Shown here: piece after piece, positions 1 through 64,000 of the stretch
Layout: each line of letters opens with the position of its first letter
Numbering within the stretch: position 1 is the first letter of the stretch
Assembly (NCBI RefSeq): GCF_032362555.1
Contig: NC_083508.1
Span: 7,779,001 to 7,843,000 of the forward strand
DNA: 64,000 nt
Source of the DNA: Amyelois transitella
Taxonomy: Eukaryota; Arthropoda; Insecta; Lepidoptera; Pyralidae
Direction of reading: 5' to 3'
The notes under the pieces: generated by a model
Databases searched by the model: none
The model's input: only the letters and a program-made list of their open reading frames with translations
Told to the model about the DNA's origin: nothing
Translations under genes and position numbers: made by a program

Positions 1-775
1 ATTCCCACTGTAGATTTTTGGTTTTACGCAGGCGAAGCCTGCTCTAGTATTCTACATGTAATAATTTTTTTTTATCTTCATGGAGGATAAAAAGATGAGG
101 TAAGGAAATAAATGATTTCTTCTTTAACATTCTTATTGCGTACGTAGAAACATTACCAAAGCTATTCTATTTCAGAACATTGAATTATCGTCCATACCGT
201 CTCGTGAGTCAGGCGGGACATGTTCCGGGAATCCGCCTCCGCAGGGTCGACGGATGTTCTAATACAGACATTATTCTTTTCAATTTCGAATCTACGTCCT
301 TTTTAAGCTATCTAAATTAAGCAAGCAATTAAGTTACTACTGCCTAAGCTTGCATTTTTTATATTTTTAATGTTGAAAGGCAATATGTCATCTTCTCTTT
401 CTCTCTCTCTCTCTCTCTCTAGCTTTGAGGATAATTCGAGTGGTGGGACATGTTCAACCTTCAGTTAAGTAACATAACTATGTATTTTTATTTTTTTTGT
501 CTAAGAAACTATTCGTCTTTTTATAACAGTACTATGAGTAAAAAAGTAATTTTGCTTTTATTGTATAGGTACACACCAATTAATACAAATCATGGACTTA
601 TGAGTCTAAGTGTAAGGCTATAAAAACTCCTTTAGAACTATAAGAATCATGAGTGCAAACCAACAAAGACAAATTTTATCAAAAATATAAAATGGAATTT
701 TATTTCACAGCTTCTCATATTCTGAAAATTAATGAATGTTTATGTAATTAGTTATTTGAGCAATTTATTAAAATA
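1..775. other. gene-free left edge
   Basis: I see no gene here. Positions 20-58 resemble the end of an interspersed RTE-like repeat (a GCAGGCGAAGCCTG stretch followed by CTAGT). A pure (CT)10 microsatellite is at 401-420. The rest is AT-rich sequence with no convincing reading frame. Confidence 0.6.
401..420. repeat. (CT)10 microsatellite
   Basis: Ten perfect CT dinucleotides, preceded by a pyrimidine-rich run from about 391. Confidence 0.95.
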
Positions 776-1446
776 CTAGCTGTGCCCGCGACTTCGTCCG
801 CGTGGAATAGTTATTTTGGGCATCATATTTATTTCTCGGTCAGGCGGTCACGCGTTTTTAGAAAGAACACAGGTTCGCCGTATTAAATGTTTCGCTGCAA
901 ATTGCTTATAACGACTATATCTCAAAACCTATTCGTCTGATTTATATACTGTAAATGGCAATTTTAGTCAACATGAAAAGCCGAAAGTAATAAACATATT
1001 TATTTGGATAAGGATTAATACTGAATTAAAGAAAATTGGTTTCAAAATAACTTATGTTTATAATGAAAAAATAATCTTAAAAATTGAACATAAAAGTGGT
1101 TATTGTAAGTAAACCTTAAGAGATAGATATATGCTCTCGCGGACTTTTTTGTGGCAAAAAATGAGTACTTCACATCTTTAGTACATTGTTTTACTATATT
1201 TTTGTTGGTTTGCGCAGCGTTCGCGTGGAAAGCTCGCAGATGGCCGACTCATTCAACTTTCACCTGCATTGTTGACGTTTCCCGTAGGAAATCCGGGATA
1301 AAATGTAGCCTATAGCCTTCCTCGATAAATAGACTATCTAACAGTGAAAGAATTATTCAAATCGGTTCAGTAGTTTCTGAGATTAGCGCGTTTAAACAAA
1401 CAAACAAACAAAACAAACTCTTGAGCTTTATAATATTAGTATAGAT
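776..1446 (+). repeat. interspersed LINE/RTE-like repeat tail
   Basis: It opens with GTGCCCGCGACTTCGTCCGC, a head seen on many lepidopteran interspersed repeats, and ends with a run of AAAC units followed by a TTTATAATATTAGTATAGAT end. No coding frame survives. The RTE-type assignment rests on recalled resemblance rather than on a reverse transcriptase in the window. Related fragments occur at 14519, 34372, 38497, 48132, 48850 and 53359. Confidence 0.6.
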
Positions 1447-2513
1447 TTTAATTTGCAGCTGTAATTAAAATCGTAATATTATTTTGGTGAGAATTTTTGA
1501 TTGTCAATATCATTAATTTGAGCTTTCTTTATATTTCATATAATAGTTTACTAAGAAAGATATCATTAACTTCAAACGTTCGAATACGAATTAAATATAA
1601 TTTTACATTTCTACATTTATCTACTGAAAATATGAAGCATTTTTCTTCGATGTAATTAACTGGTTATGCTATTTATTTTTTTGTTTAATTTTTCCTTCTC
1701 ATTATAAATTTCTTACAAATAGTTTCATGTTTAAGCAGCCCTGAATGTCTGTAATAAGTAATGCATTGCTGCAGACGACATGTCACACATTCCACCTTCA
1801 ATTGCTGACTCTCTCATATAATATTTTGCCCACATTACTGAGTCGCGGTTTCAACTAATTCCGGTTGGGAAATTCTCGCCAAATTAGTTTTCTCCGCAAT
1901 GCTATAAAATTTACACAGTTATTCTTCTGCTTCTACGTTGTTGTTTTAATTTTTGTAAATAAACATGTTATTTTTATTTAAAAAGTCGTATTATACCTAT
2001 TTCATAAGATTATATATTATTAATTCTTTTGTCTGCTTAAGGTCAGTTAAGGGTAGTTAATTAAAAAGGATCGAAAATAAAGAAACCTAATTTAAACGCC
2101 ATCATAAAGCCAAACAGCTGAACGTGGCCTATCAGTCTTTTCAAGACTGTTGGCTCTGTCTACCCCGCAAGGGATATAGACGTGATTATATGTATGTATG
2201 TATGTAATTAAAAATGAAGTGGCTCAAATGATGCATCTTTTTATTTTTATTGAAATAGTGTTCGGGCGAATTAGCGCCACCTATTAATGAATACAGCAGT
2301 TTTTCGTAAATCCCACGGCAACTATTGTTTTTACCGGGATGAAAATTCCCTATATCCTTCTCCAATGTCTTAATTATGTATACGTAAAATTATTATTATA
2401 TTAAGTTATTATTATATTAATTATTATATTAAGATGATTAGTTTAGTAGATAACTACTGCGTGAAGAGGAAACAAGCAGACAAATAAACAAATAAACTTA
2501 CTTTCGCAATATA
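1447..2513. other. gene-free stretch before the mariner
   Basis: There is no gene here. It holds a truncated 3' part of the CCGCAAGGGATATAGACGTG repeat (2098-2206), a short RTE-like scrap near 2300-2370, and AT-rich sequence leading to the TA at 2512-2513 used as the mariner target site. Confidence 0.55.
2098..2206 (+). repeat. family A interspersed repeat, 3' part
   Basis: It contains the family core CAGCTGAACGTGGCCTATCA, then GGCTCTGTCTACCCCGCAAG, and ends in (TATG)n. The same core recurs at 10783, 45250, 48515 and 62655 on the plus strand and at 5753, 24366 and 46795 on the minus strand. Confidence 0.75.
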
Positions 2514-3834
2514 CATTCAGTCAGAAAAGTATCGGGAATGGATTATTTATTTATGGTTCCAAATTAAAATTTTTGTTTTTTTTGTTGTTGTTAGATTGGC
2601 ACAACTGTTTTCCATTTTGGCGCGGAGTTTGAGTTGCATCTGTTGTTTACATTAAATACAGTGCTATTTTTAGTTATATCATATCTAGTGTGTATTGCTA
2701 ATTTCATAATGGATAAAAACATCGAACAAAGAGTTTGTCTTAAATTTTGCATTGCCAATGGAATATCGTGTTCGGAGTCACTGAAAATGTTACAGAAGGC
2801 TTACGGTGAATCGACTTTATCAAAAACTCGTGCTTATGAGTGGTACAAAGCGTTCAAAAGCGGTCGAGATGTGATGGAAGATTTGCCTCGCTCTGGTAGG
2901 CCATCAACGTCTGCAACTGAAGTTAACATCGCAAAAGTGAAGGAAATAGTGACTGAAAATCCTCATTCAACTTTGAGAGAGATAGCCACCGAACTTTCTG
3001 TATCTCATGAGTCGATCCGTACCATTTTAACTAATAATTTGGGTATGAAACATGTTGCCGCTCGGCTAGTCCCAAAAGACCTGAATTTTTTTCAAAAACT
3101 CAATCGCATGAGAGTCGCTGAGGACATGCTAGAACGAGTCAATTCCGACCCAACATTCATGAAACGCATTGTTACTGGTGACGAGACGTGGGTTTACGAG
3201 TTTGACATGCAAACTAGTCAACAAGCTTCGGAGTGGCGCCTTCCAACTGAACCGAAACCGAAAAAACCACGCCAAAGTCGTTCAAAAGTCAAAGTCATGT
3301 TGACTGTTTTCTTTGACTATCGCGGTGTTGTGCACTCGGAATTCTTGCCGGAAGGTCAAACGGTAAATAAGGAATATTATTTGAGTGTTATGCGGCGTTT
3401 AAGAGAGCAAATCCGACGAAAAAGGCCAGATTTGTGGAAAGAAAATTCTTGGATTTTGCACCATGATAATGCACCTTCGCACAAGGCCATCATTGTGAAC
3501 GAATTTTTAACCAAACACTCAACAAATACCATCGAGCAACCACCATATTCACCAGATATGGCTCCAGCCGACTTTTTTCTTTTTCCTTAACTCAAATTAC
3601 CACTTCGTGGCACCCGTTTTCAATCGGTAGAAGACATAAAAGAGAATTCGCGGCGAGAACTGACCTCAATTCCGGAAACAGCGTTTAAAAAATGTTTTGA
3701 TGATTGGATTATTCGTTGGCGTAAGTGTATCGTTTCTAAAGGAGCATATTTTGAAGGTGATAAAATAAATTTGGATAAATAACAAACAGTTTGTGTATTA
3801 TTGATCTTTTCCTGCTACTTTCTTGACAGAGTAG
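2514..3834 (+). mobile_element. mariner (Tc1/mariner) transposon, nearly complete
   Basis: A 1321-bp element is flanked by TA dinucleotides at 2512-2513 and 3835-3836, the expected target duplication. The left end, CATTCAGTCAGAAAAGTA, matches the reverse complement of the right end, CTACTCTGTCAAGAAAGTA, as imperfect inverted repeats of roughly 27-30 bp. The length suits a mariner. It encodes one transposase frame, described separately. I infer that it is inactive because of the nonsense codon. It lies in intergenic DNA well upstream of the TMEM132 gene. Confidence 0.93.
2709..3782 (+). pseudogene. mariner transposase with a single nonsense codon
   Basis: Transposases of this family cut and paste the element between its inverted repeats at TA sites. 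From the ATG at 2709 (preferred over the alternative start at 2634, which would add a non-family leader) the frame runs 357 codons. It begins MDKNIEQRVCLKF and has an N-terminal helix-turn-helix region. The catalytic triad is visible: D in TGDETW, D in HHDNAPSH, and D in SPDMAPADFF, with 34 residues between the second and third, giving D,D34D. The only disabling change I see is TAA at 3588-3590, directly after FFLFP. After it the same frame resumes with LKLPLRGTRF and runs about 63 more residues to the TAA at 3780-3782. The stop removes the end of the catalytic domain, so it is probably dead but young. Confidence 0.93.
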
Positions 3835-4148
3835 TAATATTAGTTAGGATTGGATTATTCTGATTAAAATTAGCAATCTTTGAAATGAAAAAATTGATTA
3901 AAACTGCCTAACTAATATTATGAAAGAGAAAGATCTGGATACTAAACCAAAGGAGTTCAAGAAAGATACTGCAAGTCTGAAAAGTTGCGAGAAAACATGA
4001 TGATTTCACAAGTTCAAAAATAATAAATTATATTTTAGTATTACTTTACAAATCCTGCTAACCAAAAGGAAATAGTTGTAATTTATTATTTATGACTACG
4101 GGTCTTGAATGTTATTCTAAATACGTAAATATTAAGTTTCGATTGAAT

Positions 4149-4391
4149 GACGGCCTCTCCGGCGCAGCGGTAGTGCGCTTGCCTGTGACACCGGAGGTCC
4201 CGAGTTCAAATCCCGGCAAGGGCAAATGAGAAACGAACTTTTTCTGATTGGCCTAGGTCTTGGATGTTTATCTATATAAGTATTTATTATAAATATAGTA
4301 TCGTTGAGTTAGTATCTCGTAACGCAAGTTTTGAACTTACTTCGAGGCTAACTCAATCAGTGTAATTATAAAAATAACCGTTAAAAAAAAA
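4149..4391 (+). repeat. tRNA-derived SINE (family D)
   Basis: It starts with a tRNA-like head: an A-box-like GGCGCAGCGGTAGTGCG and a B-box-like GAGTTCAAATCCC. The body follows (GATTGGCCTAGGTCTTGGAT ... CTTACTTCGAGGCTAACTCA), ending in a short A-run. It is collinear with the younger copy at 22526-22819. The head is a degenerate RNA polymerase III promoter, not a functional tRNA gene. Confidence 0.85.
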
Positions 4392-5752
4392 TTAATCGTA
4401 TGCACTTGTTAATTATATTTAACTTTAGTTTAGAAAAAGTTTGAACCGAAATCAGTAATAGTTTCACTAAGATGTTCGGGATTGTGTTACGGAAGATCTT
4501 TGTTTGCTGGAAGCGTTTGAGAGTGGCGATTTGGGTCGCAATCCTTCTGATTAACGGCGTTGTCCGCCCACTGGTTTACTGTGTGAGCTGTTACTAGTAG
4601 AATGAAGACAAAAAGTGGTTTTTCAACAAATAGCACGAAAGTAGAAAACCCCAAGGCACAGTAGTACGGTGGGCTTAGGAGATAGGTCCATGTATCTCCT
4701 GAGTTGTGTGTACTAAACCTACAGAATTCATGTTGTTTTGATGACAATATTATTTCTTTAAATTACGTACTTTACTAGTAAACTTTTCATAATTTTGAAA
4801 TCATCAATGGACTGTCTCAAGTGAAATACGTAGGTATAAGCACTTTTAAATAAACAAAATATATTTGTTAAGTTAAAATATATATAGTATATAAAAGAAA
4901 ACCTAAAGAGCATTAAGTACTAAGTAAAATAATATGCCTTTTTATGACTAGTGAAATATAGTGTATTGATACGGCTTCTGGAACTGATTTGCAACCTATT
5001 GCCGTCGACAGCAGAACGATCAATCACTCGGAATACTCTCCGAAAGGAGCAAGTATATGTACATTCATCTGTTACGTAAAAGGAATACAATGTACGAACG
5101 AGTACTGTATGTGACAGCCTATTCGCCGTAAAGCCTGAACACGAGTTTTCAGTCACAGAATAAAATGAAATCAGATTGATCACTCCGCCACAAATGTAAC
5201 ATAGCTTTTTGCTATGTATGTTTACGGCTATAATATGCGAGATCGTCATTACTTGTGGTCACTACAATCTACATACTACATGTGTCTAGCGTTAAAGAAG
5301 CTTTCAGTAATTAAACCTTCAAAAGTAATTAATCCTTACCGTTCAGGTCTTGATATAAACAATTATTTACTATGACAAAATAAACCTTGTACAAAAAGAA
5401 ATGAAAGCGTCATTCCTTTTTTAATAAACTTAAGGAAAATATTTGCTTCCCAACAGCGTTATCACTGGCTATCTATACGAGTCACTGGGCCTCCAATAAC
5501 GACAAGACAAATATCTCTACATCCTACACACTCCCAACCCAAGCTAGGGCCCTCCTTAGTTAGTCTATACATGTGTTTATTTCTAGGTATTGGTAAGGTT
5601 CTTTTCTTGATAAATATATAGGCCTTAAGACAAAAGGATATGATAAACAAAGTCGTGGTATCTATCATTGCAATATATTACATACATTACATATATTATC
5701 ATATCACATCATCACACATCATATTACATATATACATATCTTGTCATATTCC

Positions 5753-5812
5753 TTCCATGGTAGACAGAGCCAACAGTCTTGAAAAGACTGACAGGCCACG
5801 TTCAGCTGTTTG
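5753..5812 (-). repeat. family A repeat fragment
   Basis: This is the reverse complement of the family A core (AGACAGAGCCAACAGTCTTG ... CCACGTTCAGCTGTTTGGC). It is truncated on both sides. Confidence 0.65.
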
Positions 5813-5825
5813 GCATTGCAATTTA

Positions 5826-5970
5826 GTCTTCTTTCTCATCGGGTTAACCCCGGTTACATCCCCACTTTTCTGGTAAGGAACCCGAAGTGCGCCTTTTGGC
5901 CATGATCCTGAATTGGGTAGGTCTGGTTTTAAACGAAGGAGGAGAACACTTTGCAGGAGAAATTTCCCAT
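5826..5970 (-). repeat. family C repeat fragment
   Basis: On the plus strand it reads GGTTAACCCCGGTTACATCC followed by GTGCGCCTTTTGGCCATGAT. The fuller copies at 32965-33740 suggest that the sense strand, with its tRNA-like head, is the minus strand. Confidence 0.6.
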
Positions 5971-8900
5971 AATAGATTTTGTTAAAAGCCTCACTAGGTG
6001 AATGAGCCGAATCCTTTGTTCAACTTTTACGATATTCTACGTAATCAATACTTAAAATTTACACTAACTATACGGTCTGACCTACATTGTGTTATCCACG
6101 CAGTTCAGTATAATAACATTATATACTCGTATAATGGCCATCGCTTGTGGTTGTTCTGTGGAATTGGAAAAGGCAAACAATTTATTAAACAACCCACCAT
6201 TCCCGTCCACGCAGGGTGGCCATTATTTTTAGGGAGCCTTCTTTTACCTCAATTTTCCCCAGTTTACTGTTGCTATACAAATTTAAGGAGCGTTCCGGTT
6301 TGGTTTTGCTTAACGATTAAGTATCGTTTTATGAGGCTTATGTTTTTATTGAAGAACGTGATGAATAGTTGGTGGTTAAGATTAACATCGTTAGCAGCTG
6401 AAGTACTTAAGTAACCTTTCAATTTAGCCTTAACTCCCCAAAGAAGTAACCCGATCACCATTTCTTTATATTAAAATTCAATTTGCAAAACGACCCAAAA
6501 ACCAACCTTACATAATTTTATGGGCAAGAGATTTTCATTACATTACTGATTTTTTGACCCGAAGATTTAATCCATATTAAATACTTCGTTTAGGCATATT
6601 CGCAGCTTCCCCCGTAGAACATAAATAGCCAATTAACACCTGCAGATAATAAAATGTAGCTACTTTACCTAACAGTTCAGTATTATCAAAGAGCTTTTCC
6701 AACAAATAATAAAAATGTTACAGACTCCATAATATTTTTGACTTGTCTCAGTAGCTAAAATGTATAAAGGCTAGCAATTTCCAAGTCTACACAAAAGTAT
6801 GTGAAACTATTAAGAGAACAGAGATCGATATTAGCTTTGGAAGGAAGCAAATTTTTTTTTTTCATTTTATATGTGTCGTCTGTGGTACCACAACTTTAAT
6901 TTCCTTTGCGATGGCGCGGCGGCTTCGTAACAAAAAGAGAAGTTTCGCGTTTTGATATCGCGTTTTCCGATCACTCCCCTATTGCGAAATGGGGGTTGAT
7001 ATCGGGGGGTGAAACTGCCTCCAAACGAACTGAGCAAATCCTTTAGATACGGTGCAAGCGTGGCCACTCCTTGTTTTTATCGAAACGACATCGGAACCGG
7101 TCCGCATATAAGCCCAGGTCAAGGTGATATTATCTCTAAACTTTTGTTGCGTCTTTCGTTAAAGAGGCTTTAATTTGGAGAACACCTTGTAAGTATGTAT
7201 CAGGAAGACGCCATCTCACATTTTCCCCTATTTTTCACCTATTCCAAAGGATATCAAGGGAACTGACATAGATATATTTGATAACAATGACTCAAAATAA
7301 AATAAAGATTAGGAACAACTTACATCCAAGCTTGAAACGGGTTTCTTAATTGTATATTACAGCTATCATAAACTACTAGAGGTTAATTTAATAATGAAAC
7401 ATCACTTGCCTCTTTATTATTTATAGCAAAATTACCTACGCTATTATACGCGGAACGTATGAAAAAACAGTGAATTATTAAAGCATCGTCGTTTAATTAA
7501 CGATGCCATAATTTTTATGTATTGCCCAAATAATTTTCCACTGGTTTTGTTACCGCTTTGCCTTTGAAATTTTTGAATAACGATAACGTTATTCTTTATT
7601 GCCAAGTTATCAATGGGAGTCAAAGAGATTGGGATGAAATGTTTCATGTTATAAATGGAAATTTCCAACAAACAATGGTATAAATGTTTTAAAGTGAATT
7701 TTTTTTTCAGAAACGTCCTAAGGGTCTTGAAGTTTAATTTTTGGTAGGTAGGACATTTCCTTAATTTAACATTTTTATAAACAAATCAGCCATGTAAACT
7801 CAATCATAAACAAGCACTTAAAACAATAATAGCAATTGGAATTATGCTAATTGGACGGCAGGCGCGCCATCACCAAATGAAATTAACTTATTGCAAATTC
7901 TGTTATAGTATTGGGATAGAACTCCGATGGGGCGGTAATAAAGCGGCCTCGGTAATGTGCTGACTCCATTAACGGACAAATATTTGTCCATTTGTCATGC
8001 CATGTTGCTGACGGCGATTCGTGACGACATCCCGTGCCATCTGAAATTTACATATTTGCCGAATGTTTCATGATTTCAACCATTGTCGAACGAAACCTGT
8101 TTATTGCATTCTCAATGGGAACTATGTTATGTTTAGTCCACGGTAATAGTAGTATATCTTGTGTGCCGTTTCATCAAATCAAGGACTCACAGTATAATTT
8201 TGGCTTAATTAACAATCGGAGTCCTAAATAAACTTCGATGTATCCCATTAGATAGTATGATAGATCCCATATTAGAAGTTAAATAAACAAGAATCTCTCT
8301 CTCATTATAGTACTTATATTCCCAGTTTAATTGACAGATAGGGCCCAGGTGTCCGTAAATCATTTACAAGTCTTTATCCCGTACGTGGTAAACACAGCTA
8401 ACAGTCTCGAAAAACCTAGTAGTAAGTTTCTAGCCCATCGCCTATAACAGCACCAGTGTTGTTAAATAATTTGGAAGAGTTTTACTAATATTAACTTCAT
8501 GCTTATTGTTGGTGCACTAGCAATAGCTACCGCTAGATGCTTGCATTATCTATATATGTATTTATCTGATGTGTAGGTATATCATGCACACAAAGTTACT
8601 ACTGAACGAAGCTTTTAAAATAAAACACTAGTTACTACCTACATAAACGTAACACACAGTAGAGCACACAATTTGGTTGGCACTGTGCAGTGAATTTATC
8701 ACTTTGATCCACAATCCACAACACAAACAGCAGGAACAGCCGAAACAAAACAGCCGCTCTATCGCAGGCCGTTTGCCAGGAACCAATCGAATTGCGAATT
8801 GCTAGGTTAGTGCCGGAGTGGATTTTAATTTATTTTTGTGCAACTGACAAAGCTATTTTAATCGAATAAATAAAAGCGCAGGACACGTTTAATAAAGTGC

Positions 8901-9087
8901 AATGAACACCGTTTATTAAGTCATTTTTCTTTCTTATTTCGTAATTTTTTACTACGTCGGTATTACTTTTAGCCTGATATGTATAGCTGAAATGTAATTA
9001 TTAACACCTGTATTCATGCAAATAAACGATTGCTTGATTGATTTCACTCTCCTATCATAAAGTCGGGTTGTTATAGATTTGGCGTGT

Positions 9088-9187
9088 ATGTTAAAAAGAC
9101 TTGCGTCTTTGTTTCTGTGCTGCGTATTATTATTGTTGCATTTTAGCAACCAGAGAATACAGAGATTGCAAGAGCAAAGCAAATTAG
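9088..9187 (+). CDS. TMEM132: putative TMEM132 exon 1 (start codon and signal peptide)
   Basis: Exon 2 opens mid-codon and lacks a start, so an upstream signal-peptide exon is required. At 9088 an ATG begins a basic n-region and a strongly hydrophobic core (LASLFLCCVLLLLHF). After 33 codons plus one base comes the donor GGTAAAC at 9188. The single leftover G joins the GG opening exon 2 to give a glycine codon, so the frame continues ...EQSKLG then TVLAVEVHFEN. The phase match alone has a one-in-three chance, but the signal peptide and donor add weight. The Kozak context is poor, and a distant upstream exon is an alternative. Confidence 0.6.
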
Positions 9188-12100
9188 GTAAACCGTATAA
9201 TCCTAGAATTTTGAATGTTCCCAGTAGAATAGTATACTCGCAACCTAGATTAGTCTGTTTGCCCACCACTGAATTTTGAAAAAGGGGGTCTTTGAAAAAT
9301 TCTGTATAGCGCATGTACAGATTTTTTCAGATCTTTTTTTAAAATTGCTTGTGCGCTATCTATATTAAAAACTGATGCCAGCCTTTACAGGAGTAATGGT
9401 GGACGATTTTAAAAGAAAGAAAATAATACTTTAATATTAATAGTATCGTACTTTATTCCTATTTCCTGGAACGAGAGCTATCTGTCAGGCACCAAGAGTC
9501 ACGTTTCCAATAGCACTGTTCAATGGAGCAGGCGATGGAAAACAGAGGAACAATGTTCGATAAAATAAGCACGTATTAGCATCATACGGATAGATACGGG
9601 CCCGGTGGGCTGTGAAAAAGAATATTATTTTATTGGACTATATACGAGTATACCTACTGCTATGACTATCGTAACATTTACTGGCAGACACATTTTAATG
9701 CATATTTTTGTGATGGTTTATTATTTTGAGAAACTGTGGAAATTTGTAAATAAAATCATATTTTTTTAAATATTTGCTACAGACAGAGCATAGCAAATAC
9801 CTCCATCATAAAAACAATGAATGGGAATTGATTCGAAAAAAAATATTTTATATTATAAATGTAGGTAGGTAAGTTAATTATACTATATTAGCTTTTACTG
9901 TATTACATTTCGTGCGGATATATAACAGCAGATAAATTACAGCATTAACTAAATTATGAACGTGACAAAATATTTTACCAGGGACCAAGAAATGGAGAAT
10001 CATAAAATGGAAGACTTATAATGAATTCTGTGAAGAGCCCTCGCTCCAAACGTGACGCAAAGCCTGCCTCAATAAACGGAAAACTCGAGCCCGCATTGTA
10101 AAATTAAATAAAGCACAGATATACCTAAAACATGTAAAAATATGCAAAATAAATACACCTATGTATTTTTGTTTCTTGTGATTATCAGTCTCGATGTTAC
10201 CTGTGTACATAATTTGGTAAATAAAGAAATATATAAATTCAGTAGGTAATGCATAGTTTGCGAACTCGCAATTCTAAAGACAAATCATCCTTATTTTAAA
10301 CCAGACTTCTATGATAGACAGATGTGCACTTATCAACACATTGAATTTATAAAACTACTATAAGGTTCCATCAGCTTTATGAAATTCGGCAGGCCTGTGT
10401 GGCAAACTTTGCAACTTATACAGCGAAAATCGTTTAACAATTGTTAATGAACTCTTACATATAAGAAAGGTATAATTTCGTAACTGTCGATGTTTTGTGC
10501 AGCTAGTCCAGAAATAAGAGCGGGTTTCGTCTTTGATAATCTTTCGAATGTTGTTTGTACGTGTGTAAAATCTCTTGTACATTTTTCTAGAATAAACTCT
10601 ACTAGCAATTTTCCTACGTTTCTTATTTTAAAGAGAAGTCTTGGTGATTCCGTGTTTTTATGTGATAAAAAAATCTTGCCAGATACGTTTTAATAGTGTC
10701 AGTTTTTTTAAATGAGTAAATACGTACATACACATGTATGTACGGCCTCGATGCCGTATTTTTGTACTCGATGTACCACTCCATATTTTTCCCATGGATG
10801 TCGTAAAAGGCGACAAATGGATAGTAGGCTTATAAATTTGGGTTCCCTCTTGTAGGCGTTGAACTAGCAACCTGTCACTATTTGAATCTTGATTCCATTA
10901 TGAAGCCATACAGCTGAACGTAGGCCACGTTCAGTCTTTTCGAGACTGTTGGCTCTGTCTATATCCCGCAACGGATGTAGACGTGACTGTATTTATGTAT
11001 GTATACATATTTATCTACGTCAGGACGAAACAAGACGACAAAGTGCAGTCCTTTGGTGAAGTCATCGATCGCGAACACAAATAGCTCAATATACAAAAAT
11101 AAAAGTTGTTTGTAAACATCAAGTAAACGAACTGACATTTCGCCGCGGGACATTATAATGCAGTTGGAATCGTGCCAGAATTTAACTTCGGTGTCTTTTA
11201 TCTCTCGTCAAAATTCAAAGAAAGCTCTTAAATATTTAACTTTTTACAAATGTCACACGTTGTTAGGAAGGCTTATAGGTATATGATTATTAAACCTATC
11301 TTTATTTCTTTGTTACAGGGACCGTGCTGGCTGTGGAAGTTCATTTTGAAAATAAGGACAGTGGATTTTTTCTTAAACACACGGCAAGATGGAGTAGCGC
11401 AGGCCCTCCACCAGAGCCCACGAGTACAGCCTTACCGGGTGCTTTATTATCTCTCGACCGCTTTACTGTATTACAAGGGTCAGCACCAGCGTCTGTAAGG
11501 GCAACGTACGGCCCGTTTTCCACTAAGCAGACTGTACCTGCGCGTTATGCTGTCCCAGATCCCCTTGAACCACCTCGAAGAAATGCTACATTACTGGAAC
11601 TTCAAGATGCCACCGCGCATAGACTCGATGTATCCGCTCACCTTGTATTCAAAGAGCTACCTCGAGATTCGCCTGTATTGCGAGTATTGTTTCATACCGG
11701 GGGAGAGGGTGGAGCAAGACGAGCTGCTGCGCGACCTAGACGTGTCTGTATAACTCTTCATGCGATGTTAGACTCTCGGTCTTTATCAGCGACATGTGGT
11801 CCTGAAGGTGAAGAGGGGGCTTGCTTAGCTGAATTGACAATACCAGCAGCATGGTGGCCTGCAGATGGTAAAGGGAAACGTCCACCACGCACAGTTAAAC
11901 TGACATATAGTGCTGCAGAAGCGGGTAATGGGGAATCTAGTGATGGTGCTTGTGGACGAGTGTCTGTACAGCCCGCGTGGCCTTTGGGTTCCGTGACTCT
12001 GGCGGGAGCTCGGGCTGGATACCGAGAAGCAGTGGCAGGGGATGCTGCTCTACTCCTACCGAGGGCACCATTATATCCGCATTCGAGAATACACCTTCCG

Positions 12101-15100
12101 TTCGTAGTCCGTCGAGATTCTACTCATGATGTTGGCCATATTGTGATCAGGTTAGTTCAATATCATTTTCGATATCCTTTAGAAAGCTTTCAAATTAGAT
12201 TTTTAAATTAAATAACAAAAGTATAATTTAAAGTATCTATCAGAGTTAAAACATTTGTTCCTCTCAATCATTGGGACAAATAAGCCAAATATTTAATCTC
12301 CCCGTTTCAAGTTAGAGATAAGCTGTCAATATCTCAACCGACAAATCAAACTAATGCTTGGAATTAAGCAATCACAGAGGCAGCCGCCCACGTCGTGACA
12401 GGTCCGACGTGCCTCGTGCCCAAAGCTCACACTATTCGATGTGCTGTCATTGCATTCTGTCCGTTCCCGACGACAGAACAACTTGTCCGTCCTCTGTTAT
12501 GTCAACCGGCCTCGTATTTACACGATATTTCGCCCAACAGAACTGGTTTATTGGGTGTAAACTGATGACGACATCCAGTTTGGGATTAATTTCAGTTGCT
12601 GATTGTTATCTGAAACATGAGTAAAGATAAGTTTTACTTACAGATTTCCTTGAAGATGCTATAATGTTTGAAAATTATTTAAGACTTGAATACTATTTGA
12701 ACTTGCTACTAGGCGAGTATCTAAGTATTTAAACAAAAAAAAACTATTTTGATATAAGATAAAATATGCTGAACTACAAAAAAGTAAATCAAGTTTGCAA
12801 ATTTTCCGCGATAAAAGTACAAAATCTTATTAAAATCAATCTATTGATAATTATTATTCATAGAATTAATAAGGAAAACTGGTCTTTATCTTATTCAAAT
12901 TCCTCAAAATTGCTAAGAGAACGACTAAGATTTTTCAATGAGGTCCACAATTGTATTCTTCGCAGTTCTGAGAGTTTTCTCTTGACGACGCCAGAGTTCT
13001 ACACAACATTTTACTCGCATTCGTTTACGGCGCGTGTGGAACTCTCTGCCAAACTTCATACGGTGATACGTGCTCCGACGTATCTCTATAATTCTTGCCT
13101 CTTTTCCTTTCTGTCTTCTTTTAATTTTCTCTCCATAATAAGTGTAAGAAGTGTGGTAACCATTCTCTTTATTTTTATGTTAGTCTATTTAAAGAAATAT
13201 ATTTAAATATTTTTGTAAATATTTCCTTACTCCACCAAATTCTGTCTTCATGAAATGCATCATGCTTTCATGATGCGTTAAAGCCTTTTTTTGTACATTA
13301 CTTTAGCATAAGTTTTAGGGTAGGTAAATTATTTTTGTTATAATTTATCTATACATATAATAAATCTGTAGAAGGGTCAATTCTGTACATTGAAAATATT
13401 GAAAAAATAAATAGCAGAGGGTGTTACTGGATCGATACCAAACACAAATATGTGATTATGTACAATAAAGGGTTTTCTATCTATCTATACCCTGGGCCCG
13501 AAACCTAACGGCTGCAATTATAAAAGCGATGCGGCAGAGATAATTATAAAGATTAACCAATAAAAATAATAGGACTAAAATTGCGCCGCGAATTTGAACG
13601 GGCGCGGGCTTGAAATGGATGAGACGTTTACGGAGAGTGCTCCAAATTGCTGTTGAGAACAGCACTGGCTGCTGTCGGCCTCAATGTTCCAATTAAAACT
13701 TTTTCCGCAATGGTTTGAGGCCCCAACAAATAAAAAATAAAAGATTGTGTAATTTTTCAGAAGATAATTTTGTCTTTTATTTACTTATTAATTTTGGCTT
13801 TAATTCGCCATTTGCGTATACTTTGGTTAGTAAATTGAATAAAATAGCAATTGAAATAAACCGCTACTTGTGAAAATCTTTTATATATGCTGCTCACCTG
13901 CTTTCTTTTCTCTCCACTCCACTCATCACAAGAGATATTAGCAGTTAACATGAAGCCCACTTTATTCGGCGCCTACTGTGAAATGATATTCAGAGAGTAT
14001 AAGAACCAAAAAGACATTTTCAAGAAATGATTATGTTTGAAGCACACTAAGTGTGTGCTAAAGATAGATATATAGCTCTAAAAACACCTGCGCCGAAACT
14101 TTCTGAAGTCTGTTCATACTTTTGAGTTACGGACACTAGGGAATAACGCTACATGGGCCTAAATGGAAATTTATAACCACTTCGGTTAAACCTGCAAGAT
14201 ATAGTGAGCATATTGTGCTACTCCCAGCTATTATATCGCGTACCCGTATAATTTCATCCGGCCACGGATGTTTTCTATGGCCATTCCAACTCCACGGTAA
14301 GGAAAATGTTAAAAGCTTTCTACGTTTCGTTGAATAGGTATTTGAAGACAGTATCCATAGCTGGTATGTCAATAACAAATAATTTTATAAATATTCAACT
14401 CATACCTGCATAATAATAATTAAAATGTATTGCTTCTCTATCGCATTGGTGCAAACTGTAAAGATAGATTTAAGCTTCTGAAATAAATAAATAAATAATT
14501 TAAAAAATACAAACTGGTAATCCTACAAATATTATAAATGCGAAAGTTTGTGAGTATGTCAGGATGTCAGTATGGATGTTTGTTACTCTTTCACGCAAAA
14601 ACTGCTGAACCGATTACGATGAAATTTGGTATGTAGGTAGCTGAAGATCCAAAATAACATATAGGCTACTTTTTATCCCGGAGTTCCGGCGGGATTGGCG
14701 GCCTCTAGTACACACATATATTGAGTAATTTAGGAGGATTCCTCCTAAAGTAAAAAAAGCTTTTTGGGTTGATAACTGATTGCTGTAACTGAGCTAACCC
14801 GTACGAATAGATTCTGCAAAAAATCTAGGAAAATACTTTTTAAGCATACATATTATAGAGTAATCATAATTGTAAAAATTTTTCTTTTCATAAGCATTTT
14901 CTATCTGTATAAATTTAACACTTGACGTTTTAATGAAAACAATTACTAATATACATTTTTGTCCTATAGAATGAAAGTGAAGTCGGGGCTGCGTCTGGTG
15001 AGCGTCACCGCTTCAAACTCGCGATGGGCGGTCACCGCGGAGGTGAAGCCGAGGGCCGCCACCGTCACCGCCACCCGGCTCGAACAACCCTTGCGCGACG

Positions 15101-18100
15101 ATGACGGACTCGACACGTGAGTTATATTATAACTTTACAATGAAGGTAAAGGTAAGGTCAGCTAATTAGTGGAAAATTTGCCAACTGAGAAGTTGTGTCA
15201 ACAGCCTATTGACATTTCTTAAAGAAGCTGTTGGAAATGAAAATGACTTGCAGACAAACTGTGATATAATATTATTTTTTAATGTAATAACTTTTGAACT
15301 TTAAACAAGTATTAACCTACATATTTTACTGGCTTTAGTCTTTCCGGCAGGCGTAGGCAAATTTTGTCTATACAAGTTATTTTGTTATATATATCCGTAA
15401 TACTAAATAGCACATCGTCGTAGAAACATAAAAGGCGATCAACCGACCTAATATATTTTTATACGAAACACGTGTCTTGTGTTATGGAACTTCCTTGACG
15501 TGACCACGAACTGAATACCTTGTCTGCATAATATTTGCCGTAACGGATGTGTATTAAAGTTCCTGTTTACTTTTGCTTGAACAAACACGATACTCGCTCC
15601 GAATAAGATTGCAATCGGTGCAGCTGTATAGATGTAGTCACACTGCAGACGTGCGCTGCCGGTCAATGCAGCTCCGGCTTAAAGGATCCATTCCGCTTCT
15701 ATTTCCTCAAGCTTCGTTTTCAGTTTTTCGCTTTTCTACGAGACCATTGAAAGTAACTAGGTCAACTTGAACAACAAACCGAAAAGTTTGACTCTGTTGG
15801 GAAATAAGGACTACAAAGGCGACCGAACAAAACCGTTAAAGTTTACATCATGAGCACAAAGGATATTTCAGCCCCTATATATCCTGAAGACTTGATACTC
15901 TTTATGTATTAAATGACAAACTTAAGAAATAACTATGGGAACTAGGCTAAATTACTCATATTTTGATTGCAGCATCAGGCAAATCGGGCACTTGGGCTTT
16001 TAATGACACAGTTTAAAGAAACCAAGTATTTATTATATATATAAATTGGAAATTGGAAGGGTGTAACTTGTGTAGACTGTTACTGCTGTCAGTACACAAA
16101 TTGATATGTATCCAGGGGCTTAATTTATGTTGTGTAACAAAGAGTCATTTCAATTTCTTTAGTAGGATTGTTCTCAATTTCTTTAGCGGAGTACTGTAAC
16201 AGTGATTTATTCGCGAACAAGCAGGGTTATAAATCGGCACCGAGCGTTTGCGCTCTTGATGAAAGTCGACATTTCGACTGAAAAATATGGCCTGCAATCT
16301 GGATTTACTACTAGGTTTATATGATGAAACAGAGAAATTATTCGGAGTCTATAAACGGAAATATTTAGTTTGGAAAAACTATTTTCCTTTTCACAAGTAG
16401 TTTTTATGTACCCATTACCAAACGATTATTTAAGTATTTTCAATCTTTATGTTTAGGGACATGGAAGAAAACAGTGGAGCTGGCGGTCCGGGTTGGGAAG
16501 AAGTTCTGACGTGGTTGGTGGAAGTGGGGGCAGAGAGTGAGGGGGACGCGGAAGGGTCAGAAGGAGAGTCCGGACGCGGCACGGCTCGCCTCAGCTGGAT
16601 CGTCAGAATGTCAGCCAACCCCCCGTCTGGCTCCACCACGGAAGGCCCACCGCCGGAACATAGAGCCAACACGCGACTTGATATCGAGAAAGATGACATT
16701 CAAGCTGTGCTGCCTATTTCAAAGGTACGTGTATTAATGGAAACGTTGGGACGGGAAGGCCAGAAGACCGTGCCTTGGTCAATGGAAAAGGGTCAGAGTA
16801 TTCTAAACTAAAGAACTGACATGAAAAAAGTTATGAATGAAGCAAAAGAAATATGAAGATATCGTTGCATGATGTATGTATATTACTTAGCCTATTCCTC
16901 TTTGTGTGTATGAGTGGGTACCTAATGTATGATGTAATGTAATTGGATAGTATACGAAACGTTTTCAAACACTATTAAAAGTACCTATTTATATAATACC
17001 TTCCTTCAAATTTAATTTTCTGACTTAGATTTTCCAGTCTGGATTGAAATAGATTTTCTAAGTAAGCATACATACATACATACATAAAATCACGCCTCTT
17101 TCCTAGAGGGGTAGGCAGAGACTACCTCTTTCCACTTGCCACGATCTCTGCATATTTCCTTTGCTTCATCCACATTCAAGTAAGCAGTTTGTACGTATTT
17201 GCATACATAGGTTCTTTGGTTCTGCCATTACTTTAAAGGCTACTTTTGACAAATAACCTAAATAAATGTACAAAAGAAAACAATCAAATTGCTATTATGC
17301 GCTCGGTATTATCTTAGCAGATGCCCGAAATCAACAATTTATAGAGACGCCGATTGTAGCGATAAATTTACCAAAAGGTATTTTCTTGGTAATTAATGAG
17401 AGCAAAGGAACTCCTTTTATTGCTATAACGATATCTTCATCGAGTTACAAAGGTTTTATGTGAGCGGTGGCGACGTGCGTACTTAACTATTGCCTGTGAA
17501 TTGGACCGTAAAAACAGACGCACTAATTAAAGAATGTAATAAAAAATAAACGCTCTTTTAAGCATTATTATCTCGGTTGTGGAAGTGATTGTAACAAATC
17601 ATGGGGATTAACGTTAATGGAGTACTCTTAGTATGAATGAAGTGGTATGTAATGGCGGCTTTATCGCAGGCTAATGGACGCAACGAAACAACGAATTTGT
17701 TGTTGAATTTTTTAATACCTACTTTGAAGTATCAGCTGAAATAATAAGTAGCGGAATTTTTTCGCAATATGTTTTTTATTTTGCGCAGAGCATAGCTTAT
17801 CTATGATGTGAAAAATGATGTTCCAAAATATTTATGATGGTTATTCAGTTCATTATTTGACTGTTTCAGTTTTATTTAAGAGTGTGTATATATAGTAAAG
17901 TTAGAAAAAGCTTGGCTTAAGCTATATTATTTAGATTTATGGTGAATTAAGTAGGTATACTTCAGATCTATTTACTTTGAAAAATTATAATATCAATCAT
18001 GCCACAGATTCGATCAAAGGATTTTTGTGATTTGTTCAATTTGTATAAATGAGTTATTTTTTTAATAAGTGAGTTCTTAAATAACATTAGTATGTCACTA

Positions 18101-21100
18101 ATTTCTAGGAAAATTATTCAAAGTGAGTCGTTAGAAGCACGTGTCAAGGTGAATAGTAATAACTTTGGAATAATTCCTCAATTTCCTGTCGCTGTAGGCC
18201 CACGCAATTTAATTTAGTACCTACTTACGGAATGATCTTAACCTTCTAAATATAAACAAAATCACGGATTATGATCTAATAATATCTCGTCTAACATAGC
18301 TTGGATTAAAAAATTCTAATGTTTCGAGTTTATAAAAAATAGAAATTTAAAAAGAAAGCATTAATCTTTAGAAATGCTTTTGTTATTTCTATCTAACAGT
18401 AGCCGAAAAGGGTTGTAGGAGTGAAGTGAAGGTCATAAAATGTAGAACCCAAAAGCGGTTAACTCCTTATCTAATTACAATAATTTTCATCCTGCTGGCC
18501 ATAAATAGCCCTCGTCACAGGGCAAGGAGCGTGGGAATAATTAAAATCAAGTACTAAGTATTAAACTGTTGGTTTTATGATGAGATATTCTCCTTTATAG
18601 ACGCTGAATAATAAGTTCTAATACTTTAAACATTCCACGAATTACCTATAGGTACGGCGTTCTCTTGGTTTTAATATTTGCCTCAGCAAAATATTAAAAT
18701 GTTTTTCAACTTTATTTTGAGCTGGATTCTGAATCAAGTAATTTAATACAGCTGTATTAAACTGAATTCAGATCTAGTTTCAAAATGAAGGTTGTAAAAT
18801 TTTATTCGTCCAACTTTTGTGCAAGGTTCCTGGCGCTACGTCGTCGAAATAAGGATTTATGTTGTTTAATGCAAAGTCATCTTTTCCGCCGTAACCTCGG
18901 TGCAAACGAGTAAAAACTAGGGGAATAAAAACGGCTATCCGTCACGACTATGCATTTTGTAGATAAACTTGATTTGTTGGAGCAATTTACTGGTCATTTA
19001 TTAAACGTAGCGTGTGAGCGCTGCTAGTGAACTGAAATGCAAATTAAGATGTGAAAGTATATTGAGAATTATGCACTCAAATCTAACCTGCTTTTTTTCT
19101 TATTTTATGTGTCTAGAAACCATAGTCAACCAAATATTTCTTTTCCCTAAATCAAATACGAATACCACGTAATCTGTGATAACATGAAGCGACTAGCGAA
19201 GGTGAAATTGCTAAGATAGTCAATGAATTTTTTGTTTTAGAACTGGGAAGTTCTGAACACGGCGGTGCTGACTGGGCGCCAGGTGTCGCAAGCTATGAAG
19301 GTTCTCATCGTGTCTCAGGCCGGGCAGGTAGCTGACGTCACGCTGCAGAGTTCGTGCCACTCGGAAGACGAGAGCGTGCTCAAGGTAACCAGATCGATCA
19401 GGTTTAGTCCTCGACTTAACTTTTAAATGGTGTAAAATTAAAATGCATAAACTTAGGTAAAATGAGAAACAACACAGATTGAGCCCGCAGGAGTTGAAAT
19501 TTCATGCTCTATTGGACACTAACTATGTATGTGACCGTTATACCTGTGAACGAAATAAAATTTATCTTAACTCATAACAACAATAAAAAATTTACACACA
19601 CCTAAGTCATATTTTTGCGCGCTATTTTGGGTGTTCTTGGGTCACTTCTGATAGTAAATATTGTGTAAAGAGGATCGCTCTTATGTTTGAATTACAGAAG
19701 AATTTTAATGATAATACGGAAAAGGACGCTAGATGTAATGAAAATGAAATTTACGTACACAATTCATCTGAAACTTTCTTTTACAACTTCGGTTCGCCCG
19801 CGATTTCAGCCTTTTAAAGCTGTAATTAAATTACGATAAATATTGTGTTTGATATTCAAACTTTGCCACACTGCGGGTAACCGCAAAGTCGGCCGTTGCG
19901 GCATATTGCGGTCTACGCACGCAGCTGAAACCGTAAATCTCTTGGCATGGACGTTGTCGCTGTGCAATTTTCAGGCCTTTGGCACAGATAGGTAAGCGAT
20001 GTTAACAGTTGCTCTTTTGTCGGGGCAGCGACCGCAATGAAATTGATGAAGCTTTTTGTCCCGCTTTGCTTCCAAATAATTAATTTTGTTTTTTTAAACT
20101 CATACTTGAAATGAAACTGGAACCACTTTCTGAAGTCGTATTCACTTAATTCGCAAGGCGTATTTCACAATCTACTTATAATAACATTTGGTGTTCAAGT
20201 CGAAACTACGGTAAATTGGAATATGATCATATTGGCCGTTCCATCACTTATCGGTGATATCGTAGAAGGCAACTAACGAACAACTTACATACTCAATTTA
20301 GCAGGCTCGACTCGGCTTCGAATCCGACAGATTACTTATATTCAAGTTTTATACCGAGAGGAAGAAAAATAATAGGGTAAACATTTACTGTGTAATTTTA
20401 TTTAACATTATTCCCCATTATCTTCCTTGTGCAGGTTTCGTCTTCATGCAGTTCGGTTTACGTGGACGGCTCTGAGATAAGAGGCTCATCAAACGCGTCC
20501 GTCATTGTGAAATACGGCACATACACCGGCCTGGCCCGCTTCACTGTGTGGATGCCTGAGAGCCCGCTGGAAATCGATGTCGATGACAACAGGCTGTCGC
20601 AGATCAAAGGTTTGTTTAAAAACTAAACCTAATTATAATTAAATTTTATCTTAAAAAAAGGAAATCAAAATAGTCAATTGTCGGAAAAAAATGTTAGCAA
20701 TTTTAAACAATTCTACGTATTAACCAACCGACTATGCCTTATAAGAAAGGTCTGGTCTGTGTGATAGTGGCCTTATAGTGAAGTACCTACTTCCTAAGAA
20801 TGTCGTTGTCATGTTAACAGACTGCATCAACGCCGTATTCCGCAAATCTCAAAGCCAGAATAAATCACTTCAATATGCGAATATGTTACCCACTTTCATC
20901 CCATTGCCGCAACTACCAGCTCACGTAAAGCTGCTTAGCACTGATCGTAGAGTTCATGTATGTGTGTATGTTTGATCTGGCATTTATTAATCGTTGATTT
21001 GCCGACCATGGCCTGTATCTATAACGATGGCGCCATCGTAATCGATGGTAATACTTTAAACACGTGTTAATCACAAACGTATTACATAACTTATCAAATA

Positions 21101-22752
21101 TGATAGTTGATTTATATGGTTGTAGTTTATTATATTGATATTTTATAGGCTTTGCATAGTAAACAAGTAATACATGGATAACAATATGAATAAGCTGATG
21201 ACTCTAATAAATCATTCCGGAATCACGGCTATTCAACTGATAACAATCTGTCGACAATGCCTTTTTCATAACAGAATTGACAAGCAAAAATATTTCAAGT
21301 CATTGCAATTGTTCGCAGGTTGAAATTGACGAGCTTGCATAAAGTTAGTTATGAATGTAGATAAAGCGAAACAAGTATGCAGAGATCGTGGGAAATTATG
21401 GCTTGCCTATCTCTGCCTACTCCTCCGGTAAAGAGGCGTGAATTTATTCTTTTTATTTCTGGCGTTAGTGCCGGTTTCATCCTCACATATCTGGAAACGA
21501 GCCCGGGGTGCACCTTTTATAACCATCATCCTAGATTCAGTAAGTCGGGTACCCTCACGCAACTACTCGCATCGCTTTGCAACTTTTGAAGGGGAACTAA
21601 CACGGATGCGAAACTCAAGATGTTTTCCATCCCCGTAAGCATCACTCAAACTAATGTACATGAGATTCATTGGTACATAGAGGCGTGATTTTATATATCT
21701 ATCGTCGCAGGTTGGAAAGTGTCGGATGACTCGAGTATCAAGGAGAGGCTTAAGCGGTCGCTGTCTGCGAGAGGGTGGGGTGGCTCTAGGCCTGATGGCA
21801 CCAACGCACTGACCGACCAACGGACTTGCCGGCTGAGATATCAACAGAGCAATGTCGAGGTAAATGTCCTTAAAATATTTGATAGGATATAAATAATTTA
21901 ATACCTACAAATATAGTTCACCAATATTTTCTTCCCCTGCTGCAGAAAGGATATTTTAGTTGTGTTGTTTTTAAATCCTTCTAGGTTAATCATGTATAAG
22001 TGGTAGCGGTTAACACAATAGAAGCAAGGATTTTCGACTGTTGTCTAGGACGTAATGGGGTATGGACAAAGCAAGAAACCCACAGAGTAACTGTGAGAGT
22101 TTGAAATGTAGAGTCAACACTAATTTTATGCAGACTTATTACCCGTGGGAAGGTTTTGGATTCTACCTTCAATTTCCAAGAATTTAATACTTAGGTACTA
22201 GAGATAATTACCTGTGGCTAATCCAGTTTTACTACGGTCAATTATGTCAATAACTAGGTGACTTGAGAAGAGTTATTATCTTGTTGTCGTGGTATTCCGT
22301 GCATTTTGTTTCACCTGTTAAATGCCTACTTGAAACTTTAACTAAGTATGTACCTTGGTATAAATATTGAACACTAGCTGTTGCTAAAAGCGCGAAGCGC
22401 TTTTCTCCTCTACTCTATTCCTTTGGGAGAAGAATTTACTAAAAATTCTTTCTTAGCGGATGGATCTGTCCAATCCAGAATCTGTCGTAGGTACACTGAA
22501 CAAGGGATGGCAACTTCAAAGTTTTGACGGCCTCTGTGGCGCAGCGGTAGCGCGCTTGTCTGTGACACCAGGGGTCCCGGGTTCGAATCCCGGCCAGGGC
22601 ATGATGAGAAACGAACTTTCTCCGATTGGCCTGGGTCTTGGATGTTTATCTATATAAGTATTTATTATAAAATATAGTATCGTTGAGTTAGTATCTCGTA
22701 ACACAAGTCTCGAACTTACTTCGAGGCTAACTCAATCAGTGTAATTTGTCCC

Positions 22753-22822
<70 letters not shown>

Positions 22823-25800
22823 GCTTTTTTTACATGCCAAATTTTAGCCAAATCCGTTCAGTAGCAAAAATAACAACGCAACTTAAAGACCATTTAGAAT
22901 GGATTCCAGAAGTTGCCTTGACATCGCTTGACTTTTACGCGTACAATTATCACACACAATAACATCGAAAGCAAACTCGAGAAAGTCCAATGTCTTAACG
23001 GGAAGTCCGGCGATGCACCCAATCCGGTACACTATGCATACATTATGCATTCATAACGGTAAATGATTTGTGACAGTGTGAGAGAAGATATTCAATAGGT
23101 GCATGAATAAATTAAGGGCATAAACTATGCAGAACTGCAACAATAATGAGTGGTTTCTATGGTAATGTCAGGTTCCTATGCAAATATTTCATCATAAGCA
23201 TGTTAATTAGGCGGCTACCGATAATAGTTACATTTATATACGTGCATATTTCGTTTGTAGCGATTTATTATATTTACTTTTATCAAAAAATTTGCAATCA
23301 ATAGTATTAAGTATTCTCAGACACATTAGTTCCATATTCGTGCCTTTAAATCCCGGGAAGAACTTAATATTAATTAATCTGGCATTAGAACAGTGTCAGT
23401 AAAAGTGACCTTTGAAAATTCTTTGCCGCGTCGCTATACTCTAAAGTACAGTAACCGACCTTATCTATCGAACTTTCTCGTCGATCCATTGCAAAGTTTC
23501 CATCAGATAGGTGCAATTCCAACACAAACAAACTTCGTATGTTTTGCGAGCCACAAGGGAAGCTCGCTACCTTATATACCTACTTAGGTAAGTTTTGCAG
23601 GGACATCGTATACTGTGTAACGTGACTGTCCTCACTTTAAAGTTGGCAAGTAGCGGTTGTTCCAAACAAGTTTTCCGTAACAGTTTGTTCTAACTACAGC
23701 ACTCCGGTGCAACTCTGTGCAACGTTTTCAGGCTAAATCATACCGTTGGGAGGTGACATAACATATAAACACATGCAAAACATTTTTTTTCAGTTTCATA
23801 GAATGCAGTGTAAACAAACAAACTTTAACTGCGTGAGAGAAACCCTTTTTCATTCGTGTTTAAGATTATAACGGTAGCCTGGCTCAATGGCTCATTATTA
23901 TGTTTCGAAGAAAAGCAATTGCAAATACCATTTTTTGGGCATTGAGAAAGGAAGTTAATTATATACCCGTGTAGGTAAACTTCTAAAGTTAGGTAAAAGT
24001 CTGTCATATTATGTGTAGGTACCAACGTTCTTTTTTTTGTTCTCTTATTATCTGCACATTAACCTCCGCTGTGACACGAACAAAATGAATTTAATTATAG
24101 CCAATACTAATAAGGATTCTATAATTACTATCAGGTGTATGCACGATTCCTGGCTAAAGACCATGACTCTGGGCGCGTATCATACTTCGTGTCTCGTCGC
24201 ACCTGGCTCAAAGTGACGGAGCTGGTGTTATCTCTGATGCGGGTGTCGGACCCCAGAATCGCTTCCCTGAGGGGGCGCGTGCTCCAAGGAAGAAGTACTG
24301 GGCGTACTGAAGTGCAAGTGCTATCTCCTATAACAGGTATGTAGAACATATATTGGTAGTAGTTACATTCATACATACATACAAGCACGACTTTATCTTT
24401 TAAGGGGTAGACAGAGCCAACAGTCTCGAAAAGACCTAATAGGCTACGTTCAGCTTTGGCTTAATGATAGAATTGAGATTCAAATAGTGACAGGTTGCTA
24501 GCCCATCGCCTAAAAGAACGCTTTAACGATATCTATGGGAAAGTTATGAAGTGGTCATATTCTTTTTTCTATTGGTGCCGGGAATCACACGGCACTACTG
24601 GTAGTAGTACGTTACTAGGACAAATTGGTACTTTGAAATACTTTGAAAATTAAAATGTCTTTGCTTGACTATTGATGGATTAGATTTCCAAATGACGGAG
24701 CCAGATACTGATGCAGGTTGCGAATGTCCTAAAGAGGCAGGGTTTCGAGAATCCCATCAGCACATCGGGAGGCGAATGCTAAAGCATTCTTCTCTTAAAA
24801 GAGAGCACAGCACCGGGTCGAACTCTGTTCCATAAACAAAGGATGTCGAATCTTAGGATGGCTTTTTTTAGTGGGCACATGTAAGAAGAACGATTCTTTC
24901 TTTTTGATCACGGTGAAGTTTTCTCTCTCTTTAAAACCCTTCTCAATCAATGAGATATAGCTATATAGGTACTGTTTTAGTCCAATTTGTGTTAATAAAC
25001 GACAATTTTTCCAGGCCGTGTAATCGGCGTCAGAGAGATCCGTGTGGTAAACGACAAGGTGTCCATCTCCCGACTCTTGGTGCGGGTGATATCAGGACTA
25101 CAGCTGAACATATCGCCCGATACTGCAGGCATTGAGAACGGATACGTATCGGAAACTACCGTTACTAGGAGGCTCACTGCACAATATCAGGTAAGTACAT
25201 TATATTGGCACTTATTCTCTTGAATTTAATACAATCCATTGTAGACATGATAACCTCCTCCAAAGATATATATATCATGGCGAAGTGACGTACTTCCAAC
25301 GTCTTTCTGCAATGGTAAATAATCCCAAATTTTTTAGATAGGTAAGTTACAGATAAATAGTAGACCACATATAGACATAGTAGGTATTTCTGCGGTCTCC
25401 TGAGACTTACGAGCAGATACTTATAGGGCGATTACTGGTACCTAACTTTACTTAAAGTTATTAGTTTTTAATTAAAACATATTTTTTGTATTATATTTCA
25501 GGAGGGCCTTCTAGATATCGACATAGAATTTTCTGACGGCAGTCGCACAGCGTTGAGAGATGTCGCTGTATCTGATTACTACCTATTAGTGGAGAGCTTG
25601 GACCCCGAAGTGGTCGCGTTTGCGCCCATGTTGGCTTCACGACACCCGAGGGTTATTGCTGTTGGAGAAGGTAAATATTGTTGAGCTTTTTTAGGATGTT
25701 GATACGTCTCTGAGCTACTTAACCATATGCTCCAATGATAAGGTAACTTCTCTTTAAGCATCCCTGTTGACAGTTTTACAAACTTATTCATATAAGTTAA

Positions 25801-28800
25801 AAAAAATTATCTTTCTGAATAGTGTCCGGGGTACGACTTTAGAACTCACTTTTTGCTGATGTTTAACGCGAATATTTTGGGTCTTTCATTTTGCCGAAAG
25901 GATTTTTCGTTTTGGTTTTTTACCAGATGAAGCAGTATTATACCTTTTTATTACTACCTTGCAGCTGTTAGTGGTTTCCAAAAGTTATAATATAAACTTA
26001 TTTTTCCAGGCAGTGGAGAACTTCTTCGAGTGACCCTCCTCACCCCGGAACAATGCCGTTCGGGTCCTCTCCGTCGCGTAGCTTTACCAGGAAAAGGCGA
26101 CATGAAGACCCCAGCTAACATCAAGAACATACCTGGAGCTTTGGCCAGTGCTGCGGCGAGTGTGGACGTGGATTTCAGTGGTGGAGATATACCGCAAAGA
26201 CCTGACACTCCTCAGAACGATGATATTATGGCCCGTGGCGGATTGAGGTCGGGGTTGGCTGAGATTGGAGATATGATAAAAGGTAAGTAAAATGATCTGG
26301 AATATTTTAAGATGACTTGACTTTTACAACATGCATGTTAACCTAGTGCTTCTACTGATACCTTTTTACAGGGTACCGGATGCCAGACGAGAGTTCTGTT
26401 TTGTCTGACTAACATCATCCTGGATCATAGGCATAGGCTTATCTCAGAATCAAAGTGGACTCAACAGCGACGAACTAGAAGAATGTTGGAATGATATCTC
26501 CTGTTTTATTTCAGGTCACTCCTCAATGAAGGACGAGAACAACCGCGAGCCGATAGTCCAGCCTCAACAATACGGCTCCATCTTCCGCAACAGCCCACCG
26601 CACCACGCACCGCAACCACATGTTACGCCCGTCGAAATTGGTAATAAACGTCAACTACTCATAAAAAAACTACATTATGCATACTTTCGATAACATTTCA
26701 TAATAATTTATTCTTCTTTTCAGGAATGTATGTTCTACTAGGCGCATTCTGTTTCGCGATTGTGGTAAGTAAAATTTTCAACTATAAGTACTCGTAACAC
26801 GATACATACTAAGCAAAGTTTTAAGTTATCAAGATATATACTTACTTAATGTACGCTCCAGCCAAAATATTGTTACCTATTGTGTGATTGAATAAAACCT
26901 TTTCAACTTCCTCGACAGGTGTTCGTAGTATCATGCGTGGTATACGCGTCCCGCCTCAAGCCTGTGGGTGCTGAGTCCAGCCCGGGCGGTGCTCGCGGGC
27001 TGCCCGCACTTGCCGAAGGCGGGCGGCTTCAAGTCGCTGGGCTCGTTGGTACTACGTTAGGGTTAGCTCGGGACAAACAAACGAGGGATTCCACTACTAA
27101 CGCTCATGATTGGGTGTGGCTTGGTAAGTAACACAAGGCTTAATTACCTACTGAAGGGGTTTTAGATAAATGGATGTCTAGATCATTCTCCTCTCTTTGT
27201 TTGACCACGATCCTAGATTGTAAAATGGTAAGTCAGGTTTTTACACGAACCGACTTTTGACTGGCTTCCGCAACTTTTGCAGGGGAACATACATATATTG
27301 GATCGTAGTTTCACATTCAATGGCCTGAATGTGTAGGTTTCCTCAAATAGTTCTCTCTCACCGTAAATACATCGAACCAAAGTAATGTACATAACTCTAG
27401 ATGCCTACGCCATTATTATTATCTTTTTGGCATGTATGAGTTGCACTACCGACTGACATATGATGTCAAACCAGCACTTAAAATTGATATCAACCTTAAA
27501 TGAGATAATTTAAATTACAGGACGTGCGACGATAGAACGCAACGGTAACCGCCACCCAGCCAACCGCAGCTCAGCCCAGCCTCCAGACAACGCGAATGCC
27601 AACGAAATGCGTATCACGGCCAATCCTTTAAACTACAATTATGTGGACCCTGATGATGCTATCAGAGACAACGGGAATGTCATGGTGACAAGCTTCGATA
27701 ACCCCAACTCGATTGAGCTGCCCTCACAGAACGATAGGAGAGTGATCGATTCGACGACATACTGCAAAAAATCGTCGCGACATAATCGGAGCCACTCAGG
27801 AGACGGGCATTGGCAGTAAGTAATTATTATAATAGCTAGGTGTAATATAAGAAAAGAAACGAAAAAAGAATCACGCCCAATCCCCTAAAATACACACAAC
27901 ATAGATCACGATGACGCTATCAGAGACAACGGGCACGTTATGGTCTCAAACTCGACCAAACTACAGAACGATAGGAGAGTGATAAATTCGTGTCCACTGT
28001 ACATATTACACCAACGTTGCACCACTTCACTTTTTTATTTTTATATACTTACCCCCTATATTTTTTACATCTTTAGTTACAGTTGATAACAGATGCGTAC
28101 CGTAGATGAGTTATAATTTAATCGTTTTGGTCCTCAGGGCGGATGGTCCCAACCAAGACGACTACCGGCCTCCAGTGCCGCCACATCGCAACTCATCTTC
28201 TACTCCTCAACCCCAGCTGCCACCACCACGGAACCCCAAAGTGAGTTGCAGAACTGGTGTACTTATGTAGTGAAGTTGATGTTGAAGTTATTGAAATAGT
28301 ACCAATCTTTTCTACAACCACAGATTGTAGAAAGAGTACAATTACAAAAGCAAACAAATTGGACAGAACAGTTGGTCTACTACCCCGGACTGACAAAATG
28401 CGGCCTGTTGTTACGCCATCTTTTCTTTTCCAATTTTTTTTTACTTTTGATAGATCCTTCAGTCATGTGGAAAATTAATCAATTATTTAATAATTGTGTA
28501 TACCTACTTCTTTATATATATATATCTTCACAAGTGGAAAGAGAAAAGTTGGAAAGCGAATTCCAGGCCCCAGAAGCATTATGGTGCAACACGCAAGGAT
28601 GAGAGTGAGATTAGGGTCTTCATAAATATGATCTGTTAGTCTCATGTGCTATTTATCATTCAACTTGCTGTGTGTAAATCTTTAGCTATGTAAACTATGC
28701 TTCGTTTCAGATTTTACCCGAAACTGTCATGCCACCATCGCGAAGGAACCACTCCCGGAATCACCATAAACGACACGACCGCGATCATGACTCCCGGAGG

Positions 28801-30510
28801 TCCCCGGAACATGGTCGCCGCACAGACAGGTAAAATAAAACTTTATAACATATAAAAATTTCATTTATTTATTTTACTTACCATCTGATACCGGTTGTTG
28901 GGACATTTATTTCCCCAACCGACACTGAGGTGTCGTTAAAAAAGCTTTTTTATAAATGTTTCCCGTTATTGGTAACTATTATTCGGCTGTGACTTAAAAT
29001 ATACTTCCATACTTTCAGAATTATTGATTTGAACAAAGCTGACGCACCTTACTTATCGAGCCGAGACGTGAAACGAGATTCGAACCCGCTATCCCACGAA
29101 CTAGCCGACAACCCTGTAGAAAAGCTTACCAACAAGGAGGACTGCTCCCGCCTCTTCGAATTCGACAATGACGCTCCCCTCGTGATGGAAAACAAGGATT
29201 ATCGGGAGATCGTTGGGCTCAACAGAGGCACTGACGACTCCCGCCGCACCTTCGCTAAACCACAGAGCCCAGACTACATGCATGACTCCGGAATAGGTGT
29301 GTTTTAACTTTGTGTTACAAATGAGGTTTATTTTAGTGGAAGAAAAATAAGATTTGATAATACAATATGCCCATAATCTAGAATATAGGTACAAAGTACC
29401 AAGAACTAAGTACGACCAGTAGTTTCAGCCAAGCAATGTTGGTCGGTCTCAGACTAAGAATTTTTAGAAATCTGACATAACTAAGTTTGTAATATCAATG
29501 ACATCAATACTCTAATGTACATAGTCCATGGAATAAGTTCGTTTGTTTTAACAACATTTTATTTTTGTAATGTAATGTGAAAACAATCATAATTATTTCA
29601 TCACGACAGGATTACCTGAAGTGCAGATGAGGCACAAAAGGGTGAAAGAGCCAAAAGGCGACTTTGTTGAGGCTTCAAATCAAACTAAAGGTGAGTTACT
29701 TTTAAGAATGTCATGAACAACTTACATTACCTATTCATAGAATAATCCAAACTTCATAGAGGAGTGGTGAAACATCTTAAATGTTTCACATTTATTATAT
29801 ACCTATTAGCGTATTAGGTATTGCAAAATAATCTGGAATGTACCTATATTAAGTATTATATATTGAGTATGATCAACGGCATGTGTGGTCGCAGACAGCA
29901 GTTCCCCGGAGGTGAAGCGTGCCACCATCGTGGGGAACCCCATGTACTCGCGCGGCGGCCCCGAGCCGGAGCCGCTCGGCATCGACGATCTCCACATGGA
30001 CTACGACCAGATCATGCACTATTTCCACAACCTCAAGGTATAAGCACACGCCGTCCCACCACGCTTCTAGTGTAGATGTTGCTGACGCTTCCGGCGCCCG
30101 CCGCGCGAACTATCATACGTATCTCGATGTTCGATGTACCTATCTATCTAACTCTCTTATGAATACAGCCTAAATTTTGATGCATTTAAAACGAATAGCG
30201 TAGTTTTGTATGAGTACCTACGTTTTATACAAATATACATTAATGCCATGCAGTATTCTTAAATAAGATACTATTAAGATTATCTTTAAGTACTATCACA
30301 ACCCTGCAGCCAATCTCAACTTCAGGCATTAGCCTAACACTTTAGCACCCTTCACTATTCTAACCTGCCACTCATTCTATCATCAATGTAGAGTGCTAGA
30401 GGGCAGTCACTAGATGTAATGTGTGAAACTCACTTTACTGTAAATCCTTTTCGCTGCAGAAACCTGACTTATGTCTGTTTTCAAATTTTTCGCAGGAATC
30501 AAACGCCTGA
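9088..30510 (+). CDS. TMEM132: TMEM132-family single-pass neural adhesion protein (spliced, 21 exons)
   Basis: TMEM132 proteins are type I membrane proteins with immunoglobulin-like and cohesin-like ectodomain modules, linked to neural adhesion. Coding exons: 9088-9187 (putative), 11319-12150, 14970-15116, 16457-16724, 19241-19384, 20435-20609, 21711-21859, 24135-24336, 25015-25190, 25502-25670, 26010-26282, 26515-26640, 26724-26764, 26919-27123, 27521-27815, 28138-28240, 28711-28829, 29019-29296, 29610-29690, 29895-30037, 30496-30510. Every junction is GT-AG and in phase, totalling 4041 nt and 1346 residues. Family signatures include WEVLNTAVLTGRQVSQAMKV, SSCSSVYVDGSEIRGSSNAS and FTVWMPESPLEIDVDDNRLS. 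One membrane helix lies near residues 922-944, and the tail is about 400 residues. Vertebrate members are roughly 1000-1100 aa, so this one is long, mainly in the tail. Exon 1 and the exact C-terminus are the uncertain parts. The Drosophila relative is, from memory, detonator. Confidence 0.92.
10783..11010 (+). repeat. family A repeat, long copy in TMEM132 intron 1
   Basis: It runs from CCCATGGATGTCGTAAAAGG through AACCTGTCACTATTTGAATC and CAGCTGAACG to TAGACGTGACTG and a TATG run. An internal segment (GGCCACGTTCAG) is slightly rearranged against other copies. The rest of intron 1 (9188-11318) shows no gene. Confidence 0.75.
11319..12150 (+). CDS. TMEM132: TMEM132 exon 2: N-terminal ectodomain
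   Basis: This is the largest exon (832 nt). It follows a pyrimidine tract and acceptor TTGTTACAG and ends at donor CAG|GTTAGT. It encodes the first ectodomain portion, with FENKDSGFFLKHTARW near its start and HIHLPFVVRR-like sequence (RIHLPFVVRRDSTHDVGH) near its end, typical of the TMEM132 N-terminal region. GC content and codon choice are strongly unlike the flanking introns. It leaves phase 2 (AG), and the A at 14970 completes the arginine codon. Confidence 0.92.
12151..14969 (+). other. TMEM132 intron 2
   Basis: The intron is bounded by GTTAGT and CCTATAG. Two interspersed repeats lie inside, about 13345-13480 (TATACATATAATAAATCTGT type) and 14519-14709. Small open frames at 12358-12624 and 12766-13206 have no recognisable family and no splice context. 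Confidence 0.6.
14519..14709 (+). repeat. interspersed RTE-like repeat
   Basis: It begins CTACAAATATTATAAATGCG, contains CTGCTGAACCGATTACGATG and GAAATTTGGTATGTAGGTAG, and ends in GGCGGCCTCTAGT. It is nearly collinear with the copy at 53359-53565. Confidence 0.75.
16736..16875 (+). repeat. family B repeat fragment directly after TMEM132 exon 4
   Basis: Motifs GGACGGGAAGGCCAGAAGAC and ATGAAAAAAGTTATGAATGA recur (with divergence) in the other family B copies. It starts about ten bases past the donor of exon 4, so it is intronic. Confidence 0.5.
17066..17185 (-). repeat. family B repeat
   Basis: On the plus strand it reads (CATA)n, AATCACGCCTCTTTCCTAGA, GGGGTAGGCAGAGACTACCT, then CACGATCTCTGCATATTTCC. 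Plus-strand relatives are at 21334 and 35655. The remainder of this intron (16725-19240) shows nothing I can name. Confidence 0.7.
21334..21446 (+). repeat. family B repeat in TMEM132 intron 6
   Basis: It contains AGTTATGAATGTAGATAAAG, GTATGCAGAGATCGTGGG and AAAGAGGCGTGAAT, collinear with 35726-35845. Confidence 0.65.
21455..21690 (-). repeat. family C repeat just upstream of TMEM132 exon 7
   Basis: On the plus strand it reads GGCGTTAGTGCCGGTTTCAT, then GATTCAGTAAGTCGGGTA, and near the end ACTAATGTACATGAGATTCA. It ends about 20 bp before the exon 7 acceptor at 21710. Confidence 0.6.
22372..22525 (+). repeat. 5' half of an older RTE-like repeat split by a SINE
   Basis: It begins ACTAGCTGTTGCTAAAAGCG and reads to about 22525, where the SINE starts. 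The likely continuation is after the A-tract at 22820 (ACATGCCAAATTTTAGCCAA and CCGTTCAGTAGC). It is an insertion of one repeat into another. Confidence 0.5.
22526..22819 (+). repeat. young tRNA-derived SINE (family D) with a 65-base A-tail
   Basis: The tRNA-like head shows an A-box-like TGGCGCAGCGGTAGCGCG and a good B box, GGGTTCGAATCCC. The body reads GATTGGCCTGGGTCTTGGAT ... CTTACTTCGAGGCTAACTCA, and the tail is uninterrupted A from 22755 to 22819. The long pure A-run suggests a recent insertion. It sits in TMEM132 intron 7, in the sense orientation. Confidence 0.9.
24366..24610 (-). repeat. family A repeat, full-length copy in TMEM132 intron 8
   Basis: On the plus strand it runs (CATA)n, TAAGGGGTAGACAGAGCCAA, GAGATTCAAATAGTGACAGG, GCTAGCCCATCGCCTAAAAG and ends in TTGGTGCCGGGAATCACACG. 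This is the reverse complement of the copy at 45250-45495. Confidence 0.75.
26724..27123 (+). CDS. TMEM132: TMEM132 exons 13-14: transmembrane segment
   Basis: The membrane helix is split by a small intron (26765-26918). Exon 13 (26724-26764, only 41 nt) encodes MYVLLGAFCFAIV and exon 14 (26919-27123) continues VFVVSCVVYASRLK, giving about 23 hydrophobic residues followed by a basic stop-transfer. This places everything upstream outside the cell and everything downstream in the cytoplasm. The rest of exon 14 is Gly/Ala-rich juxtamembrane sequence ending in HDWVWLG, the start of the conserved TMEM132 cytoplasmic region. Confidence 0.93.
27521..27815 (+). CDS. TMEM132: TMEM132 exon 15: cytoplasmic tail with a WIRS-like motif
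   Basis: The encoded tail segment includes ITANPLNYNYVDPDDAI and then NVMVTSFDNPN. VTSFDN (about residues 1058-1063) fits the WAVE-complex-binding WIRS pattern (hydrophobic, any, T/S, F/Y, any, any). TMEM132 proteins have been linked to the WAVE complex, so a role in actin coupling is a reasonable inference. The exon ends in phase 2 (CA) and is completed by G at 28138. A decayed copy of its middle lies in the next intron. Confidence 0.9.
27870..27990 (+). pseudogene. decayed partial copy of TMEM132 exon 15 in intron 15
   Basis: This stretch parallels exon 15 from 27613 onward. ATCACGCCCAATCCCCTAAA matches ATCACGGCCAATCCTTTAAA. GACGCTATCAGAGACAACGG matches GATGCTATCAGAGACAACGG. CAGAACGATAGGAGAGTGAT is identical in both. 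A one-base length change before GCTATCAG shifts the frame, and a stretch in the middle (the counterpart of GATAACCCCAACTCG) is missing. It therefore cannot substitute for exon 15. I saw no matching splice sites. It is a tandem partial exon duplication that has degenerated. Confidence 0.8.
29895..30510 (+). CDS. TMEM132: TMEM132 exons 20-21: canonical C-terminus
   Basis: Exon 20 (29895-30037) encodes VGNPMYSRGGPEPE, with an exact NPxY motif (NPMY, about residues 1309-1312), and then MDYDQIMHYFHNLK. Failure to splice its donor would end the protein at once (AAG GTA TAA). Splicing to the acceptor CGCAG at 30495 adds ESNA and a TGA at 30508-30510. The short last exon sits in phase with the rest, and I think ...YFHNLKESNA is the family-type end, although I cannot align it here. 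Confidence 0.8.
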
Positions 30511-30816
30511 GTAGAGCAGATCATTGCAAAGATCCGGCAGATATTGTCTACGTTTAAATATCAGCATATCATCAAAGCTCCTCCAATCGACGTATACAAT
30601 GCGCCCCCCGCCACGGCCGGGGCCGGCCTCGAGGATAGTACCATTGACAGACACAACAACAACGCGTTGCCGACCGACGCACACATTTACCAAAACGTTA
30701 ACAACGGTAACGCGGTCGCGCCCGCCACGCTTTGCGATTCCATCGCGCACAAAAACATTTTCATGACAAAACAACTGGAATTCCTATTGGAACACTTGAG
30801 CGAAGCTTACGAATGA
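30511..30816 (+). CDS. in-frame extension beyond the TMEM132 stop (alternative C-terminus)
   Basis: After the TGA at 30508 the same frame stays open for 101 more codons to the TGA at 30814-30816, from VEQIIAKIRQILSTFKYQ to LEFLLEHLSEAYE. Codons are strongly G/C-ending like the TMEM132 exons, and sequence turns AT-rich just after 30816, marking a coding boundary. Two further AGs, ending at 30519 (GAGCAG) and 30540 (CGGCAG), are both in phase 0 with exon 20. Choosing either would skip the stop and give a tail about 90 residues longer. Stop readthrough is the other route, though TGA followed by GTA is not the leakiest context. Confidence 0.6.
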   Translation, partial: VEQIIAKIRQILSTFKYQHIIKAPPIDVYNAPPATAGAGLEDSTIDRHNNNALPTDAHIYQNVNNGNAVAPATLCDSIAHKNIFMTKQLEFLLEHLSEAYE

Positions 30817-32640
30817 ATTTGTTCGATGTCAATGTATTATCCTCAAACAATATATGTCTATATTTGGATCCTTGCAGTGATCGGAAACGAAAATATTCAA
30901 ATGTAACTGATTTATACATATATACTATCGTTAAACGTATATACTCTAGTCATCTACAAAGCTGCACATATTTAAAAACCTAATAGAAAATAATTGTGTG
31001 CATGTAGTTAAATACTCATTATGTCAATGATATTAGATATATATATATAATATACTTACTTAAACATGCAATGTGTTAAATGTATGATTGAAGTCCTCCA
31101 AACGATGCGGACCCTCAACTTGTAATTCTTGCCTACGGCAACAACCTTGACGCTGCCACTTATAGTCCCACACCAAATAAAGAATGACTTTGCATTTGCT
31201 CTAGATTTGTAAATATCTTTCCACTAGAAGGTAAATACGCTACCTCACGTTTATCTTATAGCTTAGCTTATTATTATTTAACTTGTTTTGTTCGAATCAG
31301 TAAGTTACTTCCACGAATTGAGGAACGCTGAAATTAGTTTTTAAGACTGCAAAAGCCAGTGTTTAGGGAATTAATCATAGCGTTAAGATAGATTTAAATC
31401 ACAGAACTAGTCAAATATATTGTAATACTAACTAACAAGAGCTACTGTTTTGCTCAAAGCTGTTATACTTTTCTCCGTTAACACTGCCGTAACGCCCAGA
31501 TACATACTTAATTGACATATCTACGGTAATAACTATGTAAGAAAAAAAAATGATTACTTACATTTTTTTTGTTGAAATACTAACTTGAAAACCAATGAGC
31601 TCATTGCAACGCTAATTGTTTTCAAGTAGCTGTACTAATTTCAGTTCATTACTCTATAACCGAATATCCAAAACCTTTAGATGAACTGGTGATGAGTATA
31701 ATACAATTTAGTTAAAGATAAAAGTATATTAAAATTTTGCGAATTATCGAACAAAGAGAATGGTTTTAACTTGTGATAAAATGACTGCTACTTACGATTG
31801 ATTTTATATGCGGTCTATTTTATAAATAAAAAGCCATATCATATTATGAAATTAGCGCTTGTATGATATTGTAAACACTATATTATTTATTGAAGATGTA
31901 CATTGCATTTACTCGGTAAGATTAGTTCATTAGGCTTTGTAAATATTGTTATGACGTTATATAATTTATAGATATGTGAAGGGGACAAATCAGTAATAGA
32001 AATGAATGTGGTAGAGTCGCTTAACATAATTATGGAAAGAGTAGACTTGCACACTATATTGAAAATGTTTCATGTCTGTTACAGTACACATAAGTAACTA
32101 GTGTATGTTTTGATCTCGTAATTGTGTATTGATGTGATCCTAAATAGTTCAGAAGACGTCAGAAAATATGTTATTTTAGTGGAATAGGCGACCAGTTATT
32201 GAAGCATTTTGTGTATCAGTTAATTCCTTGTATACTGAACGCATTGTAAACAAGATAATCTAAATTATTGTACGGCTACCATGAGTTTTGCTTGTCTAGA
32301 ATCACTAGGGCGGATAGTTAAGACATTTATGAATTATACACAAGTTTTTCACAATAATCTTTAGGGATGTTGCAAAATAAAAACTTATGGTAGCTTTACT
32401 ACTAGTGTGTTGTTTGGCTTTCGTCGTTAGGTTAGGGAAGAGTCACAAGATGTAAGTACTCTACGCTGTAGTATTTGTTACTGTAACATTTGTTTTTGTT
32501 GAGTTTTTGCCATAATATATAAGAAAGGAGTTTATAAATAAATTATTGCTACAAGGTTTATATACATGTATGCAAACTGAGGCTTGTCACGAAATCCTTT
32601 CATAAAATGTCAAATTTAATAAACCATTATTAATTAATAT
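30817..32640 (+). other. likely TMEM132 3' UTR
   Basis: AT-rich sequence without a coding frame follows the last open frame. AATAAA signals occur at 31176-31181, 31825-31830 and 32376-32381, with another AAATAAA near 32536, so several polyadenylation sites are possible. Long 3' UTRs are common for neural insect genes. The exact end cannot be told from sequence. Confidence 0.55.
31176..31181 (+). terminator. AATAAA polyadenylation signal, candidate for TMEM132
   Basis: This is the first canonical signal after the TMEM132 stop codons, within ACACCAAATAAAGAATG. Confidence 0.45.
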
Positions 32641-32717
32641 GAAAGTTTACTTTATGTTATCCTTATATAACCTACATAATGTCTTATATCATTGTTTTAC
32701 CATCGCATAATCAAGTC

Positions 32718-33740
32718 TTCTTTGTTCTGGTGTTAGTCCCGGTTATATCCTCATCTTTTTAGAGGGGAGCTCAGGTGCACCTTTATACCGTGATTTGCGT
32801 AAGCCAGGTTTTATACAAAGCGACAAAGCGAAATTAACCCATTTTGAATCATGGTAAAAGCTGGACTAGATAAATGTGCCTATTTTTTTGTTTTCAATTT
32901 TTTTTAAATTTGAGTTGGGAGTTGAGATCCGGGAAAAATACGGTACTTGAAAGTATATCTTGTGTTCCTCTTGGCTTTAGTCGCGGTTCAGTGGTGAGGA
33001 CACCACTCTGGAGAGGTGCCAGGGGTATGCCTTTTAACCATGGATTCTGGATTGGGTGAGTCAAGTTTTTACACGAAGCAATTCCCATCTGACCTCCGCA
33101 ACCTTTGCAGGTAAACCTAACCCGCACTGGCTCGATCATGGTGACCCATCCAGTTGCCTTTATGTGCAGGTTTCCTCACGATGTTTTTTCTCAGCGTAAG
33201 TGCATCGGTTAATATTCAAACTAATGTACATAACTCCTAAAATAGTTTTTTTTGTTTTCAATTTTTTTTAAATTTGAGTTGGGAGTTGAGATCCGGGAAA
33301 AATACGGTACTTGAAAGTATATCTTGTGTTCCTCTTGGCTTTAGTCGCGGTTCAGTGGTGAGGACACCACTCTGGAGAGGCGCCCGGGGTATGCCTTTTA
33401 ACCATGGATCCTGGATTGGGTGAGTCAAGTTTTTACACGAAGCAAATCCCATCTGACCTCCGCAACCTTTGCAGGTAAACCTAACCCGCACTGGCTCGAT
33501 CATGGTGACCCATCCAGTTGCCTTTATGTGCAGGTTTCCTCACGATGTTTTTTCTCAGCGTAAGTGCATCGGTTAATATTCAAACTAATGTACATAACTC
33601 CTAAAATAGTTCATAGTCAAGTACACGGCCAAGGTGGAATTCGAACCTGTGCCTTTCTGCGCGAACCTGCGTTTTCTGCCTTCTGTCAAGCATTTAAACC
33701 GGGCACCTTACCCATTCGCCCACCGATGCTCTATAATCTA
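32718..33740 (-). repeat. family C repeat cluster (tRNA-like SINE sense on the minus strand)
   Basis: The plus strand reads GTTAGTCCCGGTTATATCCT at 32735, and the fullest copy ends near 33740 with CACCTTACCCATTCGCCCAC. Read on the minus strand, that end starts GTGGGCGAATGGGTAAGGTG (A-box-like) and later has CAGGTTCGAATTCCACC (B-box-like). I therefore infer a tRNA-derived SINE transcribed leftwards. The cluster contains a tandem duplication, listed separately. Confidence 0.6.
32885..33612. repeat. 364-bp tandem duplication, two near-identical copies
   Basis: Copy 1 is about 32885-33248 and copy 2 about 33249-33612. The period of 364 bp is fixed by the anchor CGGTACTTGAAAG at 32941 and 33305. 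I count only about four substitutions, for example GGTGCCAGGGG versus GGCGCCCGGGG, and GCAATTCCC versus GCAAATCCC. Open frames of 81 codons on the minus strand in each copy are by-products of the repeat, not genes. It is either a recent local duplication or an assembly artefact. Confidence 0.9.
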
Positions 33741-33837
33741 GGCATTGTTGAAAATGAGGCGATCAAATTACCAAAAGCCATCTCTATTTACATAACACAT
33801 ATATATTCAACTAGTAAAATATCTAATGACTACTAAA

Positions 33838-36800
33838 TTACAAATATTTGCCGTACCACTTGTGGTCAAAAGGCGACAGCATTTTATGGCAACCGCCCAT
33901 ATTGTTCTGTATGATGTACTTCATCGTGTAATAATTTTGATTATTTTCCTCCTTCCACTTCTCGTTTTCTGCTCTCTGCTCCATGATCTCCTGCGAGACT
34001 GGTATCGCCGCGAAGGGCAATCGCTCGGCAACTATTTTCAACATTTGGTACACCTGAAAATATTTTTGAATATTTTTAGTTATCGGTAGAGACTAAACTT
34101 ATCAAACAATGATATCCAGTTTACGCGCTGCATTAAAGAGCAGAGTGGCAGTAGATACCATTAAACACAAATATAGATAAGTACCTATGTTTCTTGTTTA
34201 TAACTAAATAATGATATAAATAATAAGACAAATCACACAGATTGAGCAAACCTCTAACAAGTAAGTAAAAGAGCAAATCTTTCTTTTTTTAAATTAAAGC
34301 AATACTTTTTGGAACCCGTCTTAAACAATGGTCAGCATTTTATTAAGATAAGGCTATGATAATTCTATATTTCTAGCTGTCCCGGCAAACGTTGTTTTGC
34401 CATATAAATAATTTTTAAGTAAATTATAGTAAAAAAAATTTAAGGGTGGACAACCCTTATAACTAAGGGGTATGAAAAATAGATTTTGGCCGATTTTCAG
34501 ACCTCTCACAAAATCGCCAAGAATCCCAAATTTATAAGCCTATCCCTTAGTCGCATTTTACGACATCCTTTAGAATAGAATAGATTTATTTTCAAAATTG
34601 GATACAAGGTATCACTTATTGACGCCTCATAACTTAAATCTAATTATAACTACTACCGCTTCCAAAGCGCATGTGTAGAAGAAGCGGCGAAACAAACTAC
34701 ACTGCAGCATTTTCATCGGACGTCAATTTACAAATATAGATCTCTTAAATCTAAATCGTGTAAAAATAAAATATGTACATACTCTACAAATTATGCTAAG
34801 ACCATGTCAAAAATGCACAAGCATTTAAGAGGCCATTATGTCAAGCTCGGGCCACACATGATTATCATTAATATAATCTTCCGTGCTGTAATAGGCTTTC
34901 CTACAAAGATCATCTTTAATATACTTTTTGAATTTTCTATCATTCATTTCAAGAACACTTTTTGGTAATTTATTATAAAATCTTATACCTACATCCTTTG
35001 AAAGGGAAGGAGTGGTTCTATTATTTTTCTATTGGTGCCGGGAACCACACGACACTTATCCATCTGCTAATTTTTTACCTTTTGAATTACAATAAAGCAA
35101 AACAGCTCATTGGCTAAATTAAAATAAATAATCAATCTCATAACACTAAAACTAGTTTATGGTCGCATGAAACTACTATCATGTTGATGTTAATAAACTA
35201 TTATGTTGCACAGACCAATATGAAAAACTTTATTAAAATAAAAATAATACTAACAAAAGTTACATCCATAAGCATAGATTAAATGCAAAATCAATACATG
35301 AAACTAACCTCAGCATATTCACACTTTCCACCAACTTCCAAAATGACTCTGCCTTCCTTTACAGGAGTTACGTAATGGTCAATGGCCCCCTTGCCTCCAC
35401 CCATCCGTTGTCCTTGGCCTTTCTTTGTGACTGGCTGCCATGGAGGATCCACTCTCCAGATGGCAAACATTCTCTTCTGATCCAACTTACGAGCTACTAC
35501 TAAACGCGCCATTTCAAAGTGCTCAAATCGCAACCTTCCTCCGCCTGTCGCCTGTAACATTCAAATTATTATTATTGCTTGCATATTGCGCCCAATTAAA
35601 CAAGGAGAGTGTGAATGTAAAGGTAGGAGTGGGGAAGGCCTAGGCAAACATACCTTGATCAAATTAGGTAAGTTCTAGCAAAAGGTCAGGTTAAGAGTTC
35701 ACAAAACCGCTGAGATTGCATGAAAAGAGTTATGAATGTGAATGAAGAAAAAGAATATGCAGAGATTGTGGTAAGTGGAAAGATGTAGTCTTTGCCAATC
35801 CCTTCAGAATAGAGGTGTGATTTTATGTAGGTATGTATGTATTTTGCATCCTTTATTATTTGGCGTTAGGGTCCACTTTCCTACCATTTACTCTCCAATT
35901 TATTCTTATCTTAATTTTTAAAACGCTAATTATCTCTGGCAACGTCAAGCAAGATTTGAATGATTTAAAATGTTTGCATAAGTTTTTCAAATTTTGCTTG
36001 TTTGTAATTGAATAATAAAAACATTGACATTCACGTCAAGAGCGTCTCCATTAAACTGTTAAGGCGCCCATTAAAATGCGTGATGTGCATGGAGGCACAG
36101 GTTCAAATCCTACCTCAGCCATGATTATTCGGAAGTTTCTACATTCATTTCAATGCTTACTGAAACACTAACAGTCAGGAAATCTGCACATTTAGGCAAC
36201 TAGAAATGTAACCAAGATCCAATATGTAAAAGAATAAAATAGATTAAGGTCCAAAGGACACTCGGACTTTTTCTACAGTGAGGTGAGGATGTAACCAGAT
36301 CTTACATCAGGAGCAAAATTATATTAATAACAGAAATATACAATATAGGACATAACCCATTTATGATTTTATTTCTATCAAATAGTAGTGATTATGGCAG
36401 ATCCTATTTACTTAAATGCTGTAGGAACAACAACGCCATGATATGAGTGACAGTTTTTACTTTGCCATAAGTAGTAAAACATACTACATATATGCTTAAA
36501 GATCAGAAAGCTATGTATATGCAATTCAGTTAGGTATTGGGTGACAATAACAAACTTACAACAACTCCATATTGTTTAAGCTGCAAAGTAGTATGCACTT
36601 GTTCTGGACCCCTCATGTACCTGAGCCTCTTTTGCATTTTTGGAGGTTTTAAGTTTGATGGATACATAGGAACTTTATCATATACTCGAAGCCTTTGCCG
36701 TTCAGGTATTTCAATATCTGAAATAAGATATAAATTATATTCAGCACATTTAATAGGAAACAAAAAAAAATGGTTATTAAGATAATTAAAGTAAACAGAT

Positions 36801-37583
36801 GTAATATCAAGGGTGATTAAAAAAATAGACTATTTCTTCATCTTATGAATTTTTGGGATGTGAACAAATCAGAGTGAAAGTTTAAAATGTGTTCCCAAAA
36901 TGCGTATCTAAGTTTACAAAAAGTATTTTAAGTTTGCTTAGTTACTTATTATCTACATACTTAAAAATTAACTACAAATACAAAAATTGAAAACTTTTTT
37001 TGTGTGCATAGCTGTTAACATTAATAATAAGAAAAAAATACCATCATAATTTTTTGGTGGAGGAAAGTACTTGATTCCTGCACTGAAAGACAATTCTATC
37101 TTGCCTGGTTGCAATATTTCTGTAAGAAAAAAAAATTCAATTAAATGTTGGTTACCTATTGATGATGGCATGAATATCATATTTTGCAACAATATTTGAA
37201 GTCAGTTAAAGGAAACCATGGACAGTGCTTCAAATAATATTGTCTGTGGGCAATGTCAACCTAAGGAAGGCCAAATATGGGCCCAATATTCATCAAAAAC
37301 TCAGTCAGACCTGAACCCTTTGGGGTGGGATGAAGTTAGGCAAAATAGCCGTTACTCCAAAAGTTTATTCACTTTATTACTTACTAATTAATTAAACCTA
37401 AACTAACAAAACAGAATTCAATTCATTTTTTTATTTACTAAGTGATATTTAAAACATTATTAAATAATTGTCATATCTTTTGGTTTCAAAACAGTTAAAG
37501 TTATTTGAAGGATACGGTTCCAGTTCCAGGTTATTTTATGTATTAAACTTACCACTTGTAAATCGAATTGATCGTAACAACAT
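33838..37583 (-). CDS. mRpL16: mitochondrial ribosomal protein L16 (spliced, 5 exons)
   Basis: uL16m is a protein of the mitochondrial large ribosomal subunit, the counterpart of bacterial L16 near the peptidyl-transferase centre. Exons, in transcript order: 37583-37553, 37119-37042, 36717-36560, 35551-35309, 34053-33838. All junctions are GT-AG and in phase, giving 726 nt and 241 aa, close to the usual 250. It starts [20 protein letters not shown], a basic amphipathic leader suited to import. The L16 core is in exon 4: [48 protein letters not shown]. Exon 5 ends [13 protein letters not shown]. The start is the only ATG in frame with the leader. It converges on TMEM132 and diverges from TMEM17. 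Nothing looks broken. Confidence 0.96.
34372..34512 (+). repeat. RTE-like repeat fragment in mRpL16 intron 4
   Basis: It opens CTAGCTGTCCCGGCAAACGT and contains AATAGATTTTGGCCGATTTT, matching the fragment at 38497-38655 (ATAGATGTTGGCCGATTCTC). Confidence 0.6.
34568..35010 (-). mobile_element. LINE (non-LTR retrotransposon) 3' end, truncated
   Basis: On the minus strand 35010-34825 encodes about 60 residues in one frame: [20 protein letters not shown], then [20 protein letters not shown], ending at a TAA at 34827-34825. This is the usual end of reverse transcriptase ORFs of CR1/jockey-type LINEs. The 3' UTR continues to about 34568 and ends in ATAAATCTATTCTATTCTA. The element is truncated on its 5' side, and a family A scrap (35025-35060) abuts it. 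It lies in mRpL16 intron 4 on the gene's own strand. Confidence 0.75.
35655..35845 (+). repeat. family B repeat in mRpL16 intron 3
   Basis: It contains ATGAAAAGAGTTATGAATGT, AATATGCAGAGATTGTGGTA and GAGGTGTGATTTTATGTA, ending in TATG units. Confidence 0.7.
36050..36302 (-). repeat. family C-like SINE remnant, opposite orientation of its neighbours uncertain
   Basis: It contains the B-box-like stretch CACAGGTTCAAATCCTACCT and ends near GTGAGGATGTAACCAGA. That order corresponds to the tRNA-like head followed by the 3' end of the family, read left to right, so the sense here may in fact be the plus strand. It is degenerate. Confidence 0.4.
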
Positions 37584-38120
37584 TTTGGGATGTGTATTAC
37601 GAAATAAGTTTCAAAAATTCCTTCGGTAAAATTGTATATTAATTTAAAATATAATTATTATAATGAATGCCAAAGCTAATTCAGATATGGTAATTTTCAT
37701 TCACGCTTATAGGTTATTCGGGTAAAACTAAATTTAATTTAACAAAGATAATCATGACGTCCATGAATGTCATTGACAGTGACAAATAAATAAGTGAGTA
37801 ACACATCTACTCATCAAACAATTTGGTTGGCTTTGGTTTGGCAACAAAATTGCATGATGTGAGAGAAAAGCAAGAATAAGCCGCAAGTTCTCATATGAAC
37901 CATGAAACGATACGTTGCGTGCGCCATACTCTTTGCCTTGAAAAAAAAAGGATACGTTGCCATGACTACAATACCTACAAGCACAAACGAATAAAAATGT
38001 CATATTAGTGATTAGTGATCTGGTACCTACCGAATACCGCGGAAATTGAATTGAATAAGATTTAAGAATTTATTTGAATATTGACTAACAACTACAGTAA
38101 ATTAAACTAAACTAAACATT
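37584..38120. promoter_or_regulatory. shared divergent promoter region of mRpL16 and TMEM17
   Basis: Only 537 bp separate the two start codons, on opposite strands. No TATA box or other core element stands out. The arrangement suggests a compact bidirectional promoter, which is an inference from spacing alone. Confidence 0.5.
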
Positions 38121-39365
38121 ATGGAATATTCAGTAATGCTCCGTTTACAAAAATGTTTATTCATCAATTTCTACTTATATGTGGTTTGGATTTTTGTTGT
38201 CGCCTTTTTTCTGTATGCCAAGGTAAACTTACCTATAGGTAAAGTGTTATGTGTATTTCGCGCACAGTTTATTTTATTCTATATGTATATACATACTTAA
38301 TAAAGATTTTTTTTTTAATTTTTAGTTGGATATTTTAGGTCATCTAACAAAATATCTTGCACTGACCGTGTTCACACTTCTTGCGTTAATTGAATCAGCA
38401 AGGCTCTATCTTGGTCATTACGGAAATCTATCATGCAGAGTAAGTAAAAAACTTAGGTATGTACAAGAAGTCGACAAGTGGTTTCGTTGTAATTTTTAGA
38501 GTCCATTTTGGTAGCTGTGTGGGTATAAAAATAGATGTTGGCCGATTCTCAGACCTACCCAATATGCTCACAAATTTCATGAGAATCGGTTAAGCCGTTT
38601 CGGAGGAGTACGGGAATGAACATTGTGACACAAGAATTTTATAGGTATATAAGATATTGGATGCAATGGAGAACCAGGTGCGTCATTCACTTTGATCCAG
38701 GATTAGGCTAATTAGGTATGTCAGGTTTTTACATGAAGTAACTTGCGTCTGACATTTACAACTTTGTAGTAGGATGCACAACCCATATTCACGGTTAACT
38801 CTGCACCTGTCATCCTATTTTAAAGTGCTGGGATATATGGAAACCTTGGGGCTAGTTCAATATGGGTAACTTGTCCATTTTATTTTATTTACATATAAAA
38901 TAAACACAATATCATGTTGTAATATGGGGTAGAAAAAGAAGGTAGTCACAAAACTAAATTTTACTGGACAGCTAAATAAAAAAAAATTTTTAATAAGTAC
39001 CTACATTGACATCAAACTTAATGGTATTCCCCAAGACCATATACCTACACTACTTATATGTGTATTTAAAGTAGGTTTTAAGAATTCCATGAATAAATTC
39101 ATTTTCAGACTTATTAATATTTTTTATTACTTTACAGGTCCCAGAACTTGCAGGATTTCTGATGTTGACAATATTGATGCAAATGCCACTTGTAAGCTTC
39201 TTTCTTTTTAATCCATACTTACTGAGTACACCCACAGAAATAATATTACATGCAATGCTGTGGAGTATCACTATAGCTGAAGTGGTATTCAGTTATCTTG
39301 CCCTTCATCAGGCATCATCTTTAGCAAAAACTATTTATTTAAAACAAATGGTACCCAAGGATTGA
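38121..39365 (+). CDS. TMEM17: transmembrane protein 17 (ciliary transition zone), spliced
   Basis: TMEM17 belongs to the MKS module of the ciliary transition zone, the gate at the base of cilia; in insects this matters in ciliated sensory neurons. Exons: 38121-38222, 38326-38439, 39138-39365, all phase 0, 444 nt and 147 aa. Exon 2 has the family stretch LIESARLYLGHYGNLSCR and exon 3 opens VPELAGFLMLTILMQMPLV, almost the vertebrate pattern. About four hydrophobic helices are visible: one in exon 1 (FYLYVVWIFVVAFFLY), one in exon 2 and two in exon 3. It is shorter than the human protein (about 198 aa) at both ends. A polyadenylation signal is at 39574. It is divergent from mRpL16 and convergent with GLTP. 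Confidence 0.9.
38497..38655 (+). repeat. RTE-like repeat fragment in TMEM17 intron 2
   Basis: It contains ATAGATGTTGGCCGATTCTC, TTTCATGAGAATCGGTTAAG and CCGTTTCGGAGGAGTACGGG. A degraded family C segment follows (about 38660-38870). The rest of the intron shows nothing else. Confidence 0.65.
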
Positions 39366-39573
39366 TTGTACAAGGTACATTTAGTTTGAAGATGTTTGGT
39401 ATTAAGGCTTTATGTGCAGATTTATAATCTTTCATTTAGGCTGAATTGTAGTTTTTCTAATCCAACAGTAAGTCTCTGCTTAATATGTGTGTAGTAAATA
39501 AGAGATTAACCATTAAGTATAAAAATTAGAACCTAGTACTTTTTTGTTTTGGCAATTTTATAAATTCCTTTTT

Positions 39574-39579
39574 AATAAA
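39574..39579 (+). terminator. AATAAA polyadenylation signal of TMEM17
   Basis: This canonical hexamer lies about 210 bp after the TMEM17 stop. No earlier copy is seen on the plus strand. Confidence 0.6.
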
Positions 39580-39599
39580 AACATTTTTATGGCAAGACC

Positions 39600-40560
39600 A
39601 TTTTATATTTAATTTTTATTCCTGGCAACATAGTGAAATATGACCATATGTACTAAATTGTACAGTATGAAATACTCAAAATATATAAATACCTACCTGA
39701 GAAGAAATTCAGCAGGTTAAAAAAAAACAAATTAAGACATATACTTATTTTCTGAAATAATTTATTTTGTTGTTTCACAACATTTCAATACACACACAAA
39801 CACATTTTTATTTAAATTTAAGGCAAAATGTACTTATGATCACAATGGTAAAGTGTTTAAGGTACAATAAATAAAAGCGAAAATGTACTTAAGTATAGGT
39901 AAATGGTATGTATGGTATGTACACTAGAATATTTGTAAATTAACATGAGTGTTTGTAATTAGGCAAACTATGTTTTACATGTTTATATTAGCAGAATAAG
40001 CTTTCTTTTATTTACAACCTTTAAATTCATATGTTTGCATACTAACATTTCTGTTATTATGTTTATCTAGGAAACAAAAACTTAAATAAATTTGTTTTGT
40101 ATCAAATATAACATTTTTATAAAATAGATATTTCATTTTATTTAATACTGTGTGTTTATTGTTCTTTATTATAAATAATTAATACTTTGCCTTGCTAGCA
40201 CTACTGAAGGCACTGCACATTTGTATAAAAACAAATTAAAATAAAATAATAAACAAACACACAAAAGATGTTACACCAAAAAGCATAGGATGTTTTTATG
40301 AATTATTATTAAAGTTAAATCTTGTTGTAGTAGTGAGTTGTAGAATTTAAAACTACTTTAGTAAGGTACAAATCATTTGGAAAATTAAGTAACAACTTGA
40401 TAACTTACGACAACACAACACTTATTAGTTTGTCACAAAATATTATCAGCTGATTTAAAATGTTTCATTAAAAATGGCTGAAAAGTTTAATTATTCAGCC
40501 AATACTATCTCATAACTTTTAAGGGTCTGGAACTGGAACTTACATCATTGTTTAATTTTA
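39600..40560. other. AT-rich gap between convergent TMEM17 and GLTP
   Basis: There is no gene or named repeat. The sequence is very AT-rich. A minus-strand ATTAAA (40556-40551) and AATAAA-type hexamers near 40155-40170 are candidate GLTP polyadenylation signals. Confidence 0.5.
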
Positions 40561-40580
40561 ATTAATATGAATTATTACTG

Positions 40581-41840
40581 TTATTTGGGTTTAGTAAATA
40601 TGTCATTATCCTTAAAAAAATCATCAATTTTACATCTGACCAAATGAATAGTTACTATAAAATTATTTATTTTAGTTTCAAATGGTCTAATATCATCACC
40701 AACATCTAATGATTTCATCAGTTGTGGAAGTGTAGGAGACATCTTACAAATGACCTGAAAAAAAAATTGATGTAAATTATGATTAGGCCTAACATTTCGA
40801 GAAGTTTAATTATCTGAAACTTTGACTGAAATTTTCTAATATAACTTTTTCTTCAGCAATGATGTCATTGACAAATTGAGTACCTAAATGGTTTAACCCA
40901 GTTTAAACCATTTTAGTAGTATAAAAGTTCTTACTGATAACTTATCTTTACAATGTTTGATAAGGCATGCATAAAATTTAGGTGTGAATTTTTTACTTAC
41001 AGCAAATATTTGTTGTGTAATCCAGTTATGGTACTTCTTGAGAGATCCTTCATAAGCTATATTAAATATTTTGTCCATGTTGACATCATAGTTATTTGAT
41101 TTCAAATGTCTTACAACTTCTTGTAGTACTAGTTCAAAATAATATAATGCCCTGGAATGTAACATGTTTTTTTAGCTTTAATATAATATTAATATAGTAT
41201 AAATATTTATAAAGCATAGTTAGCCCATGGGTGCAAAGTCATAAATGAATTTTTTTATAGAGTATTAAATAAATAGAAATGATAACATACCTATTCAACC
41301 AAAGTATCCCTTCAGCTGCTGTATGTTTTCCATTTCTTACTTCTTCAAGCATCAACTCGAGTAAACAAGATGTGTCATCAAATTTGTAACATTTCTTTAT
41401 TTTCTGAAACAAATTGTATACTTACATAAATTCTCTGATTTGTACATACATATTATAACAAAACTAAGTACTTATGTACTTAAAATATTGTATTAATTAT
41501 CACGAAACTTGGAAATAAATTTAAATAAAGATTCAAAATAATGCAGCAAAGTAAAACTTACATCAATGTTTCCTTGCATATCATATTTCACGGGCGCGAA
41601 TACTTTTCCAATACGGTCTGTAAGAAAGTCGGATAACGTGAATTCTAAAGTTATGTTTGGCCAGGTACCTAGTTACCATCTAAATATAAATTATAAAAGA
41701 AAAATTTACATACCAACTAATGCCACTAAATCTGATGCTGCTTCTATGAATTGCACTATATTTATTCTTCCATTGATAACGGGTGGAAATGGTGTCATAT
41801 TTTCATAAAACATTGGTTCAAGAGATGTTGCACTTGCCAT
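40581..41840 (-). CDS. GLTP: glycolipid transfer protein (spliced, 5 exons)
   Basis: GLTP carries glycosphingolipids between membranes through an all-helical pocket in the cytosol. Exons in transcript order: 41840-41714, 41617-41562, 41403-41291, 41151-41001, 40754-40581; all junctions are GT-AG and in phase, giving 621 nt and 206 aa (human 209). The residues known to hold the sugar headgroup are present: Asp55, Asn59 and Lys62 in KYDMQGNIDKIK (human Asp48, Asn52, Lys55), Trp96 in GILWLNRAL, and His140 in SLKKYHNW. It should therefore be functional. No signal peptide or membrane span is seen. It starts MASATSLEPMFYENM. It lies about 520 bp downstream of, and on the same strand as, the metallopeptidase gene; separate transcription is likely. 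Confidence 0.95.
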
Positions 41841-42321
41841 TTTTGAATGTTTTTTTGTTGTATGAATAAGTTCTTGTCACAAAAAAATTTTGCAATATCT
41901 AGCTCATTTGGTTTGCAAATCACAAAATTGTGGTTTTATTTATAATGTTCCACCATGTTACCAAACTTTTATGCCTGAAATATCGTAAAGTGAAATTTGA
42001 TAACAAACTTAGGTAGGTACTTAAACAAAATCCAAACATCGTGAAATATTCTTACGTCAATGTCAACTTCAAACTATAAAGTCAGGCCTAATTTGCAGTT
42101 GCCATATTCCCAAAAGAGTTTTCACAAGTTTATAGTAGAAATAGTCGAATTTAAATAATATATTGTGGGTAAACTAATTTAACTGCACGCCACATCACAG
42201 AACTGACTGCATACAAGTACACTAGTTTTTAAAAATAATTATTAATATGTACATAATGTTTGGAAATTTTTTTCTTCGCTTATAAGTTCTTAGTCGTTAT
42301 ATATATTTTATGTCTATTCAC

Positions 42322-42327
42322 TTTATT
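42322..42327 (-). terminator. AATAAA polyadenylation signal of the metallopeptidase gene
   Basis: On the minus strand GACAATAAAGTG lies about 35 bp after the stop codon, implying a very short 3' UTR. Confidence 0.65.
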
Positions 42328-42361
42328 GTCACTGTTCCTAAACACTTATATTTCCATTCTT

Positions 42362-44328
42362 TCAATAAGAAAATGTCTGTTTCAGCACATTTCCCAAGTC
42401 ATCTTCAACTACAATTGTCAACACTTTGCTTTTAGGGGAAAATGTAAACGGCACTAAAAACCTTTTCTCCGGTAACAAGTTAGTAAATTCATAAGAATCT
42501 AAAACCATCCCATTTGATTCATCTCGTACTTCTACTATTCTTATTCCAGCTGTTGAAATAATCATCATTTTGTTTTTATCGAATTTGAGATATCTTGTAA
42601 TGGCTTGCCTTTCTCTTCCATATTCATTATTAAACCATCTGTGATATGATAACAAGACAGCACAATTTCTCGTCCAGTAAATTGAATCATTGCCATTAAC
42701 GCGGTTTATATTTCTTTTAGATTCCGATTTGTTTGTGATATTCGAATAAACACTCGATGGTCTAGTGATTGGTGTAACATTTGGGCTTCTTCTTATTATG
42801 TCGCTTTTAGACATAGAAGCGAAATTTCCCAGAGTGGTCTTACTTCTTGGTCCCAAAACCCGTAAAGGTTCGGCGACATTCATAGTAACGCTGATATTAC
42901 GTTGAAGTGAAACAGTAGAATGCTGCACAGGTTTTCCGTTATAATTATTCATACTGTCCTTAACCATTGATGTACGTTTTTCTCCGACAGTAAAAACACG
43001 ATCAATGTTGTCAAAACCTCTTCCCATTATGCCATCTTTCGTGTGCCCAAGATCAAAAGTGTGGCCAAGCTCGTGGAACACTGATCCTAATGTAGTTGCG
43101 AAACATCCACCGAAGGTTCCTCTATAGCCACTGTCATCCATAAATCGATGTATGTTTACGGGAGAGGAGTCTAAAAATTTTGGTAATATTTCTTCTACAG
43201 AATTTGGCCATGTGTATAAACATGCAGTTCCGAATAAAGCCAAACCGCCCCCACCCAAAGCAGCATAGGCTTCGGTCAAGGAAACTATTTCCTCGTGGGT
43301 CATTGGCTTATCAATATCCGTACCTTTAAATCTGGTACATGAAATAAAACCCAAAAATTTTCTCTCGTTACTGCCTAAGTCAGAAAGCATTAATTCTCGC
43401 CCGAAATGTGTCCAAAGTTCAGCTTGTTTCATTTTTCGTGCCTTATTAACATTTAATGTGCTTCGAAAAACAATACACTCTGGTTTTTTAGGATCCACTT
43501 CATGCTCTAGTTGGAATGTTTTTCTTCCAACTCCACTTTCAAATAATTTTTCTGCAGTTATACTTTGGATTAATTTAGAACCAAGTGCTAATCGAGAACA
43601 GGCACTTTCGACTGAGTTATCGATGTCGGGTGGGCTTTGAAAACAACCGTCGTGGCCCTGACATATTATGTACACAGGAGTGACTCTCAGGTTTGTCTTC
43701 CTTGGTGTATAATCAAGCAAGAGAACTTTGCGTTGTTGGTCAGATTGCTGAAGTTCAATTAAATTTTCTCCTCTTTTTAGTTCTACAATAACCTTGAACT
43801 CTCCGTTGTAAACGTTCCATTCTGATTTGTTTTTGATACCATCACTTGATGTTGTGCATAATATTTTATCTTGATTATTGGAATTACCTCTTGTTATAAT
43901 TCCTTTTATTAAAACGAGAGAATAGTTGACAGTTTCTCCATTTTGAAAATTTGTTACGAAGATTGACGAATTATGCTCATGCTCATTTTCTTCTCGGGTA
44001 TCCATTACCTGAAACGTAGATTGATTCAGCGTTAAAATTATTTATCTTAGTTGCTTTAAAGTATGTAGCCTTGATTGCTGTCTTGATAACTTTATTAAAA
44101 CAGCATATATGAATCTAGTTAATTATGTTATAGTCACTGACATGTATATAGAATTCGAGTTTGTTATGCGTCAATGTTTGTTTAGTTAACGTGTTTAATG
44201 TGCCTACCGCATAATTTGATTTTAAAGTATCATTGAAGTCAGTGGAGCAGTTTGATATATTTTTAACTGAACGCAGTATTGAAAGGTCGTAGCAAATTAA
44301 TAGTTTCGCACTTGTTATGACTCACCAT
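42362..44328 (-). CDS. putative zinc metallopeptidase, YIL108W-like family
   Basis: This is a predicted zinc-dependent protease of the little-studied family named after yeast YIL108W; I do not know its substrate. Coding is almost one exon (44008-42362), with the initiator ATG as the last triplet of exon 1 (44328-44326), so the protein starts M-V-M-D-T-R-E-E-N and is 549 aa. The zinc site HELGHTFDLGH (about residues 313-323) has the form HExxHxxDxxH, followed by an IMGRG Met-turn candidate. An N-terminal beta-rich region precedes it. The C-terminal third (SIYWTRNCAVLLSYHRWFN onward) may be a carbohydrate-binding-like domain. No signal peptide is seen, so it is probably intracellular. If translation instead began at the exon 2 ATG (44005) it would lose only two residues. 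Confidence 0.88.
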
Positions 44329-44540
44329 GATGCGGTTAGCGTGGAGCGTGCGGAGCCGGCGCGGCGGGAGGACTGCGGGACGGGCGGTGCGGCGGCGGCA
44401 GTCCGAGCATTCGCACCCGACGTGCACCGAAGTTCCTCCTCATTTCCCTCTTGGTCGAATGTTCACACAGACGCTGGAGTGCGCATGCCCGCCGTTGCAG
44501 ACCGACGCGGCTATGTAACGATTGACGTCCGCGCGACAGG
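44326..44540 (-). other. GC-rich 5' exon (UTR plus ATG) of the metallopeptidase gene
   Basis: On the minus strand this CpG-rich block ends CGCATCATG|GTGAGTCAT, a strong donor. The next acceptor, TTTCAG at 44009, joins it to GTAATGGATACC. Upstream of the ATG the frame meets a TGA about 38 codons back with no other ATG, so the block is 5' UTR. Its own start is not determined. Plus-strand open frames in the block (44317-44580) are by-products of its GC content. Confidence 0.7.
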
Positions 44541-45249
44541 TACGCGACTGGCTGTCTCTAGTAATAGGAGGGAAATTTGAACAATGCTGCAAACAACATT
44601 GATATGATGTGAATGGTTGACCTTTACCTACTAGTTCCTTTGTTTTGATACGATAGTAGTTATATAATAAAAATATAATAAGCTCGTAAGACTTTATGGT
44701 TGTAATTATTAAAAACATAACAAAAACGTTACCTACTGGATTTCTCATTTAATTTTTTTTGGCCTTTTAACAGCTATAATAATCGAGTAAGCTGTCGCAC
44801 AGGCATCCCTTATTATGGTAGTCCATAAAGAGCAACAAAAGATGGCAATATTTAAAATTCAGTCTCGTACCTAGTCCCTACCCTTTGTAATTGCAGACAT
44901 GATATGTTAAGGTATGTCTGCAGAATTAAAGGAAGTGGCACGAATTTTACTTAGTAAAATAGCATAGCAATATAGCATAATCAATCAAAGCATCTGGTGC
45001 AGAAAACGCTATCTAAATTTGAGTTTTTCCTACTGATTTAGTACTGCATAAGTTGTTGGTCTGACAGTTTTCTCACTAGTTCTTATCAGGCGTTTTACCC
45101 AAATGTTATAACTTAGATCAGAAATTTATCTGTGTCTCTTTTCAGCCGGCTAGATATTAAATGTATTATAAGACGAGTACTTAGTTAGTCGTGTTTCCGA
45201 AATAGGATAGATTAATTTATCTATACATTTAATAAAACAGTAAAAATAT

Positions 45250-45495
45250 GTTTTAGTGCCGTGTAGTTCCCGGCACCAATAAAAAAAGAATTGGACCACT
45301 CCGTCTCGTTCCCATGGATGTCGTAAAAGGCGATTTACGACGATTATTAGGCGATGGGCTAGCAACCTGTCACTATTTGAATCTCAATTCCCCCATAAAG
45401 CCAAACAGCTGAACGTGGCCTATCAGTCCTTTCAAGATTGTTGGCTCTGTCTACCCCGCAAGGGATATAAACGTGACCATATGTATGTATGTATT
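45250..45495 (+). repeat. family A repeat, full-length copy
   Basis: It runs TGCCGTGTAGTTCCCGGCAC, CCCATGGATGTCGTAAAAGG, GGGCTAGCAACCTGTCACTA, AGCTGAACGTGGCCTATCAG, CCCCGCAAGGGATATAAACG and ends in TATG repeats. This is the best copy for defining the roughly 245-bp unit. Confidence 0.85.
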
Positions 45496-46794
45496 TATTA
45501 AACTTTAAAGACCAGATAGTCACGGACGATTTTCGGAAATTCCAATTGGGAATTTCCATATTTAACCCTCTTTCATTCAAAAGGGTTATATATGGGAATC
45601 CCCAATGTTCCTTGTAGATTACAATTTTCACAGAAGGAGAAAAATTATTTTTAACACGCCGTACACGATGTCAAGAAAAACAATCACATTGTTATCATCA
45701 GGCGTTAGTCTTAGAAGTCTAATCCTTCATACCTTCAACCTGAAAGTGATTTTCATACAAACTGTCTTCCCCTATTATTTACTGTACCAATGGGGAATAA
45801 TTAAGTATATTTCTTAAACCACCTTAAACAAGTTGGTTCTCAGTTTGACCTGTATGTAAGTATGTTTGTCCGCGATTATCCCGCGTTGAACCGATTTTAA
45901 TGCGGTTTTCAGGAAATTGTTTGTTACATTTAGGTTAGGTTAGGTTATGGTAATTTAACCGACTTCGGCTTATTTGATCATATGTTACTTTAAACGTAAG
46001 CGCATCTTAACCCACCGCACTGGACGTTCTCCTACGAAGTGATGCGCTCGCGTTCGGACCGGCGGATGACGTACTGTGATGATGAGCAGAGCAGGAAACC
46101 ACCGGGTTCGCAGGACGCGGTCGTTGTCCCACTGAACGCTACACTTTCGCTTTTGACGGCGAACGAACCCGGCCCATTACTACCTCACTCACGCATTACA
46201 CCATCACGAGCCTTGCTTTTGGATGCGATTGTCGCACCGACATGCATACAAATCGCACTTTATTTAGGGTTGTGATGTTTAGATTTCTCCACACTACTTC
46301 ACACCGTTGTTATTTCGATTGTTTCATAAATAGACATTTATGTGGAGCAGTGTACTCGACGATTCCGTGCATAAGATTGCTTTTGCCTTTAACTACCTAT
46401 TAGTTGCCTTATTCATGGAACTGCTAGCACAAATCGATAAACAGTGCAATTTATCCACATCAAGCTTTTAAATATTCATAGCCAACGTTGGTATTTATTT
46501 TCTCCTGTTGTTATACCATGTTTTTCATTTTAAGGGTGTCGTAGAAAAATCGCAAAAGCGAAAACCTTAAAGTTTCGTCATGTCTCTTTGTGTTTCCTTA
46601 GCTCACAGCCAACGTAATTATTAATTTCAATTTACCTAGTGACCCATCACTCTTTCAAGACTGTTAGCTCTGTCTTCCTTGCATGGGATATAGATGTGAT
46701 TATTTATGTATGCATGTTATTAATATCTTACGAACTATTATCGTGAAACGCCTATTTTTTTCGAGTTTCTGTGATTTGTTTTTCATACATAGTT

Positions 46795-47055
46795 ACATAC
46801 ATACATATAATCACGTTTGTATCCCTTGAGGGGTAGACGGAGCTAACAGTATTGAAAGGCCAGGTTCAGCTGTATGTGGTAATGATGGAATTGACATTCA
46901 AGAAGTGACATGTTGCTAACCCATCGCGTAATAGAAAAATCCCAAGTTTATTAGCCTTTCCCTTAGTCGCCTTTTAGGACAACCATGGGAAAAATATGGA
47001 GTGGTCCTATTCTAAAGTTCTAGGAACCACACGGCACCAGAATCAATAAAAAAAT
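46795..47055 (-). repeat. family A repeat, full-length copy
   Basis: On the plus strand it runs from (CATA)n and CCCTTGAGGGGTAGACGGAG through CTAACCCATCGCGTAATAG to GGAACCACACGGCACCAGAA. It is inverted relative to 45250-45495, 1.3 kb away. Confidence 0.8.
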
Positions 47056-47216
47056 AATCATTCTGTCCATGATTTTGATGAGACTTAGGTATTTATTTAG
47101 TTGAAAAACAATGGAATAAGGTATCGCGGTAAATAAACAAAAATTTTTTTACAAGAAATGTCATAACATTGAATTAAAACAGATACCTACATTTTATATA
47201 GATATGTAAAATATCA

Positions 47217-47272
47217 GACACAAGTCTCGAACTTACTTCGAGGCTAACTCAATCTGTGTAATTTGTCCCGTA
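47217..47272 (+). repeat. family D SINE, 3' tail only
   Basis: It contains ACAAGTCTCGAACTTACTTC and GAGGCTAACTCAATCTGTGT, then ATTTGTCCCGTA. The head and body are missing, as expected of a 5'-truncated insertion. Confidence 0.75.
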
Positions 47273-48131
47273 TATATGTATATTTTTTTATTGGCTTGGG
47301 TTATATATATCATTAACAGAGCACGCGAGCGACGTCGCTGGTTTGTTTAAGTAACATATAAAAGACATCAACGCATAAAAAATGACAAAAATACTCGGTT
47401 AAATTTTACGGAATTGTAGGAGAGACAATACTTTAACATTTTGTGTGATTGAAAGAAAGATTTACATTTATTATATTAAGATTATAATTTCATTTTACAA
47501 TTAATAAGTTCGGATATGGTTTATTTGTAGTAGGTAAATGTTAATATGAAATGTACTTATGTATGTTACAGTAAATGATATGAAAACGCCAAAAACCGAC
47601 AAGTTTGGCGATTGATAGTTTATGAATTGCTGCTTAAGCGGGTGGCTATTTTGCGGAAACCATTACTGAGTTTTTAGAGTTAAAACAGGATAGGAACCAG
47701 TAGAGGAAAATGTGGATAACAATTGCACAAATATCTACCTATCTCAGTTTTGGTCAAATTCGGGCAAAGAATATCGCGTGGCAATGAGTCAACCTTTTTT
47801 GTACATTTTTAAAGTTCAAATAATTAAATAAATAACTTGATAGAAGCTTATGAAAGTAGAAGAAGATTTCTTTTAAATTAAGCAGAACCTACGTAATTAT
47901 GTTTGTCGTGTTTATCATTCTCGATGCTTTCTGTGTACATAAATATCTAAGTAAAAAGAACGCCTACGAGTAATTGGTGCTCCTGAAAAACATATCCGAA
48001 CTAAATAATACCCATATAAAAACCAAGTAACGAAATAAATGTTTATTACTAGGTACTTGTTACAGCATGGAAATAAAGTGCTGTAAAAAAATAACTACTT
48101 ATGCAAAGTTGTAAGTCGATTATCTGTAATA

Positions 48132-48430
48132 TTATCTATACATATAATAAAACAGTAAAAGTATTTTGTCTGTACATTTAGTATTTTTGACTGAAATGGA
48201 TAGAGGGACACTTAGAATGAATAATAGAAAGCAAAATTTTTTTTTTAAAATTTCTTGTCTGTCTGTCTGTCTGTATGTATGATCACGATTATCTCCGAAA
48301 GTACTGAACCGATTTACTTCAAACTTTCACCAATTGCTTTGTTTTACTCAGAATAACATTTAAAGTTTGTTTCATCAAAATCGGTTCACTAAAAAAAAGT
48401 TATCGACATTTGAATGAACTCAAGGCATCA
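48132..48430 (+). repeat. RTE-like repeat with a (TGTC)n run
   Basis: It begins TCTATACATATAATAAAACA, has TCTGTCTGTCTGTCTGTATG, then AGTACTGAACCGATTTACTT and TTCATCAAAATCGGTTCACT. A shorter sister copy is at 48850-49016, ending GACGAAGTCGCGGGCAACAA and CTAGT. Confidence 0.65.
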
Positions 48431-48514
48431 ATTTGCCTGCAAATAAGTTACGAAATTAAAAATTTCAAAGTCATTTATCATTATACGACAGCATTATACC
48501 TATAACATATAAAT

Positions 48515-48705
48515 ATAAGTGAAAGGCGACTAAGGGATGGGCTTAAAAACTTGGGATCCTTTTTTAGGCGATGGGCGAGCAACCTATCACTTTTTGAATC
48601 TCAATTCTGTCAATAAGTCAAATAGTTGAACGTGGCCATTCAGTCTTTTCAATCCTGTTGGCTCTATCTACCCCGCAAGGGATATAGACGTGACCATATG
48701 TCTAC
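48515..48705 (+). repeat. family A repeat
   Basis: It contains GCGATGGGCGAGCAACCTAT, GTTGAACGTGGCCATTCAGT and CCCCGCAAGGGATATAGACG. Confidence 0.8.
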
Positions 48706-48723
48706 TTTAATTTTGACACCACC

Positions 48724-48802
48724 GCAACGGCCTCGATGGTCCAGTGGTTAGCCCGTGACACTGTGAAGTTGGCGGTCCAAGTTCGAATCCCAACAAAAAC
48801 AA
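48724..48802 (+). repeat. tRNA-like SINE head of a different family
   Basis: It reads CCTCGATGGTCCAGTGGTTA (A-box region) and CAAGTTCGAATCCCAAC (B box). The head differs from family D, and only about 80 bp are recognisable. I do not call a tRNA gene because the acceptor-stem sequences do not pair convincingly and it sits among repeats. Confidence 0.5.
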
Positions 48803-51800
48803 TATATTTTTTTTTATTAGGTATTGTTTTTCTTCTTATTAAATCAAAATACTTCATATAATAAAACGGTAAAAATATTTTGTCTGTACATTTAATATTT
48901 TGACTGAAACGAATAGAGAATTTTTTTTAAAATTTTTTCTCTGTCCCTCTGTATCTGACTGTATGATTAAGATTCAACTCCAAATTTACGCAGACGAAGT
49001 CGCGGGCAACAACTAGTCTGTAATAAGTATCTAAGAAACTTTTAATAACTTACTTAGCTTTTGCTAGTTTTACTTGGCGTGGAGTCAATTTCAGGTTCTA
49101 ATGATAAATTAGGTTTTAATTAAATTTCGTTTAATTATCCACAAAGTACTTTTATTAAATAATAAATTTCATATAAGTCAATAATAATGAAAAGATGACT
49201 AGTATTTGTAAATGTTCACAGCGTTTTTGAATGGCCAGATCTTATGAAATTTGTTTAAATAAGAGGGGAAATACCGGAGTAAAGGTAAACCGCAAATTAT
49301 GTGTTTATGCCAAAATTGTGAAAGTAGATAAGTCGGCATAATTCAATATTAGATGGAGGTTGGTTAAACCAACTTTATAATATTTGGAGTCTCAATCAGT
49401 TATGAAACTCAAAGCAAATTGGATTTGATTGGACAAATTTATCTTTGTACTTGTATTATTGTTTGATTAAGTTGAATATATACTTAGGTTTAAAGATCTT
49501 TATTTGACTCATAAAGTTTCTCGTATACTTCTAAGCAGTAAGACTGCACGGGCAGAGAATCATATTGTTTTTGCAAATTAAGGCTACATCAAATAAGTTT
49601 TGCGTAGTCGCGTTATTTGTTCGTGCGTTAAATGTTCTAAAAATGACGTGTGTCTTAAGAAACTTTTATGAAAAAAATTGATTTCTGTGATGACTTTGCG
49701 TGGAATGCCAGACAGAAAGAATTTATGGGCGCAGGGGAAGGCCTGTTTTTATTTCAATACTCACAGCTCTTTGGTACAAAATATCAGGTAGATTATATGT
49801 ACGATTCTCGTTAAGTATAGTTATAGTATTCATAATTTGCGAAGACGAATTTTCGTGATATTTTATCGTACAGTTTAAACAAATTTTCCCTTGCGTAGTG
49901 ATGTGTTTCGGGCGTGCCTTAGTACACCAAACGTGCCCTACGATATACCTTCCTACGTGGTCTAATATTTCGAAACCTTATTCTTTGTTAATAATAATGA
50001 AGATCTGCGTCGTTTCATCACAGTTTGCTCGTTGAATAATAACGTCCGGTTGAATGAACCATTGCATTTGTGTCCTTGTTTTCTGTGATTTTCCATAGCG
50101 GCACGTGCTAGGTGCTAGTTTACTAGACATCTCATTCTTCATGCAAGCTCATACAATATTTTTTCGCATGATTGAACATGTCAATTAATTACGTAGAATG
50201 TTATCAATTTCAGTACTAAGCTTTGTTATTATTTATAACCAAAAATATCTCGATATTACTAGTTTTAGATTCGTCTGAGTCATACTTGTATTAATTATAC
50301 AATATTTAATAACTTTTGTTGTGTGTCTATAAATTAGTTGTTGAGATTTTATCTACATTATTACTCTTTTTTTATGAAATAATTATTTGTAAAACCGGGC
50401 CTTAGCTCCATAGGTAACAGCCGAAGGGTTTAGTAGGAAATAAGGAGAGGGAGTGACTTGTGAAAAAAAAATCACCTAGTAATTGTTTCTGTGTCATATA
50501 TTATCACTTTTTTATTTTGGGAAATTTCAGTGGACTAAAAGCTATTGGTACACTTACCAAGTCATCAAGTCACTGACTTATGTTAGTAAATATTGTAGAT
50601 TATCCTTGAGCCTATAGGCAAACTACAGATTTATTATATTAGGAATAATATATACTGAGATAATTCATGGTTCTTTCGAGGTTACAACATTTTTGGCCAA
50701 TGAGTTAGTACCCTAACTTGAAAAGAATGATATTTGATTCAATTTAATTAATTCGACACAGCCTCAAGGCGCCGCGTTGAGAGTCGCTTAGTAGACTAGT
50801 GGAACATAATTCTGTTATGTTTTTAATACGGTTATTTTTTTTGCTGGTGACCCGGATCGTGTTTAGTTGAGCCCTTCATTTGCTGCAGCACGACAAGCAA
50901 GTTTAGTTACAAGATCTCTAAGTAATGAATTAACTTAGTGGTAATAAGGTAACCTACATTGGTTAACTTTAAATTGGATTAGTAACAAAATATTCGTAGC
51001 GTAGACGAAAAGTCATCTCATTTTGAGTTAATGAAATGATTTTTTTGTCTTCTTTATGACGATGCTTGTTGCGGATATTATCTCTGTTAATATTTTGACG
51101 CATGAGGCATACCTACGTGAATTAATATTTTTTAGAAATTTTGATGAAGCTTGCTGACGATATGTATCAATTAATTGTTTGGACTAAACTTATTGCGAAT
51201 ATAAATAATTTTGACTATAAAGATATTCCGTTGTGATTTTATAGTCATTTACATCAACTTATGTGCAAATAACTTAAAAAATTTAAAAAACTAATATAAC
51301 TTCCATCTCTTCAGTCGTGGTCAAAGACGAATCATTCCAGGGATATCTTAATCAGGACAAAAACGTTAATGAATAGACTATTGTTTTCATTACTAGTGAT
51401 ATCCGTGGCAGTTCCAGATATTTCTCTTTGTAACTGTTATGGAAACTTGACGGATAATGAGGATACGATAGCATTAAATTACATTGGACAACAGTTCGTG
51501 GCACCAAATAATTATCAGAACAGGTGATCCTCCGGAATGTCGAAAATGCTAAAGGATCGAAGGAGCTTCCAATTCCCAAAAATTCTATTGCATGCATCCT
51601 TATGATGTGCTTTTACAAAATGAACTCTTGAACGTTTTCAATTTTTATCATCAGCTAGTTTAACAGAATAATATTTTACAGTTGCTTTAGAGTTGTAAAT
51701 ATTTTACGAAACTCTGGTTGCGAGTCCAGTGGAATCTTTTTTGAAGAATATAAATTAGCGATGCTTCACTGATTTGGATGTAGAAAAAATATCTATTATT

Positions 51801-52648
51801 CCTAATTAAAATGTGTATGACTCTAACGGATCATCATATATGTATCCAACGATTACTTTCTTCAAGTTTAAGTATGAATACTTGTTTATGAATCGCCATG
51901 TAATCATGTGGGCAACAATAGCTACTTGCTAGGCCCATTCGTATCACCATTCAATCAGTGCGCATACGCAAGAAACTGGCCGCACATGCTGAATATGAAA
52001 TGCACGGAGTTTGTACCTATGTCACTTTTCGTCAGAAGTTTGCATTTTTGAGCTCGGCCATTGACCCTAGCATTGCGTAGGCTAGCTACTTTCTCTTGGT
52101 GTTGGACGAGAGGCGCGGTCGCGGAGGGGGTCCTGCCAAATTAAGTGCGTGAAAGGCTCTGTACAGCTGTTCTGGCAGGGTTTCAACTGGGAGACTTCTT
52201 GATAACGCATCTCAGCTAGCGGGACACTTGTGTCAAAAGACGTTGACATGGAAACCGATATAAGCGGGCTGCAATATAATAAGAGCTTTTAAAATAAATT
52301 TAACTGACTTCAAATCGCAAAATTATAAATTTTACATTTTCGATTCTATGATGATGACGACAAAATGCAATAACGGAAAAGTTTTAGGGTGTTAAAAATA
52401 ATAATATAAAATAATAATACGATAACCATAAATTTTAAGACTACCTACCCTCGATATATTCAAGCTCCCAACATCCGATCTTGACATGATGAATATGGGT
52501 CCGCGTTTTCCTCGTGGATCCACTGATATCTACAACTATTTGTGTCTACCTCGGAAATATACCCTTTTATATACTAGTTGCACGCCATGAATTACCTTGG
52601 TCTCACCATAAAATTGGGATTTTTTTTATATAAATAAATATATGTATA

Positions 52649-52823
52649 GGGGACAAATTACACAGATTGAGTTCGAAGTAAGTTCGAAACTTGTGTTACG
52701 AGATACTAACTCAACGATACTATATTTTATAATATATACATACCTATATAGATAAACATCCAAGACCCAGGCCAATCTGAAAAAGTTCTTTTCTCATCAT
52801 GCCCGGGCCGGGATTCGAACCCA
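52649..52823 (-). repeat. family D SINE, truncated at the head
   Basis: On the plus strand it runs GGGACAAATTACACAGATTG, ACGAGATACTAACTCAACGA, CCAAGACCCAGGCCAATCTG and stops in the B box, CCGGGATTCGAACCCA. The A-box part is missing. Confidence 0.85.
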
Positions 52824-53358
52824 TTATGTAAAACATATTAAATTAATAATAAAAACACCTGCCACTGGGATTTCGACCATTGAATCGCAAGTTGATCAGA
52901 TCACTTTATAAACAACTAAGTATTTATATTTTGACATACTTACTAAGAATATGTATTGATATTTGTTAGTTTGTCGTGTTGTAAAATGGATGTAAGAGCC
53001 ATAAAATCCGCCATTTCAAAAAGACGGAGACTATGTCTAAAAAAATTTCTAAAATCGATTCATAATTAGAGTATCTAATCGTGTCACTTTGAAATCTTTA
53101 AAAATGTGCCTCTTATCTATTAAGTACCTACTGATCCTTTCTATTACAGAAATTGGAATATACTCCTACTTAAATAATTTCGATTTATGTTTAAGAGCTT
53201 AACTTTATTCACCATATCCACTTGTATCTGTCTTGTTATCGATTTCCATTCTGTTTTAGAGTGCACGATGTGAAATATGTTTAATTTAAATTTGTGTTTG
53301 AATGATAAATACACAGGCATGGCCAAACCAAGTCTATGCGCTCTAGGATGAGAATGAT

Positions 53359-53565
53359 ATCCTACTACTATTATAAAGGCGAAAGTTTGTATGGATGTAT
53401 GGATGTTTGTTACTCTTTCACACAAAAACTACTGAACCGATTACCATGAAATTTGGTATGTAGGTAGCTGAAGACCCAGAATAACACATAGGCTACTTTT
53501 TATCCCAGAGTTCCCGCGGGATTGATAGGGTTTCCATGCGGACGAAGTCGCGGGCGGCCTCTAGT
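53359..53565 (+). repeat. interspersed RTE-like repeat
   Basis: It begins ATCCTACTACTATTATAAAG, contains ACTGAACCGATTACCATGAA and ends GGACGAAGTCGCGGGCGGCC, TCTAGT. It is collinear with 14519-14709 and more complete at its 3' end. Confidence 0.8.
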
Positions 53566-54419
53566 TTTAATATATAGTTATTAGTAGGCCAAAAACCTTA
53601 ATGTTGCCATTTATAATTTATACGTCATCAATTGAATCAAGCGGCCGAGGATCGCTTCCGGGATTTATGACTCAAATTCAAGCACATTATCACAATGCTT
53701 CAGATATTGACAGTATTAAGCTAAAGAGTTGTATAAGCACTACGACACTTTCTACGCCTTCTTGTAATCAGAATAAGTAAAGAAGTGAACGGAGAAATGG
53801 TCAACGTTTAACGGTTGATTAAATTGAAACAATAAAACGAGTAATGCAGGTTTCAGTTGAAAACCCAGTTCTGCAAATTGTAAGTTCTGTTACTTTTACG
53901 TTACTCTGTTTGTTTACTTTGCGCGTTTCTGATTTGAAATATTTTTGTAGTAATACTTTACATCAACTTAAACATATGTAGGTGTATCTTCATCTCTTAA
54001 TATAGTTGTAACATGACAATGACTGTGTACATGGGAAAAATACCGAATCATATTCGTATAAATGTATTTATTAATATCTTTAAGTCATGGCTTTAAGTTA
54101 TTGCTATCATTCTAGATAAAATGCACATAAGGGGATGATCGATTACAAATTAGTTTAAGAACATTCCGATTCAATCATAGATTAACCGTTCATTTTGCAT
54201 AGTCCCTAAAGAAATGTCAATAAAAATCACTTGCATGTGTTGTTAAAGTGTGATTATGATAAGGTTGTTATTTTACATCATTTTCCTACCTTTTTTATAT
54301 TATTAAATAAGTTTGATAATGTCTCGAATAAAAATATTAGTTCAATTTGAGATAGGTATCGATATAAGAAGGAGCTGTTAAACCCGATAGAGGATTAACA
54401 GCAGTGCGTTATGACTGTC

Positions 54420-57400
54420 ACGCACGCTGCGTGCACGCAACGCGTCGTATCTTACGTTACGAAAAACGCGACGTCGCCACAGGAATACCAATCGGGCTAA
54501 ATTGGGCAGCTCACAAAGGTCGAAGGCAAAATTATTTATAAAAATTGCGAAACATCTACGTAAAAAAGAGTTGGTACATTGGACGTGCCGTCAACGCAAC
54601 GTTCTCTCTTTTGAAGGTTACGAAGCTGTGAGGGTACCGTTAAAACAAAACTGTCATCAGTCAGGGGAACTAGTTTAACAATGGCTCCATAGTGTAACTG
54701 TAATTTGTAAAGGTGCACTTTCTAATTATGTAAGTAATCTGCTGCGGCTGTAAAAATAAGAAAAATGCGTAGCACTCTAGCTGATCGTTTTTCTTTTTCA
54801 TATTCGCAGCGATAATAATTACTAATTTAGTGTTCTTTGTTTAGTTACATAATCTATCATATCTATAGTTAAAAAAAAACACTATGAAATCAGCGAACTA
54901 AATAGCGGAATAAAAAATGTCGATTGCAAGTTTTCAGTGCTACGAGTCGTAGTAAGGCGCTACGAGCATGCGGCTAGCTGCGGCGGGCGGCCGCGCGTAG
55001 TGCGCTCACGCACGCATTTTGGCCCGCAGAGTGTGGTTGGCCGGGGTCGGGTGTCGTATTTCTAGAGCATTGAACCTCTGCAACCTTGTGCGTTGAGACC
55101 GACCGCTCTCTGCGCGCTGACGCAACTGCTCCAGCCCCTTCTCTACTCGCTCGCATAATTATTCCTTCAGGGCACACCCGTTCATAATAACGGCCACAAT
55201 GAACAATTTGGATGATAGCGTTAATCGTTTCATGAAAGGTTGATCGTAATTGAAGGTTCTTTGATTTTACGCAATGCGAAGATCACGCTCGGATAATCAG
55301 ATTGTTCTTGTTAACACGAATTCGTTAATTACGTTACATTTAAAACGTTCATAATCGACATGATTTTAATTGCATTTTTGCTTTATTGATATTTATAATG
55401 AACAGCAGATACAAACAGTTGAGCGACTTACTAATTCATTGTTAGTACATTTGCAATCGGCACGTGAAGATCTAACGAATCTAATTAGCACTCTCGAGGG
55501 TTGCAGCGAACAATGCAACGAGTCGTTGAAAAGTCGAGGCGGTGGGACGCTAACGAACCTCGCACTCCGCAAATAGTCCGCGAGAAGTGCGAAATGATCA
55601 GGGGCTACAATTGGCCGAGAGCGTTGCGTGGTGACGCTTACGTAAACCGCTGACATAACCGAGTCGACGACCGCTGCTTGCGCAACCACCGCCGAACCCG
55701 CAACCCCACGCCTCCTCACCACCGCTATTCCCCACCAACGCGAAAATTACCTAATTGTACCCAAAATACATCAAAAGGACACTGCTCCATGGCCCGAGTT
55801 TGCGACATCGGCTATCATTAGTACAACAACCTTCTGCCTAGGTAGGTGGCGGACGATGTAGGAGCGTTTAGCTTAAGTTCACTCCAATTGACATTTTGAT
55901 ATGTAAATGATTTTAAATATTTTGATGCTTTGCTAAAGGTGGCTGGGATTGTAGAGCAATAATATTGTCATGATAGTCCATTGTTTTATGTAGGCGCGAA
56001 CGTCAAAGCATCATAATATGATATAACCACTATTAAGCACTAACATAGAGGTCTTATCATTTTACAACGCGGTCATTTAGATTTGGCTGTTGCATTCTTC
56101 ACAAGCTTCAGAAACCGCATCGTGAATTTGATTATAGACGGGATTGTGTTTATGAAACGTGACGTATGTGTTACAGTTATCCTTAGAAAACGAAAGTGAT
56201 AACTAAATGCGGGTCCGGTCATCGACCCCGGACGGGTCGTCGACCGCGCCAAACTGCAAAGGCCGTTTGTGAGCGCGGAGGCCGCGCGCGCGACATTAGC
56301 CGCCCGCCGGACGCGCCCGCGCACCCGTATTGCACATCGCGTAGTATACCTCAACTCGACCCACTGTTGCTGACCACCTGTGTTTTTAACCGTTAAATAT
56401 AATAAAAGGGAAAGTTATAGATCAGAGATACGCGTTCGTTTTATTTAAATATTGAACGGCTATAATTCGTCCAGTAGGTGTAAAGTTTTAGAATCCATAT
56501 ACATAATTATTCTCACCAAATGTAACGAATAATTTTCATCATGGTTCTCCAAAAGTCTTCTGTTGGAACCGAAAAATTAGAGCAAGAGATGAAACATATA
56601 GGCCTTATAAACCAGCCTCAGGATCTGGATTAATTTCTGAATGTCACATGGTGCTTGTCCTTCCTAGCGTTAGTCCTGGTTACATACCTACACACTTCTT
56701 TGAAGAGTAGCTCAGAGTGCGCCCTTTGACCGATGATCTTAAAATGGGTAAGTGAGGTTTTTTGCGACTCTCGTTTGACCTTCGCAACCTCTGTAGGGAC
56801 ACCTTACTTATATTGAATTATGGAAAAGGTCCACTAGATGAATGTTAGGTACATTACATACTTATTACCTTAGTGCCTTTTACGACATTCATGAAATTTT
56901 TTTTTAACTTATTTTATTGTATGAAATAAATAAATTTGACAGTGCTTAGAATTTCGCACTATCCATAGCAACATTTAAACCACTTCAACACGTCTGTGTG
57001 AAAAGGTAGTAAATTTTGAATGCTCTCCATATAGAATAATTAAATTTTTGATAAACATAGGTACTTATAATGTTGATATTTACCTACTTAAGTATTACCC
57101 CTTTATAGAACAAAACATATTTCTGAATAGTATACCTACCAGAGCAAAATTCTATGTATCAATAAGTAAAGCATACCTACTCTAAAAAGTCATGATACTC
57201 ATCCAAAACTAAAAAACCGACCTCATAAGTAAGCTTAATCTAAAAAAGTGTGACGGGATATAGATAGGTATACTGCCCTCTTTTGAACAATTCACACTTA
57301 ACTGAGTGCAAGCGTACTAACTTCGTTATGGGTTTGTCATTGAGCCGCCGTGCGGCCGGCGCTATGTGGCCGACTCGCCTCAACTAGGCCGCGCTTCCAC

Positions 57401-58930
57401 AACGGGTCTCGACTTTTTGTTCGTGATGATGCGGAACAGAAGAGAGAAATTCGGCGAGAAAATGCAGCACTCTTTAAGGAGGACACGGTCACGAGGAGTC
57501 ATCGGCTTCGAACTCGATGAATGTGGAGCGAGCGATGTGTTTCTCTTTGGCCTGGCCGACCTGTCCCACACTGCCATAACCACCAAAATATTAACGTTTT
57601 TAGCACTTGCAATACTTACATCGTCATACCGACTATGTGTCACTAAGAGCTCTCGACACGCCCTTTAGGTTGTTGTTAAACGGTACGTGAGACGTTGAAG
57701 CTGTGTTTCACGTTCGTTAACAGTACTGCGTATGTTGATTTCGTATACGATAAACCGACCTTATGTTGCAATTGCAAACTGCTTTCTTCTGTCAACAAAA
57801 TAAGCATCAGTGGTATTGTTCGGCCAAAAAATGGTAAAAATAGCCCATTATATTTTCGAAAGCACCAAGTCCTTATGTAAGAGTTCAACGTGACACTTGC
57901 GTGAGGCAGCGCGAGCCCGTTCAGCGCGCCACTTTCCTTACACCTCAATATTTGGTTAACTCTCTATGTATTTTCGTTTCCAGTATTTTAACTGACAGAT
58001 AATGGACTAGATCTACAAAATCAAACAATAATCTATGAAAATTTTGAGTATATTTTTAATGACATAATTACTGTGAAATTAAAATTAATGAAAACAATAC
58101 AAACTGACCAGTAATAATAGGAGGTTTCATTACAAAATATTTCGTTTAAACTCCTTGCAAAATTAATGAACATTTTTATAAATTCTATTTGTACTTACAG
58201 TAACATCGAAAGTTATTTACAAGCCTCACATGGTCTGGTTGATCGTGAACAATACCTAAAGGTAATTTAACGTAGCAGATTCAGATGTATTGATATTTTG
58301 TTAATTATATAAGTATGGACCTTATACCTAGCTTTGCCATATCTGGATTGTAACTGTTCTCCACAATGTGTAGAGGATGCAAATGCGAAAAATGTCAGAA
58401 GAATGATATTATTAAAGTGAATTTTTCATATACTTAAACTTTCAAGATAAACAAAACTATCCATCTAATTTCTCAAGACAGTCTACCCGTGAATATCCAC
58501 TATGCATTATCAGCAACTATCTCACCTACATACTTGGGCCATGCCTAACTCGCCTACGTGAAAATTGCCGCGGTGTTGATATGTCGGACCCACTCAGCTG
58601 ATAATAAAAGCTGATGGATGCGCAGGCGCGTATGTTTGTGTTGGCAACGGGTCGAGTGTCGTTCGGAGAAGACTTTCTGTCAGCAGGCTCACCATTCGCG
58701 GGGTCAACGACCTACTGCTTCGTTATACATTTGGCGAACAATGATTTGGAGTGGCGAGGTGAATGGCCGCGCTCGGAGGGGCTGAGCGTGGGCAGTTATT
58801 GACCCATATTGGAAGTGAAATGTAGATCAGTGGGTGAGAGCGGCGAATTTCGCCGCAGCGAAGTGCGCCCGCGGTTGCGTGCTTGCGCTGGCGCACGCGG
58901 GCCTAGAGCGCGCACTTTGTTCCGTCGCCG
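54420..58930. other. series of CpG-rich islets with no recognisable gene
   Basis: Blocks at about 54420-54480, 54950-55170, 55560-55740, 56200-56350, 57320-57660 and 58560-58930 are GC- and CpG-rich, separated by AT-rich sequence. Open frames in them (54974-55177 minus, 55370-55576 plus, 57366-57668 plus, 58614-58802 plus, and others) match no family I know and overlap on both strands, as GC-rich DNA tends to produce. They could be promoter or enhancer islets, non-coding exons, or exons of a gene I fail to recognise. A family C fragment lies at 56665-56830. Confidence 0.45.
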
Positions 58931-58949
58931 TTATGATATGTATGTTTAT

Positions 58950-61900
58950 TATTGAGAAGACATTCCATTCGATGAACTCAAGTTGTTATGCTATCTGATT
59001 CTTAAAAAAACGTCCCCGGCCCAATATATTATGTTCGAATGCTATCTCGTTCCACTTTCGAGTACCAATGATACTTTTCGGAGTTAGGTATTGACATAGG
59101 TAAAGTATCTATAATTTGTAACCGATGTTATTATCAACATGCATATTCTGGTGACTGGATGTCAAATCCAAGTTGGGAAAATAAATAATTTAACGAATAA
59201 ATGAAGGTCAGAAGCCAGTTTATGATTTGCTGAAATAGTTTCACTGATAGAAATTATCTTTTCAATAAAAACAATAAATAAGACCTACCTTATCTTTCTG
59301 CGGATATGGAAGCAATTAAGCAATAATATGACAATATTACCTAATCCAAATAAGGATTATTGTTTTATACAAAAATTACCAGTTACCTAAGTGTGTCTAT
59401 TAATATCTACTTACACGATTCGTACAATAAAGTTAAGGTAGGTACCCAATGGTTAATATTATTAATATGTAAAATTCTAATAAACCGAAATATCGTAGGT
59501 CAATACATATCTTCTTATTTAAAATTCGTTCATGACAGTTGTTAAAGAATTTTCTGTTTTACACTATTTAGACAGACAAAAAGAAAATGTACTTATATGG
59601 TTGAAATTGGAGAAACATGTTCACTCAACAAAGTATTGACATGGTTAAATTTAAGGTCCAGGAAATTACAAGGAACAAATTTTGTCTGACCTATTTCGAC
59701 ACGTGTGAACTTAAACGAATTTCGGGCTCAGAAATAATGGAAAATGCTTTATTGCCTCTCAAAACAGTTATAAACGATTCTTTGTCCAGTTCCAGACACA
59801 TAAAAAGCGCCAAATATCTGAACGGGACAATATTTCTACCAGCCAAATAACGGGATGTTGGAGAGCAAAACTTTCGCGTGTTGTTTGGGATAGAACAAAA
59901 TATACAAGAGTTATTCCCTCGACTGGCAACTCGCCTAATTAATTGATATGCCAATAAACTATAAGCATTTCCCTAGTATTTACTACTAAAAAGTTTTTTT
60001 TACGAATTCGCTATCTCATGTACTTATAATAGGTATATCTCTGTATAACTATCTCTATTAGACTATATTTGTCTTTGAAGATGAAATGTTTGAATATACT
60101 TGTTTAATTAAGTTTTTGGTTTGGTTTGGTGTCTTCTTCTTCTTTAGTTTATACTGACATAAACAAAGGAATTATTATTATCAATTGCCCCCTTGATCCA
60201 TCAGTACCACTCCGATAAATTAAGACAACACGAATACTGTTATGTATAATTTAAAGAAAAGAAAGCGGTAGTCGCTGCATTGCTAAAACTGACTTACCCA
60301 TTATAGGATCACGATCATAGGATGTACTTCCCTTGGGCCGCTAAGTATCCAGAAACATAGCGATGTTACCAGAACGAAGAAGAAGAAAAAAACATCTTCA
60401 TAAAAACCCTCTAAATAGAATATTATAAAATAAAATATAGCAAACCTAGCTTTTTTACATCTTATTTATATCTCAAGTTGGAAATAGGCTTTATTGGCTT
60501 TTATTGCCAGCGAAACATTTTTATTAGCGCGGCCCGATTCATTCACTTGTAGGGTTTAGCGGGACATGACTTTGTCGTCGTGACATGTTTTGGTTTCCGC
60601 TCTATCTAAAGCGAAATGGCAAATGTGCTTGCCCCAAATAAACTAAGTAGAAACAATAATATTTAGTGGTGTACTCGTATCGTACAATCACTCCGAATGT
60701 ATTAGAGCTTGAATAGAACAACGAATTCTTAAAGACATGAAAAAGCTAGTTAAACGTATTAGTGAAAGACTTTGAATTGAAATGAATTATTTTAGTGACT
60801 GTATAGAGAAGGTATCGTATGCTGAAATTGAGATTCTGAGAAAAAAGTCTTGTTGGTGTTCTAGTCGAAATTTCTTTAAAATAACCAAATGGTTAATTAG
60901 TCAAAAAAAATTTACGCATTTTACTTCCGAAAAATAAACATTTCCCAATTTTCTTTCCACGATTCTAGATAGATAGATCTAGATAGATAGACGTAGATAG
61001 ATATTATCAAACAAACCGGATGGTTGCAATGAAGAGTACCTATTGTGTTCTAAACACTTAGCATGAGTAATGGTATCGCGGCAATTTCTCACAGCGTGAG
61101 GCGCGGCTCAGCTTAGTATCGATTGCTAATTCTCGGAAGGGCTATAAAACGCCCGAGAGTTCTAATTATAGCGTAGGAGCAGCAAACACCTTATGTCACG
61201 TCGCATACAAGGTTACTATAGCGAGAAAATTTGTTCAGACTGGTTTCCGAAAGCGGGTAGAAGAAAGTACTTTTACTGAGAGTAGACGCGGAGTGGCACA
61301 GTTTCCACGGGTATACGTGCTAGTGCTTGTGCACATTCACTACCTAGGCGCTAGGCAGTTAATAGGCTTTCCTTCCGTAGCATGTTGTAGTTCAAATCAT
61401 ATTTATATTATAAATGCGAAAGTTAGTGAGTATGTATTAATGTTTGTTACTTACAGCGATTCGTAACGAAATGGTACTTTTTGTAAAGTCGCTACATTAT
61501 TCTTTCACTAAAAGCTAGGAATTAACTTGTATATTAATACCATATAGGTGATATTTAATACGCGGGTGTAGTAAGATACTCGTATAGTTTAAGAAGATAA
61601 TAAGGAATTATGAAATTTACTTAAGATAAGTCATATTTTAAATTTTAAAACATTTTTTGACATTTGTTTTCTTTCAAAAAACTGACTGGGGTTGTAAGTA
61701 AAAACAAAGAAGTTGATAGATTTATTGAAGAGATAAATATTCGAAACTAAAATAAGTTGTCATGTAGAACAAATTTTATTAGTATTGACAAGACTAATAC
61801 AAGTTTTTCACTATGATTGTCCTAGCGTTGCATATGTAAAAGTGAATAATCGACTAAAAATTTATCAGTCATCAGTTTGTGAAGTGATCTTTGGAACCTA

Positions 61901-62400
61901 TTAGTAGGATGTTTGTGGGGACCATGGACTAGATATTGATTTATTAAGATAGTCTCAATAAATGTTATGACATTTTAAACAATCGTTTTTCCGGTTTAGA
62001 TTTCCGATCAATCAGAATAATGTCTTGCTCATAAGAATAGCATATACTGCGACTGAACGGTCTGGTCAGGTCAAGGGTACCTACTTGCTTGAAGAGAGTT
62101 ATGAATTAATGAGAGCTTGCATGAAGAGGGTTATAAATGTAGATGAAGCGAAAGGTGTGTAGTAAAGTAAGCAGAGACTAAAAGGTAACATAATTTTTTG
62201 ATTTAAAATATTCGGATTTGACACTAGCAGGACATTCTTATAAAAAAATTGAGTAGAAGTTTTTAAAATATTTTAATAAATTCACAAATTTTATTAATGT
62301 TGATAAAAATCATTGCTAATGTGACTTTTTGAGTATGAAAGTCAGACATAACAAACAGAGTAATAAAAACAAATACTAATATGTAATAATAGCGACAACG
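58950..62400. other. gene-free stretch
   Basis: No gene is recognised. An AGATAGATAGAT-type microsatellite is at about 60965-61003. A TATA-like GGGCTATAAAACGCCCGAG is near 61140. A family B fragment is at 62090-62185. The open frame 59617-59850 (77 codons) has an overlapping antisense frame and no family resemblance. Confidence 0.5.
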
Positions 62401-62409
62401 GAAGTATCA

Positions 62410-62520
62410 GATAAAGTATTTATAGTCGGATTTCATTAAGATTCGATACGAAAGGTTTGATAAGATTTAAGCTTATTTGTTATCATCTCTATGCATATAA
62501 ATACCAAGAGAAAATTCAGT
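62410..62520 (+). promoter_or_regulatory. core promoter of the proline-rich protein gene: GATA motifs, TATA box, initiator
   Basis: A TATA box (TATAAATA, 62496-62503) is followed by an arthropod-type initiator TTCAGT (62515-62520). Upstream are GATA motifs: GATAA at 62410-62414 and 62459-62463, and inverted TTATC at 62480-62484. GATA factors drive fat-body, midgut and follicle-cell genes in insects, so tissue-restricted expression is a reasonable inference. The TATA to initiator distance is slightly short. Confidence 0.6.
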
Positions 62521-62554
62521 TACAGCATAGTTTGTGCAAAAATTTCTTACGAAT
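62518..62554 (+). other. probable non-coding first exon of the proline-rich protein gene
   Basis: It runs from the initiator to the donor GAAT|GTAAGTACG. The matching acceptor is TTTTGCTTCAG at 62971, six bases before the start codon. The intron of about 417 bp carries a family A repeat (62655-62875). Confidence 0.55.
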
Positions 62555-62654
62555 GTAAGTACGAAACGTTAATTTTCTGTCTGTCTGTCTGTCTTTTTAC
62601 ATGAAATCTATTATTATATTCGATGAAGTATACTTGATCGATGATTATAATTTT

Positions 62655-62875
62655 ACCCATAAATTTTCCGTGGATGTCGTAAGAGGCGACTAAGAGAAAA
62701 ACTAATCAACTTGAGATTCCTCTTGTAGGCGATGGGTTAGCAATCTGTCACTATTTGAATCTCAATTCCATCATTTAGACATAGCTCTAAACGTGGCCAT
62801 TCAGTCCTTTCAAGAGTATTGCCTCTAACTACCCCGCAATGGATATAGACGGAAATGTATGTACATGAAAAATAT
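62655..62875 (+). repeat. family A repeat in the 5' intron
   Basis: It contains CCGTGGATGTCGTAAGAGGC, GGTTAGCAATCTGTCACTAT and TACCCCGCAATGGATATAGA. Confidence 0.75.
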
Positions 62876-62977
62876 ATGTAAGTAAAGTAATCCTTTTTTA
62901 AATTTAGTGTAAACATATATGTAACAACCAATTTAAGAACCATAAAATAAAAACTTCTTATTTTGCTTCAGCAAACC

Positions 62978-63469
62978 ATGAGGACCTATGTGGCTTTATT
63001 CGCCTTCGTGGCTGTTGCGGTGGCCAACCCCCTGCCCTTGGTGCAGCTCGTCATCAACATTGACGCTCTCGGCACGTCCGGACAACCCGAAGTACCGCCG
63101 AGCCCCATAGTCGTGCCGCCTCCAGAGACCGACCCCAGCCCCGTAATCATCGTGCCTTCTCCCGTTCAGCCAAGTCCTGAAATCATCCCTGACCCAGTGA
63201 TTCTTCCTAGTCCCATTGAGCCTGAGATTATACCCGAGCCTGTGGTACTTCCCAGCCCCGTTGAACCTGAGGTTGTCCCAGAACCCGTGGTGCTCCCCAG
63301 CCCCGTTGACCCTGATATTATCCCGGAGCCCGTCATCCTCCCCAGTCCAGTAGACCCTGAGGTCATTCCTGACCCCGTAATCCTCCCCAGCCCAGTAGAC
63401 CCTGAGGTCGTTCCCGAACCTGTCGTCATCCCGAGCCCGGTGGTTGTTCTCCCCGAGAGCCTCAACTAA
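62978..63469 (+). CDS. secreted proline-rich tandem-repeat protein
   Basis: A 163-aa protein of unknown function. The start at 62978 is chosen because the upstream ATG (62963) lies before the acceptor, and because it gives a clean signal peptide, MRTYVALFAFVAVAVA then NPLPL. The mature part is almost entirely Pro, Val, Ile, Glu/Asp and Ser. From 63176 to 63445 there are six 15-residue units of the form P-[ED]-[IV]-[IV]-P-[ED]-P-V-[IV]-L-P-S-P-[IV]-[ED]. There are no cysteines and no lysines in the repeat, so it is acidic and extended. Cuticle, silk, chorion or gut-lining proteins can look like this, but I recognise no specific family. Codons are GC-ending and the flanks AT-rich. A polyadenylation signal is at 63631-63636. 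Confidence 0.85.
   Translation: MRTYVALFAFVAVAVANPLPLVQLVINIDALGTSGQPEVPPSPIVVPPPETDPSPVIIVPSPVQPSPEIIPDPVILPSPIEPEIIPEPVVLPSPVEPEVVPEPVVLPSPVDPDIIPEPVILPSPVDPEVIPDPVILPSPVDPEVVPEPVVIPSPVVVLPESLN
63176..63445 (+). repeat. six tandem 45-bp units encoding 15-residue repeats
   Basis: The units are close at protein level and vary mainly in I/V and D/E choices and third codon positions. The pattern is typical of expansion by unequal exchange with selection on the peptide. Confidence 0.9.
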
Positions 63470-63630
63470 CCAGCTATTATGATAACCATATAAATCCTTT
63501 AACGTTACCTCCATGACAATTGCTATGAATTGTAATAATAATATTGTAAATTGTATAAGCAGACATCTAGGATTAAAATGTTCAAAACAGTTGTCAAAAA
63601 TTATTTAAAGATTTTCGGTTTTTGATTTTA

Positions 63631-63636
63631 AATAAA
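63631..63636 (+). terminator. AATAAA polyadenylation signal of the proline-rich protein gene
   Basis: It lies about 160 bp after the stop codon, in AT-rich sequence. Confidence 0.65.
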
Positions 63637-63659
63637 TATCAGCATGTAAATACCCTCTT

Positions 63660-64000
63660 TTCTAATTTTGTAATGAATTCCCGAGGACATTCCAGAAGAC
63701 TTAAGTAATAGCATCAAATTAATAGTACTGCGAAAGGTAAGAGTCTCCCAAATGCTCAATCACATTCTACGTAATGATAGAGATTTCTGGAAGCTTCTCA
63801 CCGTCGTCATCCATTTAGGGGTCATGTACTACAGCAACCATGAGTGGTAAAGATTATAAATTATGATATCAGGTTGTGTAGTATTGGTTGAACTTACACC
63901 TACACGTAAAAGAAGGAATGTAGGATATAGAGTTCCTAGGGTTGCGTGCATAATTTTTTAAAACTAATGTAAGTATATTTGCTTTACCTTTGAGAAGTAT
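63660..64000. other. gene-free right edge
   Basis: No open frame, repeat family or RNA gene is recognised. Confidence 0.5.

Follow-up and report, generated by a model that had tools for sequence, protein, structure and literature searches.

Does the TMEM132 protein of the moth Amyelois transitella have one C-terminus or two? The last coding exon of the gene supplies only the residues ESNA ahead of a TGA codon, and an open frame follows in phase. An earlier note had proposed two ends, a short ESNA form and a longer one reached by alternative acceptors or else by stop codon readthrough. We analyzed the window, i.e., the whole 64,000-nucleotide stretch of DNA presented here. At a probability of roughly 40%, we favor the reading that TMEM132 ends mainly at ESNA and that the tail is an extension produced by occasional UGA readthrough rather than by splicing.

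The gene belongs to the TMEM132 family, as Pfam domains along its length indicate. Seven of ten exon pieces hit a TMEM132 family; PF23481, PF16070 (two exons), PF23486 and PF23487 scored above the cut-off in single exons, and PF15705, PF23039 and PF15706 matched TMEM132 exon pieces below it. We placed exon borders manually, guided by open frames, phase and generic splice scores; upstream exons may be missing. The 3' portion of the gene contains the following features:

29895..30037, plus strand: penultimate coding exon (exon 20 of the earlier note), ending ...MDYDQIMHYFHNLK in phase 0
30464..30468, plus strand: CTGAC branch-point-like site of the 30496 acceptor, its A lying 29 nt upstream of the exon start
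30496..30510, plus strand: last coding exon of the short form, GAA TCA AAC GCC TGA (ESNA, stop)
30511..30816, plus strand: open extension of 101 codons, candidate readthrough tail, ending with the TGA at 30814-30816
31176..31181, plus strand: AATAAA, the sole AATAAA/ATTAAA on this strand in 30041-31700

The penultimate exon has a GC3 of 0.91, an open frame, a cag/A acceptor, an AAG/GTATAAG donor and phases consistent with its neighbors. Its junction, from the exon end at 30037 (AAG/GTATAA) through the acceptor AG ending at 30495 to an in-phase ESNA-TGA, proved correct at each step. The 30496 acceptor is outscored by 5.7% of the gene's other AGs, has 15 pyrimidines in 20 positions and lies 36 nt from the closest upstream AG. 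The AATAAA could serve a short or a long C-terminus alike.

Is the open frame more than chance? It does stay open for 101 codons (30511-30813) beyond the TGA at 30508, and its codons end in G or C much as those of the exons do: GC3 of the tail is 0.63, and 16 of the 17 placed exons span 0.42-0.91, with the first one lower at 0.33; the tail stretch 30541-30600 has just 0.40. In two runs of dinucleotide shuffling the frame was open in 55/2000 and 20/1000 shuffles, and the codon score was matched by 15/2000 and 3/1000. Under models trained on TMEM132 itself, codon bias of the tail reached z values of 2.1-2.9, the lowest of which (own-gene model) lies within the range of the placed exons, -0.3 to 4.0. 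Whichever of the four training sets was used, the amino-acid component of the score, taken alone, came out positive (z 1.8-2.4).

Other models gave a different picture. Trained on a second gene in the window (42362-44041), the codon model gave the tail a z of -0.2 to -0.3 and the antisense strand 2.5 to 3.4; with both genes as training, the values were 1.7 for the tail vs 3.3 for antisense. Coding evidence for the tail is moderate and conflicts between codon models.

Composition bears on the same question. The earlier note had described a collapse of GC content right after 30816, and no such collapse is present there: 20-base bins hold 7, 7 and 8 G+C before this position and 6, 6 and 8 after it. 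The best two-change-point fit instead delimits a block inside the tail:

30601..30750, plus strand: GC-rich block (63%)

Its start is supported at 30573-30605 and its end at 30630-30753, and its fit exceeds that of 30511-30813 by about 10 log units. The codon-phase signal resides mostly in this block (z 2.6, 5/1000 shuffles), and none was detected in the first 30 codons of the tail (266/1000 shuffles equal) or in the last 21 (319/1000).

A block that disregards the ORF borders favors an ordinary 3' UTR, GC-rich, stop-free by chance and untranslated, with ESNA as the single C-terminus. We regard this explanation as a serious one, somewhat short of even odds. It is further supported by the lack of a sense signal under the independent-gene codon model, by an antisense mirror that equals or exceeds the sense score and is the top mirror among 18 segments under both models, and by the all-exon model, under which 44 of 1020 slots elsewhere with comparable GC reach the tail's score, a null that takes in other genes of the window. 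Against it, an open frame and such a codon score occurred jointly in just 2 of the 1020 slots (model minus the first exon), and both of these lie antisense to the 62951-63469 ORF; the predicted properties of the tail protein, described below, also speak against it.

If the tail is translated, by what route could ribosomes enter it? The earlier note had preferred an alternative-acceptor switch that would skip the TGA:

30520, plus strand: first exon base of the proposed 24-nt alternative acceptor, rejected
30541, plus strand: first exon base of the proposed 45-nt alternative acceptor, rejected

The AGs ending at 30519 and 30540 are present and in phase with exon 20, as had been stated, which is nothing special, because 6 of the 13 AGs within 30498-30813 are phase 0. 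A competent acceptor has a pyrimidine tract and no close upstream AG, and both sites fail in these respects: they have 8 (30520) and 9 (30541) pyrimidines per 20 vs 10-16 in assigned sites, and competing AGs lie 3 nt and 9 nt upstream, respectively. Among the remaining AGs of the gene, 45% and 44% exceed their own-gene scores (-7.3 and -7.1). Both scores also fall below all 16 assigned acceptors (-3.5 to 8.8), which are hand assignments rather than transcript-derived and one of which (26014) sits 4 nt behind another AG. A generic acceptor model gave -1.0 and 0.07 vs at least 0.9 for assigned sites. Both also sit shortly 3' of the good AG at 30495, which has its own CTGAC branch-like site. A long form spliced through 30520 or 30541 is therefore very improbable, and these sites were discarded as a route to it; two C-termini are still plausible, without support from acceptor scores for the splicing mechanism proposed for them.

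Elsewhere in the tail, none of the 13 AGs in 30498-30813 had a positive own-gene acceptor score. A downstream start was likewise rejected: the first and only in-frame ATG of the tail is at 30763, far into it. With no good acceptor and no earlier ATG, only the UGA separates exon and tail. One additional acceptor, upstream of ESNA, had been overlooked:

30460..30495, plus strand: candidate in-phase upstream acceptor variant, with 12 extra codons (KPDLCLFSNFSQ) ahead of ESNA

Its score of 4.55 is surpassed by only 0.9% of the other AGs across the gene; a model derived from the gene's own acceptors ranks it above 30496, and the generic model puts the two level. Among splicing variants, 30460 appears a better candidate than 30520 or 30541.

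Translation of the tail would then need UGA readthrough, since neither a credible acceptor nor an early in-frame ATG is available. Two other ways of decoding the TGA were considered and set aside. One is A-to-I editing of TGA to TGG; a G immediately before the edited A is disfavored, and the A of this codon is preceded by G. The other is selenocysteine; available data suggest that Lepidoptera are without selenoproteins (PMC2500217).

Readthrough, which the earlier note had held as a fallback, is the sole remaining route and agrees with insect biology in general, although coding evidence is moderate and conflicting. Readthrough is regarded as abundant in insects and crustacea (PMC4528330, PMC5100048); the former gives a FlyBase list of 328 readthrough genes, and the latter reports C as the base after the stop in 49-63% of readthrough candidate groups. 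Like the insect readthrough genes of Jungreis et al. 2016 (PMC5100048), moth TMEM132 is a long, many-exon gene whose first stop is UGA (TGA at 30508), the preferred readthrough stop, and its second ORF is in frame, open and without a well-scoring acceptor or early start. Unlike the favored context, its +4 base is G rather than C, which is a tendency and not a rule, and no clear RNA structure follows, a stable one being expected in a minority of readthrough candidates. Folding of the RNA past the stop appears weak across three stretches that begin at the TGA or just behind it: z is -1.96 over 100 nt (4/200 shuffles) and -0.58 over 60 nt (50/200), and 0.38 over 140 nt counted from the stop itself (124/200). 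Among rival explanations of the second ORF, acceptors and a downstream ATG are unlikely, whereas the antisense codon score leaves room for coding on the other strand. In the library of papers searched, none mentioned TMEM132 together with stop codon readthrough or CG14446 together with readthrough.

What kind of protein would the tail be? It is predicted to start with an amphipathic helix (VEQIIAKIRQILSTFK), which 33 of 5000 residue shuffles matched in amphipathicity. In single-sequence AlphaFold predictions, which are biased toward helix-prone strings, the best of five tail models had a mean pLDDT of 60 (the others 53, 46, 46 and 45) and values of at least 70 in 36 of 101 residues. As a control we took the ORF on the opposite strand of this DNA; its best of five models reached 41 (others 35, 35, 35 and 34), with 0 of 94 residues at that level. 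This poor model, together with valine runs that by eye look atypical of an ordinary protein, makes it very unlikely that the signal comes from an opposite-strand gene (94-aa ORF, 30499-30783), even though the mirror codon score is at least as high as the sense score. One peptide that would mark a translated tail is QLEFLLEHLSEAYE.

Using a search pattern that we take to describe WIRS motifs, we found VTSFDN in the constitutive part of moth TMEM132 and a second string, LSTFKY, in the unproven tail. LSTFKY does not count as evidence, and was set aside, because the pattern appears in 391 of 5000 residue shuffles. The tail gave only a weak HU-HIG Pfam match below the cut-off (E 0.17), and exon plus tail matched nothing in PDB up to E 1. 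Searches for relatives of the tail found none in microbial genome contigs (70 pattern stretches) or viral contigs (8), and the same held for the last two exons (221 and 32, respectively) and, in viral contigs (4 pattern stretches), for the large 5' exon. These negative results say little because the collections are microbial, viral or structural.

Drosophila has a single TMEM132, detonator (dtn, CG14446), with an annotated protein of 1320 aa (PMC7808601); the fly and moth proteins belong to an orthologous family and share a long cytoplasmic part. QFDSLTP, QMERTR and HSHSHN, translated from printed fly oligos, match moth EFDNDAP, QMRHKR and HSRNHH, and the order is preserved. Counted from the match, 118 residues remain in the annotated fly protein vs 123 in the moth short form, which suggests, short of proof, that the fly protein stops at the equivalent of ESNA and has no 101-residue tail. 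The oligo test (62/2000, 80/5000) was designed post hoc, and spacings agree poorly (moth, 73 and 51 residues; fly, 53 and 67); from QMRHKR, 73 residues remain in the moth short form vs about 52 in the fly. Record coordinates in the fly paper are also off from its amplicon sizes by about 44-55 bases (hand count). The joint three-oligo score was 54 for the favored set and 38 for the set with GVSESNW, and shuffles of the favored set averaged 42.7. The less favored guide orientation (GVSESNW, or LVSANRT in another open frame) requires both printed fragment lengths to be increased by 1; the single best match of GVSESNW, with a score of 13, is NLKESNA, which lies 102 residues short of the long end. 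A constitutive tail in the fly, which that orientation would imply, is contradicted by the favored reading.

A fly protein end near ESNA agrees with an untranslated 3' UTR and implies that any constitutive tail is newer than the fly-moth split. It also weighs against a tail that was coding in an ancestor and was cut off by a TGA that arose recently, is polymorphic or reflects an assembly error, the frame being a fresh relic or intact in other individuals; the argument flips under the less favored guide orientation. Such a TGA would account for a coding-like frame with neither a favored readthrough context nor an acceptor, and we consider it improbable.

On the favored reading, occasional UGA readthrough, most ribosomes would terminate at the TGA at 30508 and release the ESNA form, and a few would continue through 101 more residues. 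In the long form the amphipathic helix VEQIIAKIRQILSTFK would directly follow the MDYDQIMHYFHNLKESNA end and could alter the binding partners of the cytoplasmic end. Human TMEM132D and C. elegans TMEM-132 have WAVE-complex-binding cytoplasmic tails (PMC7962252); like them, the moth protein has a WIRS-like motif (VTSFDN) in its constitutive cytoplasmic part, and unlike them, it has a second such string confined to the unproven tail. It is conceivable, if unlikely, that readthrough acts as a switch adding the helix and a second WAVE-complex-binding-like motif, so that a rare long form of this neural adhesion receptor couples differently to actin.

If the tail is untranslated, the locus is a useful warning: beyond a stop codon, a frame that is open and GC3-rich may pass a codon test when its own gene supplies the training set, yet fail when a neighbor does. 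If it is translated, TMEM132 would join the insect readthrough genes, a receptor family linked to panic disorder, to hearing loss and to control of the WAVE complex would gain a natural long form, and the function of that form could be tested through a single codon change.

The gene is assigned to TMEM132 because seven of the ten exon translations scanned against Pfam match TMEM132 families; manual placement gave 17 coding exons within 11319-30037. From 26919 onward, the exon phases give a clean single frame whose first stop falls right after the residues ESNA. The exon before the last (29895-30037, + strand) ends in phase 0 at a weak donor (AAG/GTATAAG), and its junction with acceptor 30496 yields GAA TCA AAC GCC TGA. 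This short, canonical C-terminus is likely. As the earlier note had stated, the frame then stays open for 101 codons (30511-30813, here called the tail), up to the TGA at 30814-30816. Two other observations concern this end of the gene: an in-phase donor-like GAG/GTGAAG after 29911, inside exon 29895-30037, scores above GTATAAG, the donor at 30038, and if the last intron were retained the protein would finish with LKV-stop.

Routes into the tail by splicing were scored with an own-gene acceptor model built from the 16 assigned TMEM132 acceptors, which range from -3.5 to 8.8 when each is left out in turn, and ranked against 1086 other AGs in the gene span, assigned sites excluded.

Acceptors near the TMEM132 stop
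30460 (+), candidate acceptor: own-gene score 4.55, 0.9% of other AGs higher; generic score 4.9
30496 (+), acceptor: own-gene score 0.48, 5.7% of other AGs higher; generic score 4.9
30520 (+), candidate acceptor: own-gene score -7.33, 45% of other AGs higher; generic score -1.0
30541 (+), candidate acceptor: own-gene score -7.08, 44% of other AGs higher; generic score 0.07

The proposal that 30520 and 30541 serve as in-phase acceptors holds as to phase, which is unremarkable because nearly half of the AGs in 30498-30813 (6 of 13) share it; acceptor strength does not support it. Upstream AGs also lie 3 nt from 30520 and 9 nt from 30541. At the 16 assigned sites, the nearest upstream AG is at least 20 nt away in 11 and 4 nt away in one, with none within 58 nt in four; an AG exclusion zone is a known idea (PMC1431707, in excerpt). 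The 24-nt or 45-nt switch is thus unlikely. A better tandem-acceptor candidate is 30460, strong and in phase, whose use would add the 36 nt ahead of the last exon (30460-30495), encoding KPDLCLFSNFSQ. A branch-like CTGAC, downstream of 30460, favours 30496.

If the tail is translated, ribosomes would most likely reach it by passing the UGA, because all 13 AGs in 30498-30813 lack a positive own-gene score and the sole in-frame ATG of the tail is at 30763. According to excerpts of PMC5100048, insect readthrough genes usually have TGA as the first stop, a feature shared by TMEM132 here, and 49-63% of the candidate groups have C after the stop, whereas this gene has G. RNA structure beyond the TGA ranges from unremarkable to mild (z -1.96, -0.58 and 0.38). 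An excerpt of PMC4528330 counts 328 readthrough genes in FlyBase and suggests that, among animals, abundant readthrough may be limited to insects and crustacea. Among the papers searched, none mentions TMEM132 or, in Drosophila, detonator together with stop codon readthrough, or CG14446 together with readthrough; nothing related on transmembrane protein 132 in moths was found, judged by titles.

A chance frame is the main alternative. The frame remained open in 55/2000 and 20/1000 dinucleotide shuffles (two runs), and its composition-corrected codon score, trained on TMEM132's own exons, was matched by 15/2000 and 3/1000. The signal is concentrated in 30601-30750 (5/1000 shuffles as good) and absent from the first 30 codons (266/1000) and the last 21 (319/1000). 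The score was also compared with slots of similar GC in the rest of the window, 1020 in all (170 intervals, each read in six frames). The window holds the following other features.

Other features of the window
2595-3590 (+), long unbroken mariner-like transposase frame (PF01359, PF17906), 331 aa stop to stop
32883-33611, two tandem copies of a 364-bp unit, 98% matches
42362-44041 (-), putative metallopeptidase in a single frame, 559 aa stop to stop (PF12044, E 8e-83)
62951-63469 (+), repetitive frame rich in proline and valine; its start resembles a signal peptide (by eye); Pfam gave nothing at E 0.001

When every exon was used for training, 44/1020 slots equalled the tail; with the unusual first exon left out, 11/1020 did, of which two were also open, both antisense of 62951-63469. 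That large 5' exon (11319-12150) uses A/T-ending codons (GC3 0.33, GC1 0.65; other placed exons, GC3 0.42-0.91) and conforms to a neighbouring gene's codon model (z 3.6) rather than to its own (z -0.3).

The codon statistics neither prove that the tail is coding nor assign its strand, because the opposite-strand frame over the same DNA (the mirror) also scores high and the sense signal is lost under metallopeptidase training. Under the TMEM132 model the tail scores 2.1, within the exon range of -0.3 to 4.0, and its mirror, also 2.1, ranks highest among the mirrors of the 18 segments (17 exons plus the tail). Training on the unrelated metallopeptidase gave the tail z -0.2 to -0.3 and the mirror 2.5 to 3.4, the tail ranking lowest of the 18 and its mirror again highest among mirrors; training on both genes gave 1.7 versus 3.3. 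The amino-acid component was positive with all four training sets for the tail (z 1.8-2.4) and likewise for the mirror (1.4-2.9). The GC collapse reported after 30816 proved wrong: G+C per 20 bases is 7, 7 and 8 up to the stop versus 6, 6 and 8 beyond. The best-fitting GC block is 30601-30750, the ORF borders fitting about 10 log units worse.

Two peptide tests favour the sense frame. The amphipathicity of the first predicted tail helix, VEQIIAKIRQILSTFK, was equalled in 33/5000 residue shuffles; that of the last helix (320/5000) and of the exon end DDLHMDYDQIMHYFHNLKESNA (438/5000) was unremarkable. In AlphaFold models made without relatives (best of five), the tail reached a mean pLDDT of 60, with 36/101 residues at 70 or above, and the antisense ORF 41, with 0/94, a contrast that is modest evidence because single-sequence models favour helix-prone strings. 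Strings resembling WIRS, a WAVE-complex-binding motif type, occur in the constitutive part (VTSFDN) and in the tail (LSTFKY, a pattern arising in 391/5000 tail shuffles); the cytoplasmic end of human TMEM132D binds WAVE-complex parts and carries a WIRS-like KFTTFTAV (PMC7962252, in excerpt).

For the fly homolog, detonator, an excerpt of PMC7808601 gives a length of 1320 residues, the primers, and a guide placed at residue 1202. By fragment arithmetic, the peptides encoded by guide and primers have two possible readings. The first, which keeps the printed numbers unchanged (287 + 216 = 503), gives HSHSHN, QFDSLTP and QMERTR, which match moth HSRNHH, EFDNDAP and QMRHKR in the same order; shuffled peptides matched equally well in 62/2000 (three peptides) and 80/5000 (two) trials. 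From the Cas9 cut site, we infer that the F of QFDSLTP is fly residue 1202. After it, 118 residues are left in the fly; after the F of moth EFDNDAP, the short form has 123 and the long form 225; from QMRHKR, the figures are about 52 in the fly versus 73 and 175. The short form is therefore the likelier counterpart of the annotated fly protein. The second reading, GVSESNW, best matches NLKESNA and would argue the opposite. Overall, the two readings of the tail, a readthrough extension of TMEM132 and a chance frame that is not translated, are roughly equally likely, and the first is a fair candidate.
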